Assembly: GCF_905475395.1 (NCBI RefSeq)
Contig: NC_058341.1
Span: 72,413,597 to 72,477,596 of the forward strand
Direction: 5' to 3'
Length of the DNA stretch: 64,000 bases
DNA from: Chrysoperla carnea
Lineage: Eukaryota; Arthropoda; Insecta; Neuroptera; Chrysopidae
Shown here: piece after piece, positions 1 through 64,000 of the stretch
Layout of the letters: the number at the start of each line of letters is the position of its first letter
Numbering within the stretch: the first letter of the stretch is position 1
Notes under the pieces: generated by a model
What the model was told of the DNA's origin: nothing
Databases searched by the model: none
The model's input: only the letters and a program-made list of their open reading frames with translations
Translations under genes and position numbers: made by a program

Positions 1-1452
1 GTACAAAAACACATAGTATCGTTTTGTCATCATATAAGTGCTATAAATTTACTTTGCTCCAAAAAGCTGAAAATTTTTTTTTTGTTTTTTTGCGATAACT
101 TTTGTAATTTTTCATCGATTTTGATTTTTTAAAAAGCATTTGGAAGGTAATTTTAAGGACTATAACACCTGAAAGTTTCATCTTTTTACAATCCTTAGTT
201 TTGAAAAGGTGATGGGTCAAATGGCTCAAAACATGAGGTGTTCACGCGGGTATGCTGACTTAGAAGTTAATATCTCCGTTAAATTTCATCTTAGAAAAAC
301 AAACAAAAAATGCAAATGTTTGTTAAAAACAGGCCTACATTTTTGTTACCGAGTATGTTTTTCGTAACTGCAGTAGTTTTTTAGTTATTTCGAAAAAAAA
401 AAAAATTTTTTTTAATATTCGAAAATTTTAAAAAAGTTGATCGTGCCTTCAAACCCAGTGCTACTTCTTGATCACATATACGAGACTCAAATGAAGTGAA
501 CTGTGCAAGAAACTTGATTTATTACAATTTAAGTGGAAATGGTACGCATCCTGTGTGAGATTTTTCTTTTAAAAATTTGAATAGCCCACGTTCTTTCAAC
601 TGTAACTCACTCAATTTTTGTCCGATTGACTTTTAACACAGCTCATTTTGAAGGTATTTTTATGCACTACAAAAAAGATTCGGCTTATAAAGCTTTAAAA
701 TTTCATTTTTCCCCGTTTTTAAACGTCAAACAAGACAAAAAAATAACGAATAAAAAACAAGATTTTTTGATACGGTATTACTTACTGATCGTTGTATTGA
801 TAAATCGATTAAGCAATCATTCTCTTTGTTTTTTTATTGGCTACAATTTTATTCCTCACAACTATGCTGAAAAAACGCCTAGTTTTTGAGTAATTCACGA
901 AAAACCAACTGAAAACATGCTTTTTTTATGTCAAATCTGCGCGCTTTCTATTGCAAATAGCTCAAAAAGTATTTGGTTAACAAATAAGCGTATTAGACAT
1001 TTTTTGATCAAAATTGGTCACTCTATCGATTCCAGGGGTTATTTTGACCAAAACTATTTTCATCCCCGAGAAGGGGTGCAACCACCCCCAGGAAGGAAGC
1101 GCCCTTCGGCGTGATATAGATTTTGAATAGGGTGGTAAATAGAGCATATTCCCAAAATTTCATCAAAATCGATTCAGTTACTTGGATTTCGGAGGTCAAA
1201 ACCTTCATTCCCTGGAGTATCAATAAATAGTCAGTTTCTAAGTAAATAGTAAGAGATCCCGGCGTTTGAATCTGCAGGTATCTGTTTTTTTTTTTATAAA
1301 ACTTAATTTTTATGAATGTTTTTTATTTTAATTACCATTAATTAAATATATTTAGTGTACGCGCTGAGTGGATTTTGTATGCATTTACAGAGTGTTTTTC
1401 GGCGTATTTTGACCCGCTGAATCCGAAATCGGAAATTTGTTATAAACAAATT
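1..1452. other. AT-rich non-coding stretch, no gene recognised
   Basis: Only short stop-bounded frames in low-complexity A/T-rich DNA are present; none resembles a known protein. Around 1060-1135 there is a more G/C-rich patch with a small inverted repeat (GGGGTGCAACCACCCC, about 1074-1089) inside a segment that looks like a dispersed repeat. No splice-bounded exon was seen. Confidence 0.6.
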
Positions 1453-2568
1453 AATTGTTTATACGGCCATGGCCCCTAAACCATCGAAACTTTAATAAAC
1501 ATTTTTTTACCATTGTATATGAAGAAACAAAAAAATTTTTTTTTATTCGTCTTGATCTGACCAATAGAACCGGAGATTTGGTTAAAATTGTAAACAAAAA
1601 TGATATTACACAAGCTCGGCGCACAGTGCTTGGTTTGTAACGTCCGTATATTGGCCAATTAATAATATTTTTGTACTTTAAGGTACTCATTTTATAGGTA
1701 TGAGTCAATATTTTAATAAAAATACGTTTTATGCAATAGCAACGAAGCTAGTACGATTGTAAATTAATATATAATATATAAATAATATTAATCCTAAGCG
1801 AAAGAAAACCCCACATAATTATATATTAGAAAATTGCAAACTTATTCTACTTTAAGAAACTTTTTTATTTTTTCAAATATCTCTAATAAAACTTGAGTTA
1901 TTGCAACTGAACGTGAACTAACGTATAACGTATGATTAAATTATGCGTAAAATCGTATAACTTGAAAAAATAGACAAAACTTTGAAAAGCTGTATCTTTG
2001 AAAATATAATGCAAAATCAGTTCTTTCAGGTAGAAATCGGCAAAAACTGAAATAATCGCGTTCGGTTGAAATAACTCAAGTTCGTTGCAATAACTAATAG
2101 AGAGATATTTGAAAAAATAAAAAATTCTTAAACTAGAATCGATTTTCATTCTCTTATATAATTATGAGGGCTTTCTTCCGCTCAGGGCTCCCTTTTGACT
2201 AATAAACTAATAGCGGGCGGCAAATGATAAAACTTATTATTTACAATCGTGTAGCTTCGTTGCTATTGCATAAAACGTATTTTTATGTGCATAACATTAA
2301 AATATAGACTCATTATCTTTAAAATGAGTACTTCTAAGTAAAAAAATATTATTAATTGGCCAATCTACGACCGTTTCAAATCAAGAACTCTGCGCCGACC
2401 TTTTGCGATATCATTTTTGTTTACAATTTTAACCATATCTTCGGTTCTATTGGTCGTATCAAGACGAATAAAAAATAGACTTATTTCTTTTTTATGTAGA
2501 ATAAAATGGTACAAAAATGTTGAATACAAGTTTCAGTAGTTTAGGAGCTATGGCCGCATAAACAATAT
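1453..2568. repeat. Foldback (long inverted-repeat) element
   Basis: The segment from about 1453 to 1780 is repeated in reverse complement at about 2240-2567, with scattered mismatches and small indels. Both arms begin with an ATTGTTTATRCGGCCAT-like end and both contain the runs CCAATAGAACCG and TTGGCCAATTAATAATAT. The inner parts also pair, for example ATATCTCTAATA near 1878 with its partner near 2100, so almost the whole 1.1 kb is one imperfect palindrome. No coding capacity was seen; the short open frames here only follow the repeat. It is probably a non-autonomous foldback transposon, but the family is not identified. Confidence 0.7.
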
Positions 2569-2789
2569 CACAAATCCCCCCTCTGAGCGATGAGCAAGTT
2601 GAAAAATCGGATTCAGCTGCAGCGGGTCAAAATACATCGAAATATACTCTTTGTTCGGTGGAACCTGTAAATGCATACGAAACCCACTCAGCACCTGTAC
2701 TAATTGTAATTGATTTTTGTTTAACAATTGTAGTTGCATGTTTTTAGTAAAAATAACGTTATTTGAAAGGAAATAATGTAGGGAATAGA
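2569..2789. other. Short unassigned spacer
   Basis: AT-rich DNA between two foldback-type repeats. The antisense open frame across it has no recognisable motif. Confidence 0.4.
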
Positions 2790-4530
2790 AAAAAACAAGT
2801 GAAAACAAACAATTGATTGAGTTAATTGTTGAAATACCATGTATAGGCAGTGTTGATAACTCTGTCACATTTCACATACATACATATCTGACATATTTAA
2901 CTGATATTCATATATAATACGCAAGTGTTGATGCGCAATCGTTTGTTTTTTTGACGTCACGTAAATAACAAAAGATATTCACTTTGATATTCCTATAACG
3001 CCCTCGTGGGTAAACAGTGATGTTTACAAAAAAATGTTTCAAACAAAAGTTTTTTATTTTTTTATAAGGAACATTTACATTTAAACTTTTGTTCTATCTC
3101 TAACGGTTTACAAGATGGGTCCTACGGACCCAAGACCCAATTGACCTATGATGCTCATTTACGAACTTGACCTGACTTTTTACGTCCTGAGTACGCTGTA
3201 AAAATTTCAAATCGATATATTTTTTCGTTTTTGAGTTATCGTGACCACAGACGGACGGACGGACGGACGGACGGACGGACAACCGGAAATGGATTAATTA
3301 GGTGATTCTATGAACACCTATACCAAAATTTTGTTCGTAGCATCAATATTTTTAAGCGTTACAAACTTGGGACGAAACTTAATATACTATGTATATTTCA
3401 TATATACATGGTATAAAAATGGTTGCACAGCTCTCAGTCAGCCGCAACCTAAGGGTTGCCTGGTATAAACAGATACACCACTGTTAATTATTTACTCTAT
3501 TATCAAGTGTTTTTCAAGTAAGTTATATATCAATTTAATGTTTATTTTTAAAACATATGGTTGTCTGTAAAGTAATGGTCACAAGTATGAGTTGCCATCA
3601 TTTGAATTAATGATGACCAACAGTGGCCAAGAAAAGCGGATAATATATGCATTTTAAACTACTAGTTAAGTAATTAGACAGATATTTGTCAAAGACATCG
3701 GACATAATATTTGATGTCATACGCTAAGTTTGCCATAAGAATCCATGTTAAATTCTGTTTTGTTAGAAAGAGATGCAAACAAAGTTTGATGAATGACTTT
3801 TATCTTGGTTGTTTTATAGTTATTCAAAAAATAATTTTCTTTATCCACGGCCGAAAGTTCATACTTTCTGCTTCTGTTGGGAGGCAGAAATTCCGACTTT
3901 CGGTCTCCCAACAGAAAATAAAGAAAAATAGTATACATCACCCTATTAAGCCAAGTTCAAATCAATTCAATTATTTTCATCAAAAGTCAACAACAAATTT
4001 AGTCAAGTGGATTGAGCCTACGTGCTCTACATTCACTGTACTTTCATTTTCGTTTAAACAAAATCTATAGGTTACATTTTGTAAAAAAATTTTTGAATGG
4101 CACAAAATATAATTTTTAAAATATGTATATATGAAATATATCAAGGTAAATTAAGTCCCAAGTTTGTAACAAGAACGTACAAATATTGATGCTAAGAACA
4201 AAATTTTGGTATAGGTGTTCATAAAATCACCTAATTAGTCCATTTCCAGTTGTCCGCCCGTATATCTGTCAACACGATATTAACTAAAGAACGAAGACAT
4301 ATCAAGCTGAAAGCTTTTTATAGCGTGTTCAGAACGAAAAAAGTGAAGTTGAGCTCGTAAATGAGCAACATAAGTCAAGATCTTGGGTCCGTAGGACCCA
4401 ACTCGTAAACCGTTAGGTAGAGAACAAAAGTTTAAATGTAAAAAATTTTCCTTCTAAGAAAAGAAATAACTTTTGTTTGAAACTTTTTCACCACTGTGTC
4501 ACTATGTACTCGTCAGGGCGCAAATTAGTA
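2790..4530. repeat. Inverted pair of dispersed repeat family R1 with spacer
   Basis: The arm at about 2790-3415 (minus orientation) and the arm at about 4123-4530 (plus orientation) are copies of one dispersed repeat family, called R1 here. Landmarks are GGTGTTCATARAATCACCTA, CGTTTTTGAGTTATCGTGA, TTGTAAACCGTTAGAGATAG and CCCGTGAGGGCGCAAATTAG, some only in related copies. The left arm carries a GGAC microsatellite (about 3249-3280). The 700-bp spacer contains a small inverted repeat near 3845-3912 (CCGAAAGTTCATACTTTCTG with its partner) and no gene. R1 recurs at 7190-7695, 28146-28640 and 62545-62830. Confidence 0.7.
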
Positions 4531-5105
4531 AATTAATATGTAATCCGTTATTGTATATATTTTAAATTTATACGTTGAATATATTATGTATGTATGTGTT
4601 TGTTTATTATTTTGAGAAAGTTTATAATCTAAATAAACAATAAAGAGATAAATTTGAAGTATATATTAGTAACAGACGATGTTGTTATATCAAGGTATTG
4701 AATTGAACTGATTTGTTAGATATTATTTTCCAATAGGTTTTGTTTCGATATATTTGTTGTGTAGATGTCTATATTCAAATAATTACCATTACTTACATGC
4801 GCTGCGTTCTTAAAAATTTACTCGGGTACTATTAATTAATTTTACTCAGGCGCGAATCGAAACCTCAAAAAGGATGATATTCGGCACGGCACAATCACCC
4901 GAAAATCGGCCGAAAAATGGAGCCGGTGTTTGAACTCACTCATGATCGATATAGTTCATTCCTACAAAGGAGATGTTGAGGCGAGCACTAGTAAATTAGT
5001 AAACCTGTAATATGATAGTTTGTTCGCTAACAAAAATTACAACAGTAAATGTGTGTTTATTTGCACATCACAGTATCGTAAAAAAATTCAAGCTGTCATT
5101 TTTGA
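4531..5105. other. Non-coding stretch, nothing recognised
   Basis: AT-rich DNA with no supported exon, RNA gene or repeat boundary. It precedes an antisense hAT transposase remnant. Confidence 0.45.
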
Positions 5106-5288
5106 TCAGATGTTTAGGAAAGCAAGGCCGACTAATATTTCCTGTCCCATTGAGGCAAGAAACCAACCAACCGCGCGAAGTATACAAAACGATCTCTCTG
5201 CGGTAGCTACGCTCGTTGGAAGAATTGTCAGTATTTGTAAGAACATATTTATATTATTGTCGGTACAAACTTTGGTCGCATGCTTCAA
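5106..5288 (-). pseudogene. hAT-family transposase remnant, C-terminal dimerisation region
   Basis: The minus-strand frame encodes a run with SVATAERSF followed by an ILRAV segment, then SMGQE and LVGLAFLNI. This is the conserved layout of the C-terminal dimerisation domain of hAT transposases (SVATAERSFS...LR...STMGQERLxGLALLNIH). Only about 60 residues remain. The frame stops directly after LNI, where intact proteins continue, and nothing convincing lies upstream (zinc finger or catalytic core). It is therefore a degraded fragment, unlikely to be functional. Similarity was judged from memory of the family motif; no alignment was run. Confidence 0.72.
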
Positions 5289-7189
5289 TGAGATGAGCTA
5301 CCAACTCTGGTATGGCAAAATTGTTTTCACATTCTCTTTTCAATAGGGTATTATCGTTAGTCAAAATTAAATTATGAAATTTGAAAAAAGTTAAAATTTA
5401 TGTAAAAATATACTTTAATATTCTAATTTTGAGTCATAAAAGCATATTTTCTTTTATAATATTAAAATTAAAAATCGTAATTTTTAAACTGCATATCACG
5501 TGACCTAAAACACGGGCGAACCCTGATGTGATGTCATATCGGTATGAACCATAGACCATCAGTTAGTTCAATATAAACAGCTGGGTATGATATATCCATA
5601 ATATAATTAGTTGTCTATGAATATATCTGTCAAACTTATCTGTGTTATTTCGTATAATGATGCCGATATTACGTCACCAAATTGGATACTCGCGTTTTTG
5701 ACAGTTTTAAAAAAGGTTAAAATTTAATTTATGTTTTTGGCAAGAAAGCGTGTGTATTTTTCCGAAATAAATTTTTGGTGGCTTTTTATTAGCAAAATCA
5801 ACATCTTGAAGTACTTTTTCAAAAATAGTAGAATACTCTATTTGGCCATCCAGAGTCTGTATTCATTTATAACAATTGATTCACTATCATTAATGAATCG
5901 CCGGTACATCTGAACCATTTTTTTCACTGTCTGGATATCGATATTCAAGTCCTTGACATTAACATTTGGTTCAGGTATGAAACTCCCTACTGAAATTGAT
6001 CTAGTATCTCCATAGACAATTTTGCCCCAAATCATTGATAACGGAATATAATAGGGATATGTAATGGGATATGTGTATACATTCTTGGAAACGAATTTTT
6101 AAACAAACAAAATAGACGTAACTATTTAAAACGATTCATTGTTGTTTTTTTTTTTAATTTTATTAAATCATAAGTCTATTTAGGTTATGGGCAGGCCGAT
6201 CATGCCCATATGGGTAGATCCGCTACTGATTGTACTACTATATTATTATTTTTGTTTGTACTTATATTTTGAGAGAATTGTTGAATAAAAGGTATAATAA
6301 CTATGCTGCGATGGAATAACAGTTTTGTTATTGAATATGTAAATTATTCAAATAATAAGCTACTTATAAATTTAGAGGTTAAAAATGTTACTAGTTTTCT
6401 AACATAGGTATCTTAATCAGAATAATATTAATACTTGATATAGAGTTAGATAAGCATACAATTTAAATTTGAGAGAATATTATGATCAGATATTTGTAAA
6501 ATCTTCTTTGAATAAGAAAGAAATGATAAATTCATATTCCGGGAGCCCAGCCACTTTCAGTAGCCGATGGTTCTCTATGACTGCATTTAAATATTGCGAT
6601 GTGATTTAATGCGCTGAATTAAATTTTCGGAGATGCTTGACTCTAAAGTGGTGCCAAAAATTATTATAAACACTTTTATAAACAAATATAGAAAAAATTT
6701 GGATAGAAGTTTTTTAGACTTTTTGATTGTATACAGAAATACTACTAAAATAAGTTATTTTTAACAAAATCATCAAAACTCAGGCCTTAGAATTAAATAA
6801 TATTTTAATAAGCATAATTTATCAACCTTGAAAATGGCAATACTTGAATTTTCCAAATATTAAACAGTACACACCTCAAAAACGGTCACATTTGCAGAAA
6901 AAATTACCAGATAACTTTTTTGCGTTAAAATTTTCCTATTTATTTATACCGACTCAAATACCGAAAATCAAATTCAGCGCATAAAAATTTATTTCAAAAA
7001 GTCGATTACAGAATGTGTTGTATGGCTGCTAGAGTATCATATTAGTACAGAAGCTGACCGTGAAAATGATCTTCTCTTCTTGTCTTTTAACAGCCATTAT
7101 TAAAAAATTATTAAAATTTTAACAACCTTGCCTACCATCACCATCCCACTGTGAGCGGTTTACACCTTTCACTGTAATATGAGTTTTTA
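5289..7189. other. Non-coding stretch, nothing recognised
   Basis: About 1.9 kb of AT-rich DNA. The open frames are short, have no domain signature and no paired splice sites that would join them. No clear tandem repeat was found. Confidence 0.45.
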
Positions 7190-7695
7190 TACCATGAATA
7201 TATACGCTTAAAAATATTGATGCTAAGCAAAATATTTTTGTATAGGTGTTCATAAAATCACTAAATGAGTCCATTTCCGGTTGTCTGTCGTCTGTCGGCT
7301 GTCTGTCCGTCTGTCATCACGATTACTCAAAAACGAAAAAAGATATCAAGCTGAAATTTTTATAGCGAGCTTAGGACGTAAAAAGTGAGGTCGAGTTCGT
7401 AAATGAGAAACATAGGTCAATTGGGTCTTGTAAACCGTTAGAGATAAAACAAAAGTTTAAGTGTAAAAAATATTCCTTATAAAAAAATAACCAACTTTTG
7501 TTTGAAACATTTTTTCGTAAATATCACTGTTTACCCGTGAGGGCGCAAATTAGACGTAAATTGTATAGTATGTAATAATGGGAATATCAGTTATGTATGT
7601 GTGTGTGTGTAATGTGATAGAATCATCAACACTGTCTACGCATGGTATTTCAACAGTTAACTCAGTCAATTGTTTGTTTTCACTTGTCCATATTA
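7190..7695 (+). repeat. Dispersed repeat R1, plus-orientation copy
   Basis: It matches the R1 landmarks in order: TTAAAAATATTGATGCTA, TAGGTGTTCATAAAATCAC, a run of GTCTGTC-type repeats, TTGTAAACCGTTAGAGATA, GTGAGGGCGCAAATTAG, then CAGTCAATTGTTTGTTTTCA. The same order is seen at 28146-28640 and, reversed, at 2790-3415, so the repeat unit is about 0.5 kb. A short GT microsatellite lies near 7595-7610. Non-coding. Confidence 0.7.
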
Positions 7696-7744
7696 ATTTT
7701 GAACCTAAATTTCTTGATTGTATGTCTACCAAGCCTATAAAAGT

Positions 7745-9850
7745 AGCACAGAATTAAATAAAATATCACGGTAATAAAAAAAAAACGATACATCTTTGAA
7801 ATTTTTCACCGTTGTTTATTTGGTTGTAAAAACATCGCCTAAAAAAGTCGAACTCTCAAAAACGCGCCTAATCACCCTTTTTTTTTGGGCGGGGGTGTTA
7901 ATTGGGGGTGGGATGTTTTGTTTAATCAGTTTTCTACAAATTACAAAAAAACTATGTATCAAATAAAAAAATAAAGTTTAGCTTGCTGATTTAATTGTGC
8001 AATTTTTGTTTTTTTTTTTCGATTTGCTAGCTTCAAAATTGACCGAGGTATATTAATTTTAAAATTTAATTTTTTTGCCTTTCAATCAAATGAAAAAGTA
8101 TCCATGTTGTAAACCGTTGAGATAGAAAAAAAGTTTAAATGTAAAAGTTATTCCTTATAAAAGAAAATTAACAACTTTTATTTGAATCACTCTTTCGGAA
8201 GATCACTGTTTACCCATGAAGGCGCGAAACTTAGGAAAAAACCTTGATGTCCATTTTCTCCAAAACTATGTTGAAGATTTGCAGGTGAACTTCAACTAAT
8301 GGTTTTGTAAAACATTCTAAAAAAAAAAATTCCGAAATGTTCGAAAAGTTTTGCAAGTATTTTCTACACTTTTTTTCTCATTCAATCAAATGAAATAATA
8401 AACTGTTAATCTCTAACGGTTTACAAGATGGATACTTTTTCATTTGATAGAATGAACAAAAAAAATTCTATTTTAAAATAGGCATATCTCGATCAATTTT
8501 GAAGCCAGAAAGACGAGAAAGAAAACGAAAATGTAAGTGCTGGAACTTAGCAGGGTGATTTTCGATTTAAAAAAAAAAAGTTGTGCTAGAATGTGCTAGA
8601 GTTGTGCTACAATGTGACGTCGAGAAAATTGAAAAATTCAGAAAAATAGAGAAATGGCGGCCAAAAATTAAATTTTTCGTCAGAAGGGTGATTTTGTTTT
8701 TTCGAAAAAAAAAATATTGGATAAAATTGTGCTAGAGTTGTGCTGCAATGTGCCGTCGAGAAAATTGGAAAATTGGGAAAAATACAGGAATGGCAGCCAA
8801 AAATAGTTTTTATGTAAGCAGGGTGAATTCGTTTTTTCGAAAAAAAAAAAATATTGGATATAGTTGTGCTAGAGTTGTGCTGCAATGTGCCGTCAAGAAA
8901 ATTGGGAAATTCGGAAAAATACAGGAATGGCAGCCAAAAATAGTTTTTTCGTCAGCAGGGTGATTTCGTTTTTTCGAAAAAAAAAAATATGTTGGATAAA
9001 GTTGTACTAGAATATGCCGTCGAGAAAATTGAAAAATTCGGAAAAGTACAGGAATGGGAGTCAAAAATAATTTTTTTTTTTGGCGGAACTTAGCAGGGTG
9101 ATTTTCGAATTTTTAAAAATCAAAAGTTGTGCTACAATGTGTTAAAGTTGTGCTACAATGTGCCGTTGAGAAAATTGGAAAATTCGAAAAAATATAAAAA
9201 TGGCAGCCAAAATATAAAATTTTGCGTTAGCAAGATTTCGTTTTTTCGAAAAAATAAAAGTTTGGTAATATTATGCTCTGGTTGTACTACAATGTACCGT
9301 TTAAAAAATCTAATTACTTTGAAAATTGCTAAAGTTATAAGCGAAAATGTACTTTCTTAAATGCAATGTATTGTAGTTTTTCTCAGAATTGTACGTTTGC
9401 TTGTTTTTGTTTTGGTACACAAACATTAAACATATTTTAAACTGGTTCATGCATGATCAAAATTTGTCCTTGTTAAATTTTGTTATAAATTTGGTTTTTA
9501 TTTTAAATGTAGAAATGGTTTAAGTGATAGAATTTCGAAGAAAATCATATTGTACAATATCATTTATTACTATAAGTTCTGCCAAAAAAAAATTTTTGGC
9601 TCCCATTCCTGTATTTTTCCGAATTTTTAAATTTTCTCGACGGCACATTATAGCAAACCTCTAGCACATTTTAGCACAACTTTTGATTGTTTTAAATTCG
9701 AAAATCACCCTGCTAAGTTCCAGCACATCGAAAATGTGCCAAATTACATCAGCTACTACTACTCTAACTTTTTTTATTTGCTGCATAGTTTTTTGTAATT
9801 TGTAAAAAACTGATTCAAACCCCCAACTATCCACCAAAATAAAAGTATTA
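7745..9850. repeat. Foldback element of family FB-A with an internal satellite array
   Basis: The left part (about 7745-8640) and the right part (about 9600-9850) are related in reverse complement. Landmarks are the CAGTTTTCTACAAATTAC and AGCAGGGTGATTTTCGA segments and the gene-free G-rich stretch near 7880-7920. The left end carries the GTTGTTTATTTGGTTGTAAAAAC motif, split here as GTTGTTTATTTGG plus TTGTAAAAAC. That motif recurs at 12440, 13570, 45550, 56590 and 63270 and defines family FB-A. The right copy lacks the outermost ~150 bp. The centre holds a ~140-bp tandem array, listed separately. Confidence 0.6.
8581..9320 (+). repeat. Tandem array, about 5.5 units of 125-146 bp
   Basis: Units start near 8581, 8727, 8864, 9002, 9127 and 9266. 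Each contains TTGTGCTAGAGTTGTGCT, then a CAATGTGCCGTCGAGAAAAT segment, then GGAATGGCAGCCAAAAAT and CGTTTTTTCGAAAAAA. An inverted partial unit lies outside the array at about 9590-9730. The open frames through the array on both strands repeat the same peptide with the unit and are not genes. Confidence 0.85.
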
Positions 9851-10643
9851 CAAAAATCAGTTGCTGATTCGTGACGCCAGAGCTTCAGCGCCTGTGTTAT
9901 CTTCTTTTTCAGCTATTGATTGATTTTTTTTTAATCTATTTCAAGGTTCAATTAATAGACATTTCCAGTAAACTTTTCGATGCACCAAAAACACGTCGAA
10001 TCGATTGTAGGAATGAAAAAAACTACTCCTATAATATACATTTAAGAGTGTTTTCCAAGACATATACTCGCTTAAAAAAATTGTGACATTAAAACACTTC
10101 AGAATCGTGCGCCATGGTTCATGACGTCGTCCGTTATGACAATTGGTAATATACCAAAGAGGTTATACAACTAGAAAACGCCAGGGTCCAAAACTTGCTA
10201 TATGATGAATGAGAGAGAAGACTGTCAGTGAGTTCTCCTGTGTCTTTGTAACAAACACAATCTAAACAATTTAATTTTTAATAAAATTAATTAAAAGTTT
10301 TATTGATCTTAATTATAGTTAAAATTTAAGTGCACTTTCATCTACTAATATTTCAATTACATTATTTCTAAAAAAACAAATTGTGTACTAAAGTATAAAC
10401 TGCGGCCACATATTAGAGAATATGCAAATATTCACAATAAACTCTTTCATTTTTCCGAAAAAATAATACAAAACTGTATGTAACCTCTTACAAAACAAAT
10501 ATAATAGCAAACACAAAATCTCTATGCATCATATGATTATGGCATATGACTATGACGGGGGCACAGGGGAACTCATTGGCAGTCTTCTCTCTCAATTACC
10601 ATATCGCATCCACTTACAAGCTAGCAGATCTCTCGCGTTCTCT
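9851..10643. other. Non-coding stretch, nothing recognised
   Basis: AT-rich DNA between two foldback elements. No supported gene, tandem array or RNA gene. Confidence 0.45.
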
Positions 10644-11538
10644 ATATACAGGGTGTTCTGTTATTGACTGCAGATCGTCGGCCTACAGAATAAGCTCATA
10701 AAGACGAAGGAAAAAGTCATTTACCAATTTTGGATTTGAGCCCTAGTTTAGGCGCAACAGGTATGGCAAAAATTGATAAATTTGTTCATTCACTGACTAT
10801 GATTCGATAACCAGCAGCCAATGATAACCAGTAGATATTAGTATCTATCATTTAATAATATTAAACTAAAGAAGGGATATGAACTGATTTCAATTGGATA
10901 TTATTATTTTAAAAAAACATTTTAAAAATGTATGTGATTGGTTTGGTCGAATCCTACTTTTTTTAATTTTATTATATTTTTCCAAGAAAACATTAGATTC
11001 TTAGTAAAAAAACAAATTAAGTCATAAAAGGCGTGGTTTTAATTTAACGTAAACAAACAAAAACACGCCTATGCTGACGTAATTTGTTTTTTTACCAATT
11101 GCATTTTAAGTTTTAATAATTTTTATTGTTTACGTTAAATTAAAACAACGCCTTTTATAACTTAATTTGTTTTTTTACTAAGAATCTAATGTTTTCTTGG
11201 AAAAATATAATAAAAATAAAAAAAGTAGGATTCGACCAAACCAATCACATACATTTTTAAAATGTTTTTTTAAAATAATAATATCCAATTGAAATCAGTT
11301 CATATCCCTTCTTTAGTTTAATATTATTAAATGATAGATACTAATATCTACTGGTTATCATTGGCTGCTGGTTATCGAATCATAGTCAGTGAATGAACAA
11401 ATTTATCAATTTTTGCCATACCTGTTGCGCCTAAACTAGGGCTCAAATCCAAAATTGGTAAATGACTTTTTCCTTCGTCTTTATGAGCTTATTCTGTAGG
11501 CCGACGATCTGCAGTCAATAACAGAACACCCTGTATAT
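10644..11538. repeat. Near-perfect long inverted repeat, 2 x 413 bp with 69-bp spacer
   Basis: The left arm (10644-11056) and right arm (11126-11538) have equal length and almost identical sequence in reverse complement. The outer ends read ATATACAGGGTGTTCTG and its complement; the inner ends read ACGTAAACAA and TTGTTTACGT. The spacer (11057-11125) is AT-rich and unrelated. Outside the CAGGGTG ends lies TATA on each side, which could be a duplicated target (TATA or TA). There is no coding frame. The very low divergence between arms suggests a young foldback element or recent gene conversion. A transcript would fold into a hairpin of about 400 bp. Confidence 0.9.
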
Positions 11539-12355
11539 GAACTCTTTGAATTCAAAACCATTCATAAAAGATGTTTATATTACCTAGCAATAATTTGAAC
11601 TTTAACATGTTAAATTTTTAATTAAATGAATGATTAAAAACGCCTTAGCGTATAGCGTAGATGACATTTTTTGGACTTAAAATACCTTTAAAGACAAAAA
11701 AAAAAAAAAAAAATCGGGGAAAAAATTTGTGTTTATTGTCTACACATGGACTTGGAAAATGGAAATTGTATATTACAGCAAAAGGCGATCACACCGCGTA
11801 GCTCGGACTGGGATGAAATAGACTTGTTAAAATGGTAAATGCATTTTACACCAATTTTGAATAGTGGCTGACGATAACCAAGGCGGAATCATATTCAAGG
11901 ACAGCTGGCCGCTGTACTATATGAAGAGTTTTTGAATATAAAAAAGAGAGTAAAAATAAATCAGTGATGATGAAACACCGTTCGATTGAAAAGTAAATAA
12001 AATAATTCCATGTCTTGTTTATAATCAAATACTTTCTCTCGTATTGTTAGTAATACTAACAGAGTAGAAGTTAGTTAACCCGCTTCTCTTTTATGGTGCT
12101 CTTCCGGTATTATATAGAAAAAGTTGTTTTTGGTTTTTCTTTGTTAAACATTTTTGCAATAATATTTTTTGTGAGTGTGAATTTTTGTGATAGTTTTGAA
12201 TAATTATTTTTGTGATTATATTGTTATAAATATTTGACGGTTACCATAAAAATTAGTTTTTAAGAAGAATTCTATAAGATGTGTGACTAACAATTTTCAT
12301 AAAATTACAACAGTTTTCAGCACACAAAAAAGTATATTTTCATTATCTCGAATAA
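11539..12355. other. Non-coding stretch, nothing recognised
   Basis: AT-rich DNA with an A-tract near 11697-11713. No supported exon or RNA gene. Confidence 0.45.
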
Positions 12356-13645
12356 TGTAATAGTACAATCAAATTAAATAGAATATCATGGTAATAAAGA
12401 AAAAATTATTGCATTTTTGAAATTTTATTTATTAGTTGTTTATTAGGTTGTAAAAACTTTGTAAAAAAAAAATCGACCACTCAGGGGCGTACCTAACCCC
12501 CTTTTTTGACGGATAGTTGAGTGTTTTAATCAGTTTTTACAAATTTAAAGAACACTAACATCCTATAAAAAAAATTTAATTAAAAGTTCTAGTTGAAGTA
12601 TTTGTGCACATTTTCGTATATTCTTGGACTTTCCAGCTTCAAAATTGACTGAGATATGCCAAGTTTAAACTGGAATTTTTTTGCTCATTCAATCAAATGG
12701 AAAATTATTTATCTTGTAAACCGTTGGAAATAGAACAAAAGTTTAAATGTAAAAGTTATTCTTTATAAAAAAATTAACAACTTTTATTTGAAGCATTCTT
12801 TCGTAAACATCACTGTAAGGGCGCAACTCAAAAAAGAAATCTATGGTGTCCATTTTCACCAAAACTATAAAAAAAATGTTTTTTTTCAGGTTAACTTCAA
12901 CTAGTGGTTTTGTGAAAAATTCTATAAATTTTTGAAAATATTTTCGATAATTTTTTGCTTGCTCAATCAATTGAAAAAATCTATCTTGTAAGCCGTGGGA
13001 CATTCCTTTTTACTCGTGAGGTCGTCTCCAAAATACTTTCAAAATTTCGAAATTTGTGCAAGTATTTTCTAGAAATTTTTTTTTGTCCTTCTAAAATGTT
13101 TCACAAAATCGCTATTTGAAATTAGACTGAAAAAAATCAACACACCTTTTTTATAGTTTTGGAGGAAATGGACTCGAAAGTTTTCCTAAATTGCGCCTTC
13201 ACGGGTAAACATTGGTGTTTAGGAAAGAATGCTTCAAATTAAAATTGTTAATTTTTTTTATAAGGAATAACTTTTACATTTAAACTTTTGTTCTATCTGT
13301 AACGGTTTACCAGATGGATACTTTTTCATTTGATTGAATGAGAAAAAAATTCCCTTTTAAAATTGGCATATTATCTCGGTCAATTTTGAAGCCGAAAAAT
13401 AAACGAAAATGTCCACAAATATTTCAGCTAGAAATTTTTTTATTTGTGAATAGTTTTTTTGTAATTTGTAAAAATGATTAAAACCCTAACTACCCCCCCC
13501 CCCCTCAAAAAAAAGCAGTTGAGATAGGCTTCTGTGAGATCAACTTTTTTTTCATAAAGTGTTTATAACCTAATAAACAACCGTGGCAAATATCAATGCA
13601 TTAATTTTTTCATTTTAGATATTTAGTTTAATTGTACTATTAATG
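12356..13645. repeat. Foldback element, family FB-A
   Basis: The ends read TAATAGTACAATCAAATTAAATA on the left (about 12356-12378, given here only as a landmark) and nearly its complement on the right (about 13625-13645). Just inside each end is the family motif TTGTTTATTAGGTTGTAAA or its complement. Next come a CCCC-rich patch (about 12500 and 13490), the CTTCAAAATTGACTGAGATA segment, and TTGTAAACCGTTGGAAATAG. The centre lies near 13000. No transposase was found; the element is non-autonomous. Confidence 0.7.
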
Positions 13646-13985
13646 TTTTATTTTGCTGAACATGGATATTGAAAATTAAATATCATATTTACGTATTTTT
13701 AATTTATTATCAACTGTTCAATTTCTTTTAATTACTTTATTAATGTGCTATTGTAATTATTAAGCTAATTATTACGTCAAAATAAAATAAAACATGTTCA
13801 TCACTTCATCAGTATAGGTAAAATATACAGGGGTTCCATTTTATCTGCCCATTCGAATATCTAAGATTGACATTAAATAAATCGTACAAAAGTACATTTC
13901 TATTTAGGTAATGATTAGTCACGTGCATTTAATTAAAAAAAAAAGTGAATACTTTAAGTACGTCAGACTATACAGAATTTATTTC
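13646..13985. other. Short unassigned spacer
   Basis: AT-rich DNA between two foldback elements; nothing recognised. Confidence 0.4.
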
Positions 13986-14773
13986 TGCACTAAATTACAG
14001 GAGTTATTTTTTTATTTAAATAGGTTTAAAATCACGTACTGAATGTAAATACACAAAATCCTAACAAATTTGGAGGGGGGATGTACCGCCATTTTAAGAA
14101 AAACCGTTACGGCCTATACCACCATGACCGCGCACTTTAACCTTTTAGTAGATAATTAAATTTTCTATCTTTATCGACAATTTTTTTTTTTAATCTTAAA
14201 AAAAAATTTTAAGGGATGGTTGCTGCTTTTGCAGGTAATTATTTATTGCTAATTATATCACAAACATTAACATTTTTAATATATTTATTTTCTTATCATT
14301 ACACTATGTGTACTTCTTTTTTATGTATCTTGCACCCACTTGCACATTAAACGCGTTAAAACTTCATAAATATTATTTTTAGAAAAAAGAGTTTAAAGTA
14401 AAAGTTTATTGAAATTTGTAGATTTAAAAATTATGTTATTATCATTTCCTGTTTAAACAAATATTAGAGATTAAGAAACAAATTAAGAGATATCGATCAA
14501 ATAGTCAATAGTCATGTATAAGTCATAAACAGTTAGTGATACAAAAAAAAAAAATTGTTTTACAAAAAATAAGTAGGTAACTTAATTATCTACAATAAAT
14601 GTATCTGCCATTTTTGGTCTAAAGTGCACGGCTATGGAGATATAGCCTAAAACGGTTTTTCTTAAAATGGAGGCACTTCCCTCGCCTATTTTTGTAAGGA
14701 TTTTGTACATTTACATTCATTTTGTGATACTGAACCAATTTAAATAAAAAAATAAGTCATGTTATTTAGTGCA
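13986..14773. repeat. Foldback element, family FB-B
   Basis: The left end TGCACTAAATTACAGGAG and the right end ...TTATTTAGTGCA are inverted. Moving inward, both arms carry ATCACGTACTGAATGTAAAT-like sequence, ACAAAATCCTTACAAA-like sequence, a CCATTTTAAG/CTTAAAATGG block and GTGCACTTTAGACC-like sequence. The same family is at 34247-34997, with a half copy to 35443. Outside the right end, 14774-14805 is also shared with 34210-34246, so the original element may extend about 35 bp further. Non-coding. Confidence 0.7.
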
Positions 14774-15715
14774 TTAAGGACAAGAGTAACTAGCTTCTAT
14801 ATAACTTGTATTAAAGATTCTCTATATCTTTTACAGGATTAAAGTAGTTTGCCCGTCACATAAATAGTCAAGTTAGCAACTAATTTATTTTCATAGATTT
14901 TAAATCTAAGTTATGAATATAATTAATGTTATGAATAAAAATAATTTGTATCACGTAAATGTTTTTAATGCTTTAAAAATATCATAAAAGATAAAATTTA
15001 TACGTCAGGTTGACTAGTTTTTGACGTTTAAACGCCAAAACCAAAGTTTCTTTTATGTTTTCTTTTTGGTAAGCGTTTGGTAATGCAATGTTTTTTTTTT
15101 TTGTTTTTTTTTGTTTTTTTTTTTTTTTATTAGAATCTGTGATAAATTTTCTTCATGTTTAAAACTTTTTTAAAGCTCAATCACCGATTAATTTTTGTAC
15201 AATTAACATTACTGTGAGTTCTTCCATAAGATACTGTGTTAAAAATCCCGTTTTTGCCCCGTAAGAGGTCCCAAAACCGTGTTTTAGTGATCAAGGGACT
15301 ATCATTTACCGCAATTTTTTTCTCTTTTACATTCACCGTACAAACAGCCGAAACTACTTTATTGGATACCAAGATATTTCTTAGAAATTATAGAAATATT
15401 TTCGATACATATAGTTAAATGTTAATTTATCCATAGAACAGTTTTAACTTACAAACAAAAATCCCAATTGGGAAACATATATATGTATATTTTTTTTTTT
15501 TTTGTAAGTGAAAATTGTACCATGAATAAATTTACAATTCAATTGGGTATTTTCATGATTTTGCAATCAATTGATAGCAACATTTTATTATTTTTTAAAA
15601 TTTTTAATAATTTTCGGAAACAAAATTTTTCTTTTTTATTTATAAATATTAAAACTATTCAATAATTTAAAAAATTGCTAAAATTTAAACGAATAGGTAG
15701 CTCCACCTATGTGGG
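14774..15715. other. Non-coding stretch with T-rich tracts
   Basis: A long T-tract with G interruptions lies at about 15090-15129. The two overlapping short frames around 15181-15418 on opposite strands have no known domain. No gene is supported. Confidence 0.45.
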
Positions 15716-16104
15716 CTTACGTAGATTTCGAAATTTCGCATGTAAATCAATACTATTTAACGATAGATACAATATGGACTAGGTGTGCTAAGGTTTATAG
15801 TGGCAGAAATATTTTTTATATTTATTAATATAAAAAATATTTCTGCCTGAAATTAATTTGAGACCATTTTATTGATTTGTAAGAGAAAGGTTTGTCGAAA
15901 TTACTTTTTTTTGTTAGTTTTGAGTTCTGCTTTTGAAATATCTCGGTGTGACAGCTCAAAACTTGACCAAAATATCTATCACACCATAAAAATTTAAAAA
16001 AAAAAAAATCCAGAAATATTTAAAACCTGGCACACGTAGTCCATATTGTATCTATTGTAAAATAGTATTGATTCATATGCGAAATTGTGAAATCCGTGTA
16101 AGTG
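15716..16104. repeat. Small inverted-repeat element with internal perfect hairpin
   Basis: The arms at about 15716-15792 and 16028-16104 pair in reverse complement: TCAATACTATTT, GATAGATACAATATGGACTA and a GTGTGC/GCACAC end. Inside lies a perfect 20-bp stem with a 6-nt loop at 15802-15847, starting GGCAGAAATATTTTTTATAT. No coding sequence. It probably belongs to the miniature inverted-repeat class. Confidence 0.72.
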
Positions 16105-17157
16105 CAGTTTTACTGTCACGGGCTCCGATGAATGAATAAGTAATAATAATTAGTGATGTGCCGAATATTCGCATATTTTTAACATTTGCAATCGCAATAT
16201 TCTATATATTGGTCAAAATCCCATCTTTCTAGCATGTATAGAACAGAAAAACGTTACTTTGGGTGATTTTTCCAAATTTCCCAGGGGGGTTGCATTGAAA
16301 AAGATGAATTTCGAAGTTTCCCCTAGGTTTCAAGCAATTCTGCGTCAAAAGCCAGAAACCGCATCTTTCTAGCATGTCTAGAAGTGCTGCAGAATTTGTA
16401 TCGGTAAGTGAGTCAGTCAATTTAAGTTGTGGCTATATAGTATCTATTGTAGACGAATCTTTCTAGCAATTTAGTTGCGGCATGGACAAAAATGTTGTTT
16501 CGCGTCAAATAATAAAACTCTTTTTTTTTTTCGGAAAATTCAATGATGTAATTATGTTTTTATAATTGTAATTTGCCAACAATTATTAACAAATTAATTG
16601 TGCATTTTCGAACGTGTTCTTAAATCATTGGTATATGGCATCTTCATTTTTTAAAAACAAAACATAAAAGGAGCACTGAAAGAACCTTGTACGATGATTT
16701 TCTGAAGTACATTTTTTATTTTAAGGAAAAATGGAATATCTCAAAAAATACTCGATGGTTTTACTTGTGATTATTAAGGACACAAACAGATATTTTTTCT
16801 TAATTATCCTTTAAATTGGACTATGTTTTGGGAAATGAGGCTAAAAAACAAAAAAGACGATTCATCATTTTCTCGGAAATTGTGAGGTTATGTTAAAAAT
16901 GACTTGTATAAAAGTTCCAGGTTTTGGCGACCAGTTGGTATATTAATTATATGTATCGAAAAAATATTTCTATAATTTTCCAAGAAACATCTAGGTATCT
17001 ATTAATCCTTTAAAAGAGCAAAAGAATGTTAATGTATAAATTTTTTTTTATTTAAAAAGAAATTTAGGCAGAGCGCATAGTACGTGACTAACCATTACCT
17101 AATTAGTCTATTACAATAAAAATTTTGTTTCTAGTCCTAATTTAATAAATTTTTAAC
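16105..17157. other. Non-coding stretch with a short recurrent motif
   Basis: The motif ATCTTTCTAGCA recurs near 16223, 16361 and 16458, twice followed by TGTNTAGAA. It spans about 240 bp and contains an antisense open frame without known domains. The rest is AT-rich and unassigned. Confidence 0.45.
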
Positions 17158-17758
17158 AGGTAGCGACTAAGTGGAAGTGTGAGTTTGGGGTATACGTAAC
17201 ATAGTAAACAACAATTAAACTCGAGACCTTTGGAAATTACGAAATGGGGGTTCATTTTAGGGGCTAAAAACTAAGCGGTTGAATGAAAAGTAAACCATAC
17301 ACATAGATTTTTTAACCAGTTTAAAGTAGACATTTCAACGGTTAAAATAAGCCCGAGCAGAATATAAAAAACGAAAAAAACATCAAGACTGTTTGTCGTT
17401 GAAAAATGAGAAATTTTAACAGAAAATTTGGAAAATCTCTAAGAAAAAATTTTTTTCGGTTTCATTAAAATTCGGAATTTTTTTGTAGTTAAAGAAAAAC
17501 ACTTTCACTAAGGTTCATGAAAATTAAATTTATTTTTTGACCGAGAAAAAAATACGAAAAAAACAGTTTTTCGTGATTTTCTCATGGAATTTGAGGTTAT
17601 GTTGAAAAAAGTCCATTAAAAAAGTTTTGAAATTATTTATTATCAAGAACTTTGAAGAAAATGAACCCCCATTTCGTAATTTCCAAAGATCTCGAGTTTA
17701 ATTGTTGTTTACTATGTTACTTATACCCCAAACTCACATTTCCACTTAGTCGCTACCT
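17158..17758. repeat. Miniature inverted-repeat element, about 600 bp
   Basis: Terminal inverted repeats of about 105 bp (17158-17263 and 17655-17758) start AGGTAGCGACTAAGTGGAA. They share GTGAGTTTGGGGTA, AACAACAATTAAACTCGAG and GGAAATTACGAAATGGGGGT. The interior is AT-rich and non-coding. No clear target duplication was found, so the superfamily is not assigned. Confidence 0.8.
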
Positions 17759-18546
17759 CTTATAAATTTTATTGCTCTCAAAACCTAATTAGATTAGGCT
17801 AAATAGAAATTATGTACTTTTGTAATGCATTTTTTTTTTTTTTAATTGTGAGAATTTAGGGCATTTCGAGTGGAATACCGTATATTATAAAAATTTATAT
17901 TGCACTATATATTTACCTGGGAGGAGAACTGTTACTTGGAATATTTTATCGCATTTTTTTTTTTAATTACATAAATATTTTATTTTATTTTCTTGTTACA
18001 CTATACTTCAGTGAAAGTTAAAAAGCCAAAAAGCTATCTACACTTTCCAATGCTTATTTTTGATACAAAACTTCCCTACAACGATAAAACTAACTATGAA
18101 TAAAATTTGGAGGGTTGGAAAAATCTAGAAATTGGGTAGGTGACTGATATCGAATTTGCCACATAACCGCTTAAAATGGAAAACTTGATGGACTTGATAC
18201 CTGTTAGAATAATTTTTTAAAGTTAAAAAGCATTTAAATATTATTGTCCGCCTGTTTTTTACAAAAGAGAATTTATATATAATCTCAACAATTACATCAC
18301 TTTTAAAGTATCTTCTTTGTTAAATTAGGTGTTTCAAACGTTCATTTTTTATTACTTCTAAAAATTTTCAAAAACAAACTTCACTTTCCTGTTCATGTAG
18401 TGACAATTTTTCACCTAAAGTGATAACAAAAATTTAGTCATCATTTCCATTCCAGTATGAAATTTCTGGTTTAAATTAAAACAATAATTTCGATGATAAC
18501 ATGCATTTAATCGAAGAAATAAAATCGAAATAAACAAAAAATGTTT
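17759..18546. other. Non-coding stretch, nothing recognised
   Basis: AT-rich DNA without a supported exon, tandem array or RNA gene. Confidence 0.45.
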
Positions 18547-18797
18547 TTAAATCAAAAAACCGGACTGAGTAAAGAGTAAACCAAATTTCATAAAAAATTA
18601 ACTGAAAAGAAAAAAACAAGTCCAACAGTTAACATAGCGAGTGTAACAATCGGGACCCATTATTAGAAGGATTTGACCCGGTATAGACTTTAATGGGTCC
18701 CGACTGTCGCTATGTAAACTGTTGGACATGTTTTTTTCTTTTCAGTTCATTTTTATGAAGTTTGGTTTACTCAGTCGGGTTTTTTTATTTTTAAAAT
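18547..18797. repeat. Hairpin element with ~110-bp arms
   Basis: The left arm (about 18547-18660) and right arm (about 18692-18797) are inverted copies. Landmarks are CCNGACTGAGTAAA, ACTGAAAAGAAAAAAACA, GTCCAACAGTTNACATAGCG and CGGGACCCATT. A diverged single arm of the same element lies at about 42800-42870, again beside the ~155-bp unit that follows here. The two therefore form a composite repeat. Confidence 0.8.
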
Positions 18798-18834
18798 TTA
18801 TTTTTTTATTTTACATTTTAGTTGTAATTATAAA

Positions 18835-19446
18835 GCGTCTGGTGGTCGCCACATTGAATTTTGACGGCCATATTATCAGTAGCACTCCCAAGGTTAAGAC
18901 TAATCGATTGATGTCTGAATCATCAAAATCGGCCCAAGCGGTTGGTCTGTAGTGAGACATATAGAAACACACATGTTCACAATATGGCGTCTGGTGGTCG
19001 CCACATTGAATTTTCATTACTGTCGTATCTTCAATAGCACCCGCAAGGTTAAGATAAATCGATTGACGTCAGAATCATCTAAATCGGACCATGCGTGTAA
19101 TTTCGATTGCGCCACATAGGAACAGACATACATTCTTTTCACAATATGACGTCTGGTGGACACCATATGGACTTTTCATGACTGTCATATCTCCAGTAGC
19201 ACTCACAAAGTTGAAACAAATCGATTAACGTCAAATTATCAAAATCGGACCACGTGTTTATTCTCTAGTGGGCCACATAGGAATACACATTTTGACAATA
19301 TGGCTTCTGGTGGTCGCCACATTGAATTTTCATGACTGCCATATCTTCTGTAGCACTCCCAAGGTTAAGACAAATCGATTGACGTCTGAATCATCAAAAT
19401 CAGCCCACGCGTTTGGTCTCTAGTGAGCCAGATAGGAGCACACATA
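18835..19446 (+). repeat. Tandem array, four units of about 152-162 bp
   Basis: Units begin near 18835, 18987, 19149 and 19303. Each starts GCGTCTGGTGGTCGCCACAT or a close variant, then has CTCCCAAGGTTAAGACAAAT, TCGATTGACGTCTGAATCAT and CACATAGGAACACAC. A diverged unit elsewhere was split by the Copia-1 insertion (about 38020-38065 plus 42581-42665, minus orientation). Non-coding. Confidence 0.88.
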
Positions 19447-20080
19447 TATGGCTGATAAACACATTACCACTCCTTTGCGTTGCTCAGTCAGGTAAAAACA
19501 GTCTTCTAAGGAAGAGTCTCTCGTCAGTTGTCAGTCCGAGTGTAGGTACTCAACAAAATCATCTTTGATTGAAAAAACTATTATATTTGAAAAAAAATGC
19601 AGATTTTCGCCAAAAAATCGTTATTTACGAAAATTATTGTTTTCGGTGAGTTTTCTCACCGTTTTCGCTTTTTGACTTTTGACATTTTTTTACCTTGCCA
19701 CACCATTTTCGATTAAAAACCGTAAAAAAAGATTTTACGCGTAGAAACAATTTTAAAATCTCTAGCATAGCTTTACTAGATGCCCAAACAAATTTGTGAA
19801 GAAAAAAACCTCTATCAATAACTGGATAAAAAAAAAAATAATTTCACAACCGATTTTTTGACCGATATTTCGACTGTAACCGATCAATTAATCAAGCGGG
19901 CAATATCGGCACATATTCAGGCAACTTTTGAAGAAAATTTTAATCACACAATCGTTTAGAAAAAAGCCCGCGTATATGAGCTATTGGAATTTAAAGAAAA
20001 ACGGCTTTTTATGAATAAAGGCGATTTTTGCCCAAACTGGCCAATAAGTATTTTTAAAATTTACAAACACGTTCTTCTTG
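19447..20080. other. Non-coding stretch, nothing recognised
   Basis: AT-rich DNA without a supported gene. A GTGAGTTTTCTCACCG micro-palindrome lies near 19636. Confidence 0.4.
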
Positions 20081-21230
20081 TACTGGAATAAAACTAAGCA
20101 AAAAAAGGCTGTTATATGGATTAAAATGGTTCGGGCAGCGAAACTTTGGGGTTTTTCTTTTCACATCAAAATAAGTATTTTTTGAAATTTTTCACTTTCG
20201 AGGAGTGGTGCAACAGGTCTAACCAACAAAATGGCGTCAAAAATGGAATTTTTTTCAGAAATTTTATCATTTTTATTTTATATTCGCAAGAGGAGACATC
20301 GGTGTATCCAAATTTAGGAGGTTTGTAGTCAATGTTAAGAACTACTCCTCATATTTGGGGGGGGGGGTTCGTCCCTTCTCCCCTTACAGTTATATATATA
20401 TATATGTATACATACATGTGGTAAAACAGTTCATTTGACTGTAGCTTGAAAAATATTTGATTGATTTTAATGAAACTAATATCAATAGTAGGTTTTAGTA
20501 CTTACCACTTTCGGTTAAAATTTTAGCGAAATCCGTTAAATAGTTCGGCCAAAATTTCCAATTTAGTGAATTATTTAAAATGGCTGCCATTTTATGCCAT
20601 TTTGTCCTACGGGGTTAAATTAAAATTAAAATAATATTAATAATATTAATATTAAAATTTTTTAAATTGTAGTATTCTTTAATATCTTACGATTTTATAA
20701 TAACTTGCTTACCCGTAAAATGACTCCTTGATCCATATTTTTGCGAAAAACGGAAAATTTAACACTTTCTGGAAATAATTGTTTTGGGGGTGTTTGGACT
20801 GGCTTTCCCCGCGCTATTAGGGGAAAGGGGTGTATGGAATAAATGTATTTTAAAAGATTTTAAAAAGAGGTCAAAATAGTTTTAAATGGTAAAGTAACCC
20901 AAAACTTTAGATGTGTTTATTAATATAGCCCTTTTTACAGCATCCACCCCTCCCCCTCCCGCTTTCATATTTTTTGCAAATTCAGAATTTTTATGACGTA
21001 TAAAGGGGTTTTTGGGGTCGCTGATCTCGAATTTTGCATAAGATTATTAAAAAAAAAAATGGTAATATTTTAGGTAGTGTACTTATTTGGGCCAAAAAAT
21101 TCGAGATCAGCGACCCGAAAACCCCTTTATACGTCATAAAAATTCTTAATTTGAAAAAAATATGAAAGCGGGAGAGGGAGGGGTGGATGTTTTGAAAAGG
21201 GTTATATTAATAAGAACATCAAAGTTTTTA
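20081..21230 (+). repeat. Foldback family FB-C, copy A (plus orientation)
   Basis: The part from 20081 to about 20560 starts TACTGGAATAAAACTAAGC and matches, in reverse complement, 31219 down to about 30730. The following part (about 20690-21000) and its inverted partner (about 21080-21210) share CCCCTTTATACGTCATAAAA, GAAAGCGGGAGNGGGAGGG and TCGNNGATCTCGAATTT. A G-tract at about 20359-20368 and an AT microsatellite (about 20392-20410) lie within it. The second half is shorter than in copy B at 29890-31219. No coding sequence. Confidence 0.75.
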
Positions 21231-21976
21231 TTTTGTTTTGGGTTTGGTTCGAAAAATGTAAAGTGATCAATAATGCATTCGATAGTAATGAGTGTTAAAA
21301 TATTAATAAAATCGTAAATTTTTTCTTTTGGTTCGAACTTTTATTCTTAAACATATACATAATTAACATTTTCGTTCAATGAAACTATTTGCCATTATAA
21401 ATTACCTTTATAGATTAATCAACATCGTTATTTATGTATAGTAACGAACTTTTGAATTATTATATATTATAAATATTATATATCAAAATCAAAACTTAAC
21501 AATTTTCAAAAAAAAAAATTGCTGTATCTCCGTTTTCTGTAATAGTTTCCCACTTTTGAACGCAAGGTTTAAAAACTTCATAACCCAAAGTTATCAAAAA
21601 TCAATATCAGTATTTGGGATTTATATTTTCGGATCTATTTTTCCCGGTCTATTTTTTTTTTCGCTATTTTATCCGTCGCTATTTTTTCCGGGTCTAATTT
21701 TTCCGTCGCTTTTTTATCGTCGTTTCTTTTGCGTGTCTATTTTTTCCAAGTCTATTTTTTCTGGTCTATTTTTTTATTCGCTATTTTTTCTGTCGCTTTT
21801 TTCCGAGTCTAATTTTTCCGGCGCTATGTTTATCGTCGTTTTTTTGTGTGTTTATTTTTTCCAAGTCTATTTTTCCCGTCGCTATTTTTCCGATTACGGT
21901 GCTGAATGTTTACTGGCTAAACAACAAATATATATCTAATAATAATTAATATATCTAAGTACAGTTTTATACAGTT
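21231..21976. repeat. Non-coding stretch with a degenerate minisatellite
   Basis: About 21612-21895 is built from loose repeats of YCTATTTTTTCCG and CGTCGCTATTTTT. The 127-residue plus-strand frame over it is a low-complexity Phe/Leu/Ser-rich product of the repeat and not a gene. The rest of the stretch is AT-rich and unassigned. Confidence 0.65.
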
Positions 21977-22074
21977 CTCATTTTTAAAGTCCGCAAGATA
22001 CATACACACTTAGGGTTATGTAAAGTCCCTTTAAATAAAATTGCTGAATTCCGAAAATGTTCATTATATATATA
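21977..22074. repeat. Left half of the palindrome split by the Helitron
   Basis: These 98 bases are, by eye, an exact reverse complement of 27617-27714. The outer end reads CTCATTTTTAAAGTCCGC and the inner end reads TTCATTATATATATA, where the Helitron begins. Outside the arms similarity continues for about 10 bp after a 4-bp indel (TATACAGTT). A third, direct copy of the outer-end motif (TTTTAAGTCCGCAAG) is at 27801-27815. Confidence 0.92.
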
Positions 22075-22280
22075 TCTATATATATATATAATAAAACTAA
22101 GTCGATAAAATGTGCGGGCCGATAAAACTTAAAAAGGAGTCCCGACACGATAAAGGGACTTATGTGGTGTGATAGCCCTTTATCCCTCCTCGAACAAGAA
22201 AGTTCCCGTTTTAATCTAAAGGGCATGTTTTTAAAGATATAAGGGACTTTCCGACCCTTCAACTTGGAAATTAAGTGCAT

Positions 22281-22384
22281 TGGCGCCATCTGTTATCGAA
22301 TATTTGAACTTCGTTCAAGACATCCAATAGTCATAGTGTATAGTCTCCATAGTGGCGCCATCTGTTATCGAATATTTGAACTTC
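22281..22384 (+). repeat. Pair of 32-bp direct repeats upstream of the Helitron promoter
   Basis: The sequence from TGGCGCCATCTGTTATCG through GAATATTTGAACTTC occurs at 22281-22312 and again at 22353-22384, separated by 40 bp. It lies immediately upstream of the heat-shock-like elements. It may be a duplicated regulatory module, but no factor was recognised. Confidence 0.85.
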
Positions 22385-22388
22385 ATTA

Positions 22389-22485
22389 GAATACTCTAGA
22401 AGGTGTGAGAGAGAAATTTCTCGAATATTCTAGAGCCTAGCTCTCTGAATATATAAGAGCCCGGTGTCGCTCACCAGAGTTAGTT
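22389..22485 (+). promoter_or_regulatory. Heat-shock-type core promoter inside the Helitron
   Basis: At 22413-22430 four alternating 5-bp heat-shock units are perfect: GAAatTTCtcGAAtaTTC, followed by a near-unit GAG. A second cluster at 22389-22401 reads GAAtaCTCtaGAA, with one mismatch in the centre. A TATA box (TATATAAG, 22450-22457) follows. An initiator-like TTAGTT (22480-22485) lies about 32 bp downstream of it. This is the architecture of insect hsp70-type promoters. The following leader (GAACAGCGAAACGAGCG) is also reminiscent of hsp70 leaders. Capture from a host heat-shock gene is an inference. Confidence 0.75.
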
Positions 22486-22565
22486 TAATTTGAACAGCGA
22501 AACGAGCGATTTCAAAACGAAAAGAAGAGAAGTTATCTGTGAGCCTTTATTTAGAAGTATCACGT

Positions 22566-23104
22566 GTGAGTATTTTTAATAGTGTGTTTAATTAACTCTC
22601 GATTTTGAAACGAAATAGAAAAAAGTTATTTGTGGGTTTTTATCGTGAAATTTCAAATGTGAGTATTTTTAATAGTGTTTAATTAATTCTAATGGTTTTT
22701 TTTCTTTAAATTGTAATTTTCTTAACCTTCAAAAAGTCGCGCGGCGTCGAATTGATGCCTTCTATATACTTTTGGCCGTAAACAAAATATCGCTCGACCG
22801 CTTGAAGGTTAATTAACTCTCGATTTTGAAACGAAATAGAAAAAAGTTATTTGTGGGTTTTTATCGTGAAATTTCAAATGTGAGTATTTTTAATAGTGTT
22901 TAATTAATTCTAATGGTTTTTTTTCTTTAAATTGTAATTTTCTTAACCTTCAAAAAGTCGCGCGGCGTCGAATTGATGCCTTCTATATACTTTTGGCCGT
23001 AAACAAAATATCGCTCGACCGCTTGAAGGTTAAATATATTTTTTTTTGTCTCAACGTACCCCACGTTTCCGTTACAAAATGTTTATTTAATTTATATTTT
23101 ATAG
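22566..23104 (+). other. Putative 5' leader intron of the Helitron transcript
   Basis: A strong 5' splice site GTGAGT at 22566 follows the likely leader. A T-rich stretch ends in TTTATAG at 23104, exactly where the helicase frame opens: the TAG is itself an in-frame stop. Alternative GTGAGT donors lie at 22659 and 22880 inside the two tandem-duplicate copies. The fit between acceptor and frame opening supports splicing, but there is no transcript evidence. Confidence 0.5.
22590..23031 (+). repeat. 221-bp tandem duplication, two near-identical copies
   Basis: The copies run from about 22590 to 22810 and from 22811 to 23031, each starting AATTAACTCTCGATTTTGAA and ending GACCGCTTGAAGGTT. They lie in the putative leader intron. 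Each copy contains a GTGAGT splice-donor-like site and a short inverted repeat, AACCTTCAA near one end and TTGAAGGTT at the other. A slightly different flanking version of the first bases precedes the array. Confidence 0.93.
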
Positions 23105-26100
23105 AATACAATTCCCAGACGTAAGAGAGGAGGAGATTTGGCCAGTTCTGCAGCGAAACGGCGAAAAAAAAAAGAATCTCGAAGAAATGAAACGGAAGAA
23201 GAGCACGAAGCACGTTTACAGAATCAACGGACCAGAATGAGTAACCTGAGAAGCACAAGAAGCGAAGAAAGAACAGCAAATAAAAGTACTGAAGAGTCGA
23301 GAATTTTAAAAGATAATCTAACAAAGGAAGCATTCCACTACGAACCGACGAAAAAATATTACAATCATAAATACGTTGTTATTGGAAAAATGAATAACGT
23401 TTGCCAGTTTTGCCATGCAAAAAAATTCAGTAAAGAAACACCAGGTCTCTGTTGCATGAATGGAAAAATTCGATTACCACCAATTGAAGCACCTCCGCAG
23501 GAATTTCTGCATTACATGCTCGGGGAAACACTAGAATCAAAACACTTTCTCCAAAATATAAGATCATATAACTCCTGCTTTCAAATGACTTCTTTCGGTG
23601 CTACTTCGACTAACACTAATAGAAATGAATTTGAATATGTATTTTCAATTCAAGGGCAAATTTATCACAAAATAGGATCGTTACTGCCAATGTCTAACGA
23701 AGACCATAAATTTCTACAAGTATATTTCATCGGAAATGAAGAACAAGAAATTGATCAACGATGCACAAATTTTAATGGACTGAGACGCGAAATAATCCAA
23801 GATGTACAGAGGATCTTACACAAGTATAATCAACTGATTTATATATTCAAAACAACATTAGACCGCATGATTTCTGATGACTATAAAATTGTAATTCGAG
23901 CCGATAAAAGACCACGTGGAGAACACGAACGCAGATTTAATGCACCTCAGGTAGATGAAGTCGCCATTGTAGTTGTGGATAATGAAAATACAAGCCGTGA
24001 CATAATTGTACATCGAAGAAGAAAAGGACTACAACGCATTGCAGAGACACACCGTTCATATGATGCTCTTCAATATCCGTTAATATTTCTGCACGGAGAG
24101 GACGGATACCATTTCAATATAAAACAAATTCATCCTGAAACAGGCATAGAAACAAACAAAAAAGTCACTTCTAAGGAGTTCTATGCTTACCGCTTAATGA
24201 TCAGAGACAATGAAACATATAATCACATACTCAACACTCGCCGTTTATTCCAACAATTTCTGGTAGATATGTACGCAAAAATAGAAGCAGAACGGATGCT
24301 TTACATAAGATTGAATCAGAAAAAACTACGCACAGAAGAATACATCCACCTTCGAGACGCGATCATGAATGACGGCAATATTGACGATATTGGAACAATG
24401 GTAATCTTACCCTCATCATACATAGGAAGTCCAAGACATATGCACGAATATACACAAGATGCCATGACCTACGTAAGAAAATATGGACGACCTGATCTCT
24501 TTATAACATTTACATGCAATTCATCATGGCCAGAGATCAAAGAACAACTAAAATACGGACAAACCTCCATAGATCGACACGATATAATAGCCCGAGTTTT
24601 TCGACAAAAACAAATACGATTTATTGAAGTCATCACAAAATATCACATCTTTGGAACTGTTATTTCATGGATGTATACAATTGAGTGGCAAAAACGAGGA
24701 TTACCTCACTCACACAATCTCATATGGCTACACGATAAAATTTATCCCACGGATATCGACAAAATCATCCGAGCTGAATTTCCTGATCCACAAAAAGATC
24801 CGGAGCTTTACAACATAGTAGTGAAAAACATGATTCACGGACCATGTGGATCATTAAATTTCAATGCGCCATGCATGAGTGATGGAAAATGTACGAAAAA
24901 ATATCCAAAACCGTACTTGGACGATACCAAAACTGAAGATGACGGCTATCCCAAATATAGAAGACGATCACCGAAAAACGGTGGCTTCACAGCAAAAATA
25001 CGAATACAAGGCAGAGACGAACTGGAAATAGATAATCAATGGGTAGTACCGTATAATCCACTACTTTCCAAAATGTTCCAAGCACATATAAACGTTGAAT
25101 ACTGCAATTCAGTAAAATCTATTAAATATATATGTAAGTACGTAAACAAAGGTAGTGATATGGCAGTATTTCAAATAGTCCAAAATAGCGAACAAAATAA
25201 CAGAAATGATGAGATCCTCATGTACCAAATGGGAAGATACATCAACAGTAACGAAGCAGCGTGGAGGATTTTTAGTTTTCCCATACATGAACGCGAACCA
25301 GCTGTGCAACATCTAGCAGTACATTTGGAGAATGGACAGAGAGTTTACTTCACAAAAGACTCGGCTAGAAAAATTGCAAGCGAACCACCTCAGAACACAA
25401 CATTAACAGCTTTCTTCCAACTGTGTCAAACAGATCCATTCGCCAGAAAGTTATTGTATGTCGACGTCCCTATTTATTATACGTGGGACAAAACAAGGAA
25501 AATTTTTCAACGTCGGAAACAAGGAATGCCAGAGGAGGGTCATCCAGAAATCATAAAAACTAACGCAATAGGTCGAGTATTCACTGTACATCCAAACAAT
25601 GCCGAATGTTTTTATCTCCGGATGTTGTTACACGAAATACGGGGACCAACAAGTTTTACAGATCTCAGGACCGTTAATGGCTACCTATGCCAGACTTACA
25701 GAGAAGCATGTCAACGCTTAGGATTATTGGAAAACGACAACCACTGGGAATTAACACTACAAGAAGCCACACTCACAGCTTCAGCTGAACAAATTCGAGA
25801 GTTATTCGCTATAATATTAACAACATGTAACCCATCAAACCCAAAACAGCTATGGGACTCTTTCAAAAGGAGTATGAGTGATGATATATTGTACCAAGTC
25901 CAACAAGCTAATCCTGAACTGACTATAGAATTCAATGACGAGATCTTCAATGAAACACTCATTCGCTTAGAAGATAAATGTTTAGCAATAAATAATCAGG
26001 CCTTAGTAGAACTTGGAATGCCAGCACCACAAAGAAATGCTTTTAGTGTGCTAAACTACGAAATTATGAAGGAAAAAAGTTACAACATCAATGAACTACT

Positions 26101-27493
26101 TGAATACATTGCTCACAACAAACCACTTCTCAATGACAATCAAAAAAAAGTTTACGACGTTATAATGAGCCGGATAAATAACAATATTGGTGGAATTATT
26201 TACTTGGACGCACCAGGAGGCACTGGTAAAACGTTTCTCATAAATCTAATACTGGCGGAAATACGTGCTAAAAAACTCATCGCACTGGCACTAGCATCAT
26301 CTGGCATTGCAGCCACACTTATGGAAGGAGGACGAACTGCCCATTCTGCCTTACAACTACCATTGAATATAGCCGAACAACAATTCCCGGTATGTAAAAT
26401 TTCAGGAAAATCTGGACGTGGTCAAATTTTAAAACAAGCTAAAATTATCATCTGGGATGAATGCACCATGGCCCATAAAAAATTTATAGAAGCCATGGAC
26501 AGAACATTACAAGAATTGCGAAAAAACTCTGAAATAATGGGAGGAGCTCTACTCATACTCTCAGGAGATTTTCGACAAACACTTCCAGTTATTCCCAAGT
26601 CAACATCAGCAGACGAGATCAATGCATGCTTGAAAAAATCACATCTCTGGCCACAAGTACAAATACTGCAATTAACAAAAAACATGAGAGTTGAATTATC
26701 AAGAGATGAAACAACAGCACAATTTGCTAAAATACTTTTACAAATCGGCGAAGGTACATATCCTACTGACCAAACGACCGGCCTCATTGAACTTAATAGT
26801 GATTTCTGTAATATAGCCACTACTGAAGACGAACTAATCGACAAAATTTATCCAAATATTATTCAGAATTATACTAATGCAGAGTGGTTATTTCAAAGAG
26901 CAATTTTGGCCACTAAAAATAATATTGTTGACGATATCAATTTTAATATTCTAAAGAAAATACCTGGTGAAGAGAAAATATATAAATCGATCGACACGAT
27001 GGTATCCATTGAAGAAAGTGTCAACTTCCCCACTGAATTTCTAAACTCTTTACAAGTACCAGGAATGCCATTACACTGCCTTCGTCTGAAAATTGGAACT
27101 CCAATCATACTACTCAGAAATCTCAACTCCCCAAAATTATGTAATGGAACTAGAATGATCGTAAAACAGCTATCGAATAATATCATTGAAGCTGAACTTA
27201 TTTCTGGAAAGACCAAAGGACAGACAGTATTTATACCTAGAATACCTCTGATCTCTTCGGAATTGCCATTTCAATTTAAAAGACTGCAGTTTCCAATAAA
27301 ATTAGCCTTTAGTTTTACAATTAACAAAGCGCAAGGACAAACTTTAAAATATTGTGGCATTAACCTCAAAGAATCCTGCTTCTCTCACGGTCAGCTATAT
27401 GTAGCTTGCTCAAGAGTAGGAAATCCAAAAAATTTATGTATATATACTCCGGACAATAAAATGAAAAATGTTGTTTATAAACAAGTATTGTAA
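23105..27493 (+). CDS. Helitron replication protein: HUH Rep endonuclease plus PIF1-type helicase
   Basis: It nicks the Helitron end and unwinds DNA during rolling-circle transposition in the nucleus. The N-terminal part is basic, followed by a zinc-ribbon-like CQFC...GLCC near 23402-23455. The Rep part has FTCNSSWPE (about 24509), the HUH motif PHSHN (about 24704) and the two active tyrosines in KYICKY (Tyr codons near 25127 and 25139). The helicase part has Walker A GGTGKT (about 26216), Walker B IIWDE (about 26447), GDFRQTLPV (about 26564) and the C-terminal INKAQGQT with YVACSRVG. No stop or frameshift interrupts about 1460 codons, the usual length for animal Helitrons. The frame opens at 23105 behind a likely splice acceptor. 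There is no ATG before 23237, so the true start is uncertain: a non-AUG codon, a lost AUG (ATT at 23111) or the ATG at 23237, which still leaves all motifs. Confidence 0.95.
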   Translation, partial: NTIPRRKRGGDLASSAAKRRKKKESRRNETEEEHEARLQNQRTRMSNLRSTRSEERTANKSTEESRILKDNLTKEAFHYEPTKKYYNHKYVVIGKMNNVCQFCHAKKFSKETPGLCCMNGKIRLPPIEAPPQEFLHYMLGETLESKHFLQNIRSYNSCFQMTSFGATSTNTNRNEFEYVFSIQGQIYHKIGSLLPMSNEDHKFLQVYFIGNEEQEIDQRCTNFNGLRREIIQDVQRILHKYNQLIYIFKTTLDRMISDDYKIVIRADKRPRGEHERRFNAPQVDEVAIVVVDNENTSRDIIVHRRRKGLQRIAETHRSYDALQYPLIFLHGEDGYHFNIKQIHPETGIETNKKVTSKEFYAYRLMIRDNETYNHILNTRRLFQQFLVDMYAKIEAERMLYIRLNQKKLRTEEYIHLRDAIMNDGNIDDIGTMVILPSSYIGSPRHMHEYTQDAMTYVRKYGRPDLFITFTCNSSWPEIKEQLKYGQTSIDRHDIIARVFRQKQIRFIEVITKYHIFGTVISWMYTIEWQKRGLPHSHNLIWLHDKIYPTDIDKIIRAEFPDPQKDPELYNIVVKNMIHGPCGSLNFNAPCMSDGKCTKKYPKPYLDDTKTEDDGYPKYRRRSPKNGGFTAKIRIQGRDELEIDNQWVVPYNPLLSKMFQAHINVEYCNSVKSIKYICKYVNKGSDMAVFQIVQNSEQNNRNDEILMYQMGRYINSNEAAWRIFSFPIHEREPAVQHLAVHLENGQRVYFTKDSARKIASEPPQNTTLTAFFQLCQTDPFARKLLYVDVPIYYTWDKTRKIFQRRKQGMPEEGHPEIIKTNAIGRVFTVHPNNAECFYLRMLLHEIRGPTSFTDLRTVNGYLCQTYREACQRLGLLENDNHWELTLQEATLTASAEQIRELFAIILTTCNPSNPKQLWDSFKRSMSDDILYQVQQANPELTIEFNDEIFNETLIRLEDKCLAINNQALVELGMPAPQRNAFSVLNYEIMKEKSYNINELLEYIAHNKPLLNDNQKKVYDVIMSRINNNIGGIIYLDAPGGTGKTFLINLILAEIRAKKLIALALASSGIAATLMEGGRTAHSALQLPLNIAEQQFPVCKISGKSGRGQILKQAKIIIWDECTMAHKKFIEAMDRTLQELRKNSEIMGGALLILSGDFRQTLPVIPKSTSADEINACLKKSHLWPQVQILQLTKNMRVELSRDETTAQFAKILLQIGEGTYPTDQTTGLIELNSDFCNIATTEDELIDKIYPNIIQNYTNAEWLFQRAILATKNNIVDDINFNILKKIPGEEKIYKSIDTMVSIEESVNFPTEFLNSLQVPGMPLHCLRLKIGTPIILLRNLNSPKLCNGTRMIVKQLSNNIIEAELISGKTKGQTVFIPRIPLISSELPFQFKRLQFPIKLAFSFTINKAQGQTLKYCGINLKESCFSHGQLYVACSRVGNPKNLCIYTPDNKMKNVVYKQVL

Positions 27494-27512
27494 ATAATGA
27501 GAAAACGTTTTC

Positions 27513-27518
27513 AATAAA
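27513..27518 (+). terminator. Polyadenylation signal of the Helitron gene
   Basis: AATAAA lies 20 bp after the stop codon and is followed by a T-rich stretch, as expected for a eukaryotic 3' end. Confidence 0.6.
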
Positions 27519-27588
27519 CTTTTTTTTTACTTTTTACGTCATAGTTTATTTTTTTATTTCGACTCTACCACGTCATCTCATATCAACT

Positions 27589-27616
27589 CCCGGGCGAAGC
27601 CGGGTTTTTAAGCTAG
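27589..27616 (+). other. Helitron 3' terminal hairpin and CTAG end
   Basis: Stem CCCGG (27589-27593), loop GCGAAG, stem CCGGG (27600-27604), then TTTTTAAG and the terminal CTAG. In Helitrons this hairpin acts as the stop signal for rolling-circle transfer. Confidence 0.95.
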
Positions 27617-27714
27617 TATATATATAATGAACATTTTCGGAATTCAGCAATTTTATTTAAAGGGACTTTACATAACCCTAAGTGTGTATGTATCTTGCGG
27701 ACTTTAAAAATGAG
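27617..27714. repeat. Right half of the palindrome split by the Helitron
   Basis: Exact reverse complement, by eye, of 21977-22074. It starts TATATATATAATGAACATT directly after the Helitron CTAG and ends GGACTTTAAAAATGAG. Its presence fixes the Helitron boundary to the base. Confidence 0.92.
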
Positions 27715-28145
27715 ACAAAACTGTATATTAAATATATTTGGTGGCATTAAAACACATATTAATTAATGTGTAAATATATTTGATATACAGCTTTGTCGCA
27801 TTTTAAGTCCGCAAGTAGACATAAGTAGACATTGTACAACAATTACACAATTGTATGGCACGAAATCTATTTTATCTGCTGACCTATGGAATCGAACCCC
27901 GAGGATTGATGTATCCATCAACCTGAACGAAAGCGCGGATCCCTGCCAGCTCAAAGTTCTTAAGATAACTTAGTTTATTAGATAATGTAGACATCGAATG
28001 GAAAAACTAGGATAGATCAATTTTTGCATTCGATTTCCACCGAAATTTGAATATTTAAAATTTGTTTGCTGCACAAGTTGTTAATTATTATTTTATAAAA
28101 AATAACTTTTGATGCCATGTTTAAATGTAATACATATCAAGTATA
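27715..28145. other. Non-coding stretch with a repeat end and a possible tRNA-like segment
   Basis: A third copy of the palindrome's outer motif (TTTTAAGTCCGCAAG) lies at 27801-27815. On the minus strand GGTTCGATTCC (27888-27898) is a perfect pol III B-box. The upstream A-box candidate near 27938-27948 is poor, so a tRNA gene is not called. Confidence 0.4.
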
Positions 28146-28640
28146 CACAAGGTACAAGTTTAGTCCCATGTTTGTAACGCTTAAAAATATTGATGCTACG
28201 AATAAAATTTTGGTAAAGGTGTTCATAAAATCACCTAATTAGTCCATTTTCGGTTGTCTGTCCGTCTCTCCGTCTGACAACACGATAACTAAAAAACGAA
28301 AGACATATCATGCTGAAATTTTTACAGCGTGCGAAGGACGTAAAAAGCGGGGTCAAGTTCGTAAATGTACATAGGTCAAGGTCTTGTAAACGGTAGAGAT
28401 AGAACAAAAGTTTAAACGTAACAAATGTTCTTTATAAAAAAAATAAGCAACTTTTGCTTGAAATATTTTTTTTCGTAAATATCACTGTTTATTCGTAAGG
28501 GCGCAAATTGTAATATATGGAATTAGCAGTTATATGTGTGACATGTATATTTGTGTAATGTGACAGTGTAATCAACACATGGTCTTTACATGGTATTTCA
28601 ACAATTAACTCAGTCAATTGTATGTTTTCACTTTTTTGTT
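28146..28640 (+). repeat. Dispersed repeat R1, plus-orientation copy
   Basis: It has the same ordered landmarks as 7190-7695: TTAAAAATATTGATGCTACG, GGTGTTCATAAAATCACCTA, GTCTGTCCGTC, AAAGTTTAAACGTAA, and ending in TTAACTCAGTCAATTGT. Non-coding. Confidence 0.7.
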
Positions 28641-29889
28641 TTCACAAATTTTCCCTCTATATCGTTCATTAGCTATAATCATGAATGGTTTTTTGCTTTT
28701 TTTTTAAATGATCTTGAAAGTAAAGGTCTCTATAATATGTCCCCTAATTGTTTTAAATGAGACAACATGAATCAATCAATTCCCATAATTATTAATTGCC
28801 TATTTTATCGACCCATTTCTTTTTTTAATTAAGGCACAAGATATTTATTTAATAAAACATATTTTTTTGCCAATTATATTTAAACTCATTGAAAGTAATC
28901 AATATACAATATTTATTGTATTTTTTATTGATGCCTTGAGTTCAATTATTATTATTATAAGTATAAAGTAGGTTAATTGATCAGACACAAATATTAAATT
29001 ATTATTATTGTTATTAAAGTCCAGTAATAATCAGCACATCCGACTAACAACTATTCTTCCTCAATTTTTGTATACGATTATCTTCAAATTGCCCTACTGA
29101 TGCGATGATATACATGTTGCCAGATTGGAAAATTTGTTTACAATTTTTCTTAATAAAATTGCGAAAATTGATTATTATGCCTTTGTAAAAAGTTCTTCAA
29201 GTTATTTGGAAAATTTATTTTGGTAATTTTTTTAGTACTTTTGTTTAAAACTAATAGTTTCAGAGATATTAATTATTTAAAATTCCAAAAAATTATGTTG
29301 TCAAATTTTTTAAAATCTTCAAAAATCCGTTAACAAAGTTCCATAGCGTTTTAGGCATTTATTATATTAAAAGCACTTTTATTTTAATAAATAATTAAGT
29401 GATTACATATATAAAAAGCAACCCATTTTAATTGATGGACCCAAATATCTTCTAAAATACTTACACTACAAAAAAATGTTTCGTACAAAATTTTATCAGA
29501 TTAAAGTGGAACATCTGCTTCTTCTGGATTCTTTAATAGTTAACTCATATCCTGAACAGTAAGAGATAGAATAACACTTTAAATAGGGAATATTCATGTA
29601 TTTTTTTATATTTTTAATTCATTGTTTACACCGTTATAACAAAGTAAAAAATATAAATACTGCTTAAAAATGCTGTATTTAAGTGTAAAAAAATATTAAA
29701 AATACATTATAATTTTGAGATATTTAAACGCAGTTTTTTGGCGCTCTCTGTTGATGACGTATAATAATGTAAGTACATGATCTGTCAATTTTTGAGAATT
29801 CAATGTATAATTTACACTTAAAAAATGAATTTACAACACAGAATTTACACTCGTTATTATTAAATACCATATAAAATGTAAGTAACTGT
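28641..29889. other. Non-coding stretch, nothing recognised
   Basis: AT-rich DNA with TTATTATTATTA-type runs near 28945. No supported exon or RNA gene. Confidence 0.45.
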
Positions 29890-31219
29890 TTGGAGGGTGT
29901 ATGGACTGGCTTTGGGGGGTGTTAATTGCTTTGGCTTGAGAAAACTATTTTTAAAAGAAATCTATATGATTTTAAGCAAAATTTTTAAGTTTTAACCCCC
30001 GCGCTATTAGGGGGAAGGGGTGTTTGGAATAAATGTATTTTAAAAGATTGAAAAAATAGGTCAAAATAGTATTAAATGCTAAAATAACCCAAAACTTTAG
30101 ATGTTTTTGTTAATAAAGCCCTTTTTACAACATCCACTCCCCTCCCCCACCCGCTTTCACATTTTTTTGCAAATTCAGAATTTTTATGGCGTATAAAGAG
30201 GTTTTTGGAGTCGCAAATCTCGAATTTTGCTTTAGATTATCAAAAAAAGGTAATATTTTTAGGGGGTGTACTTAGTTGGGCCAAAAAAGGCGAATCGTAT
30301 CAATTTATACATTTCGCCTCAAATATCAGCCTCAAAAACCCCTTTATACGTCATATAAAAATTTTGAATTTACAAAAAATATGAAAGCGGGAGGGGGAGG
30401 GAAGTGGATTTTGTAAAAAGAGCTATATTAATGAAAACATCTAAAGTTTTGGGTTACTTTAGCATTTTAAACAATTTTGAACTCTTTTTAAAATCTTTTA
30501 AAATACATTTATTCCATACACCCCTTTCCCCTAATAGCGCGGGGGTTAAAACTTAAAAATTTTGCTTTAAACCATATAGACCTCTTTTAAAAGTAATTTT
30601 CTGAAGCCAAAGCAGTTAACACCCCCCAAAGCCAGTCCATACATACTCCAAACAATTATTTCTAGAAAATGTTAAATTTTCCATTTTTCGCAAAAATATG
30701 GATCAAGGAGAAATTTTACGGGTATGCAACTCATCATAAAATCGAAAAATAATAACTATTGAACGGATTTCGCTAAAATTTTAACCTAAGTACTAAAACC
30801 TGCTATTGGTATTAGTTTCATTAAAATCAATCAAATATTTTTCAAGTTACAGTCAAATGAACTGTTTTACTATATGTATGTATACATATATATATATAGC
30901 TGGGAGGGGAAGAGACGAACCCCCCCCCACAAAAATATGAGGCGTAGTTCTTAACATTGACTACAAACCTACCAAAGGATATGCATCGATGTCTCCTCTT
31001 GCGAATATAAAATAAAAATGATAAAATTTCTGAAAAAATCATTTTTGACGCCATTTTGTTGGTTAGACATGTTGCACCACTCCGGGAAAGAAAAAAATTT
31101 CGAAAAATACTTATTTTGATGTGTTATTTTGACTTATTTTGAAAGGAAAACTCCAAAGTTTCGCTGCCCGAACTTTTAATCCATATAACAGCCTTTTTTT
31201 GCTTAGTTTTATTCCAGTA
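29890..31219 (-). repeat. Foldback family FB-C, copy B (minus orientation)
   Basis: About 29890-30290 and 30310-30660 form an internal inverted repeat. Landmarks are GGAGGGTGTATGGACTGGCT with its partner, CCGCGCTATTAGGGGGAAGG, and GAAAGCGGGAGGGGGAGGG. From 30660 to 31219 it continues into the unique arm shared in reverse complement with 20081-20560. Together with copy A it flanks a ~9-kb segment containing the Helitron in inverted orientation. A C-tract lies near 30921-30929. No gene; the minus frame inside is a repeat artefact seen also in copy A. Confidence 0.78.
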
Positions 31220-31789
31220 ATATCTTTGAAACTATTAGTATTAAAGAAAATTTGGAAGAGTCCTAAATTTTTTAAATAACCTGAAAAACTTTACCGTGGC
31301 AAAAACAATATTCGCTCTATTAAGAAAAATTTTTTTAAATATTTCCGATCTGGCAACTTGTACATATATCATGAGTGGAACAATTTGATGAGAATCGTAT
31401 AAAAAAACTGAGGAGGAATATTAGTTTGTACTGTTGCGCCGATTCCTACTGGACTATTATTCTTATATGATTTTTTATATTCTAATCATATAAACACGCA
31501 ATTGTATAGAATGCCTTCAGAATCACTACGTTTGGAGAAAACAATGTTGTAGTATACGTAATAAAACGCAGAAGCTGCGTAAGCTGAGTGAATTATTCTC
31601 AGAAAAATTAACAAGAAGTAAAATGAGAGCTATTCAAACTAAGATTAACAGAGCATTTCTTTGAGCTGTATTATACATTTTGTTTCAAGATCCACAATCA
31701 AATTTTATGGGTCCTGAAGGGAATATTGTTGGTTTTCAAATTAGGTACACTTGGAAATTTTTGATATGGTTGACATAGCAACTCTTATA
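31220..31789. other. Non-coding stretch, nothing recognised
   Basis: AT-rich DNA. No frame carries a recognisable domain. Confidence 0.4.
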
Positions 31790-32360
31790 CCAAATTCTTA
31801 CTCCGACTATACAATGGCGAGGGTTGTGTGTTTGACCGATATTCATGTATGTTCATCCGTTCGGACCTAGCTTCTAAACTACTTATCATAATTTGACAAA
31901 TGGGTACCGTTAGAAGCGTCTTAATCATCCGCTAGTTAAAGGCTATGGCGTCACATTAAATTAAATATGGCGCTCTCTAGAGAACATGATAGCACTTTTC
32001 AAATATATATATGTTGTTATACTTTCTCACGAAAATTTAATACCAAAATGGTTTAAATAAAATAAAGTTCGAAAAACTAAAACCCCGACAATTACAGAAT
32101 CGCGCTCTTCAAAGTATGAAAACAAAAAAATATTTTCATCTGAAATTGTTATGATAAGTAAAGTCATCATTACAGTCGTGGGACCTCTAAGATTAAACAG
32201 TTTTCCATAGAACTAAAAAGAGGTCCCCCGACTGTAATGACGATTTTATTTATCATAACAATTTCAGAAGAAAATATTTTTTTGTTTTCATACTTTTAAG
32301 AGTGCGATTCTGTATTAAGTTTAGAAACTAAAACTCCGTTAACTTCAAAGTCACGCTCTT
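31790..32360 (+). repeat. Dispersed repeat with embedded hairpin (family R2)
   Basis: The first part (CTCCGACTA..., CTTCTAAACTACTTATCATA, GCGTCACATTAAATT, TATGTTGTTATAC) matches 54340-54610. It then contains a hairpin with arms about 32092-32189 and 32219-32314: GAATCGCGCTCTTCAAAGTA, TTGTTATGATAAGTAAA, CAGTCGTGGGACCTCT and partners. Non-coding. Confidence 0.72.
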
Positions 32361-32944
32361 AAAAGTATGAAAAAATAACCCTTATTTTAAAAGATTTGAA
32401 CCTTATACCTATGGTATTTTTTAAACGCATAAAAATTAATCTTGAAAGACTTTTTGGACTGCCATTTTGTGGTTTATTGCATTTGGGACAGTTCCTTTTT
32501 TCGATACTCCGTCCCGGTGTTCCTGCTAAAATTAATTGTCCTGTTTTCAGCTAGAGTTAACAACGAACATTTTGTATTTGAATTTATGTTCACCTTACAG
32601 GAAAAATTAGTCCAAATTATACCGTATGCTACAAGTGATCATACAAGGTGATGGGTGACATTTTTTAAGATACTTAACCGAAATCAGAATTTTAAACTCA
32701 GGCTACTACAAATTGACAAATAGGGCCGTTTCTTAATTTTTGTCTAGCGTTAGCGATGGTTTGAAATGTCGAGAAAAAAAAATTAGAAACAGTTGCTTAG
32801 AATATTCAAACTTTCAAATCAATATTCCTATAAATAACGAAAATATGAGGATGTCTTCATCATAAATGCGACACGCTGTATATCTAAAGCCAACTGCGAT
32901 GTGCAAGCCAATATAGGATCTTATTACTAAAAACATTACATTTA
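32361..32944. other. Non-coding stretch, nothing recognised
   Basis: AT-rich DNA with one short plus-strand frame (32442-32651) that lacks domain similarity. Confidence 0.4.
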
Positions 32945-33785
32945 GACGTTGAGAAGAAGAAATAAAGTTCCAAAAATTTCAGCAGTGGGGCGGATTTGAA
33001 TGCGGTTTCCCATTTGATTCTTTAGAGGACCAGGGAATTTTGTTACCTAGTCTGATTAATAAGAAATTAAAAATATGCAATTAACATATGCGTTTTATAA
33101 TTGCATTATTAACATCACAATTCGGTTAATAGTGATGAAAATGATTTCAAACTTGTTACGCGGGGTTTTTTGGAGTCACTGAACACAGAATTGGTCTCAG
33201 AGGTACCTGGTGCTAAGGTAAACGGTGCCTCGTCTCCTAGTCGAGTTTACGGGAAATTTGTTTGATAATCAGTCCAAACTCGTTACACGGGGGTTTTTGG
33301 AGTCGCTTAACTCGAATATCGCGACAGAATAGGTCTCAGAGATACCTGGTGCAACGGTGTCCTCGTCGCCTTCTGGATTTTTCGATTTTATAAATTCGTC
33401 ATAAATTAGTCCAAACTCGTTACACGGGGGTTTTTGAGGTCACAAAACAAATTTCCCGAAAACCCCACTAGGTGACGAGAGACCGTTTACCCTGAGCACC
33501 AGGTATCTCTGAGACCAATTATGTCATGATATTCGTGTTCAGTGACCCCCAAAAACCTCCGCGTAACAACTTTGATATCATTTTCATCACTCAATTATAA
33601 AATTCAATTATAAAATGCATATTAATTATGCTAATTGCATATTTTTAATTTCTTATAAATCAGACTACGTCACAAAATTGGCTGACGCTCTAACGAATCG
33701 AATGTCGAAAGCCGCATTCAAATCCGACTAACTGCTCAAATTTTTTTGAACTTTGATCATTTTATGTGCTTTGTTTCTTCGTCCA
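32945..33785. repeat. Foldback element FB-D
   Basis: The arms, about 32945-33264 and 33438-33785, pair in reverse complement: GCGGATTTGAATGCGG, AAGAAATTAAAAATATGCAA, GTGATGAAAATGAT, GTCTCAGAGGTACCTGGTGC. The block GTTACACGGGGGTTTTTGGAG is repeated directly three times (about 33157, 33280 and 33419), so the loop has grown by internal duplication. No coding sequence. Confidence 0.78.
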
Positions 33786-34206
33786 ATTGATATTCCAACA
33801 AACACATGTGGTAATTTAAAGAGAGCTTACGGATACAAGCTAGTACGTGCACTACTGTCTAGTCTACCAACACAATAACACGAATAAAAAAATAACGTTT
33901 AGCACAACTGCATTTATTTAAGAATGAATAGAAAAGTTATTTAACTCGTATAGTGAATAGCAAGTTATGTTTTGTAAGCACTTTGTGGAAATTCATTTAC
34001 CGTTAAATCAATTAACAATGCTAGGAGGGTATTCGAGAGAGATAAAAAAGTACAATATTTCAACTTCTAAGAAAAGCTAACTCATGAAAATAGATCGATC
34101 AACGTCGGGGAAAATCTATTTAAAAAGTTTGAATTTCTGCCTCTATTTTTTTTTTAAATAAATAGGCAACTCCATTCGACGTACTAAATTATATTTATTC
34201 TTATAA
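33786..34206. other. Short non-coding stretch
   Basis: AT-rich DNA; nothing recognised. Confidence 0.4.
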
Positions 34207-35443
34207 TAATACAGGTTATATAGAAGCTAGTTACTCTTGTCCATAATGCACTAAATTACAGGAGTTATTTTTTTTATTAAAATTGGTTCAGTATCACGTA
34301 CTGAATGTAATAATACAAAATCCTTACAAAAATGCGGGGAAAGTGCCTCCATTTTAAGGAAAACCGTTTTAGGCTCTATCTCCATAACCGTGCACTTTAG
34401 ACCAAAAATGGTAATAACCTTTATTGTAGACAATTAAATTACCTACAATTTTTGTTTGCGTCACAAACTGTATATGACGTATACTACTATGACGATTTAC
34501 TTACTTATTGACTATTTGGCCGACAACTCTTCTTATATTTGTTTAAACATCAAACTTTTTTTTCTAAAATTAATATTTTTAAGTTATAACGCGTTTAATG
34601 TTGCAATCACCTGGTGCAAGATTAATAAAAAAAGAAGTATACATAGTGTTATGATAAAAAAATAAATATATTAAAAATGTTAATGTTAAATGTGACAGAA
34701 TAAGCAATAAATGATATGCCTTCTTACCTGCAAAAGCAGCGACCACCCCTTGAAATTTTTTGTTATAAGATTTTAAAAAAATTGACTAAAAAGCTTGGGA
34801 ATTTAATCATCTACAAAGAAGATTATTACCATTTTTGGCTTAAAGTGCACGGTTACGGGGTTATAGGCCGTAATGGTTTTTCTTAAAATGGTGGCACTTC
34901 CCCTCTCCAAATTTGTAAGGATTTTGTGTATTTACATTAACTACGTGATAATAAATCTATTTAAAAAAAAAAAAAAAAAACTCCTTTAAATAGTGCAAGA
35001 ATAAATTGTCAATTATCTCTAGTATAGTAAATCAATATTGAACGCTCAATATCTTTGACAAAATTAATTTTTGGAAAAAAATTTTTAAGTAAAAGTTTTA
35101 GAAAATTTAAAGATTTAAAAGTTAAGTTATTATCATTTTATTGTTTAAACAAATATTAGAAGAGATATCGGTCAAATAGTCAATGAGTAAATAGTCATAG
35201 TCGTATAAGTCATATAAGGTTAGAGGTACAAAAAAAAAGTTTTACAAAACAGACTGGAAATTTAATTATCTACAATAAAGACTGTTACCATTTTTGGTCT
35301 AAAGTGTATGGTTATATATATATATCCAAAAACGGTTTTCCTAAAAATGAAGGTGCTTCTCCCGCCTATTTTTATAAATTTACATTCAGTACGTGATATT
35401 GAACCAATTTAAATAGAAAAATAACTCCTATAATTTAATGCAA
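34207..35443. repeat. Foldback family FB-B copy plus an adjacent half copy
   Basis: 34247-34997 is a second FB-B element with ends TGCACTAAATTACAGGAG and ...TAGTGCA. The flank 34210-34246 matches 14774-14805. From about 35060 to 35443 the right half of the family is repeated again (TTATTGTTTAAACAAATATT, TACCATTTTTGGTCTAAAGT, ACGTGATATTGAACCAATTT, ending AATTTAATGCA). The locus is therefore an element plus a partial second one. An A-tract lies at about 34964-34980. Confidence 0.68.
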
Positions 35444-35477
35444 AAAAAATTTTCTGTACTCTTTCAACATCCTTACC

Positions 35478-35667
35478 TATATCCTAATATTTAACACTTT
35501 TTGTGACAGAAGCAGAATGCGAAAAGTCCTTTTCGAAATTGAAATTAATCAAAAACTATTAACGATCATCAATCAACCAAGATAGATTGGCAACTTTTGC
35601 CATAATAAGTATGAAACCAAAAGTAGATTTGAAAACAATCAATATCATTAAAAACTTTGCCAACTAG
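35478..35667 (+). pseudogene. hAT-family transposase remnant, C-terminal end
   Basis: The plus strand from about 35503 reads VTEAECEKSFSKLKLIKNY, a stop, then RSSINQDRLATFAIIS and a tail ending with a natural-looking stop at 35665-35667. This is the hAT dimerisation domain of the ZMYM1-like type (TxAxxERSFSKLKLIKNYLRS...QERLxxLAIIS). One in-frame stop (TAA where TTA would encode the usual Leu) and a one-base shift just upstream (YPN at about 35480 lies in another frame) show decay. The rest of the transposase is not in the window. Confidence 0.78.
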
Positions 35668-36190
35668 AAAAATTGAGTTGCACTAGCTAGAAAAATTAAA
35701 TTGGATGTTTAAAAATGTACTGTTAAATGTTATTGTAGAAACGTAAAGTATTATTAATAAACAGTTAGAACACAAGAATGAAGTTTAATTAATTTTGTTG
35801 GTTGGGGAAGCGCCCAATATGATTAAGATAGCCTTATTAGTGTGGCAGATTTAGTAGCAAACATCTTCCCAATTAACAAACTCTCCTTATCAAAACGCGT
35901 TGTTTAATTAACTAGTATATTTTGAACAAGGAAACTGATTTATAATAAAGAATAAGAAGATTTTGTTTTCAATAAAAGTTTAAATAAAATATTTAATAGA
36001 GCGCTGTAAGGCATAAAAATCGTAATATCTTGGAATTCAGAGCCACTCAATGTATATTTATAAAAACTGTTCGACTGCATTGGTTAAAGCTGACTTAAAG
36101 TATTTAAAAACAAAATTTTGTGTGATTTTGGGTCTTGCATCTTAGAATTGTAGATGATACAACAAAAGTTTAAACATTAAAAACCGTTCC

Positions 36191-36221
<31 letters not shown>

Positions 36222-38065
36222 CATTTGTTTGAAACATTTTTTGGTCAATCATCATAGTTTACCCGTGAGGACACAAATACATAACATAAATTATTTCATA
36301 ACGCTAGCTTAGCATATAGCTAATTTAAATTCTTAATTAAACCAGAAATAGGTAAATTGAATTATAGCATATTATTGTACTGATATTGATAGTACAATAT
36401 TTTCGTCATAATGGTGCATATAAGTCTCATTTTTATTGTTTTATCGTCTGGAATATGGCCAGTTGATACAATATTTTTGGATTCTGTTAGTAAAAACTGG
36501 CAGTTATCGTTTTTTTCATTGCACTGCGTTTACCTGTTTTGTTACAAAATGAATTTTATGGTACTTCTTAAATATATATAACAATTCGCGTGATATTTAA
36601 CTGTTTTAGCCATTAAATCCAACACGCCACCAATTCTTTTATGAATATTTTCACATATTACACTTTCACATATTATGAATACTCACTTTTCTCATAAGTT
36701 GTTAAATTTGTAAATGTTTTCCTTGAAGTCAAAGGTAGCTGCTCGAAGGTTCTTCTTAGGTGGAGAGAAAATAGTTCTGGCCTAAATAGTGCCCTCACGT
36801 GCCCAAGATCACACAAATTTTTGTTTTTAATTTCTTTATGTCAACTTTAAACAATGCCGTCAAAAAGTATTAGATTCATTGACTGGTCCCGGATTCCGAG
36901 GTATAAATCTTACGGCGCTCCACTAATTACCAAAAAGAAATTTTTTTAATGTTAATTAAATTTTTTTCAGATGTATTACACATGCACTTGAAATAATAAT
37001 GGAATTGAAAATAATGATATTAAAAATTAATAATTAAAGAAAAAACATTACCTGCTCATTATAATTAGTGATAATTTTATATATTATTCTTGCAAAATAA
37101 ATATAATTTTAATTAGAAAGTGATTAAAATTATTATTATTCGTTTCACTAATCATCAATCATGAACAATTATGAAGGTAAGTCTATTTATTATATTAAAT
37201 GTTATCAATCAGATAAATTAAATGAAAAGCGGTATAGGTGCGACCCGAAAGGTCCACACGACTAACTTCCCAGTGGAAAGGATAAAAAATATCACATGTT
37301 TTAATATTTATAATTTTTTTTGTAAAAATTTTTTTTTTCGTTTCTTCCTGCACCCCCGATGACGTTAAAACTATATAAATAATCAGTGATAATAGTGACA
37401 ATTATACAATTTTTCATTCCTTACAAACAACGTCTTGATCGATTTTGCTCAAAACCTAATCAGGTCTAGGTTACATAATTATGCGTTAAATGAAACCATA
37501 TCAATATCATCATTTGTTCTCGAGATATGCGAGACGAAAATTGAATCCGAACATTCATACATACATACATGTGCACGCACGGACATCCTAAAAACTTGGA
37601 GATATGTCTAAATTTTCAATTTGCAAAATCTTACCCATTACAATAACTATCCCACTGGGAAAGAAAAATACAAGGTAGGGTAAAACAGTGTTCTTAAAAT
37701 ACTTACAAAAGCAAAAGATTTTCCAATATGGTATTTGCAGTTCCACTTTTCGACAGAATTTAACGAATTTTTTTCAGATGCTAAAACTAGGGCTTGCTAT
37801 TAAATACTATTAATTTTGAGCATCAAAATTTAGTTTTATTTTACTATCATACAGATGTTTATTTGAAAAATGCCGAAACTAAGCCTCAAATCGTTATCAG
37901 TACATGAAAAACTCAAGTTAATATCTGATTACGTTTACTACTCTTTGTAGAATAATTCAGAATAAAGATAAAATTCAATCACAATATATATGTAATATAT
38001 ATGTAAGTATGTCCTTTTCAGCGCTTTATAGACCAAACGCCTAGAAAAATTTTGATGATTCTTAC
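35668..38065. other. Non-coding stretch with an R1 fragment and an A-tract
   Basis: About 36150-36285 contains an R1 fragment (ACAAAAGTTTAAAC, TTGTTTGAAACATTTTTTGG, TTTACCCGTGAGG) with a ~30-bp A-tract at about 36188-36218. About 36805-36860 (AAGATCACACAAATTTTTGT) resembles 55885-55935. CATA repeats lie near 37556-37570. About 38020-38065 is the part of a ~155-bp repeat unit that Copia-1 split. No gene was recognised. Confidence 0.5.
38061..38065. repeat. Copia-1 target-site duplication, left copy
   Basis: CTTAC directly left of the LTR, matched by CTTAC at 42581-42585. Confidence 0.9.
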
Positions 38066-38242
38066 TATTAAGATAAATTCGGTATATATAGAGAATATGA
38101 CAGATGTGTTAACATGAACGATTTTATTAGAACAACTAAAAAACATACAAAAGGTGATACATAATATAATGGTGATAACGCGCATGCGTTTACTTATTGT
38201 ACATAATTTGAATTGCTTAATTTTAGTAATATTTATCTGACA
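38066..38242 (-). repeat. Copia-1 3' LTR
   Basis: 177 bp, minus-strand TGTCAGATAAATATTAC...TTAATA. It looks identical to 42404-42580. It contains AATAAA (minus strand CTAATAAAATCG) as a possible polyadenylation signal. Confidence 0.95.
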
Positions 38243-38251
38243 CTCCTTCTC
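38243..38251 (-). other. Copia-1 polypurine tract
   Basis: The minus strand reads GAGAAGGAG immediately upstream of the 3' LTR. It is the expected start site for plus-strand DNA synthesis. Confidence 0.8.
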
Positions 38252-38304
38252 AATTTAAATCATGTTACAGAATTAGTTTCCAAAAAAAAAAACAAAAAAA
38301 AATA

Positions 38305-41300
38305 TTATTTAAACAAATTAAGTTTGTTAACAAAGAATTTAAATTTCACTGAATTTAGAGATTTAGTAAAAATATCTGCAATATTATTATTTGACTGCAC
38401 GTATTGTAACTGAATAAGATTTTTATGTAACAAGTCTTTAATGAAATGATATTTAATGTCAATATGTCTGGCACGTCTACTGTTTTCATAACTTTCGCAC
38501 ATATTTATTGCACTTTGGTTATCAACTAATAATATTGGTGTAGGATTAACGCACTTTAGGTCTTCAATCACTCGTTGAAAATATATGACATCCATTGCCG
38601 TAGTAGCACAAGCAATGTATTCCGATTCAGCTGTAGATTGTGCAATACAGTTTTGCTTTCTCGTAAACCAGGAAACTGGATTGCCACAATGGAACACAAT
38701 ACAACCACTGGTGCTTTTTCTAGAATTTACATCCCCTGCCCAATCAGCATCAGAGTATGCAGTAACACCAGTATCTTGACTCTTGTAAAACTTCAATTGG
38801 TATTCTTTAGTACCTTGTAGATACCTGAGTACTCTTTTGGCCGCCAACCATAGTTGCTGGGTGGGTTTATCTAGATATCTACTTAGAATCGACGTAGCAT
38901 ATGTGATATCTGGCCTACTTATGATGCTAATGTAAATAAGAGATCCAACAAGTTCTCTATATGGTAAACCTTTGTCTATTGGCAAAGATAAATTGACCTG
39001 GAAATTATGTTCCATCGGTGTCTCTGCAGGTTTGCAATCAGTCATGTTGAACTTGGCAATAACCTTGTGAATGAATTCTTTCTGTGAAATACCGATGAAC
39101 TCAGTTGTAAAGTTGATTTCTGTACCTAGAAAGTTTTTAATTTCTCCCATATACTTAGCTTGAAATTCATTTTTTAAGAAAGTAATAATCTTTTTACACT
39201 CATTTGAGTTTCCAGTGACGATGATGTCATCAACCCAAATTAATAGGTAAGTGTCTTTTCCAGTGTACAAACAGAAGTCATTTTGTGATCTGGATAAACC
39301 ATATCTCCTCACAGCATCATTAAATACTTCATTCCACTTCCTTGGAGCAGAACGTAGGCCATACAAACTCTTGTTTAGTTTCAAAGCATTCGATGAGCAT
39401 TTGACTCCTTCTGGTATCTTGATATAAACTTCATCATCGAGCTTACCGTTTAAAAAAGCTGAAGGTATATCTAATTGGAAAATATTCCATCCTTTCTGCA
39501 TGGAAACTGACAGCAAGATTCTAATCGTTGAAATCTGGACTACTGGCGCATATATATTTGAAGATACCTCTTCTTGAAAGCCTTTCGCCACTAAGCGAGC
39601 TTTCTTAAGGCCATCTGACTTGATAGTGAATACCCAGCGAGTATCAATAGCTTTAACATTCGTAGGTAGATTGACTGGTTTCCAGGTATCATGATCATTT
39701 AAAGCTTTTATCTCCTTCTGGATGGCTTCTTTCCACTCTTCACCAGAGTTGACAGCATCTTCATAGGATGTAGGTATACCTGTGATCAAGCAATAAGCTA
39801 AGTGTACTTCCTCTTCACTACTATGAAAGCTCTCATCTGCAGGCTCATTATTATTGTACACAACATAATCCTCGAATCTACTAGGAATAGTTTTTTCTCT
39901 TGTACTTCTTCGAAGTGGCTCATCTTGAACTTGACATTCTTCGTTCGTTTTTTCTTCTTGAGGTATTTCATTTCTTTTTGCTGTCTCTGTATTATCTATA
40001 TATAACTGAGGTACATTCTCAGTAAAAGTCTGATTTTCAGGTTGGTTGTGGTAAACAAAATCTTCTTCATCAAAGGTAACGTCCCTAGAAATAATTATCT
40101 CATTTGTTTTGGGTTTCCACAATCTGTAACCGTTTCTGGCATATCCAACCATTACACACTCAACAGCTCTCCTTTCCAACTTGTCTGCTGGTACAGGCAA
40201 TATATGTGCCCAAGCCTTCGAGCCAAAAACTTTCAGCTTCTCGTAATTGACTTTACCCAGAAATATCTCTGCAGGAACCTTTTTGCTCTGTAATGCAACT
40301 GTTGGCGAGCGATTTAACTGGTAGGCAGCACAACACACTGCTTCACCCCAAAGGTGCTTTGGTAACTGTGTCTCAATAAGCATAGTTCTCACCTTACTCA
40401 TTAGAGTGAAATTGATTCTTTCGCTGACCCCATTTTGTTGCTGAGTATATGGCAATGTGTACTCGTTCTCTATGCCCTTTTGTTTACAAAAGTTTTTATA
40501 AACATGCGAGGAAAATTCACCTCCACAATCTGAGCGTATCCTAGCAGAATAATAACCACGAGCTTTTAATTGCCTAATGTAACTCATCAAATTTGTTTCT
40601 GCTTCATTTTTCTGTTTCAGAAGAAATACTTGACAGTAGTGTGAATAATCGTCAATAATTGTTTGATAGTATTTTTCTCCACTCAATGTCAATGTTTTAA
40701 AGGGTCCAGCAATATCACTATGCGTAAGCTCACCAATACGTTTAGATCTTGGCAAAGGAACATTATTAAAGGGTTTTCTCTTTGCTTTCCCTTGTTTGCA
40801 TGGGCTACATGCTCCAAAGTCATTTGGAAAATTTAAAAGTCTTAAACTTTGTGCATTTAAATGTCCAAGGCGCTGGTGCCATAAGATATCTTTATTTGAA
40901 GATATAAAACAAGAATCATCTGATTTTAAATCAAAGTGAGCAACGTACAAATTTCCTAAAGTTTGACACTTTATGTTTAGGTTGTTTTTAGAAATGGTTG
41001 CACTTTCACCACCAACATTGAAATTTACATTATAACCTTTCATTGCTAACTTTTTAACAGATAACAGATTGTATTTAAGTTTAGGCACTACAATAACAGG
41101 CAACTTTATGTCCACTTTTTTATTTTCCTTAGAATTGTGAGCTTTTACATTCAAATAACCTCTATGCGTACCTGTTATCACAACACCATTAGCAATAAGA
41201 ATGTCCATTTTATTTTGTAAAGTTTCCAAACGCTCGACATATTTCTCGAAGTCACCACTGATCCAGTGGTTAGTAGCACCACTATCTAAAATAAATTTGA

Positions 41301-42246
41301 TCTGCTTGCATTGTAGCTTCGACGTTAAAGCTTCATTCAATATCGAGTCACATGAAGCAATGAAGTCAAATTCTTCATTATTCGCGTTTCCATCTTTTGC
41401 GACGTTTGATTTTTCACTATGTTCAGTAGGTGTCGTATGTCCCCTACCTCGTCCACCACGTCGACCACGAGAACGGCGAGAACTTCGTCCATGATTTCCT
41501 TGTGTTGTGTTTCGCTTCATTGTGTCATTTTTAAATGATGGGCACTCATTTTTAAAATGACCTCTACCACCACATCCATGGCAAACTAAATTTTTTCTAT
41601 AATCACTATTGCTGGAAGATGTGTAAAAAGAATGTGATTCTTTTGTACCTGAGGTACACGATGTTTCTTTTTCTTTCAGCTCTTGATCTAATAACCTTGT
41701 TTTTACATCTGCATAAGAATACACTGTCTTGTCTTTGTTCATGATAGTCTCTATGGAGGTAATTACATTTTCAAATTTTTCGGGCATGGTTAAAAGCAAA
41801 TAACACGTTTTGTCCGTATCATCTGTGGGTGTTTTGCTTACACCATCCAATTCTTTGATAAGCCGCTCAAATACCAGGAAATGATCTTGTAATTCGCCAT
41901 CTACAAACTTCAACTTTAGAATTTTACGCATTATAAACATCTTTGACAAAGCACTTTTTCGATGAAAAACATCTTCAAGATTTGTAAACATTTCTTGAGC
42001 AGATTTCGCGTTTTCTATATACTCAATATATGAATCAGAAACCGTTTGTGCAATAATGTATTTGGCTTTATTGTCCATGGTATTAAATTTAATTAATTCG
42101 TCATCTTTCAAGTTTTCTCTTTCTTCGTTTGAAATATCAACTGGAAGGATTACCTTTTCCTTCTCTAACAGTAAACGAAGCCTATACTTCCAAGTAGAAA
42201 AATTATCAGGTTTTAATACCGGCAAAGGTACAGTTGACATCGCCAT
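38305..42246 (-). CDS. Copia-1 Gag-Pol polyprotein (1313 residues)
   Basis: A single uninterrupted frame. Gag: UBN2-like region (about 1-200) and CCHC zinc knuckle (Cys222, Cys225, His230, Cys235) followed by an Arg/Gly-rich RNA-binding stretch (about 252-270). Protease: DSGATN at 321-326. Integrase: zinc-binding His457, His462, Cys480, Cys483 and catalytic Asp511, Asp573, Glu609, with the usual 35-residue spacing. Reverse transcriptase: Asp926 in the AFLNG block, YGLRSAPRKW (about 962-971) and WVDD at 1004-1007, where YVDD is usual. RNase H: YSDADW, STAESEY and HIDIKYHFI near the C terminus. Length and domain order fit an intact copia polyprotein cleaved by its own protease. The start is the first ATG after the leader. 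Confidence 0.96.
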   Translation of the reverse strand: MAMSTVPLPVLKPDNFSTWKYRLRLLLEKEKVILPVDISNEERENLKDDELIKFNTMDNKAKYIIAQTVSDSYIEYIENAKSAQEMFTNLEDVFHRKSALSKMFIMRKILKLKFVDGELQDHFLVFERLIKELDGVSKTPTDDTDKTCYLLLTMPEKFENVITSIETIMNKDKTVYSYADVKTRLLDQELKEKETSCTSGTKESHSFYTSSSNSDYRKNLVCHGCGGRGHFKNECPSFKNDTMKRNTTQGNHGRSSRRSRGRRGGRGRGHTTPTEHSEKSNVAKDGNANNEEFDFIASCDSILNEALTSKLQCKQIKFILDSGATNHWISGDFEKYVERLETLQNKMDILIANGVVITGTHRGYLNVKAHNSKENKKVDIKLPVIVVPKLKYNLLSVKKLAMKGYNVNFNVGGESATISKNNLNIKCQTLGNLYVAHFDLKSDDSCFISSNKDILWHQRLGHLNAQSLRLLNFPNDFGACSPCKQGKAKRKPFNNVPLPRSKRIGELTHSDIAGPFKTLTLSGEKYYQTIIDDYSHYCQVFLLKQKNEAETNLMSYIRQLKARGYYSARIRSDCGGEFSSHVYKNFCKQKGIENEYTLPYTQQQNGVSERINFTLMSKVRTMLIETQLPKHLWGEAVCCAAYQLNRSPTVALQSKKVPAEIFLGKVNYEKLKVFGSKAWAHILPVPADKLERRAVECVMVGYARNGYRLWKPKTNEIIISRDVTFDEEDFVYHNQPENQTFTENVPQLYIDNTETAKRNEIPQEEKTNEECQVQDEPLRRSTREKTIPSRFEDYVVYNNNEPADESFHSSEEEVHLAYCLITGIPTSYEDAVNSGEEWKEAIQKEIKALNDHDTWKPVNLPTNVKAIDTRWVFTIKSDGLKKARLVAKGFQEEVSSNIYAPVVQISTIRILLSVSMQKGWNIFQLDIPSAFLNGKLDDEVYIKIPEGVKCSSNALKLNKSLYGLRSAPRKWNEVFNDAVRRYGLSRSQNDFCLYTGKDTYLLIWVDDIIVTGNSNECKKIITFLKNEFQAKYMGEIKNFLGTEINFTTEFIGISQKEFIHKVIAKFNMTDCKPAETPMEHNFQVNLSLPIDKGLPYRELVGSLIYISIISRPDITYATSILSRYLDKPTQQLWLAAKRVLRYLQGTKEYQLKFYKSQDTGVTAYSDADWAGDVNSRKSTSGCIVFHCGNPVSWFTRKQNCIAQSTAESEYIACATTAMDVIYFQRVIEDLKCVNPTPILLVDNQSAINMCESYENSRRARHIDIKYHFIKDLLHKNLIQLQYVQSNNNIADIFTKSLNSVKFKFFVNKLNLFK

Positions 42247-42393
42247 TTTTTTTTATCACACACTCTAATGTTTATGTCACTTATAAAACCAATGTTTTTC
42301 TAATGTTTTATATCACTTATAAAACTAATGTTTTTCTAATGTTTTATGTCACTTATAAAACTTTACTTTTTACATATTACCGAAATTTTTATA

Positions 42394-42403
42394 GCCCATA
42401 ACC
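42394..42403 (-). other. Copia-1 primer-binding site
   Basis: The minus strand reads GGTTATGGGC directly after the 5' LTR with no gap. It complements the anticodon-loop region of initiator tRNA-Met (…GCCCAUAACC…), the half-tRNA priming used by Drosophila copia. Only 10 nt match here. Confidence 0.75.
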
Positions 42404-42580
42404 TATTAAGATAAATTCGGTATATATAGAGAATATGACAGATGTGTTAACATGAACGATTTTATTAGAACAACTAAAAAACATACAAAAGGTGATACAT
42501 AATATAATGGTGATAACGCGCATGCGTTTACTTATTGTACATAATTTGAATTGCTTAATTTTAGTAATATTTATCTGACA
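42404..42580 (-). repeat. Copia-1 5' LTR
   Basis: 177 bp, identical by eye to 38066-38242. It should contain the promoter on the minus strand; no clear TATA box other than AT-rich TATATATAC near its end was assigned. Confidence 0.95.
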
Positions 42581-44104
42581 CTTACATCAATCGATTTGTA
42601 TTAATCTTGCCAGTGTCCCTAAAGATGGAATACAAAAAATCCAACATAGTGACAACCAGACGCCATATTGAGAAAGGAAAAAAAGAAAATTCGACGTAAT
42701 ATGTTAAGTGGATTATCATCGAATAGATATTTGAAAATCCTAACTACAAAGTTTAAAATAAAATAATAAATTTGAAAAATCAAATTTCATCTCAAAATCT
42801 TTCAAATAATGGCCCCGAAGTCGCTATGTAAACTATTGAACTTGTTTTCTTCTTTATATAACGTAATCGGGTATTGAAAATTTTTAAATGATTTTTTTAT
42901 TATACATGGATAATGGGGGCTTATAATGAAAATATAAATTCGTTAATATACTTTTTAATAAAATCCAGATGTAAAAAATGTGCTATTAAAATATTTTTAC
43001 AATTGCTAATTAAAATATGGCACGTTTAAAACAAAATTTATGAAGAACCCGTGCGATTACTAATGACCTAATAAATCCAAATACCATTTCACAGCTTCTT
43101 TTACGAAATACATATATTTAGTACCAAAGAGTTTTAGGTAGCCATCCAGCCCTTTTACTGGCTTGAAGTAAATTGTGCATTTTTTTTTAAATTAACATTG
43201 GCGGCTAAAAGACCTCTTTGATTCAATGAAATAAGTATTTGACTTTTTTAAAATTAAAGTATAGTAAGAAAATATTGTCCTAAATCAAAGTATTTACATG
43301 CTGCCTTAAAAACAAATTTTCCTTTCAGTACTTTTTTTTCGGTTGATTTAGTTCTCAATAAAATTCACGGTAAAGTACATATTTTAGTGCAAAAACAGAA
43401 ACCTGAATATTTCGAAAAGCTAAATTTCAGTTTTTTTTTTTTTTACTCTATTTAATCGATAACTGGAAGTACAATTCAAGAAAAGTTTCTAGGGCCTATA
43501 CTTTCTCGTAAGACAGTCAACAAATGTTAACTAAAATTAAATGTTAAAAATTAACATTTTGTAAAAAATTTTTTCACCAAAATTTACACGGTAAAGTATG
43601 ATCGAAACTTCACTATACGATACATAATGACTTGAACTATTATAAAAAAAATTATTTTTCTTTGTTATTTAAAGTTTTTTAATTAACGGCGACGAAAGGG
43701 CTTCCTTTAGTTTAGATATAAAAAAATTGTGTTTCCCGGCGGACTATGGGTAAAAAGTTTAATAATATTTCACCTATCTCAAATATATAAAGTTCGCCCT
43801 TTTGGAAGCTTTCAAAATGAAAAAACATTCCATATAATTTTTAGAATCACCAGTATCGGCGAACTGTATACAGAATTTTACAAAAATATGCAATGGAGTA
43901 GTCACTTAGTTATAGCGAATTCTATACACACAAATAAAACAAAAATATTTAGAAAATTTTTGGACTAGGTTTAATTAAAACTTAAAATTTTAAAGACTCA
44001 TTATATTATAAGACCCATTATTGCAGCTAAATTAAGCCGAAAACGAAATAAAGTTACTTAATACATATTTACTTTTAAAGTTACTAAATATTTTACTTTA
44101 CTTA
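42581..44104. other. Non-coding stretch with diverged repeat unit and hairpin arm
   Basis: CTTAC (42581-42585) is the right Copia-1 target duplication. About 42586-42665 is the rest of the ~155-bp unit (minus orientation, ending CCAGACGCCATATTG). About 42810-42870 is a single arm of the 18547-18797 hairpin (GTCGCTATGTAAACTATTGA). The rest is AT-rich and unassigned. Confidence 0.55.
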
Positions 44105-44112
44105 TTTATATG

Positions 44113-44722
44113 CAGTGGCGGATTTAGGCTTGATGCCGCCCTAGGCCCGGTTTGATATGCTGCCCTTTCAGCCGATATTTATTTAAAAAAAAGAGTACAA
44201 AGTAGTCTAGAAAGTAGTTTCTAGATTTTTTTTTCAATTTCCGCAAGTTCTCACAAGGTGACTAGTTGAAGCTACTTACAAATTTTCAACTGCCTATCTT
44301 TTATAGTTTTGGAGAAATGAACACCAAAGTTTTATCCTAAATGCGTCCTCACGGGTAAACAATGATGTTTACAGAAAAATGTTTTAAACAAAAGTTGTTT
44401 ATTTTTTTAGGAAACATTTAAACTATTGTTCTATCCCAAACGGTTTACAAGACGCCAATAATTTTTTTTAAAAGTTGATAGTACCTATTTATCGACAAAA
44501 ACTAATATTGATTAAAGCCAATTGATCTATTAAAAAATTAGTATTGCGGCAAATTAAAAAGTAAATTCAATCATTAGATTATTCAATTCATTTTATTGAC
44601 AAAATTCGGATTGCCTTTGAATTTTTCGCTTTTAAAATTTTGGCATTCCGAAATTTTGCCACCCCTAAAATTGTGCTGCTCTAGGCCCAGGCCTCACGGA
44701 CCTAAGCGTAAATCCAGCACTG
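44113..44722. mobile_element. Non-autonomous hAT-type element, 610 bp
   Basis: The left end CAGTGGCGGATTTAGGCTT and right end (read inward) CAGTGCTGGATTTACGCTT form imperfect terminal inverted repeats. The flanking 8-mers are TTTATATG (44105-44112) and TTTATGTG (44723-44730), a 7/8 match, as expected for the 8-bp hAT target duplication. Both arms have a CTAGGCCC block. The interior includes an R1/FB-A fragment (about 44270-44455: CTCACGGGTAAACA, ACGGTTTACAAGAC). No transposase. Confidence 0.78.
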
Positions 44723-44730
44723 TTTATGTG

Positions 44731-46429
44731 TGTAGAATCCAGGCAGCGGCAGTTTGAACAATTAATAAATAATTAATGGAGGTGCAGAATTGATCACATT
44801 GTCGTCGCTTGTATAAGAACGAAGAAACCGATTCTACCCACATCATAATTGTAATTGTAAAGATGTAATTTAATAAAATAAAGATTAACAAATAATAATG
44901 TGGGTGGTCTCTGTGATAAGGCGTATGTCATAAAAACTGAGGCTAAACCCCATTATTATTATAAAATAACATTAAATAGTACACATTATCATACATTAAC
45001 AATATACGCAAAACAATAAAAAAAAGTGTGTTGATTTTTTTCAGGCTTACTTCAACTAGTGGTTTATGAAACATTCTAGAAAAGAAAAAAAAATTCCAGA
45101 AAAGATCCGGGAAGTTTTCGAAAATTGTTTAAGTATTTTCTTGAATTTTTTGCTCCTTCAATCAAATAAAAAAAAAGCCATCATGTAAATTAGAGATAGA
45201 AAAAAAGTTTATATATAAAATGTATTTCTTATAAAAAATTAACAACTGTTGTTTGAAATATTTTTTTCTAAACATCTCATTTTACCCGAAAAGGCGTCTC
45301 CAAAATACTTTTCTGGATTTTTTTTTCTAGAATGTTTCACAAAACTACTAGCTGAAGTTGTACACAAATACTTCAGGTAGGTAGAACATTTTTAATTGAA
45401 TTTTTTTTTTTTTTTGATGCATAGTTTTTATGTAATTTGTTAAATAAATAATTAAAACCCGCCAACTACCTCCCGCTTCCCTAAAAACGGGGTTTAGGTA
45501 CGCCCCTGTGAGGTTGATTTTATTACGAAGTGCTTAAACCCTTATAAGCAACCGTAGAAGATTCCAAAGATGCATTAATTTTTTCCTTTTAGATATTTAG
45601 TTTAATTGCACTACATGTCAACTTCAAAAAATAATTGTGGTCATAGATCTCCTGGAGACTAGTTATCGATTTTAAGTTTTTTTTGTCTAAAAAAATATTG
45701 ACAATAATAGTTAATATCATTTTACAAATCGATATTATTTATTTACACCTTTATAAAACATACACGTTAATATAAATTGGAATATTAAAAAAAAAAAAAA
45801 CGATCGTAAACGATTTTAATATTTGCTTGTTATTTTTAGCTCAAATTTTGAAATTTAATTAGGTATATACTTACGTTATTGAAATTAAAAATTTAGAAAT
45901 GAAAATGTATACTACTTACTTTTTTATGAATAATGTGTATAATAATGAAAAAGCTGTGATGAATATGGCCTTAGAATCCGGACCGCTAACTAAATCTAAT
46001 TATTCTCACTCTTCGCAGTAATGTTAATGCGAATAGTAGTAAAATTTACACAACTAAAGTATTAAAGGAAAAATTTTTTTTAACAAAATTTTACCCAAAT
46101 TTCAAACAGCTGCATCTCATGAAAAATCATCGAATTTGGAACCGCAGTAGCTCGTTTGAAAACTTGTACTTTCTAGTTTTGAAGTCTACTACTAAAAAAT
46201 TGTGTATTACCCCTTGCCGCTTTCTACGGAGGGTGGAAAGGATATGAAATGTTATCTCTAAATTTTATATAGTGTTTAGAAGCGTGTAAAAATTATAAAA
46301 ATAATTTTACAAGAAATTTGTTAAGATCAGTCGAAAGTTTGTTTATTTTTCTTGAAAATTAGCTATAAAAAACTCCCCCGTATGAGGTTTTTAAAAAACC
46401 ATCGATAACATCGATAACACATTAAGTAA
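44731..46429. repeat. Non-coding stretch containing an FB-A-family copy
   Basis: About 45020-45620 matches the FB-A family: TTCTAGAATGTTTCACAAAA, a GCATAGTTTT-type block, CCCCTGTGAGGTTGATTTT, CCTTATAAGCAACCG, ending GATATTTAGTTTAATTGCAC. The left side is a partial inverted partner. The rest is AT-rich and unassigned, with no exon. Confidence 0.5.
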
Positions 46430-46437
46430 GTAAACAC

Positions 46438-47145
46438 CAGTGGGGTAGCGAGGGGTGGGCAAGAGGGTCCATCAAGCTACGGGCGCTACTCACAAAGGCG
46501 ACAAATAGTCCACAAAACATAAAAATTGCTGCATAATTTTTATTTTTGTTATAATTAATTTCTGGAAAATATATGTATTTTAAATTTAGTGCCTGTGTAA
46601 TATAATAAATGTTAATTCGTAAATAAAAAGGAAAAAAAGGAACACTAAAAGTCTAAATCAAACTGTAATAGAAATGGCATGTATTTTCTACTGGCACGGC
46701 TGACCCAACCTGTGTTTGTCAGCACTTCCTTATTGAATCACTAGCGACTGTAGCGATTGAACTAGCCTAAATTCGGGACAAGCTATTAATAGGCAATAGA
46801 AAAATCGAAGTCTCTTTGTCAAAAATGGTATATTGATACAATACGTGTGAGAAGACGCCACAAAATGCCCGAAGGATTGGCTAGAGATAAATAATAGGTT
46901 TCTTTTGAACTAATTCTAGATTATCATATACATTTCCAAATCTAGTCTTGTTTTCTCAACTACAAATTTCTTTTTTGTCTATAATTTAAAGCCTAGCTTG
47001 AGAATATGGCTTTATTTATTTTACTTTATTTTTTTAGTAATATGCAAGTATATTTTTCATACAATATTACATGGTTTTCGAATGGGTTGGGGAGCGCTGA
47101 AAATGTATTGTGACCCGGCCTCGAGTTAAGTCCGCTACGCCACTG
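46438..47145. mobile_element. Non-autonomous hAT-type element with perfect 8-bp target duplication
   Basis: GTAAACAC is present at both 46430-46437 and 47146-47153. Between them lies a 708-bp element with 13-bp ends CAGTGGGGTAGCG and, read inward from the right, CAGTGGCGTAGCG (one mismatch). The end sequence CAGTGG and the 8-bp duplication fit the hAT superfamily. The interior has no transposase; short minus-strand frames there are not convincing. Confidence 0.85.
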
Positions 47146-47153
47146 GTAAACAC

Positions 47154-48631
47154 AAAACATTCTAGTAAGTTTAGTAAAATATTTCAATGAAAACTTATTG
47201 CTTTCAAATTTGCTTGTAATGCGAAAATTAAGGTCCAAAAAGCTCATACGGGAACTTAGTTTTTTTTAGCTTTTTATAGCCAACAAGAAAAATAAACAAA
47301 CTTTCGAGTGGTCTTAACTTTGTTGAAAAATAATTTTTAAAATTTTTTGAACGCTTTTACATTTTCATTTGAACACTTTTACATTTCTCATACTGAGGAT
47401 TGATCTTCAGTATAAAGTGGCAGGGAGTGATAAAATTTTGAGCAATAGATTCCAAAAGTAGAAAATACAAGTTTTCTAATAATGAGCATGATAAGATTTT
47501 AGATAACGCCTTCTTTTTTATAAAATGGCGGCCAGTTCTATTTTTGACATTTTTGACCAGTTCTGTTTTAAAAATGAAAAGTGGGAGAGTTATAATAACT
47601 TCAATGCGATGATTATTTCAAAAGATTCAGAAATTTAAAGCTCGTACAAGAATTTGTTTAGCTCTTTTTTAAGAAAAATATGGCACCTTTCGAATGGGAA
47701 AATCGAATGATTTTAGTAAAGAACAAATTTTGTGTTAAAAAATTTTCCCTCAGTACTTTGGTTGTGTATGCTATTAACTGGCAGCTGGATGACCGAGCTT
47801 TGCTCGTTATTTATTTTTAAAGAGACCTATGAAATGAAAAAATGTAATTTATTTTAAGTTTCCGAGAAAAAATAATGTTTTCTTAAAATGAAACCTAGCT
47901 AGATCGATTTTTTATCCCAAAACACTCTGCATACTAATCGTGTAACAACGCCATCTACTAAAACCTATCTTAAATGTTTCAGTGACGGTAAAGCAGTTAG
48001 TTGCTCCTAATTTAAAAAATGATAGTATTTCTACTCGCCAAAGATGGCCGTAGGAGTCACATTTTTCAGTTTGTTTCAGTTTTTCCTGAAACATGGATCA
48101 AATGACATTTTCTAAAAATGAAACCAAGCTAATTCGATTTTTTGCCCCAAAAAACCCTGCATACTGATTTTTATGAAAATCGTTGCAGCCGCGAGATATA
48201 ACACGAGATAATTAATGCTAAAACTACCGATTTTGACAATTTACATCAAAATAAATATCTCGAAAACAAAACGACTTTGTTTTTTTATTTATTTATTTTT
48301 TATTCCAAAAACATTCTTTTCAATTCCACTTTTTACTTTATTATATTATAAATATAATAGAGTTTTGTGATCGAACTAAAAATCGATATGGGGGTTTCAA
48401 CGGAAATATACGTTTTGAGGGTCCCTGATTCCAAAAAAGTGGTTTTTAAAAAATATTGCGTCCGTCGGTATGTCGGTATTTCTGTTACCAAGCTGGAGCC
48501 TTCAATTTTCAACCGATTTTTCTCAAACTCGGTACATTGGTTCAGTTTGGTCATAATTCCAGACGAATTTTTCATTTTTTCCCTAGACCTTTTTTTAAGG
48601 GTACTTCCCTCTAGGCCAAAACATGATTTTT
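47154..48631. other. Non-coding stretch, nothing recognised
   Basis: AT-rich DNA. Two segments near 47870-47935 and 48110-48175 resemble each other (AAATGAAACC, GATTTTTTNNCCCCAAAA, CATACTGAT-like). The overlapping frames at 48333-48669 on opposite strands have no known domain. Confidence 0.4.
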
Positions 48632-49196
48632 GGGGTTTTTTCAAAAACGGCTCTAACGATTTCGATTAAACTGGGCACAAGGCTAGACCTTAAGGTGTTC
48701 CTAGGATTGGTTTAAGCCACATATCCGGGAAAATTCGAGAAGGCCCACACCCTTGGGAAAAACTTCTTTTTTTTTGGGTTTTCTCAAAAACGGTTTAAAC
48801 GATTTCGATTAAACTAGGCACAAGGCTAGACCTTAAGGTGTTCCTAGAATTGGTATAAGCCACATACCCGGGAAAATTCGAGAAACTTCACACTCTTGGG
48901 AAAAATTTTTTTTTGGGTTTTCTCAAAGACGGCTCTAACGATTTCGATTAAACTGGGCACAAGGCTAGACCTTAAGGTGTTCCTAGGATTGGTATAGGCT
49001 ACATATCGAGGAAAATTCGAGAAGGCCCACACCCTTGGGAAAACCTTTTTTTTGGGCTTTTCTCAAAAATGGCTCCAACGATTTCAATTAAATTTGGCAC
49101 AAGGATAAACTATAAGGTGTTCCTAGGAGTGGTATAAGCCACATATCCGGTAAAATTTGAGAAGGCCACACCCTAGGGAAAACATTTCAAAATACA
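48632..49196 (+). repeat. Tandem array, four units of 139-144 bp
   Basis: Units start near 48632, 48776, 48915 and 49054. Each carries GGGTTTTCTCAAAAACGG, CTAACGATTTCGATTAAACT, GGCACAAGGCTAGACCTTAA, GGTGTTCCTAG and CACACCCTTGGGAAAA. The last unit is the most diverged. Non-coding. Confidence 0.9.
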
Positions 49197-49572
49197 GGAA
49201 AATGGGATTTTCTAGGGAGAGGCTGCGGGGACAGCAGTGAAACTTCGTATCAGGGTTAACATCAACACGGTCCTTGTTCCTGTTTACGTTCAAGTGCAAG
49301 TGCAATAAAACCTCAAAAACCGCATGATAAAATCGTATAATTATTCAAATTGTTCACTTATTCAAATAAATCAAAGAAAGAAATAAATAAAACTTAATTA
49401 AGCCAAATTAGTGCAGTTAAGAAACTAAAGATTTTCCTTGTTTTTAAATAATTCTTACAATTGGCTGCTTTCAATCAAAATATTACAAGAATAATATTAA
49501 TTTTATAATATAATAAAGTCTTCTCCGATGTTTCAGACCGTTTATTTCAATTCTGTCGAGAGGGGTATTTAA

Positions 49573-49576
<4 letters not shown>
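49197..49576. other. Short non-coding stretch
   Basis: AT-rich DNA; nothing recognised. Confidence 0.4.
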
Positions 49577-49634
<58 letters not shown>

Positions 49635-49636
49635 AA

Positions 49637-49730
<94 letters not shown>
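49577..49730. repeat. AT dinucleotide microsatellite
   Basis: Almost pure (AT)n of about 150 bp, broken once by TTATTAACTTTT near 49629-49641. The interrupting TATTAACTTTT is repeated at the right edge (about 49727), so the array has itself been duplicated. Confidence 0.95.
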
Positions 49731-49731
<1 letters not shown>

Positions 49732-52700
49732 AACTTTTGTTTGTCTAGATCGCGAGATAATCAGTTGCAAACTTCGCGATTTTGAGGGTCAAAACATGTC
49801 AAACTCACTGTCCTCCTAGCTATTTTTTACGATATATATAATATATATATATATTTAAGATATTTTCGTAATGTGCAGGGTGTCCGAAAATTACGAAGCG
49901 AATAATCAATTCGTTTTAGAATAGAATAACTAATCTGTTAAAATCAGTTCGGTTCTGAAAATGTGCGTTTTTCATGGAAACGTACACAGTTAGAAATAGA
50001 AAAGTTGATAGTATTTGATAGTTAACAGCTACAATTCACATTTGCTGTTGATATAAACTCTGTGTCGTATTTAAGTTAAATTAGTTATAATCGTTTAAAA
50101 TTTGTAATTATTTAGTCATAATTATTGTACAACCTGTATACATAATTCAATTATTCACTGTTGCGGCAAGAAACTCAAGCGATTGGTAGACTCCAAGTTA
50201 ACTTTGATTTGAAAAACTGATATAAGCTTTGAGGAATTATACGATAACATTGCTACTATAATAATAGAAAATAGATAATATTTCGAAAACCTTGGAGTTA
50301 AAGTAAGGTAACCTTTATGAAAAACACCTTTTGTTCCGTAATTTATGTCGGTTAAAGTACATAAATTACGAACAAACATATTATATAAATAATAGAACTA
50401 CTTTCTTATGCGCAATGATTGATGCGCGAATTAATTTACCTACTCGTTTGAGTATTGATTAGGAGCTCTCTTCTTTTTGGGATCTCCTAGAGTATGGATT
50501 AAATTTAAAATGTCAACAATAATGGATCCTAGATCCAATATAACCTTTAAATTATTTTGCACGTGGTGTATTTGGAAACGATATGTGAGCAAGCAGAAGT
50601 ATTTTTATTGAAAATGATCTGGTAATGTTTAATTTATTATAATTATTGGATCTTTGGAGATAGTTTGAAAGGGTTTTTATTTCAATATATGATGCATCCA
50701 TTTAAACTTTGATATACATTTAATTAAGGTTTCTTGACTAATATGTCTTAGAATTTATTAATCTTTATTTGCAAAACACTTTAAATTTTGTGTATTTACT
50801 AAATATTTGATTTTGTTATTCAGTAAACACTTAATGTGTTAAATTTAGGATACTGTACCAATTTGTAATTAATTATGATTTACATAAAATATCTTTCAAG
50901 TTTATATTATATTTGATATTGTTTAACACTTTCCTTTTGGACATTTTGTTTTGTAGATCTGAAATTCAAATCCATGCGGTAACTTTTGGAAAGTAAAGAA
51001 ATGAAGCCTTTACTTTGAACACTAAACACTACATCCAAGTTCTGATCTTAAAACCTCTGGACCTGTCAGTTTAAATATCAGGGTGGCTTTAAATAGTACA
51101 ATTATCCCGGAAAACTGTATGGGTGGGCCCTTAGCATACTTTTTAACTCGTACTCTAAATCATTTCTTAACTTCGTAACTCGTAACTTGTAAATCTTAAT
51201 TTTGATATTCATATTCTAATTTTCTTATAACCCCATTATGGGTTATCTTTCTTTTTTATTTTTGCTTCACTTTATTTTGATTATAAACCTGAGAATGAAA
51301 TAAAAAACAGGGTGTTACATTTAAAAAAACGACAAGTTTGAAACGTTCCGCGTTTTCTAACGTCCTGTATATTACGAAAATAATTTTAAAATGTACAGTC
51401 AATTACTCCCCATCTATTCCTGAAAGAAAATTTTGTTAGAATCAAGCCGTTGAGCCATAATCTTCCATGCCGTATAGCGGAAACAACACTGTATATACTT
51501 CCAAAAGAGTTTTAAAAATTTTAATACTTTGTTTGCAATAATTTCCTTGTCTAATGTGAATTACATTTCGTTTATTGAATAACTTCATAGAGTTTAAAAA
51601 ATGGGTACTGTGTGCATCATAAAAATTCACTCTCATAATTTTTTCCTTACGCGCCTAACAAAGTATAACTCAAAAATTATTATCCCTTCAATGTTCATGC
51701 AGTTTTGAAAACATTTTTTCATTCGAACTTTAATTTCTCTGATATTTACTGCTGTATGGGTAATTAGGGAAAAGTAGTCTATAATGATCCCTCAGGGTGA
51801 AATGATACCTCGTTGTTTTAAGTAAACCAATAAAGTCTTCTAGTATATTTATCGATAAATGGCTTCCGCGCAATCAAATTAATCGTTCAACAAAGACCTA
51901 TGGTGGTGTATAAGCTAATTTGTGTTTTGTACCAAAAATATTAATTTACTGTTATGATTTATGGTAAGACAAATTTCGAAGTAAAATTTCTTTTTTTGTA
52001 TTAGTTTTTGCCGGCTTACTGTTTTACTCTTGGCTTTTGTTGATTTTTAATAATATTATAACATATTTTCATAGGCATATATATTCAAATATATCGTTAC
52101 GGTTAAAATGACCCCCTTTTTATAAGCTAAAATGATCCCTATTTTGTGTGTAAAATTATAATAGATAAATGATCCCCCATCATGTAACGGATCTTGAATG
52201 TATTGATTTAGAATGTGTGAATTTACCAGTGATTTTTGTTTTCATACTAATCGTTGATGCAATGTAAAAGAACAGTTAATATTTTATGTGAACTGTTTGA
52301 TAAAAAAATACAATGGGATCATTTTACCCACTATTCTTACAAGATCAATCAAAACGAATCCTTTTGAGAAATATTGAACAGATCAAAAGAAATTGACATG
52401 CCAATATTATAACATTTGAATAGCTCAAAAATATTTCGACGTTATGCATACGTCGAATAGTTTTACTATAATAGCTTTTTCTTAGGGAGATCATTATGAT
52501 CCACCCTTCCCTAATTCTTTTTAAAAAAATTTACCATTTTTAATTCAGTTTATCCAGACAACACCTCAAAATGTAACTATGGCATACAATTTTTTGTTTG
52601 GACTTTCAGGGTGAAAACAATATCTATCTAGCAGGGAATTTAAATATATAATATGAAATAGCTATTAAATTATACCTAATATTAAATTAATTATTCATTT

Positions 52701-52775
52701 TATTTTTAATTACAAAAATAATAATTTGTTGTGTATGTGTGTGGATGGATATTAAATATTAATTGTTTGTTTCAG
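49731..52775. other. Non-coding stretch upstream of the SLC22-type gene
   Basis: Three kilobases of AT-rich DNA. CAGGGTGT motifs occur at about 49879 and 51311, as at the ends of 10644-11538, but no matching second ends were found. An upstream exon of the transporter gene must exist, but I could not locate it here with confidence. The end of this stretch (TTTGTTTCAG) is the splice acceptor of the first recognised exon. Confidence 0.45.
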
Positions 52776-53041
52776 AAGACGTAAATAGTAATGAAATTGC
52801 AATAAAAAAACCACCATCTGATATACTATTCGATACAATTGGAAATTTTGGAAAATGGCAATTTCGAATATCATTATTAATGGCATTATTGCGATTACCA
52901 ATCGCATGGTTTCAATTAGGCAATATTTTATTAGCACCGTCAGCACAATTTTATTGTAAAAAACCAATTCAATTGCAGAATATTACAAATGAATCATGGC
53001 GAGAATTTTATTCAAACAATAATAATTCTTTGAATACTTTG
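52776..53041 (+). CDS. SLC22-type transporter, first recognised exon
   Basis: The exon is bounded by TTTGTTTCAG on the left and TTG|GTAATT on the right. It enters with two bases of a split codon and leaves in phase 0. It encodes the cytosolic N-terminal DILFDTIGNFGKWQ motif typical of organic cation/anion/carnitine transporters, then a first membrane segment (about FRISLLMALL to GNILLA) and the start of the large extracellular loop. The loop has a Cys and N-glycosylation sequons (NIT, NES). No ATG precedes the motif in this exon, so an upstream exon supplies the start. Substrate is unknown. The gene continues through 53368-53548, 54791-55114 and 63683-63956. Confidence 0.85.
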
Positions 53042-53367
53042 GTAATTTTTTTATGAATTGTTATTATTTTAAGCATTAATTTTTACGAAATTTTAAACAG
53101 TTGCATAAACATAAACATTTTATAAAAAATTAACTTTTTTCATAAACCTTATAATAAAAAAGTTTTACATATGTAGCAAACTTAAGTAGACACGCTGTAT
53201 ATTACCGATTTCTCATTTAGTTCATGTATTGATGTTCGATTCAGGTACGATTTAAGCAACCGATACGCAATAGAAAACTACTATATTATTTATGCAGAGT
53301 TTCCTTACTTATACTTCTTTAATTATTCCATTGAATTTTAATTTTTTTTTAATAAATTTATTTTTAG

Positions 53368-53548
53368 GATGTGTGTCACATGCCAAATATTTCAAATATT
53401 TCCACAAATTACCAATCATGCCAATTTGGTTATGAATATAATCGAACTCAATTCCAAAGTACAATAATAACTGAATGGGATTTAGTTTGTGACCGGAAAG
53501 GATTAGTTGATTTATCTTTGTTTTTACTTATGATTGGAATATTAATAG
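53368..53548 (+). CDS. SLC22-type transporter, second recognised exon
   Basis: Acceptor TTTTTAG|GATGTG and donor ATAG|GTGAG; enters in phase 0 and leaves in phase 1. It encodes the rest of the extracellular loop, with Cys residues and NIS/NIST glycosylation sequons. The family signature TEWDLVCDR follows, then the beginning of membrane segment 2 (LSLFLLMIGILIG). The intron before it is 326 bp. The frame joins without a gap to the exons on both sides. Confidence 0.9.
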
Positions 53549-54018
53549 GTGAGAAAATCTTTAATTTTTCGAAACAATGTTCATATTTTCCAAGACCCCC
53601 GTCTTCACAGTTCTAAATAATATATCAAATAGAAATCACTTTTTTTAATCCCTCTTTCGGGTTAAAAAAAGATAAAAATACAATTTTCTAAGGAAGTTGA
53701 CTTCAAATAAAAAATAAATAAATGTTAAGCAAATACCTCACTAATAATTTTCTTCAGGACAATTATTTTTTTTAGTCAACGTCATAGGTATACTTAATTA
53801 GAAATTGCCCATTAACATCTGCTAAAAAATGCTCCTAGGTAAAAAATTAGATAAACCTATTTATTATTTATTATTTAATCTTTTATATTTTTTTGTGCAT
53901 TTTGATATCGCTTCAGATAAAAATATCTAAAAGTTGTTTTATTTTCTATATTTGTAAAAGCTATGTTCACGGCATTGGCAGAATATAAATAAAAAGGCTA
54001 ACTATTATTAAATAATTC

Positions 54019-54287
54019 CCTGATAAAAAATTTCGATTCAAATTTCCAATTCATTTCCATTGAAATTTGCAATTTGATACCATTCGTGAATTGGAACCAA
54101 TTGGAAATTTCAGACTAGTTCTATTGGAGTTAATCGAAATTAAGTTGGAATGAATTGGAAATTTTTTCCAATTAATCCGATTCATTTCAATTAAATTTCG
54201 CATCAAAATTTTAAACTGGTGTCAATTGGAATGAATCGAAAATTAGAATTGGAAATTTTCGATTTTTGAGTCGGAATTTTTATCAGG
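54019..54287. repeat. Miniature inverted-repeat element in the SLC22 intron
   Basis: The ends CCTGATAAAAA and TTTTTATCAGG are inverted. The interior is made of inverted GAATTGGAAATTT/AAATTTCCAATTC-type blocks. About 270 bp, non-coding. No clear target duplication. Confidence 0.75.
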
Positions 54288-54339
54288 AAAGAAACGATTT
54301 TATTAATTTGAAATTTTTTAAAAACGACCTTCTTTTACC

Positions 54340-54760
54340 CCGACTACGGCTATGTTTATGTGTTCCCTCATAACTTCTAAACGACTTATCATCATTTGAC
54401 AAATCATATAATATCATTGAAAGCGTCTTGATCGTTCGCTGGTTCTAAGCTATGTGACGTCACATTAAATTGAATATGGTGCAATTTATTGATCAAATGA
54501 AAGGCTATAATGAGCACTTTAAAAGTATATACATAAGTATGTTGTTATACCTCATCGCAAAATTATAATCCCAAGATAGTTTAAATTAAATAAAACTCAA
54601 AAACTAAAACCCCACCGATTACAAAATGGCTCCCCGACTCTAATGACGATTTTACTTATCAAAACAAGTTTAGATGGAAATTTTTTCTTGTTTTCATACT
54701 TTTAAAAGCTTGAATTTGTAGGCGACGGGGTTTTATTTTCTGAACTTTATTTTATTTGAA
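54340..54760 (+). repeat. Dispersed repeat R2, second copy
   Basis: It matches 31790-32330 in order: CGACTTATCATCATTTGACA, GCGTCTTGATCGTTCGCTGG, GTCACATTAAATTGAATATG, TATGTTGTTATACCTC, and a shortened hairpin (CTCTAATGACGATTTTACTT). It ends just upstream of the next exon's acceptor. Confidence 0.7.
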
Positions 54761-54790
54761 GTCGATTAATTGTTTCCATTTTATTTGTAG

Positions 54791-55114
54791 GAAATATTTT
54801 ATTTGGAATAACTGCCGATTTATACGGTCGTAAATCATCATTAATATTTGCAATTGCTGCTCAATCAATATGCGGTATAATAATGTCATTAACGCCAGAT
54901 TTCTGGGTATTCACATTATTTCGATTTTTGGGTGGTGTTGCAAATGGTGGCACTCTCACCATATCATTCGTTTTATGCATGGAAGTGGTTGGTGGAAAAT
55001 ATCGTACAATCATTCCAATATTATATCAAATTCCATTTGGATTAGGTTCAGCATTAATGGCATTACTTGGCTATTGGATACGTGATTGGCGAGAACTGCA
55101 ACTAACACTTTCTG
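54791..55114 (+). CDS. SLC22-type transporter, third recognised exon
   Basis: Acceptor TTATTTGTAG and donor TCTG|GTAAAA; enters and leaves in phase 1. It encodes the end of membrane segment 2, the major-facilitator loop 2-3 signature (GITADLYGRK), segment 3, segment 4 (FRFLGGVANGGTL, the family's conserved glycine-rich helix), the EVVGGKYRT block, and segment 5 ending in GYWIRDWRELQL. All of these are in the SLC22 family order with no stop, so the gene looks functional. The downstream intron holds Copia-2. Confidence 0.93.
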
Positions 55115-56609
55115 GTAAAACAAGATTTTTTAAGTATCTAGCTCATAAATTAAATACAGCGCCGGACCAAGGTTAGAGCAAGTGCGAAAAAAAAAAAAGT
55201 GCGCCAAATTGCCAAATGCGAAACAATTTCGCATTTTAAGTGTTGATTATTGAAATATTAGTTAATTTTTTTAAAAAAAGGCGCCGAAAAACGATCTCGC
55301 TCTATCTACATTTGGGGGTATTACCGGCGCTGATTAAATACAATTCAATATTCAAAATAACATACAATTAGAAAATTTTAAAACTTACATTTAGATGCCT
55401 GTATTTCGGTATTTATCGACACGCAAATTTATTTTATTTATCGACAGCTAATTCTGCAGGTATAAGCATTGAAATATTTCAAAAAATCCGAAACTGCTAG
55501 AACTTCTTGAGCCTGTTGCCAGTTTCTAAATAAAATTAATTGGAAAGCGGAAAGCATGAAATTTAGTTCCCGTGGTAAATTCACCAATTGTTGTGCTGAA
55601 TAAAACATAAAAGGAAACATCCGATAAACTTTGTTTTCATCATAACTCCGCCAATTTTCATTTTCTAGTTATATTTATAGTAATTTAAAAAGTGTACGGT
55701 ATACTTTTTTCAAAAAACTACAAATTTTTCTACTATTTTAATAGAAATAAAATAATAAATATTCCGAAATTAATTATTACGTTAAATACTATGATAATGT
55801 CTATTTTTGCTTAGAATTCATTCCTATTTCGATTCTCGTTGTCATTTTCAGCATAAATTTTGTCACCCTCCCACTCCCTGGACAAGATCACACAAATATT
55901 TGTTTTTAACTTGTTTAAGTGAGCTTTAAACAATGCAATCGCATAGTTTTGTAGAGTTTGATAGGGGATATCATGTTCTGATATCAGATTGAACCTAGCT
56001 CATCGGGTTGCTTAAATAGACAATTCAGATTCTAGTTATCTTTTGGAGGAAATGCGACTTAAAATATGTCATTATTGCATTTAATCAAAAGCTAATACGA
56101 TTAAAATTTATCGACAACTGTAGGTCTCAAAGTCATGGATACAGGCGAATGTCCTCTATTGTCCTTGGCCACTTTGGGCTAAGTAATTTTTGTGTCGTTA
56201 TCGTGTTTTCTTCGGATTTATTGCAATAATGACATATTTTTCATTTCCTCTGAAAGCTGACGATTTTCGAAAAAATTTTTTAGATGAAAAATGTTAGTTT
56301 TGTTATTTTGTTATCAACTTTCTAATTTAAAGTTTTATTCTACCTCTAGCCGTTTAGGATCTAAATTGACTAGTAAAGAAATCCGAAGAACTAGGGAGAA
56401 CTAGGGCTCAGAATATGATGCCCCCCATCGCACTCTGCAACTTTTTTTATTATTTATTTTATTTATTTATTTTTTTTTTTTTTTTTGATTGGTCAATTAC
56501 AAAACGAGCTATTAGTCATTATAGATTAAAATGACCCACCCTGTATATCTAAAAGGAAAAAAATGTTGCATCTTTGAAATACTCCATAGTTGTTTATTTT
56601 TATTAGGTT

Positions 56610-56614
56610 GTAAA
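56610..56614. repeat. Copia-2 target-site duplication, left copy
   Basis: GTAAA, matched by GTAAA at 61464-61468. Confidence 0.9.
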
Positions 56615-56886
56615 TATTGGTTTTATAATCGGACACTAATAATTAATTATATATTTCGTTTATTTAAATTAATTATTATAAAGAAAATTACATTCATTGT
56701 ATAACAATACACATTACAAAATCATTCATACATTCTACATTCTGTCATAAAGAACTATTACTACTATTTTCAACTATCCATGGTAGCAAAACATCGTACT
56801 ACAGTACTACAGTTTATGATATATAAACTAAGCAAAATATCGCTAAACATGATAACTGTGATGTTACGATATTAATAATTCCAACA
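56615..56886 (-). repeat. Copia-2 3' LTR
   Basis: 272 bp, identical by eye to 61192-61463. The minus strand contains TTTATATATC (possible TATA region) and TTTAAATAAACG (possible polyadenylation signal). Confidence 0.95.
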
Positions 56887-56895
56887 CTCCCCTTT
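56887..56895 (-). other. Copia-2 polypurine tract
   Basis: The minus strand reads AAAGGGGAG immediately upstream of the 3' LTR. Confidence 0.82.
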
Positions 56896-57027
56896 AACAT
56901 CACAATTGTCAACATCAAAATCATATAAATACATAGCAATACATAAATTCAATTTTCAATGCTATTCTCAGTACATGTAATACAATAAAACATTAGAAAA
57001 TTAAATATCTTAATTTTAATTGAAACA

Positions 57028-60000
57028 TTAGGCCAATCCTAAATATTCACAGCACAATTGATGCTTAGGTGCAGGTAAAGCTTTAGTGCAAATGTCAGCA
57101 CACATTTCATCAGTTGATTGATACTTTAATATTATTTCTTTATTCTCAACCAATTCTCGAATAAAATGATATTTAACATCTATATGCTTTGTTCGACGCG
57201 AAAATTCTGGATTGGAAGCAATCCTTTGTGCACTTTGATTATCATTATATATGATAACAGCTTGTCCTGGAATCATAATTTCTGATCCTTTCAGCAAATC
57301 AGATAAAAATGCTTTTACATAAATGCCTTCTTTAGCGGCTTCACATATAGCCATATACTCACTGTGAGCTGAAGCTAAAGCAATACAAGATTGTTTCTTA
57401 CTTTCCCACGAAAATAGACATTTACCCATTTTATATACGTAACCAGTATACGATTTTCTATCGCGTATATCATTTGCCCAATCGGCATCTGCGAAACCAA
57501 TTAATTTAAAATCATCAGATTTTTCAAACACAAGTCCTTTGGTTTTTGTCCCTTTTAAATAACGCAGAATGCGTTTAGCAGCAATCCAATTTTCATGAGA
57601 TGGATTTTGATTAAATTGACTAAGAAAATGAACAGAATAAGATATATCAGGTCGCGTACCTACACTTAAATACATAAGAGAACCAATCAATTGCTGATAA
57701 GGAACATCAGCATGCTCCCCTTCAAGTGTGAATTTCTTATTAATGTCCATAGGGGACTTTACAGGATTTGCATCTACCATATTAAATTTTTTGAGTAATT
57801 TATCAATGTAAACTGTCTGATTTATCTTGAGCTTACCATTATTTTTATCTCTTTCAAATTGCCAACCTAACAAATTTTGCACACTACCCAAATCTTTCAT
57901 AACAAAATGTTTGTTTAATTCTGTTTTTACACTTTTTGCTTCTGAAGCATCATTATAGAATAATACAAAATCATCAACATAAAGAGCAATAATTGTGATT
58001 TTTTGTTTATTAATCTTTGTAAAAACACAAGGTTCCAAATTACAAGCTTTAAAACCTAATTTGAGTAATATTTCTTTCGCTTTAAAAAACCATAAACGAG
58101 AACTTTGTTTCAGGCCATAAATGCCCTTTTTTAATTTACAAACTTTATTTGTTAGATTACCTTTCAGACCTTCTGGTGGTTTCATATAAATTGTTTCAGA
58201 TATACAACCATTTAAGAATGCTGTTTCCGCATCTAAGTGATCACATTCAAGGTCTAACTGAACAGCAAGACTAAACAGAAGTCTTAAAGTACTAAATTTA
58301 ACTACAGGTGAAAAGGTTTCGTTATAATCTACGCCATAAGTTTGCGTAAAACCTTTTGCAACTAAACGGGCACGGTATTTTGCAATATTACCATTAGAAT
58401 CGCGTTTTATCTTAAAAACCCATTTACAATCTACAATCTTTTGATTTGGAGGGCAATCAACCAGTTCCCATGTATCATTTTTATGCATACATTGAAGTTC
58501 ACTTTCAATAGCATTACGCCATTGTTTAGCATGAATACCCTGTAGGGCTTCTTTGACAGTAACTGGTTCATTCTCCTCACCAATATGTACATGAAAATTA
58601 GTTTCGTAATCAGGAAATAATTTAATTTTTCTGTCTCTAAGAGGATACCTACGATCTTCATTTAATTCACAAACTGATTCATTTACACTATTTGATTCAT
58701 CTGTGGTATCAGAAGTATTCTGTACACTAGTATCTTCTTGCTCAAATATATCTTCCTCAACGTTATAATCTTCATCTTCTGTTTCTACGATGGCTTCCAC
58801 GGAGTCATCAGTAATATACTCAGTTGTAGATTCATTTAACATTTGCGTTTCACTAACATCAGCGATGTTATCAACAACAGGCATTGACAGTTTAACAGTT
58901 GTTTCAGTCAAATCGGGAATAGGTGTTGTCGTTTCTTGATTGTTTATTCGTTCTAAAACTTCACTTTCACAAAACACTACATCCCTTGCAAGTTTTATAA
59001 CACCATTTGACGGATCATATAGTCGATAAGCTTTGCTAATATCACTATAACCGACAAATATATATTTATGTGCTTTCGGATCCAACTTTTTTCTTTTAGC
59101 ATCAGGAATATGCGCATATGCATCAACTCCAAAAATCCTTAGATGAGAAATATCGACCTTTTTCTTATACCAAACCTCAAATGGAGTTGCATTTTTCAGT
59201 CTTTTTGTCGGAGCTCGATTTAGAAGGTAAACAGCCGTGTTCGCAGCTTCTGCCCAAAGGTTCATGTTTGCATTAGCGTGATGCAACATACAGCGAACTC
59301 GCTCAGTAATTTTTCGATTAATATTTTCGCTTACTCCATTTTGTTCCGGAACGTACGGAACGGATAGCTCATGTTTAATACCTTCATTTTTTAAATATTG
59401 TTCAAATTCAGCACTAATATATTCACCTCCGCCATCACTGCGAAGAATTTTTATAGAACGTTCACATTCTTTTTCTACACGTGCTTTAAATTCTTTAAAT
59501 TTTTCTGGAACTTCACATTTATTTCTTAGAAAATAAATAAAAATCATTCTGCTATGGTCATCACAGAATGTAACAAAATATCTATATTGACTTACAGATT
59601 CAACTTGAAACGGTCCACAAACATCAGAGTGAATTAAATCCAATTTATTTGCGGCTAATTCTTTCTCTTTGTTAATTTTAAATGGAAGTTTATGTTGCTT
59701 ACCCATTATACAAGATACACACTTCCGAGGATCATCAACAGTAGTTGGTGCAATTCCAGTCACCAAATCTTTCATTCTTTTCATATATTGTTGATTAAGA
59801 TGTCCAAGTCTCAAGTGCCACAAACGGGTTTCATCAACTTTTGATATTAATCCATGATTTTCAAATATCAAATTACTTTTCTTTATGATATTTTTAGTTT
59901 CATGTTTCAAAACATTTAACCGATAAATACCATCAATAATATCAGCTGAAGCTATAACATTACCTTTTAAAGTAATTGTGTCGTACACTGAACATTTATT

Positions 60001-61092
60001 TTTATCAAAAACAACAGTGTAACCTTTTTCTGCCATGGCACTCACAGATAATAAATTTGTTGAAAGTCCAGGTACACAAACTACATCTTTGATTTCATAA
60101 TTTCCATTTGGTAATGATATGGGAGCATTCCCACTACCCAAACTTGTGAGTTTGTCACCATTTGCTACAGTTATGGTCATTCCATTATTTTTCTTGGTAA
60201 AGTTTGACAGTTTTACCTCTTCACAACACATGTGTCTACTAGCAGCTGAATCCACGTACCATTCATGCTGATTTGCAAGTACGTTAGTCGCCTTAAAAGC
60301 AGAAAATAAAGCGTTACTTTTCTTTCGATTATTTTCCTTTTTGGATTCATCTTGTTCCAATTTCAGCTTCGGACACTGTGGTCTTAAATGACCTGTATTT
60401 TTACAATGCCAGCAAGTGGGGTTTTTCTTTTCTTTGTCCTTTTTATGAATGAATTTTTTCTTCTGATGAGATGCAAGGGCTGATTCTTCACGAATTATTT
60501 GTCGTTGTGAATTTGAATTCCAATCAGCATCTTGAAGTAGTTTACTTTTAACAAAATCACTTGTGATTTCCACTTCCACATTTTCAAGAGCCATTACCAT
60601 TGGACGATACATTTTTGGAAGTCCTTTCAATAAAATTACTCCTATAAATTCGTCATCAACTGGTTTGCCTAAACTAGACAATTGCATTGAAATATCCATC
60701 ACAGTGTTGATGTATTCATCCATTGTCGAATAATCAACTAATTTTACAGAAAATAGTTTTTGTAAAAGTATCAACCTTTTGTTCAACCCTTTATCTTCAA
60801 AAGCTTTGGATAAGGCCTGCCAGGCCTGTTTTGCTGTTGTACAATTCATAACATATGGAAAACAACACTTATCAACCATCAAGTTGATTCTACATAAAGC
60901 TTTTTCGTCTCTACGTAATTTTGTAGACTCATCAGTTTTGTCCGATTCAGGGTAACCTTTCACTGAGTTCCATAAATTATCATGAAGTAGACTATTCTTC
61001 ATTTGAAACTGCCAGTCCAGAAAGTTTGACCTACCCTTCAGTTTCTCAAACGATGGTAATGTAGAATTTCCAATTTCGTTTATCATGATCAA
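57028..61092 (-). CDS. Copia-2 Gag-Pol polyprotein (1354 residues)
   Basis: One uninterrupted frame. Gag: UBN2-like region (about 20-190) and CCHC knuckle (Cys227, Cys230, His235, Cys240). Protease: DSAAS at 281-285, where DSGAS/T is the common form. Integrase: His426, His431, Cys458, Cys461 and catalytic Asp490, Asp553, Glu589 with 35-residue spacing; the residue after Glu589 is Asn where Arg is usual. An acidic linker follows (about 740-815). Reverse transcriptase: RARLVAKGFTQ (about 907-917), Asp954 in the AFLNG block, YGLKQSSRLW (about 992-1001) and YVDD (1038-1041). RNase H: FADADW, HSEYMA, NDNQSA and HIDVKYHFI. Full length with copia domain order; probably able to function unless the protease change is harmful. 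Confidence 0.96.
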   Translation of the reverse strand: MIMINEIGNSTLPSFEKLKGRSNFLDWQFQMKNSLLHDNLWNSVKGYPESDKTDESTKLRRDEKALCRINLMVDKCCFPYVMNCTTAKQAWQALSKAFEDKGLNKRLILLQKLFSVKLVDYSTMDEYINTVMDISMQLSSLGKPVDDEFIGVILLKGLPKMYRPMVMALENVEVEITSDFVKSKLLQDADWNSNSQRQIIREESALASHQKKKFIHKKDKEKKNPTCWHCKNTGHLRPQCPKLKLEQDESKKENNRKKSNALFSAFKATNVLANQHEWYVDSAASRHMCCEEVKLSNFTKKNNGMTITVANGDKLTSLGSGNAPISLPNGNYEIKDVVCVPGLSTNLLSVSAMAEKGYTVVFDKNKCSVYDTITLKGNVIASADIIDGIYRLNVLKHETKNIIKKSNLIFENHGLISKVDETRLWHLRLGHLNQQYMKRMKDLVTGIAPTTVDDPRKCVSCIMGKQHKLPFKINKEKELAANKLDLIHSDVCGPFQVESVSQYRYFVTFCDDHSRMIFIYFLRNKCEVPEKFKEFKARVEKECERSIKILRSDGGGEYISAEFEQYLKNEGIKHELSVPYVPEQNGVSENINRKITERVRCMLHHANANMNLWAEAANTAVYLLNRAPTKRLKNATPFEVWYKKKVDISHLRIFGVDAYAHIPDAKRKKLDPKAHKYIFVGYSDISKAYRLYDPSNGVIKLARDVVFCESEVLERINNQETTTPIPDLTETTVKLSMPVVDNIADVSETQMLNESTTEYITDDSVEAIVETEDEDYNVEEDIFEQEDTSVQNTSDTTDESNSVNESVCELNEDRRYPLRDRKIKLFPDYETNFHVHIGEENEPVTVKEALQGIHAKQWRNAIESELQCMHKNDTWELVDCPPNQKIVDCKWVFKIKRDSNGNIAKYRARLVAKGFTQTYGVDYNETFSPVVKFSTLRLLFSLAVQLDLECDHLDAETAFLNGCISETIYMKPPEGLKGNLTNKVCKLKKGIYGLKQSSRLWFFKAKEILLKLGFKACNLEPCVFTKINKQKITIIALYVDDFVLFYNDASEAKSVKTELNKHFVMKDLGSVQNLLGWQFERDKNNGKLKINQTVYIDKLLKKFNMVDANPVKSPMDINKKFTLEGEHADVPYQQLIGSLMYLSVGTRPDISYSVHFLSQFNQNPSHENWIAAKRILRYLKGTKTKGLVFEKSDDFKLIGFADADWANDIRDRKSYTGYVYKMGKCLFSWESKKQSCIALASAHSEYMAICEAAKEGIYVKAFLSDLLKGSEIMIPGQAVIIYNDNQSAQRIASNPEFSRRTKHIDVKYHFIRELVENKEIILKYQSTDEMCADICTKALPAPKHQLCCEYLGLA

Positions 61093-61177
61093 TCCACGTG
61101 TTCACAATTTTTCAAACTTAAAAAAGTTTTTGGAAAAAACAATCACTCAACGTTTATATTTACGAAGACACTGGGAT

Positions 61178-61191
61178 CTGGGCCCATAACC
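61178..61191 (-). other. Copia-2 primer-binding site
   Basis: The minus strand reads GGTTATGGGCCCAG directly after the 5' LTR, complementary to the anticodon arm of initiator tRNA-Met. This is the half-tRNA primer mode described for Drosophila copia, not the usual 3' CCA end priming. Confidence 0.85.
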
Positions 61192-61463
61192 TATTGGTTT
61201 TATAATCGGACACTAATAATTAATTATATATTTCGTTTATTTAAATTAATTATTATAAAGAAAATTACATTCATTGTATAACAATACACATTACAAAATC
61301 ATTCATACATTCTACATTCTGTCATAAAGAACTATTACTACTATTTTCAACTATCCATGGTAGCAAAACATCGTACTACAGTACTACAGTTTATGATATA
61401 TAAACTAAGCAAAATATCGCTAAACATGATAACTGTGATGTTACGATATTAATAATTCCAACA
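61192..61463 (-). repeat. Copia-2 5' LTR
   Basis: 272 bp, identical by eye to 56615-56886. The right target duplication GTAAA follows at 61464-61468. Confidence 0.95.
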
Positions 61464-62544
61464 GTAAAACCTTCATACCAAAAAATCGAACTCTCAGGGA
61501 TGGGGTGTGTTACAAAAAAACTATCCATCAAATAAAAAATAGTTCAAATCAAAATTATAGCTGATTTAACATTCTAGCTTCAAAATTGACCGAGAAATAC
61601 CAATTTTAAAACTGTGCATTTTTTGCTCATTTAATCAAATGAAAAATGATCCATCTTGTAAACCGTTAGAGATAGAACAAAAGTTTAATCGTAAAAGTCA
61701 TTTCTTATAAAAAAATAAACAATGTTTGAAACATTCTTTTGTAAACGTCACTGTTTACTCGTGAGAGCGCCAATTAGGACAAAACTTTGGTGTCCATTTT
61801 CTCCAAAACTATAATAGATAGGGAGTTGAACATTCTCAAAGAACTAAAAATATTCTAGAAAATGAAATTGAACCCATCTTGTAAACTGTTGGAGATAGAA
61901 CAAAATTAAATTCCAATTTCAAAGACGCAACACTATATTCTTTATTTCCGTGATTTTTTATCTAATTTGGTTGTGCTAAATGGGCATTTTTGTAATTTTC
62001 GCAGAATCGCCATCTTTGCAAATAATGGTCTGTGAAAAATGCATAGTTTTCGCAATATAAGCCAAAAACGGAGAAAGTGCGAATAATTTGAAATTTTTTA
62101 CTTTTCGCGTGAAGCCTACGATCTCCTACAAGACAGAAAACTCTTAACCGCCGGAGAGAGTCATTTCTGAACCGATTTTTATTCCTTTAAATATTTGGTT
62201 GTAACAGTTTCGTACCGGAAAATTGCCTACTCAGGGAGGTGGTTGAAAAACTTTTTTAAGGAGTTGAAATTAAATCAATTTTGTTACAAATTACAAAAAA
62301 CCAATTTAAAAAAATTCAAATGCAAATTGTAGCTGAAGTAATTTAGGACATTTTAATTTTTTTTATTAGATTCTAGTTCCAAAATTGACCGAGATATGCA
62401 AGTTTTTTTTAAAAATACTGTAATTTTTTAATTACGTAAAAATGTTTTATACTAAATAAAAAATGTATTAAAAAATAAATAAAAAAATGTATTAAAAAGA
62501 GAGTCTTAGGAGGCTAACATAAAACAGATGAAAACAATTATCTC

Positions 62545-62830
62545 TAACGGTTTATAAAATGGGTTCTACGGACTCAATTGACCTATCTTGCTCGTTTACG
62601 AACTCAGCCTCACTTTTTACGCCCTGAGCACGCTATAAAAATTTCAATCATTTTGATATATTTTTTCGTTTTTGAGTTATCTAGGCGACAGACATCCGGA
62701 AATAAACTAAGTAGGAGATTTTCTGAACACCTATACCAAAAATTTGTTCGTAACATGAATATTTCTTAGCTCTAGTTATAAACTTGGGACTAAACTTAGT
62801 AAACCTTGATTTATATTATATATATATACA
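62545..62830 (-). repeat. Dispersed repeat R1, minus-orientation copy
   Basis: It contains TCTCTAACGGTTTATAAAAT, CGTTTTTGAGTTAT, GAACACCTATACCAAAAATT and ATATATATACAAAGTATAAA, the reverse of the R1 order seen at 7190 and 28146. It lies inside the large SLC22 intron. Confidence 0.68.
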
Positions 62831-63682
62831 AAGTATAAAAAGCTTTATTGAGTATTCTTATTAAAAAATTTTTTTTATTGTTAAATGGGTGCGAATTCTT
62901 TTTGTCAAATTTATTAATAGCTAAATATTTAAAGGAGACGCGTATCCTTTAAAATACTTTTTGTCGAAGTTATAATATTTTTAATATAAAGCTAACAGCA
63001 GGTTTAAATAAGCAGATTTCGCACGTGCTTGAATGAGCAAAAAAATCCTAAAATTGGCATACTTATCTCGGTCAATTTTGAAGCTAGAATGTCGAATAAA
63101 AAATGAAATTCTTCACAATTACTTCAACTACAACTTATTTTAATGTTATTTGTTGCATAGTTTTTTTTGTAAATTGTAAAAATCTAATTGTTTTTAAGCC
63201 CTAAAAAAGGATTTAAGACCACCCCTTCCCCTGAGTAATTGATTTTACTGTATGAAGTTTTTACAACCTAATAAACAACTGTGCCATAAATCAAAGATTC
63301 CACTCCTTATTTTATTGTACTTAATAGCCTGGTGAATTTAATTTTTTTCAAAGAAAATTAATAGCAGGCAAAGACACGGTGGAAAATGAAGTTAGAGTTA
63401 TAACCAAACAAAAAAATAAAATTGGACACGAGATCTTGTCCAATTTTCGACATAATTAATTTGTTTTGGCATCGGGCTATAGAAGAATTCTTTCAGAATT
63501 TTGTTAAGTGAAAAGAATTGTTTGACTGCGATAATAAGATCATACAACGATATCTAGATGTAAGATTTATTCAAATGTTCAAATAATATTTTCTAATATA
63601 CAATTTTATTTCGAGTATTGAGTATTATGCTGTATAATATTTACTCATGCTAATTCTTCAAGTTTATTCGTTTTTGTTTTAG

Positions 63683-63956
63683 TTTTAAGTATACTATTTC
63701 TATTCAATTTTTGGTTGTGTTCTGAGTCGCCAAGATGGTTACTCGTAACTGGTAAAAAAGAAAAAGCGTATAAATTACTCGAAGAAATTTGTGCAATAAA
63801 TAAATTACCCAAAGCAAATATAAAAATGGCTACACATGAATTAATTTTATCATCTGATAAGAGTGATGTCAAAAGTGATGAAAAAACTATAAACTTTAAA
63901 TCGATATTTAAATCGCCGATCCTGTTAAAACGTACATTAATTTTATATCTGAATTG
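63683..63956 (+). CDS. SLC22-type transporter, fourth recognised exon (gene continues beyond window)
   Basis: Acceptor TTTTTGTTTTAG; enters with two bases completing a phase-1 codon. It leaves in phase 2 at AATTG|GTAAAG, splitting a Trp codon. It encodes membrane segment 6 (VLSILFLFNFWL), the family signature ESPRWLL, the basic GKKEKA loop start, a cytosolic loop of about 60 residues with a Lys/Asp/Ser-rich part, and KRTLILYLNW at the start of segment 7. Together the four exons give about 350 residues of an expected ~550; segments 7-12 lie to the right of the window. ESPRWLL follows directly on LQLTLS of the previous exon, as in family members, which supports the 8.6-kb intron. Confidence 0.93.
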
Positions 63957-64000
63957 GTAAAGTATTAAATTTATTCTCGAAGTCTAAAAGACTCAAGCAA

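Follow-up and report, generated by a model that had tools for sequence, protein, structure and literature searches.

A lacewing Helitron with a putative HSF-responsive promoter upstream of its Rep-helicase gene

The Rep-helicase of the C. elegans element Helitron1_CE was reported to be heat-induced in an HSF-1-dependent manner (PMC6765114, PMC6927752), with weaker induction after hsf-1 RNAi and stronger induction when HSF-1 was overexpressed (PMC6765114). F33H12.6, whose promoter region contains 14 HSEs, was likewise described as heat-induced, and the authors suggested that promoter HSEs may originally have served Helitrons that encode a transposase for mobilisation on stress (PMC6927752). In wheat, a predicted nTTCnnGAAn element is located in the promoter region of Feng8, which belongs to the Xuan-Feng family, and GUS was reported to increase at 37 °C with the 966-bp Feng8 promoter (PMC13286980). 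In C. elegans, several promoters dedicated to heat shock are reported to have HSEs of four or five units, and the HSF-1 domain binds cooperatively to most of the HSEs assayed in that report. As to insects, no Helitron with HSEs was named in the titles or abstract openings of the papers listed in literature searches, and a case in a paper outside these lists would have escaped notice. The alpha-gamma repeats at 87C of D. melanogaster are an insect repeat with hsp70 promoter sequence that is transcribed on heat shock; they differ from the lacewing element described here in that they are neither a Helitron nor an autonomous transposon.

The window, i.e., the whole stretch of 64,000 nucleotides that was analysed, includes an element that is a nearly intact Helitron with possible damage at the start codon of its transposase gene (Table 1). 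Inspection of the sequence and comparison of the flanks placed its 5′ end at a TC (22075) and its 3′ end at a CTAG, the last base of which is 27616. The 3′ terminus consists of a hairpin, CCCGGGCGAAGCCGGG, followed by TTTTTAAG and the CTAG, and the insertion occurred between an A and a T (flanks ...ATATA and TATAT...). The element has the terminal features of the class, namely a 5′ TC, a 3′ CTRR preceded by a hairpin, and insertion between A and T; TC, CTRR and the hairpin are the termini described for Helitrons in the literature (PMC6544945). The flanking regions 21976-22074 and 27617-27715 are 99-bp perfect inverted repeats, and the Helitron lies exactly at the centre of this palindrome. The match extends further, with 92% between 21948-22074 and 27617-27738, joined at a (TA)n centre. 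The idea that the 99-bp repeats are the ends of the Helitron itself was rejected. Since they lie outside TC...CTAG and, once the flanks are abutted, join in a TA-rich centre, they were taken as the target, possibly a palindromic MITE.

Table 1. Positions within the window of the features of the Helitron and its putative promoter
Feature	Positions	Strand	Details
Helitron	22075..27616	+	5,542 bp; sequence and flank comparison; Helitron Rep/PIF1 domains within
Two 35-bp direct repeats with TGGCGCCATCTGTTATCGAA	22281..22387 (22281-22315, 22353-22387)	+	97%; directly 5′ of the HSEs
Imperfect HSE trimer GAA-CTC-GAA	22389..22401	+	8/9 letters; sequence
GAGAGAG, GAGA-factor-type site	22407..22413	+	overlaps first HSE unit; about -75 to -69
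Four perfect contiguous HSE units GAA-TTC-GAA-TTC	22413..22430	+	about -69 to -52; sequence, shuffles
CTCTCT, inverse GAGA-type site	22441..22446	+	sequence
TATATAAG, TATA box	22450..22457	+	about -32; sequence
Initiator-like TTAGTT	22480..22485	+	predicted start A22482, inferred
Predicted non-coding exon 1	22482..22565	+	84 nt, no ATG; then GTGAGT donor; splice site predicted only
Predicted leader intron	22566..23104	+	three GTGAGTATTT donor copies (22566, 22659, 22880); acceptor TTTTATAG
221-bp perfect tandem duplication	22588..23029	+	within predicted leader intron
Rep-helicase ORF	23114..27493	+	Helitron_like_N, PIF1, Pif1 2B

The ORF of this element codes for a Rep domain fused to a PIF1-type helicase (Helitron_like_N, 2.6e-56; PIF1, 1.5e-63), the combination that identifies a Helitron. 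H532, H534, Y672, Y676 and G1036-T1040 are all present, each at an invariant column of an alignment of 20 sequences; we take them to be the two HUH histidines, the two tyrosines and the Walker A motif, respectively. The closest match, best of the 120 listed among the 1,108 that passed, was the Chrysoperla carnea protein P0001, to which 89% of the query aligned locally at 100% identity; in the 20-sequence alignment the identity was 99%. On this basis Chrysoperla (Neuroptera) is taken as the host. The P0001 cluster has 46 member sequences, which may represent many close copies. Codon 23111, where P0001 has its start Met, is ATT in the window copy. Met is nearly invariant (at least 90%) at this column of the 20-sequence alignment, and the translation has its next in-frame Met 42 codons downstream, ahead of the Rep domain. 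Because ATT replaces the start Met of P0001, the window copy may be damaged and may fail to initiate translation at its normal site. In a search for relatives of the Rep-helicase, a single-protein pattern matched 3 stretches of the viral contigs, and a pattern derived from the 20-row alignment matched 17; in the genome contigs, 97 stretches matched. None of these stretches was a relative by tblastn in the collections scanned, which may omit records of the Helitron's own genome. Exact patterns representing 46 bases of the 5′ end of the Helitron and 32 bases of the 35-bp repeat had no matches in the viral contigs.

Other features were observed in the window. Two copia-type retrotransposons have long open ORFs on the minus strand (38065-42582 and 56615-61463), and 180 and 272 bp, respectively, are identical between their two ends, presumably the LTRs; the identical ends together with the long ORFs make both elements look recent. 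A 305-bp inverted repeat at 29880-30661, with arms 88% complementary and 172 bp between them, has partial similarity (81%) to 20807-21228. Nothing in the window matched in scans with Rfam (at the gathering threshold) or ARAGORN.

An earlier, sequence-only reading had identified four contiguous perfect heat-shock units, a near-perfect trimer upstream of them, the TATATAAG sequence and a TTAGTT 32 bp further on, all located inside the Helitron and 5′ of its Rep-helicase gene. Direct reading of the sequence found every one of these motifs in its place, and their location within the element agreed with the TC/CTAG ends and the position of the ORF. The four perfect units, at GAA 22413, TTC 22418, GAA 22423 and TTC 22428, follow a 5-bp register, and the array exceeds the minimum of three contiguous alternating nGAAn units expected in a heat-shock (HSF-responsive) promoter. 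A fifth unit at 22433, GAG, matches in two of three letters. The upstream trimer is out of the register of the main array, as the distance from GAA 22399 to GAA 22413 is 14 bp. The predicted start, A22482, lies 32 bp after the start of the TATA box. Inside the 35-bp repeats that precede the HSEs is GGCGCCATCTGT, which in our view resembles the insect CTCF core. The GAGAGAG and CTCTCT sites had not been listed in the sequence-only reading; GAGAG/GAGAGAG is described as a functional GAGA motif in Drosophila (PMC4336284). With them, the region has the insect hsp70-type layout known from Drosophila, an HSE near a TATA box together with GAGA motifs, and the four units, the GAGA motif, the TATA box and the initiator-like site are found in the correct order ahead of the ORF.

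Downstream of the predicted start, the last base of the predicted acceptor TTTTATAG is 23104, which leaves six bases to the start-codon position 23111. The donor region is triplicated, in part because of the 221-bp perfect tandem duplication. Each 221-bp copy has an inverted repeat, TTAACCTTCAA...TTGAAGGTTAA (22722-22812 and 22943-23033), that resembles a small insertion flanked by TTAA. With its short non-coding exon and an intron immediately ahead of the start codon, the predicted leader is more like that of insect hsp83/hsp90 than that of the intronless hsp70. Should strong heat shock block splicing, a leader intron would be a handicap, which counts against a heat-driven promoter.

Considering this anatomy, we think that the region is probably an HSF-responsive promoter that makes the Rep-helicase gene stress-inducible. 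Upon heat or proteotoxic stress, trimeric HSF would bind the array of contiguous nGAAn units, which lies about 50-70 bp 5′ of the start, and the GAGA-type sites, if bound by GAF, would perhaps hold the promoter open. Transcription would begin about 32 bp after TATATAAG, and the transcript, which would include the short non-coding exon, would become Rep-helicase mRNA after removal of the leader intron. Since this mRNA would be made upon stress, transposition may be coupled to stress.

The frequency with which such motifs arise by chance was estimated by shuffling. A perfect four-unit array was present in 6 of 300 dinucleotide shuffles of the whole window (mean 0.02), and the real window has 2. 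Perfect trimers number 6 in the window, compared with a shuffle mean of 1.18 and a maximum of 6 in 300 shuffles, and 4 of these 6 fall in a 139-bp tandem repeat. This repeat (48627-49182, about 4 copies) has heat-shock-like trimers, GGAAAATTCGAGAA, in three copies, one of which extends to a perfect four-unit array at 48871. In the 1,063 bp of the Helitron that precede the ORF, the perfect four-unit array was generated in 15 of 20,000 shuffles and, in a second run on the same region, in 49 of 60,000 dinucleotide shuffles. The array accompanied by a TATA box 5-40 bp downstream was found in 2 of 60,000 shuffles of this region, and addition of a nearby GAGAG or CTCTC left none in 60,000; as the patterns were fixed post hoc, once the promoter site had been seen, these figures overstate the surprise. 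The motifs may have no regulatory meaning, or the promoter may work without HSF, and the array at 48871 counts in that direction, since it is an example of such an array that has no visible promoter. The absence of P0001's start Met from the window copy also counts against an HSF promoter. Nonetheless, chance is not a comfortable explanation for the arrangement of array, TATA box and GAGA motifs, given the rarity of the array, alone or with the TATA box, among the shuffles and its location 5′ of the transposase gene, and we regard a fortuitous or HSF-independent arrangement as quite unlikely. Published surveys bear on the HSF reading as well. According to the report on C. elegans, few HSE-containing genes are specifically heat-induced, and Garrigues et al. 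reported that, among the UCSC genomes, Helitrons are enriched in HSEs only in Caenorhabditis (PMC6927752). Both results count against an HSF-responsive promoter in the lacewing, but the latter comes from a genome-wide test of enrichment, and the motif printed in that report, NGAANNTCCNNGGAN, would not match the 22413-22430 array.

The sequence-only reading had also proposed that the promoter was captured from a host hsp70 gene. The region was compared with a D. melanogaster hsp70 promoter sequence, used as an approximate query. The distance from CTCGAAT to the TATA box is 30 bp in the Helitron and 29 bp in this approximate D. melanogaster promoter. The core (22380-22530) had a score of 29; at least this score was obtained with 49 of 5,000 shuffles and with 17 of 5,108 window slices (overlapping, from both strands), and the top slice, at 31.5, covers this very HSE site on the reverse strand. 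The stretch that follows the TATA box (22458-22530) was at shuffle level, its score being reached by 1,906 of 5,000 shuffles. A 221-bp slice compared using a longer leader gave a local score of 29.0, and 103 of 2,000 shuffles did at least as well; among 3,190 slices of the window, the top one, located elsewhere, scored 46. Homology to D. melanogaster hsp70 is not claimed, considering the behaviour of the post-TATA stretch and the higher-scoring slice. What the Helitron promoter and the D. melanogaster query appear to have in common is the HSE and the TATA box only. A heat-shock-type promoter driving the Rep-helicase, as the sequence-only reading had it, fits the anatomy and the experimentally supported Caenorhabditis and wheat precedents. 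Capture from a host hsp70 finds no support beyond the motifs themselves.

The hsp70 promoters of Stratiomys and Drosophila are reported to have practically nothing in common but HSEs and TATA boxes (PMC4336284), so the absence of a longer similarity is compatible with both capture and convergence, and either origin is compatible with an HSF-responsive promoter. Capture from a host heat-shock gene, of the hsp70 or the hsp90/hsp83 type, would account for the hsp-like layout, including the GAGA motif and the TATA spacing, and, in the case of hsp90/hsp83, for the short non-coding exon and the intron directly ahead of the start codon. Helitrons are also reported to pick up gene fragments (PMC6544945). 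However, the similarity to the D. melanogaster hsp70 query ends with the HSE and the TATA box, and the consensus of the 20 aligned Helitron proteins has Met-Pro where the ORF starts, indicating that the ORF start was not captured; we consider such a capture a tentative proposal, on the unlikely side. The strongest version, in which the lacewing Helitron family took a complete host unit (GAGA, HSE, TATA box, initiator, non-coding exon and intron) and thereby coupled its transposition to heat, seems doubtful. If it were true, each insertion would be a ready-made heat-inducible promoter able to rewire neighbouring genes, independently of the worm and wheat cases. Convergence, in which the HSE array and the TATA box evolved inside the element by mutation and selection, has in our estimate an even chance of being correct. 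Worm and wheat Helitrons have heat-response motifs too, TATA-like words are easy to obtain in an AT-rich background, and the array is adjoined by the imperfect trimer and the 35-bp repeats; on the other side is the failure of the shuffles to produce the array, the TATA box and the GAGA motifs together.

If the promoter is indeed HSF-responsive, nematodes, wheat and lacewings, hosts that are far apart, would all three have Helitrons with heat-responsive transposase promoters, which would be an argument for the use of HSF as a recurrent Helitron strategy. A connection that the genome-wide enrichment test of Garrigues et al. revealed only in Caenorhabditis would then also hold for insects, and an insect used in biological control would become a system for testing heat-driven gene rewiring by a transposon.

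Comparison with the known systems shows both the resemblances and the differences. ONSEN/ATCOPIA78 of Arabidopsis is, like the lacewing element, a transposable element reported to have a heat-stress-responsive promoter with such a motif, but it is an LTR retrotransposon from a plant (PMC13286980). Insect hsp70 genes (D. melanogaster, Stratiomys) have an HSE next to the TATA box with similar spacing and, in Drosophila, GAGA motifs (PMC4336284), whereas the Helitron promoter showed no similarity after the TATA box, has a predicted leader intron and would drive a transposase. Xuan-Feng/Feng8 is closer, an autonomous Helitron member with a predicted heat element and a heat-responsive promoter; it differs in its plant host, in the two-unit element quoted for it and in that mobilisation is reported for wheat (PMC13286980), while the lacewing element is known from its sequence. 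Helitron1_CE and Helitron7_CB share with the lacewing element the location of the HSEs within the Helitron and 5′ of the Rep-helicase; in C. elegans these are described as HSF-1-bound and HSF-1-dependent on heat shock. The worm elements belong to a different phylum and are reported to have many HSEs (14 and 85 upstream; PMC6927752, PMC6765114), in contrast to the lacewing Helitron, read here from sequence, with one compact array that ends 19 bp before the TATA box and is accompanied by GAGA motifs. The mechanism is thus known in kind from worms and wheat, and the lacewing Helitron is a new candidate with a more hsp-like core promoter.
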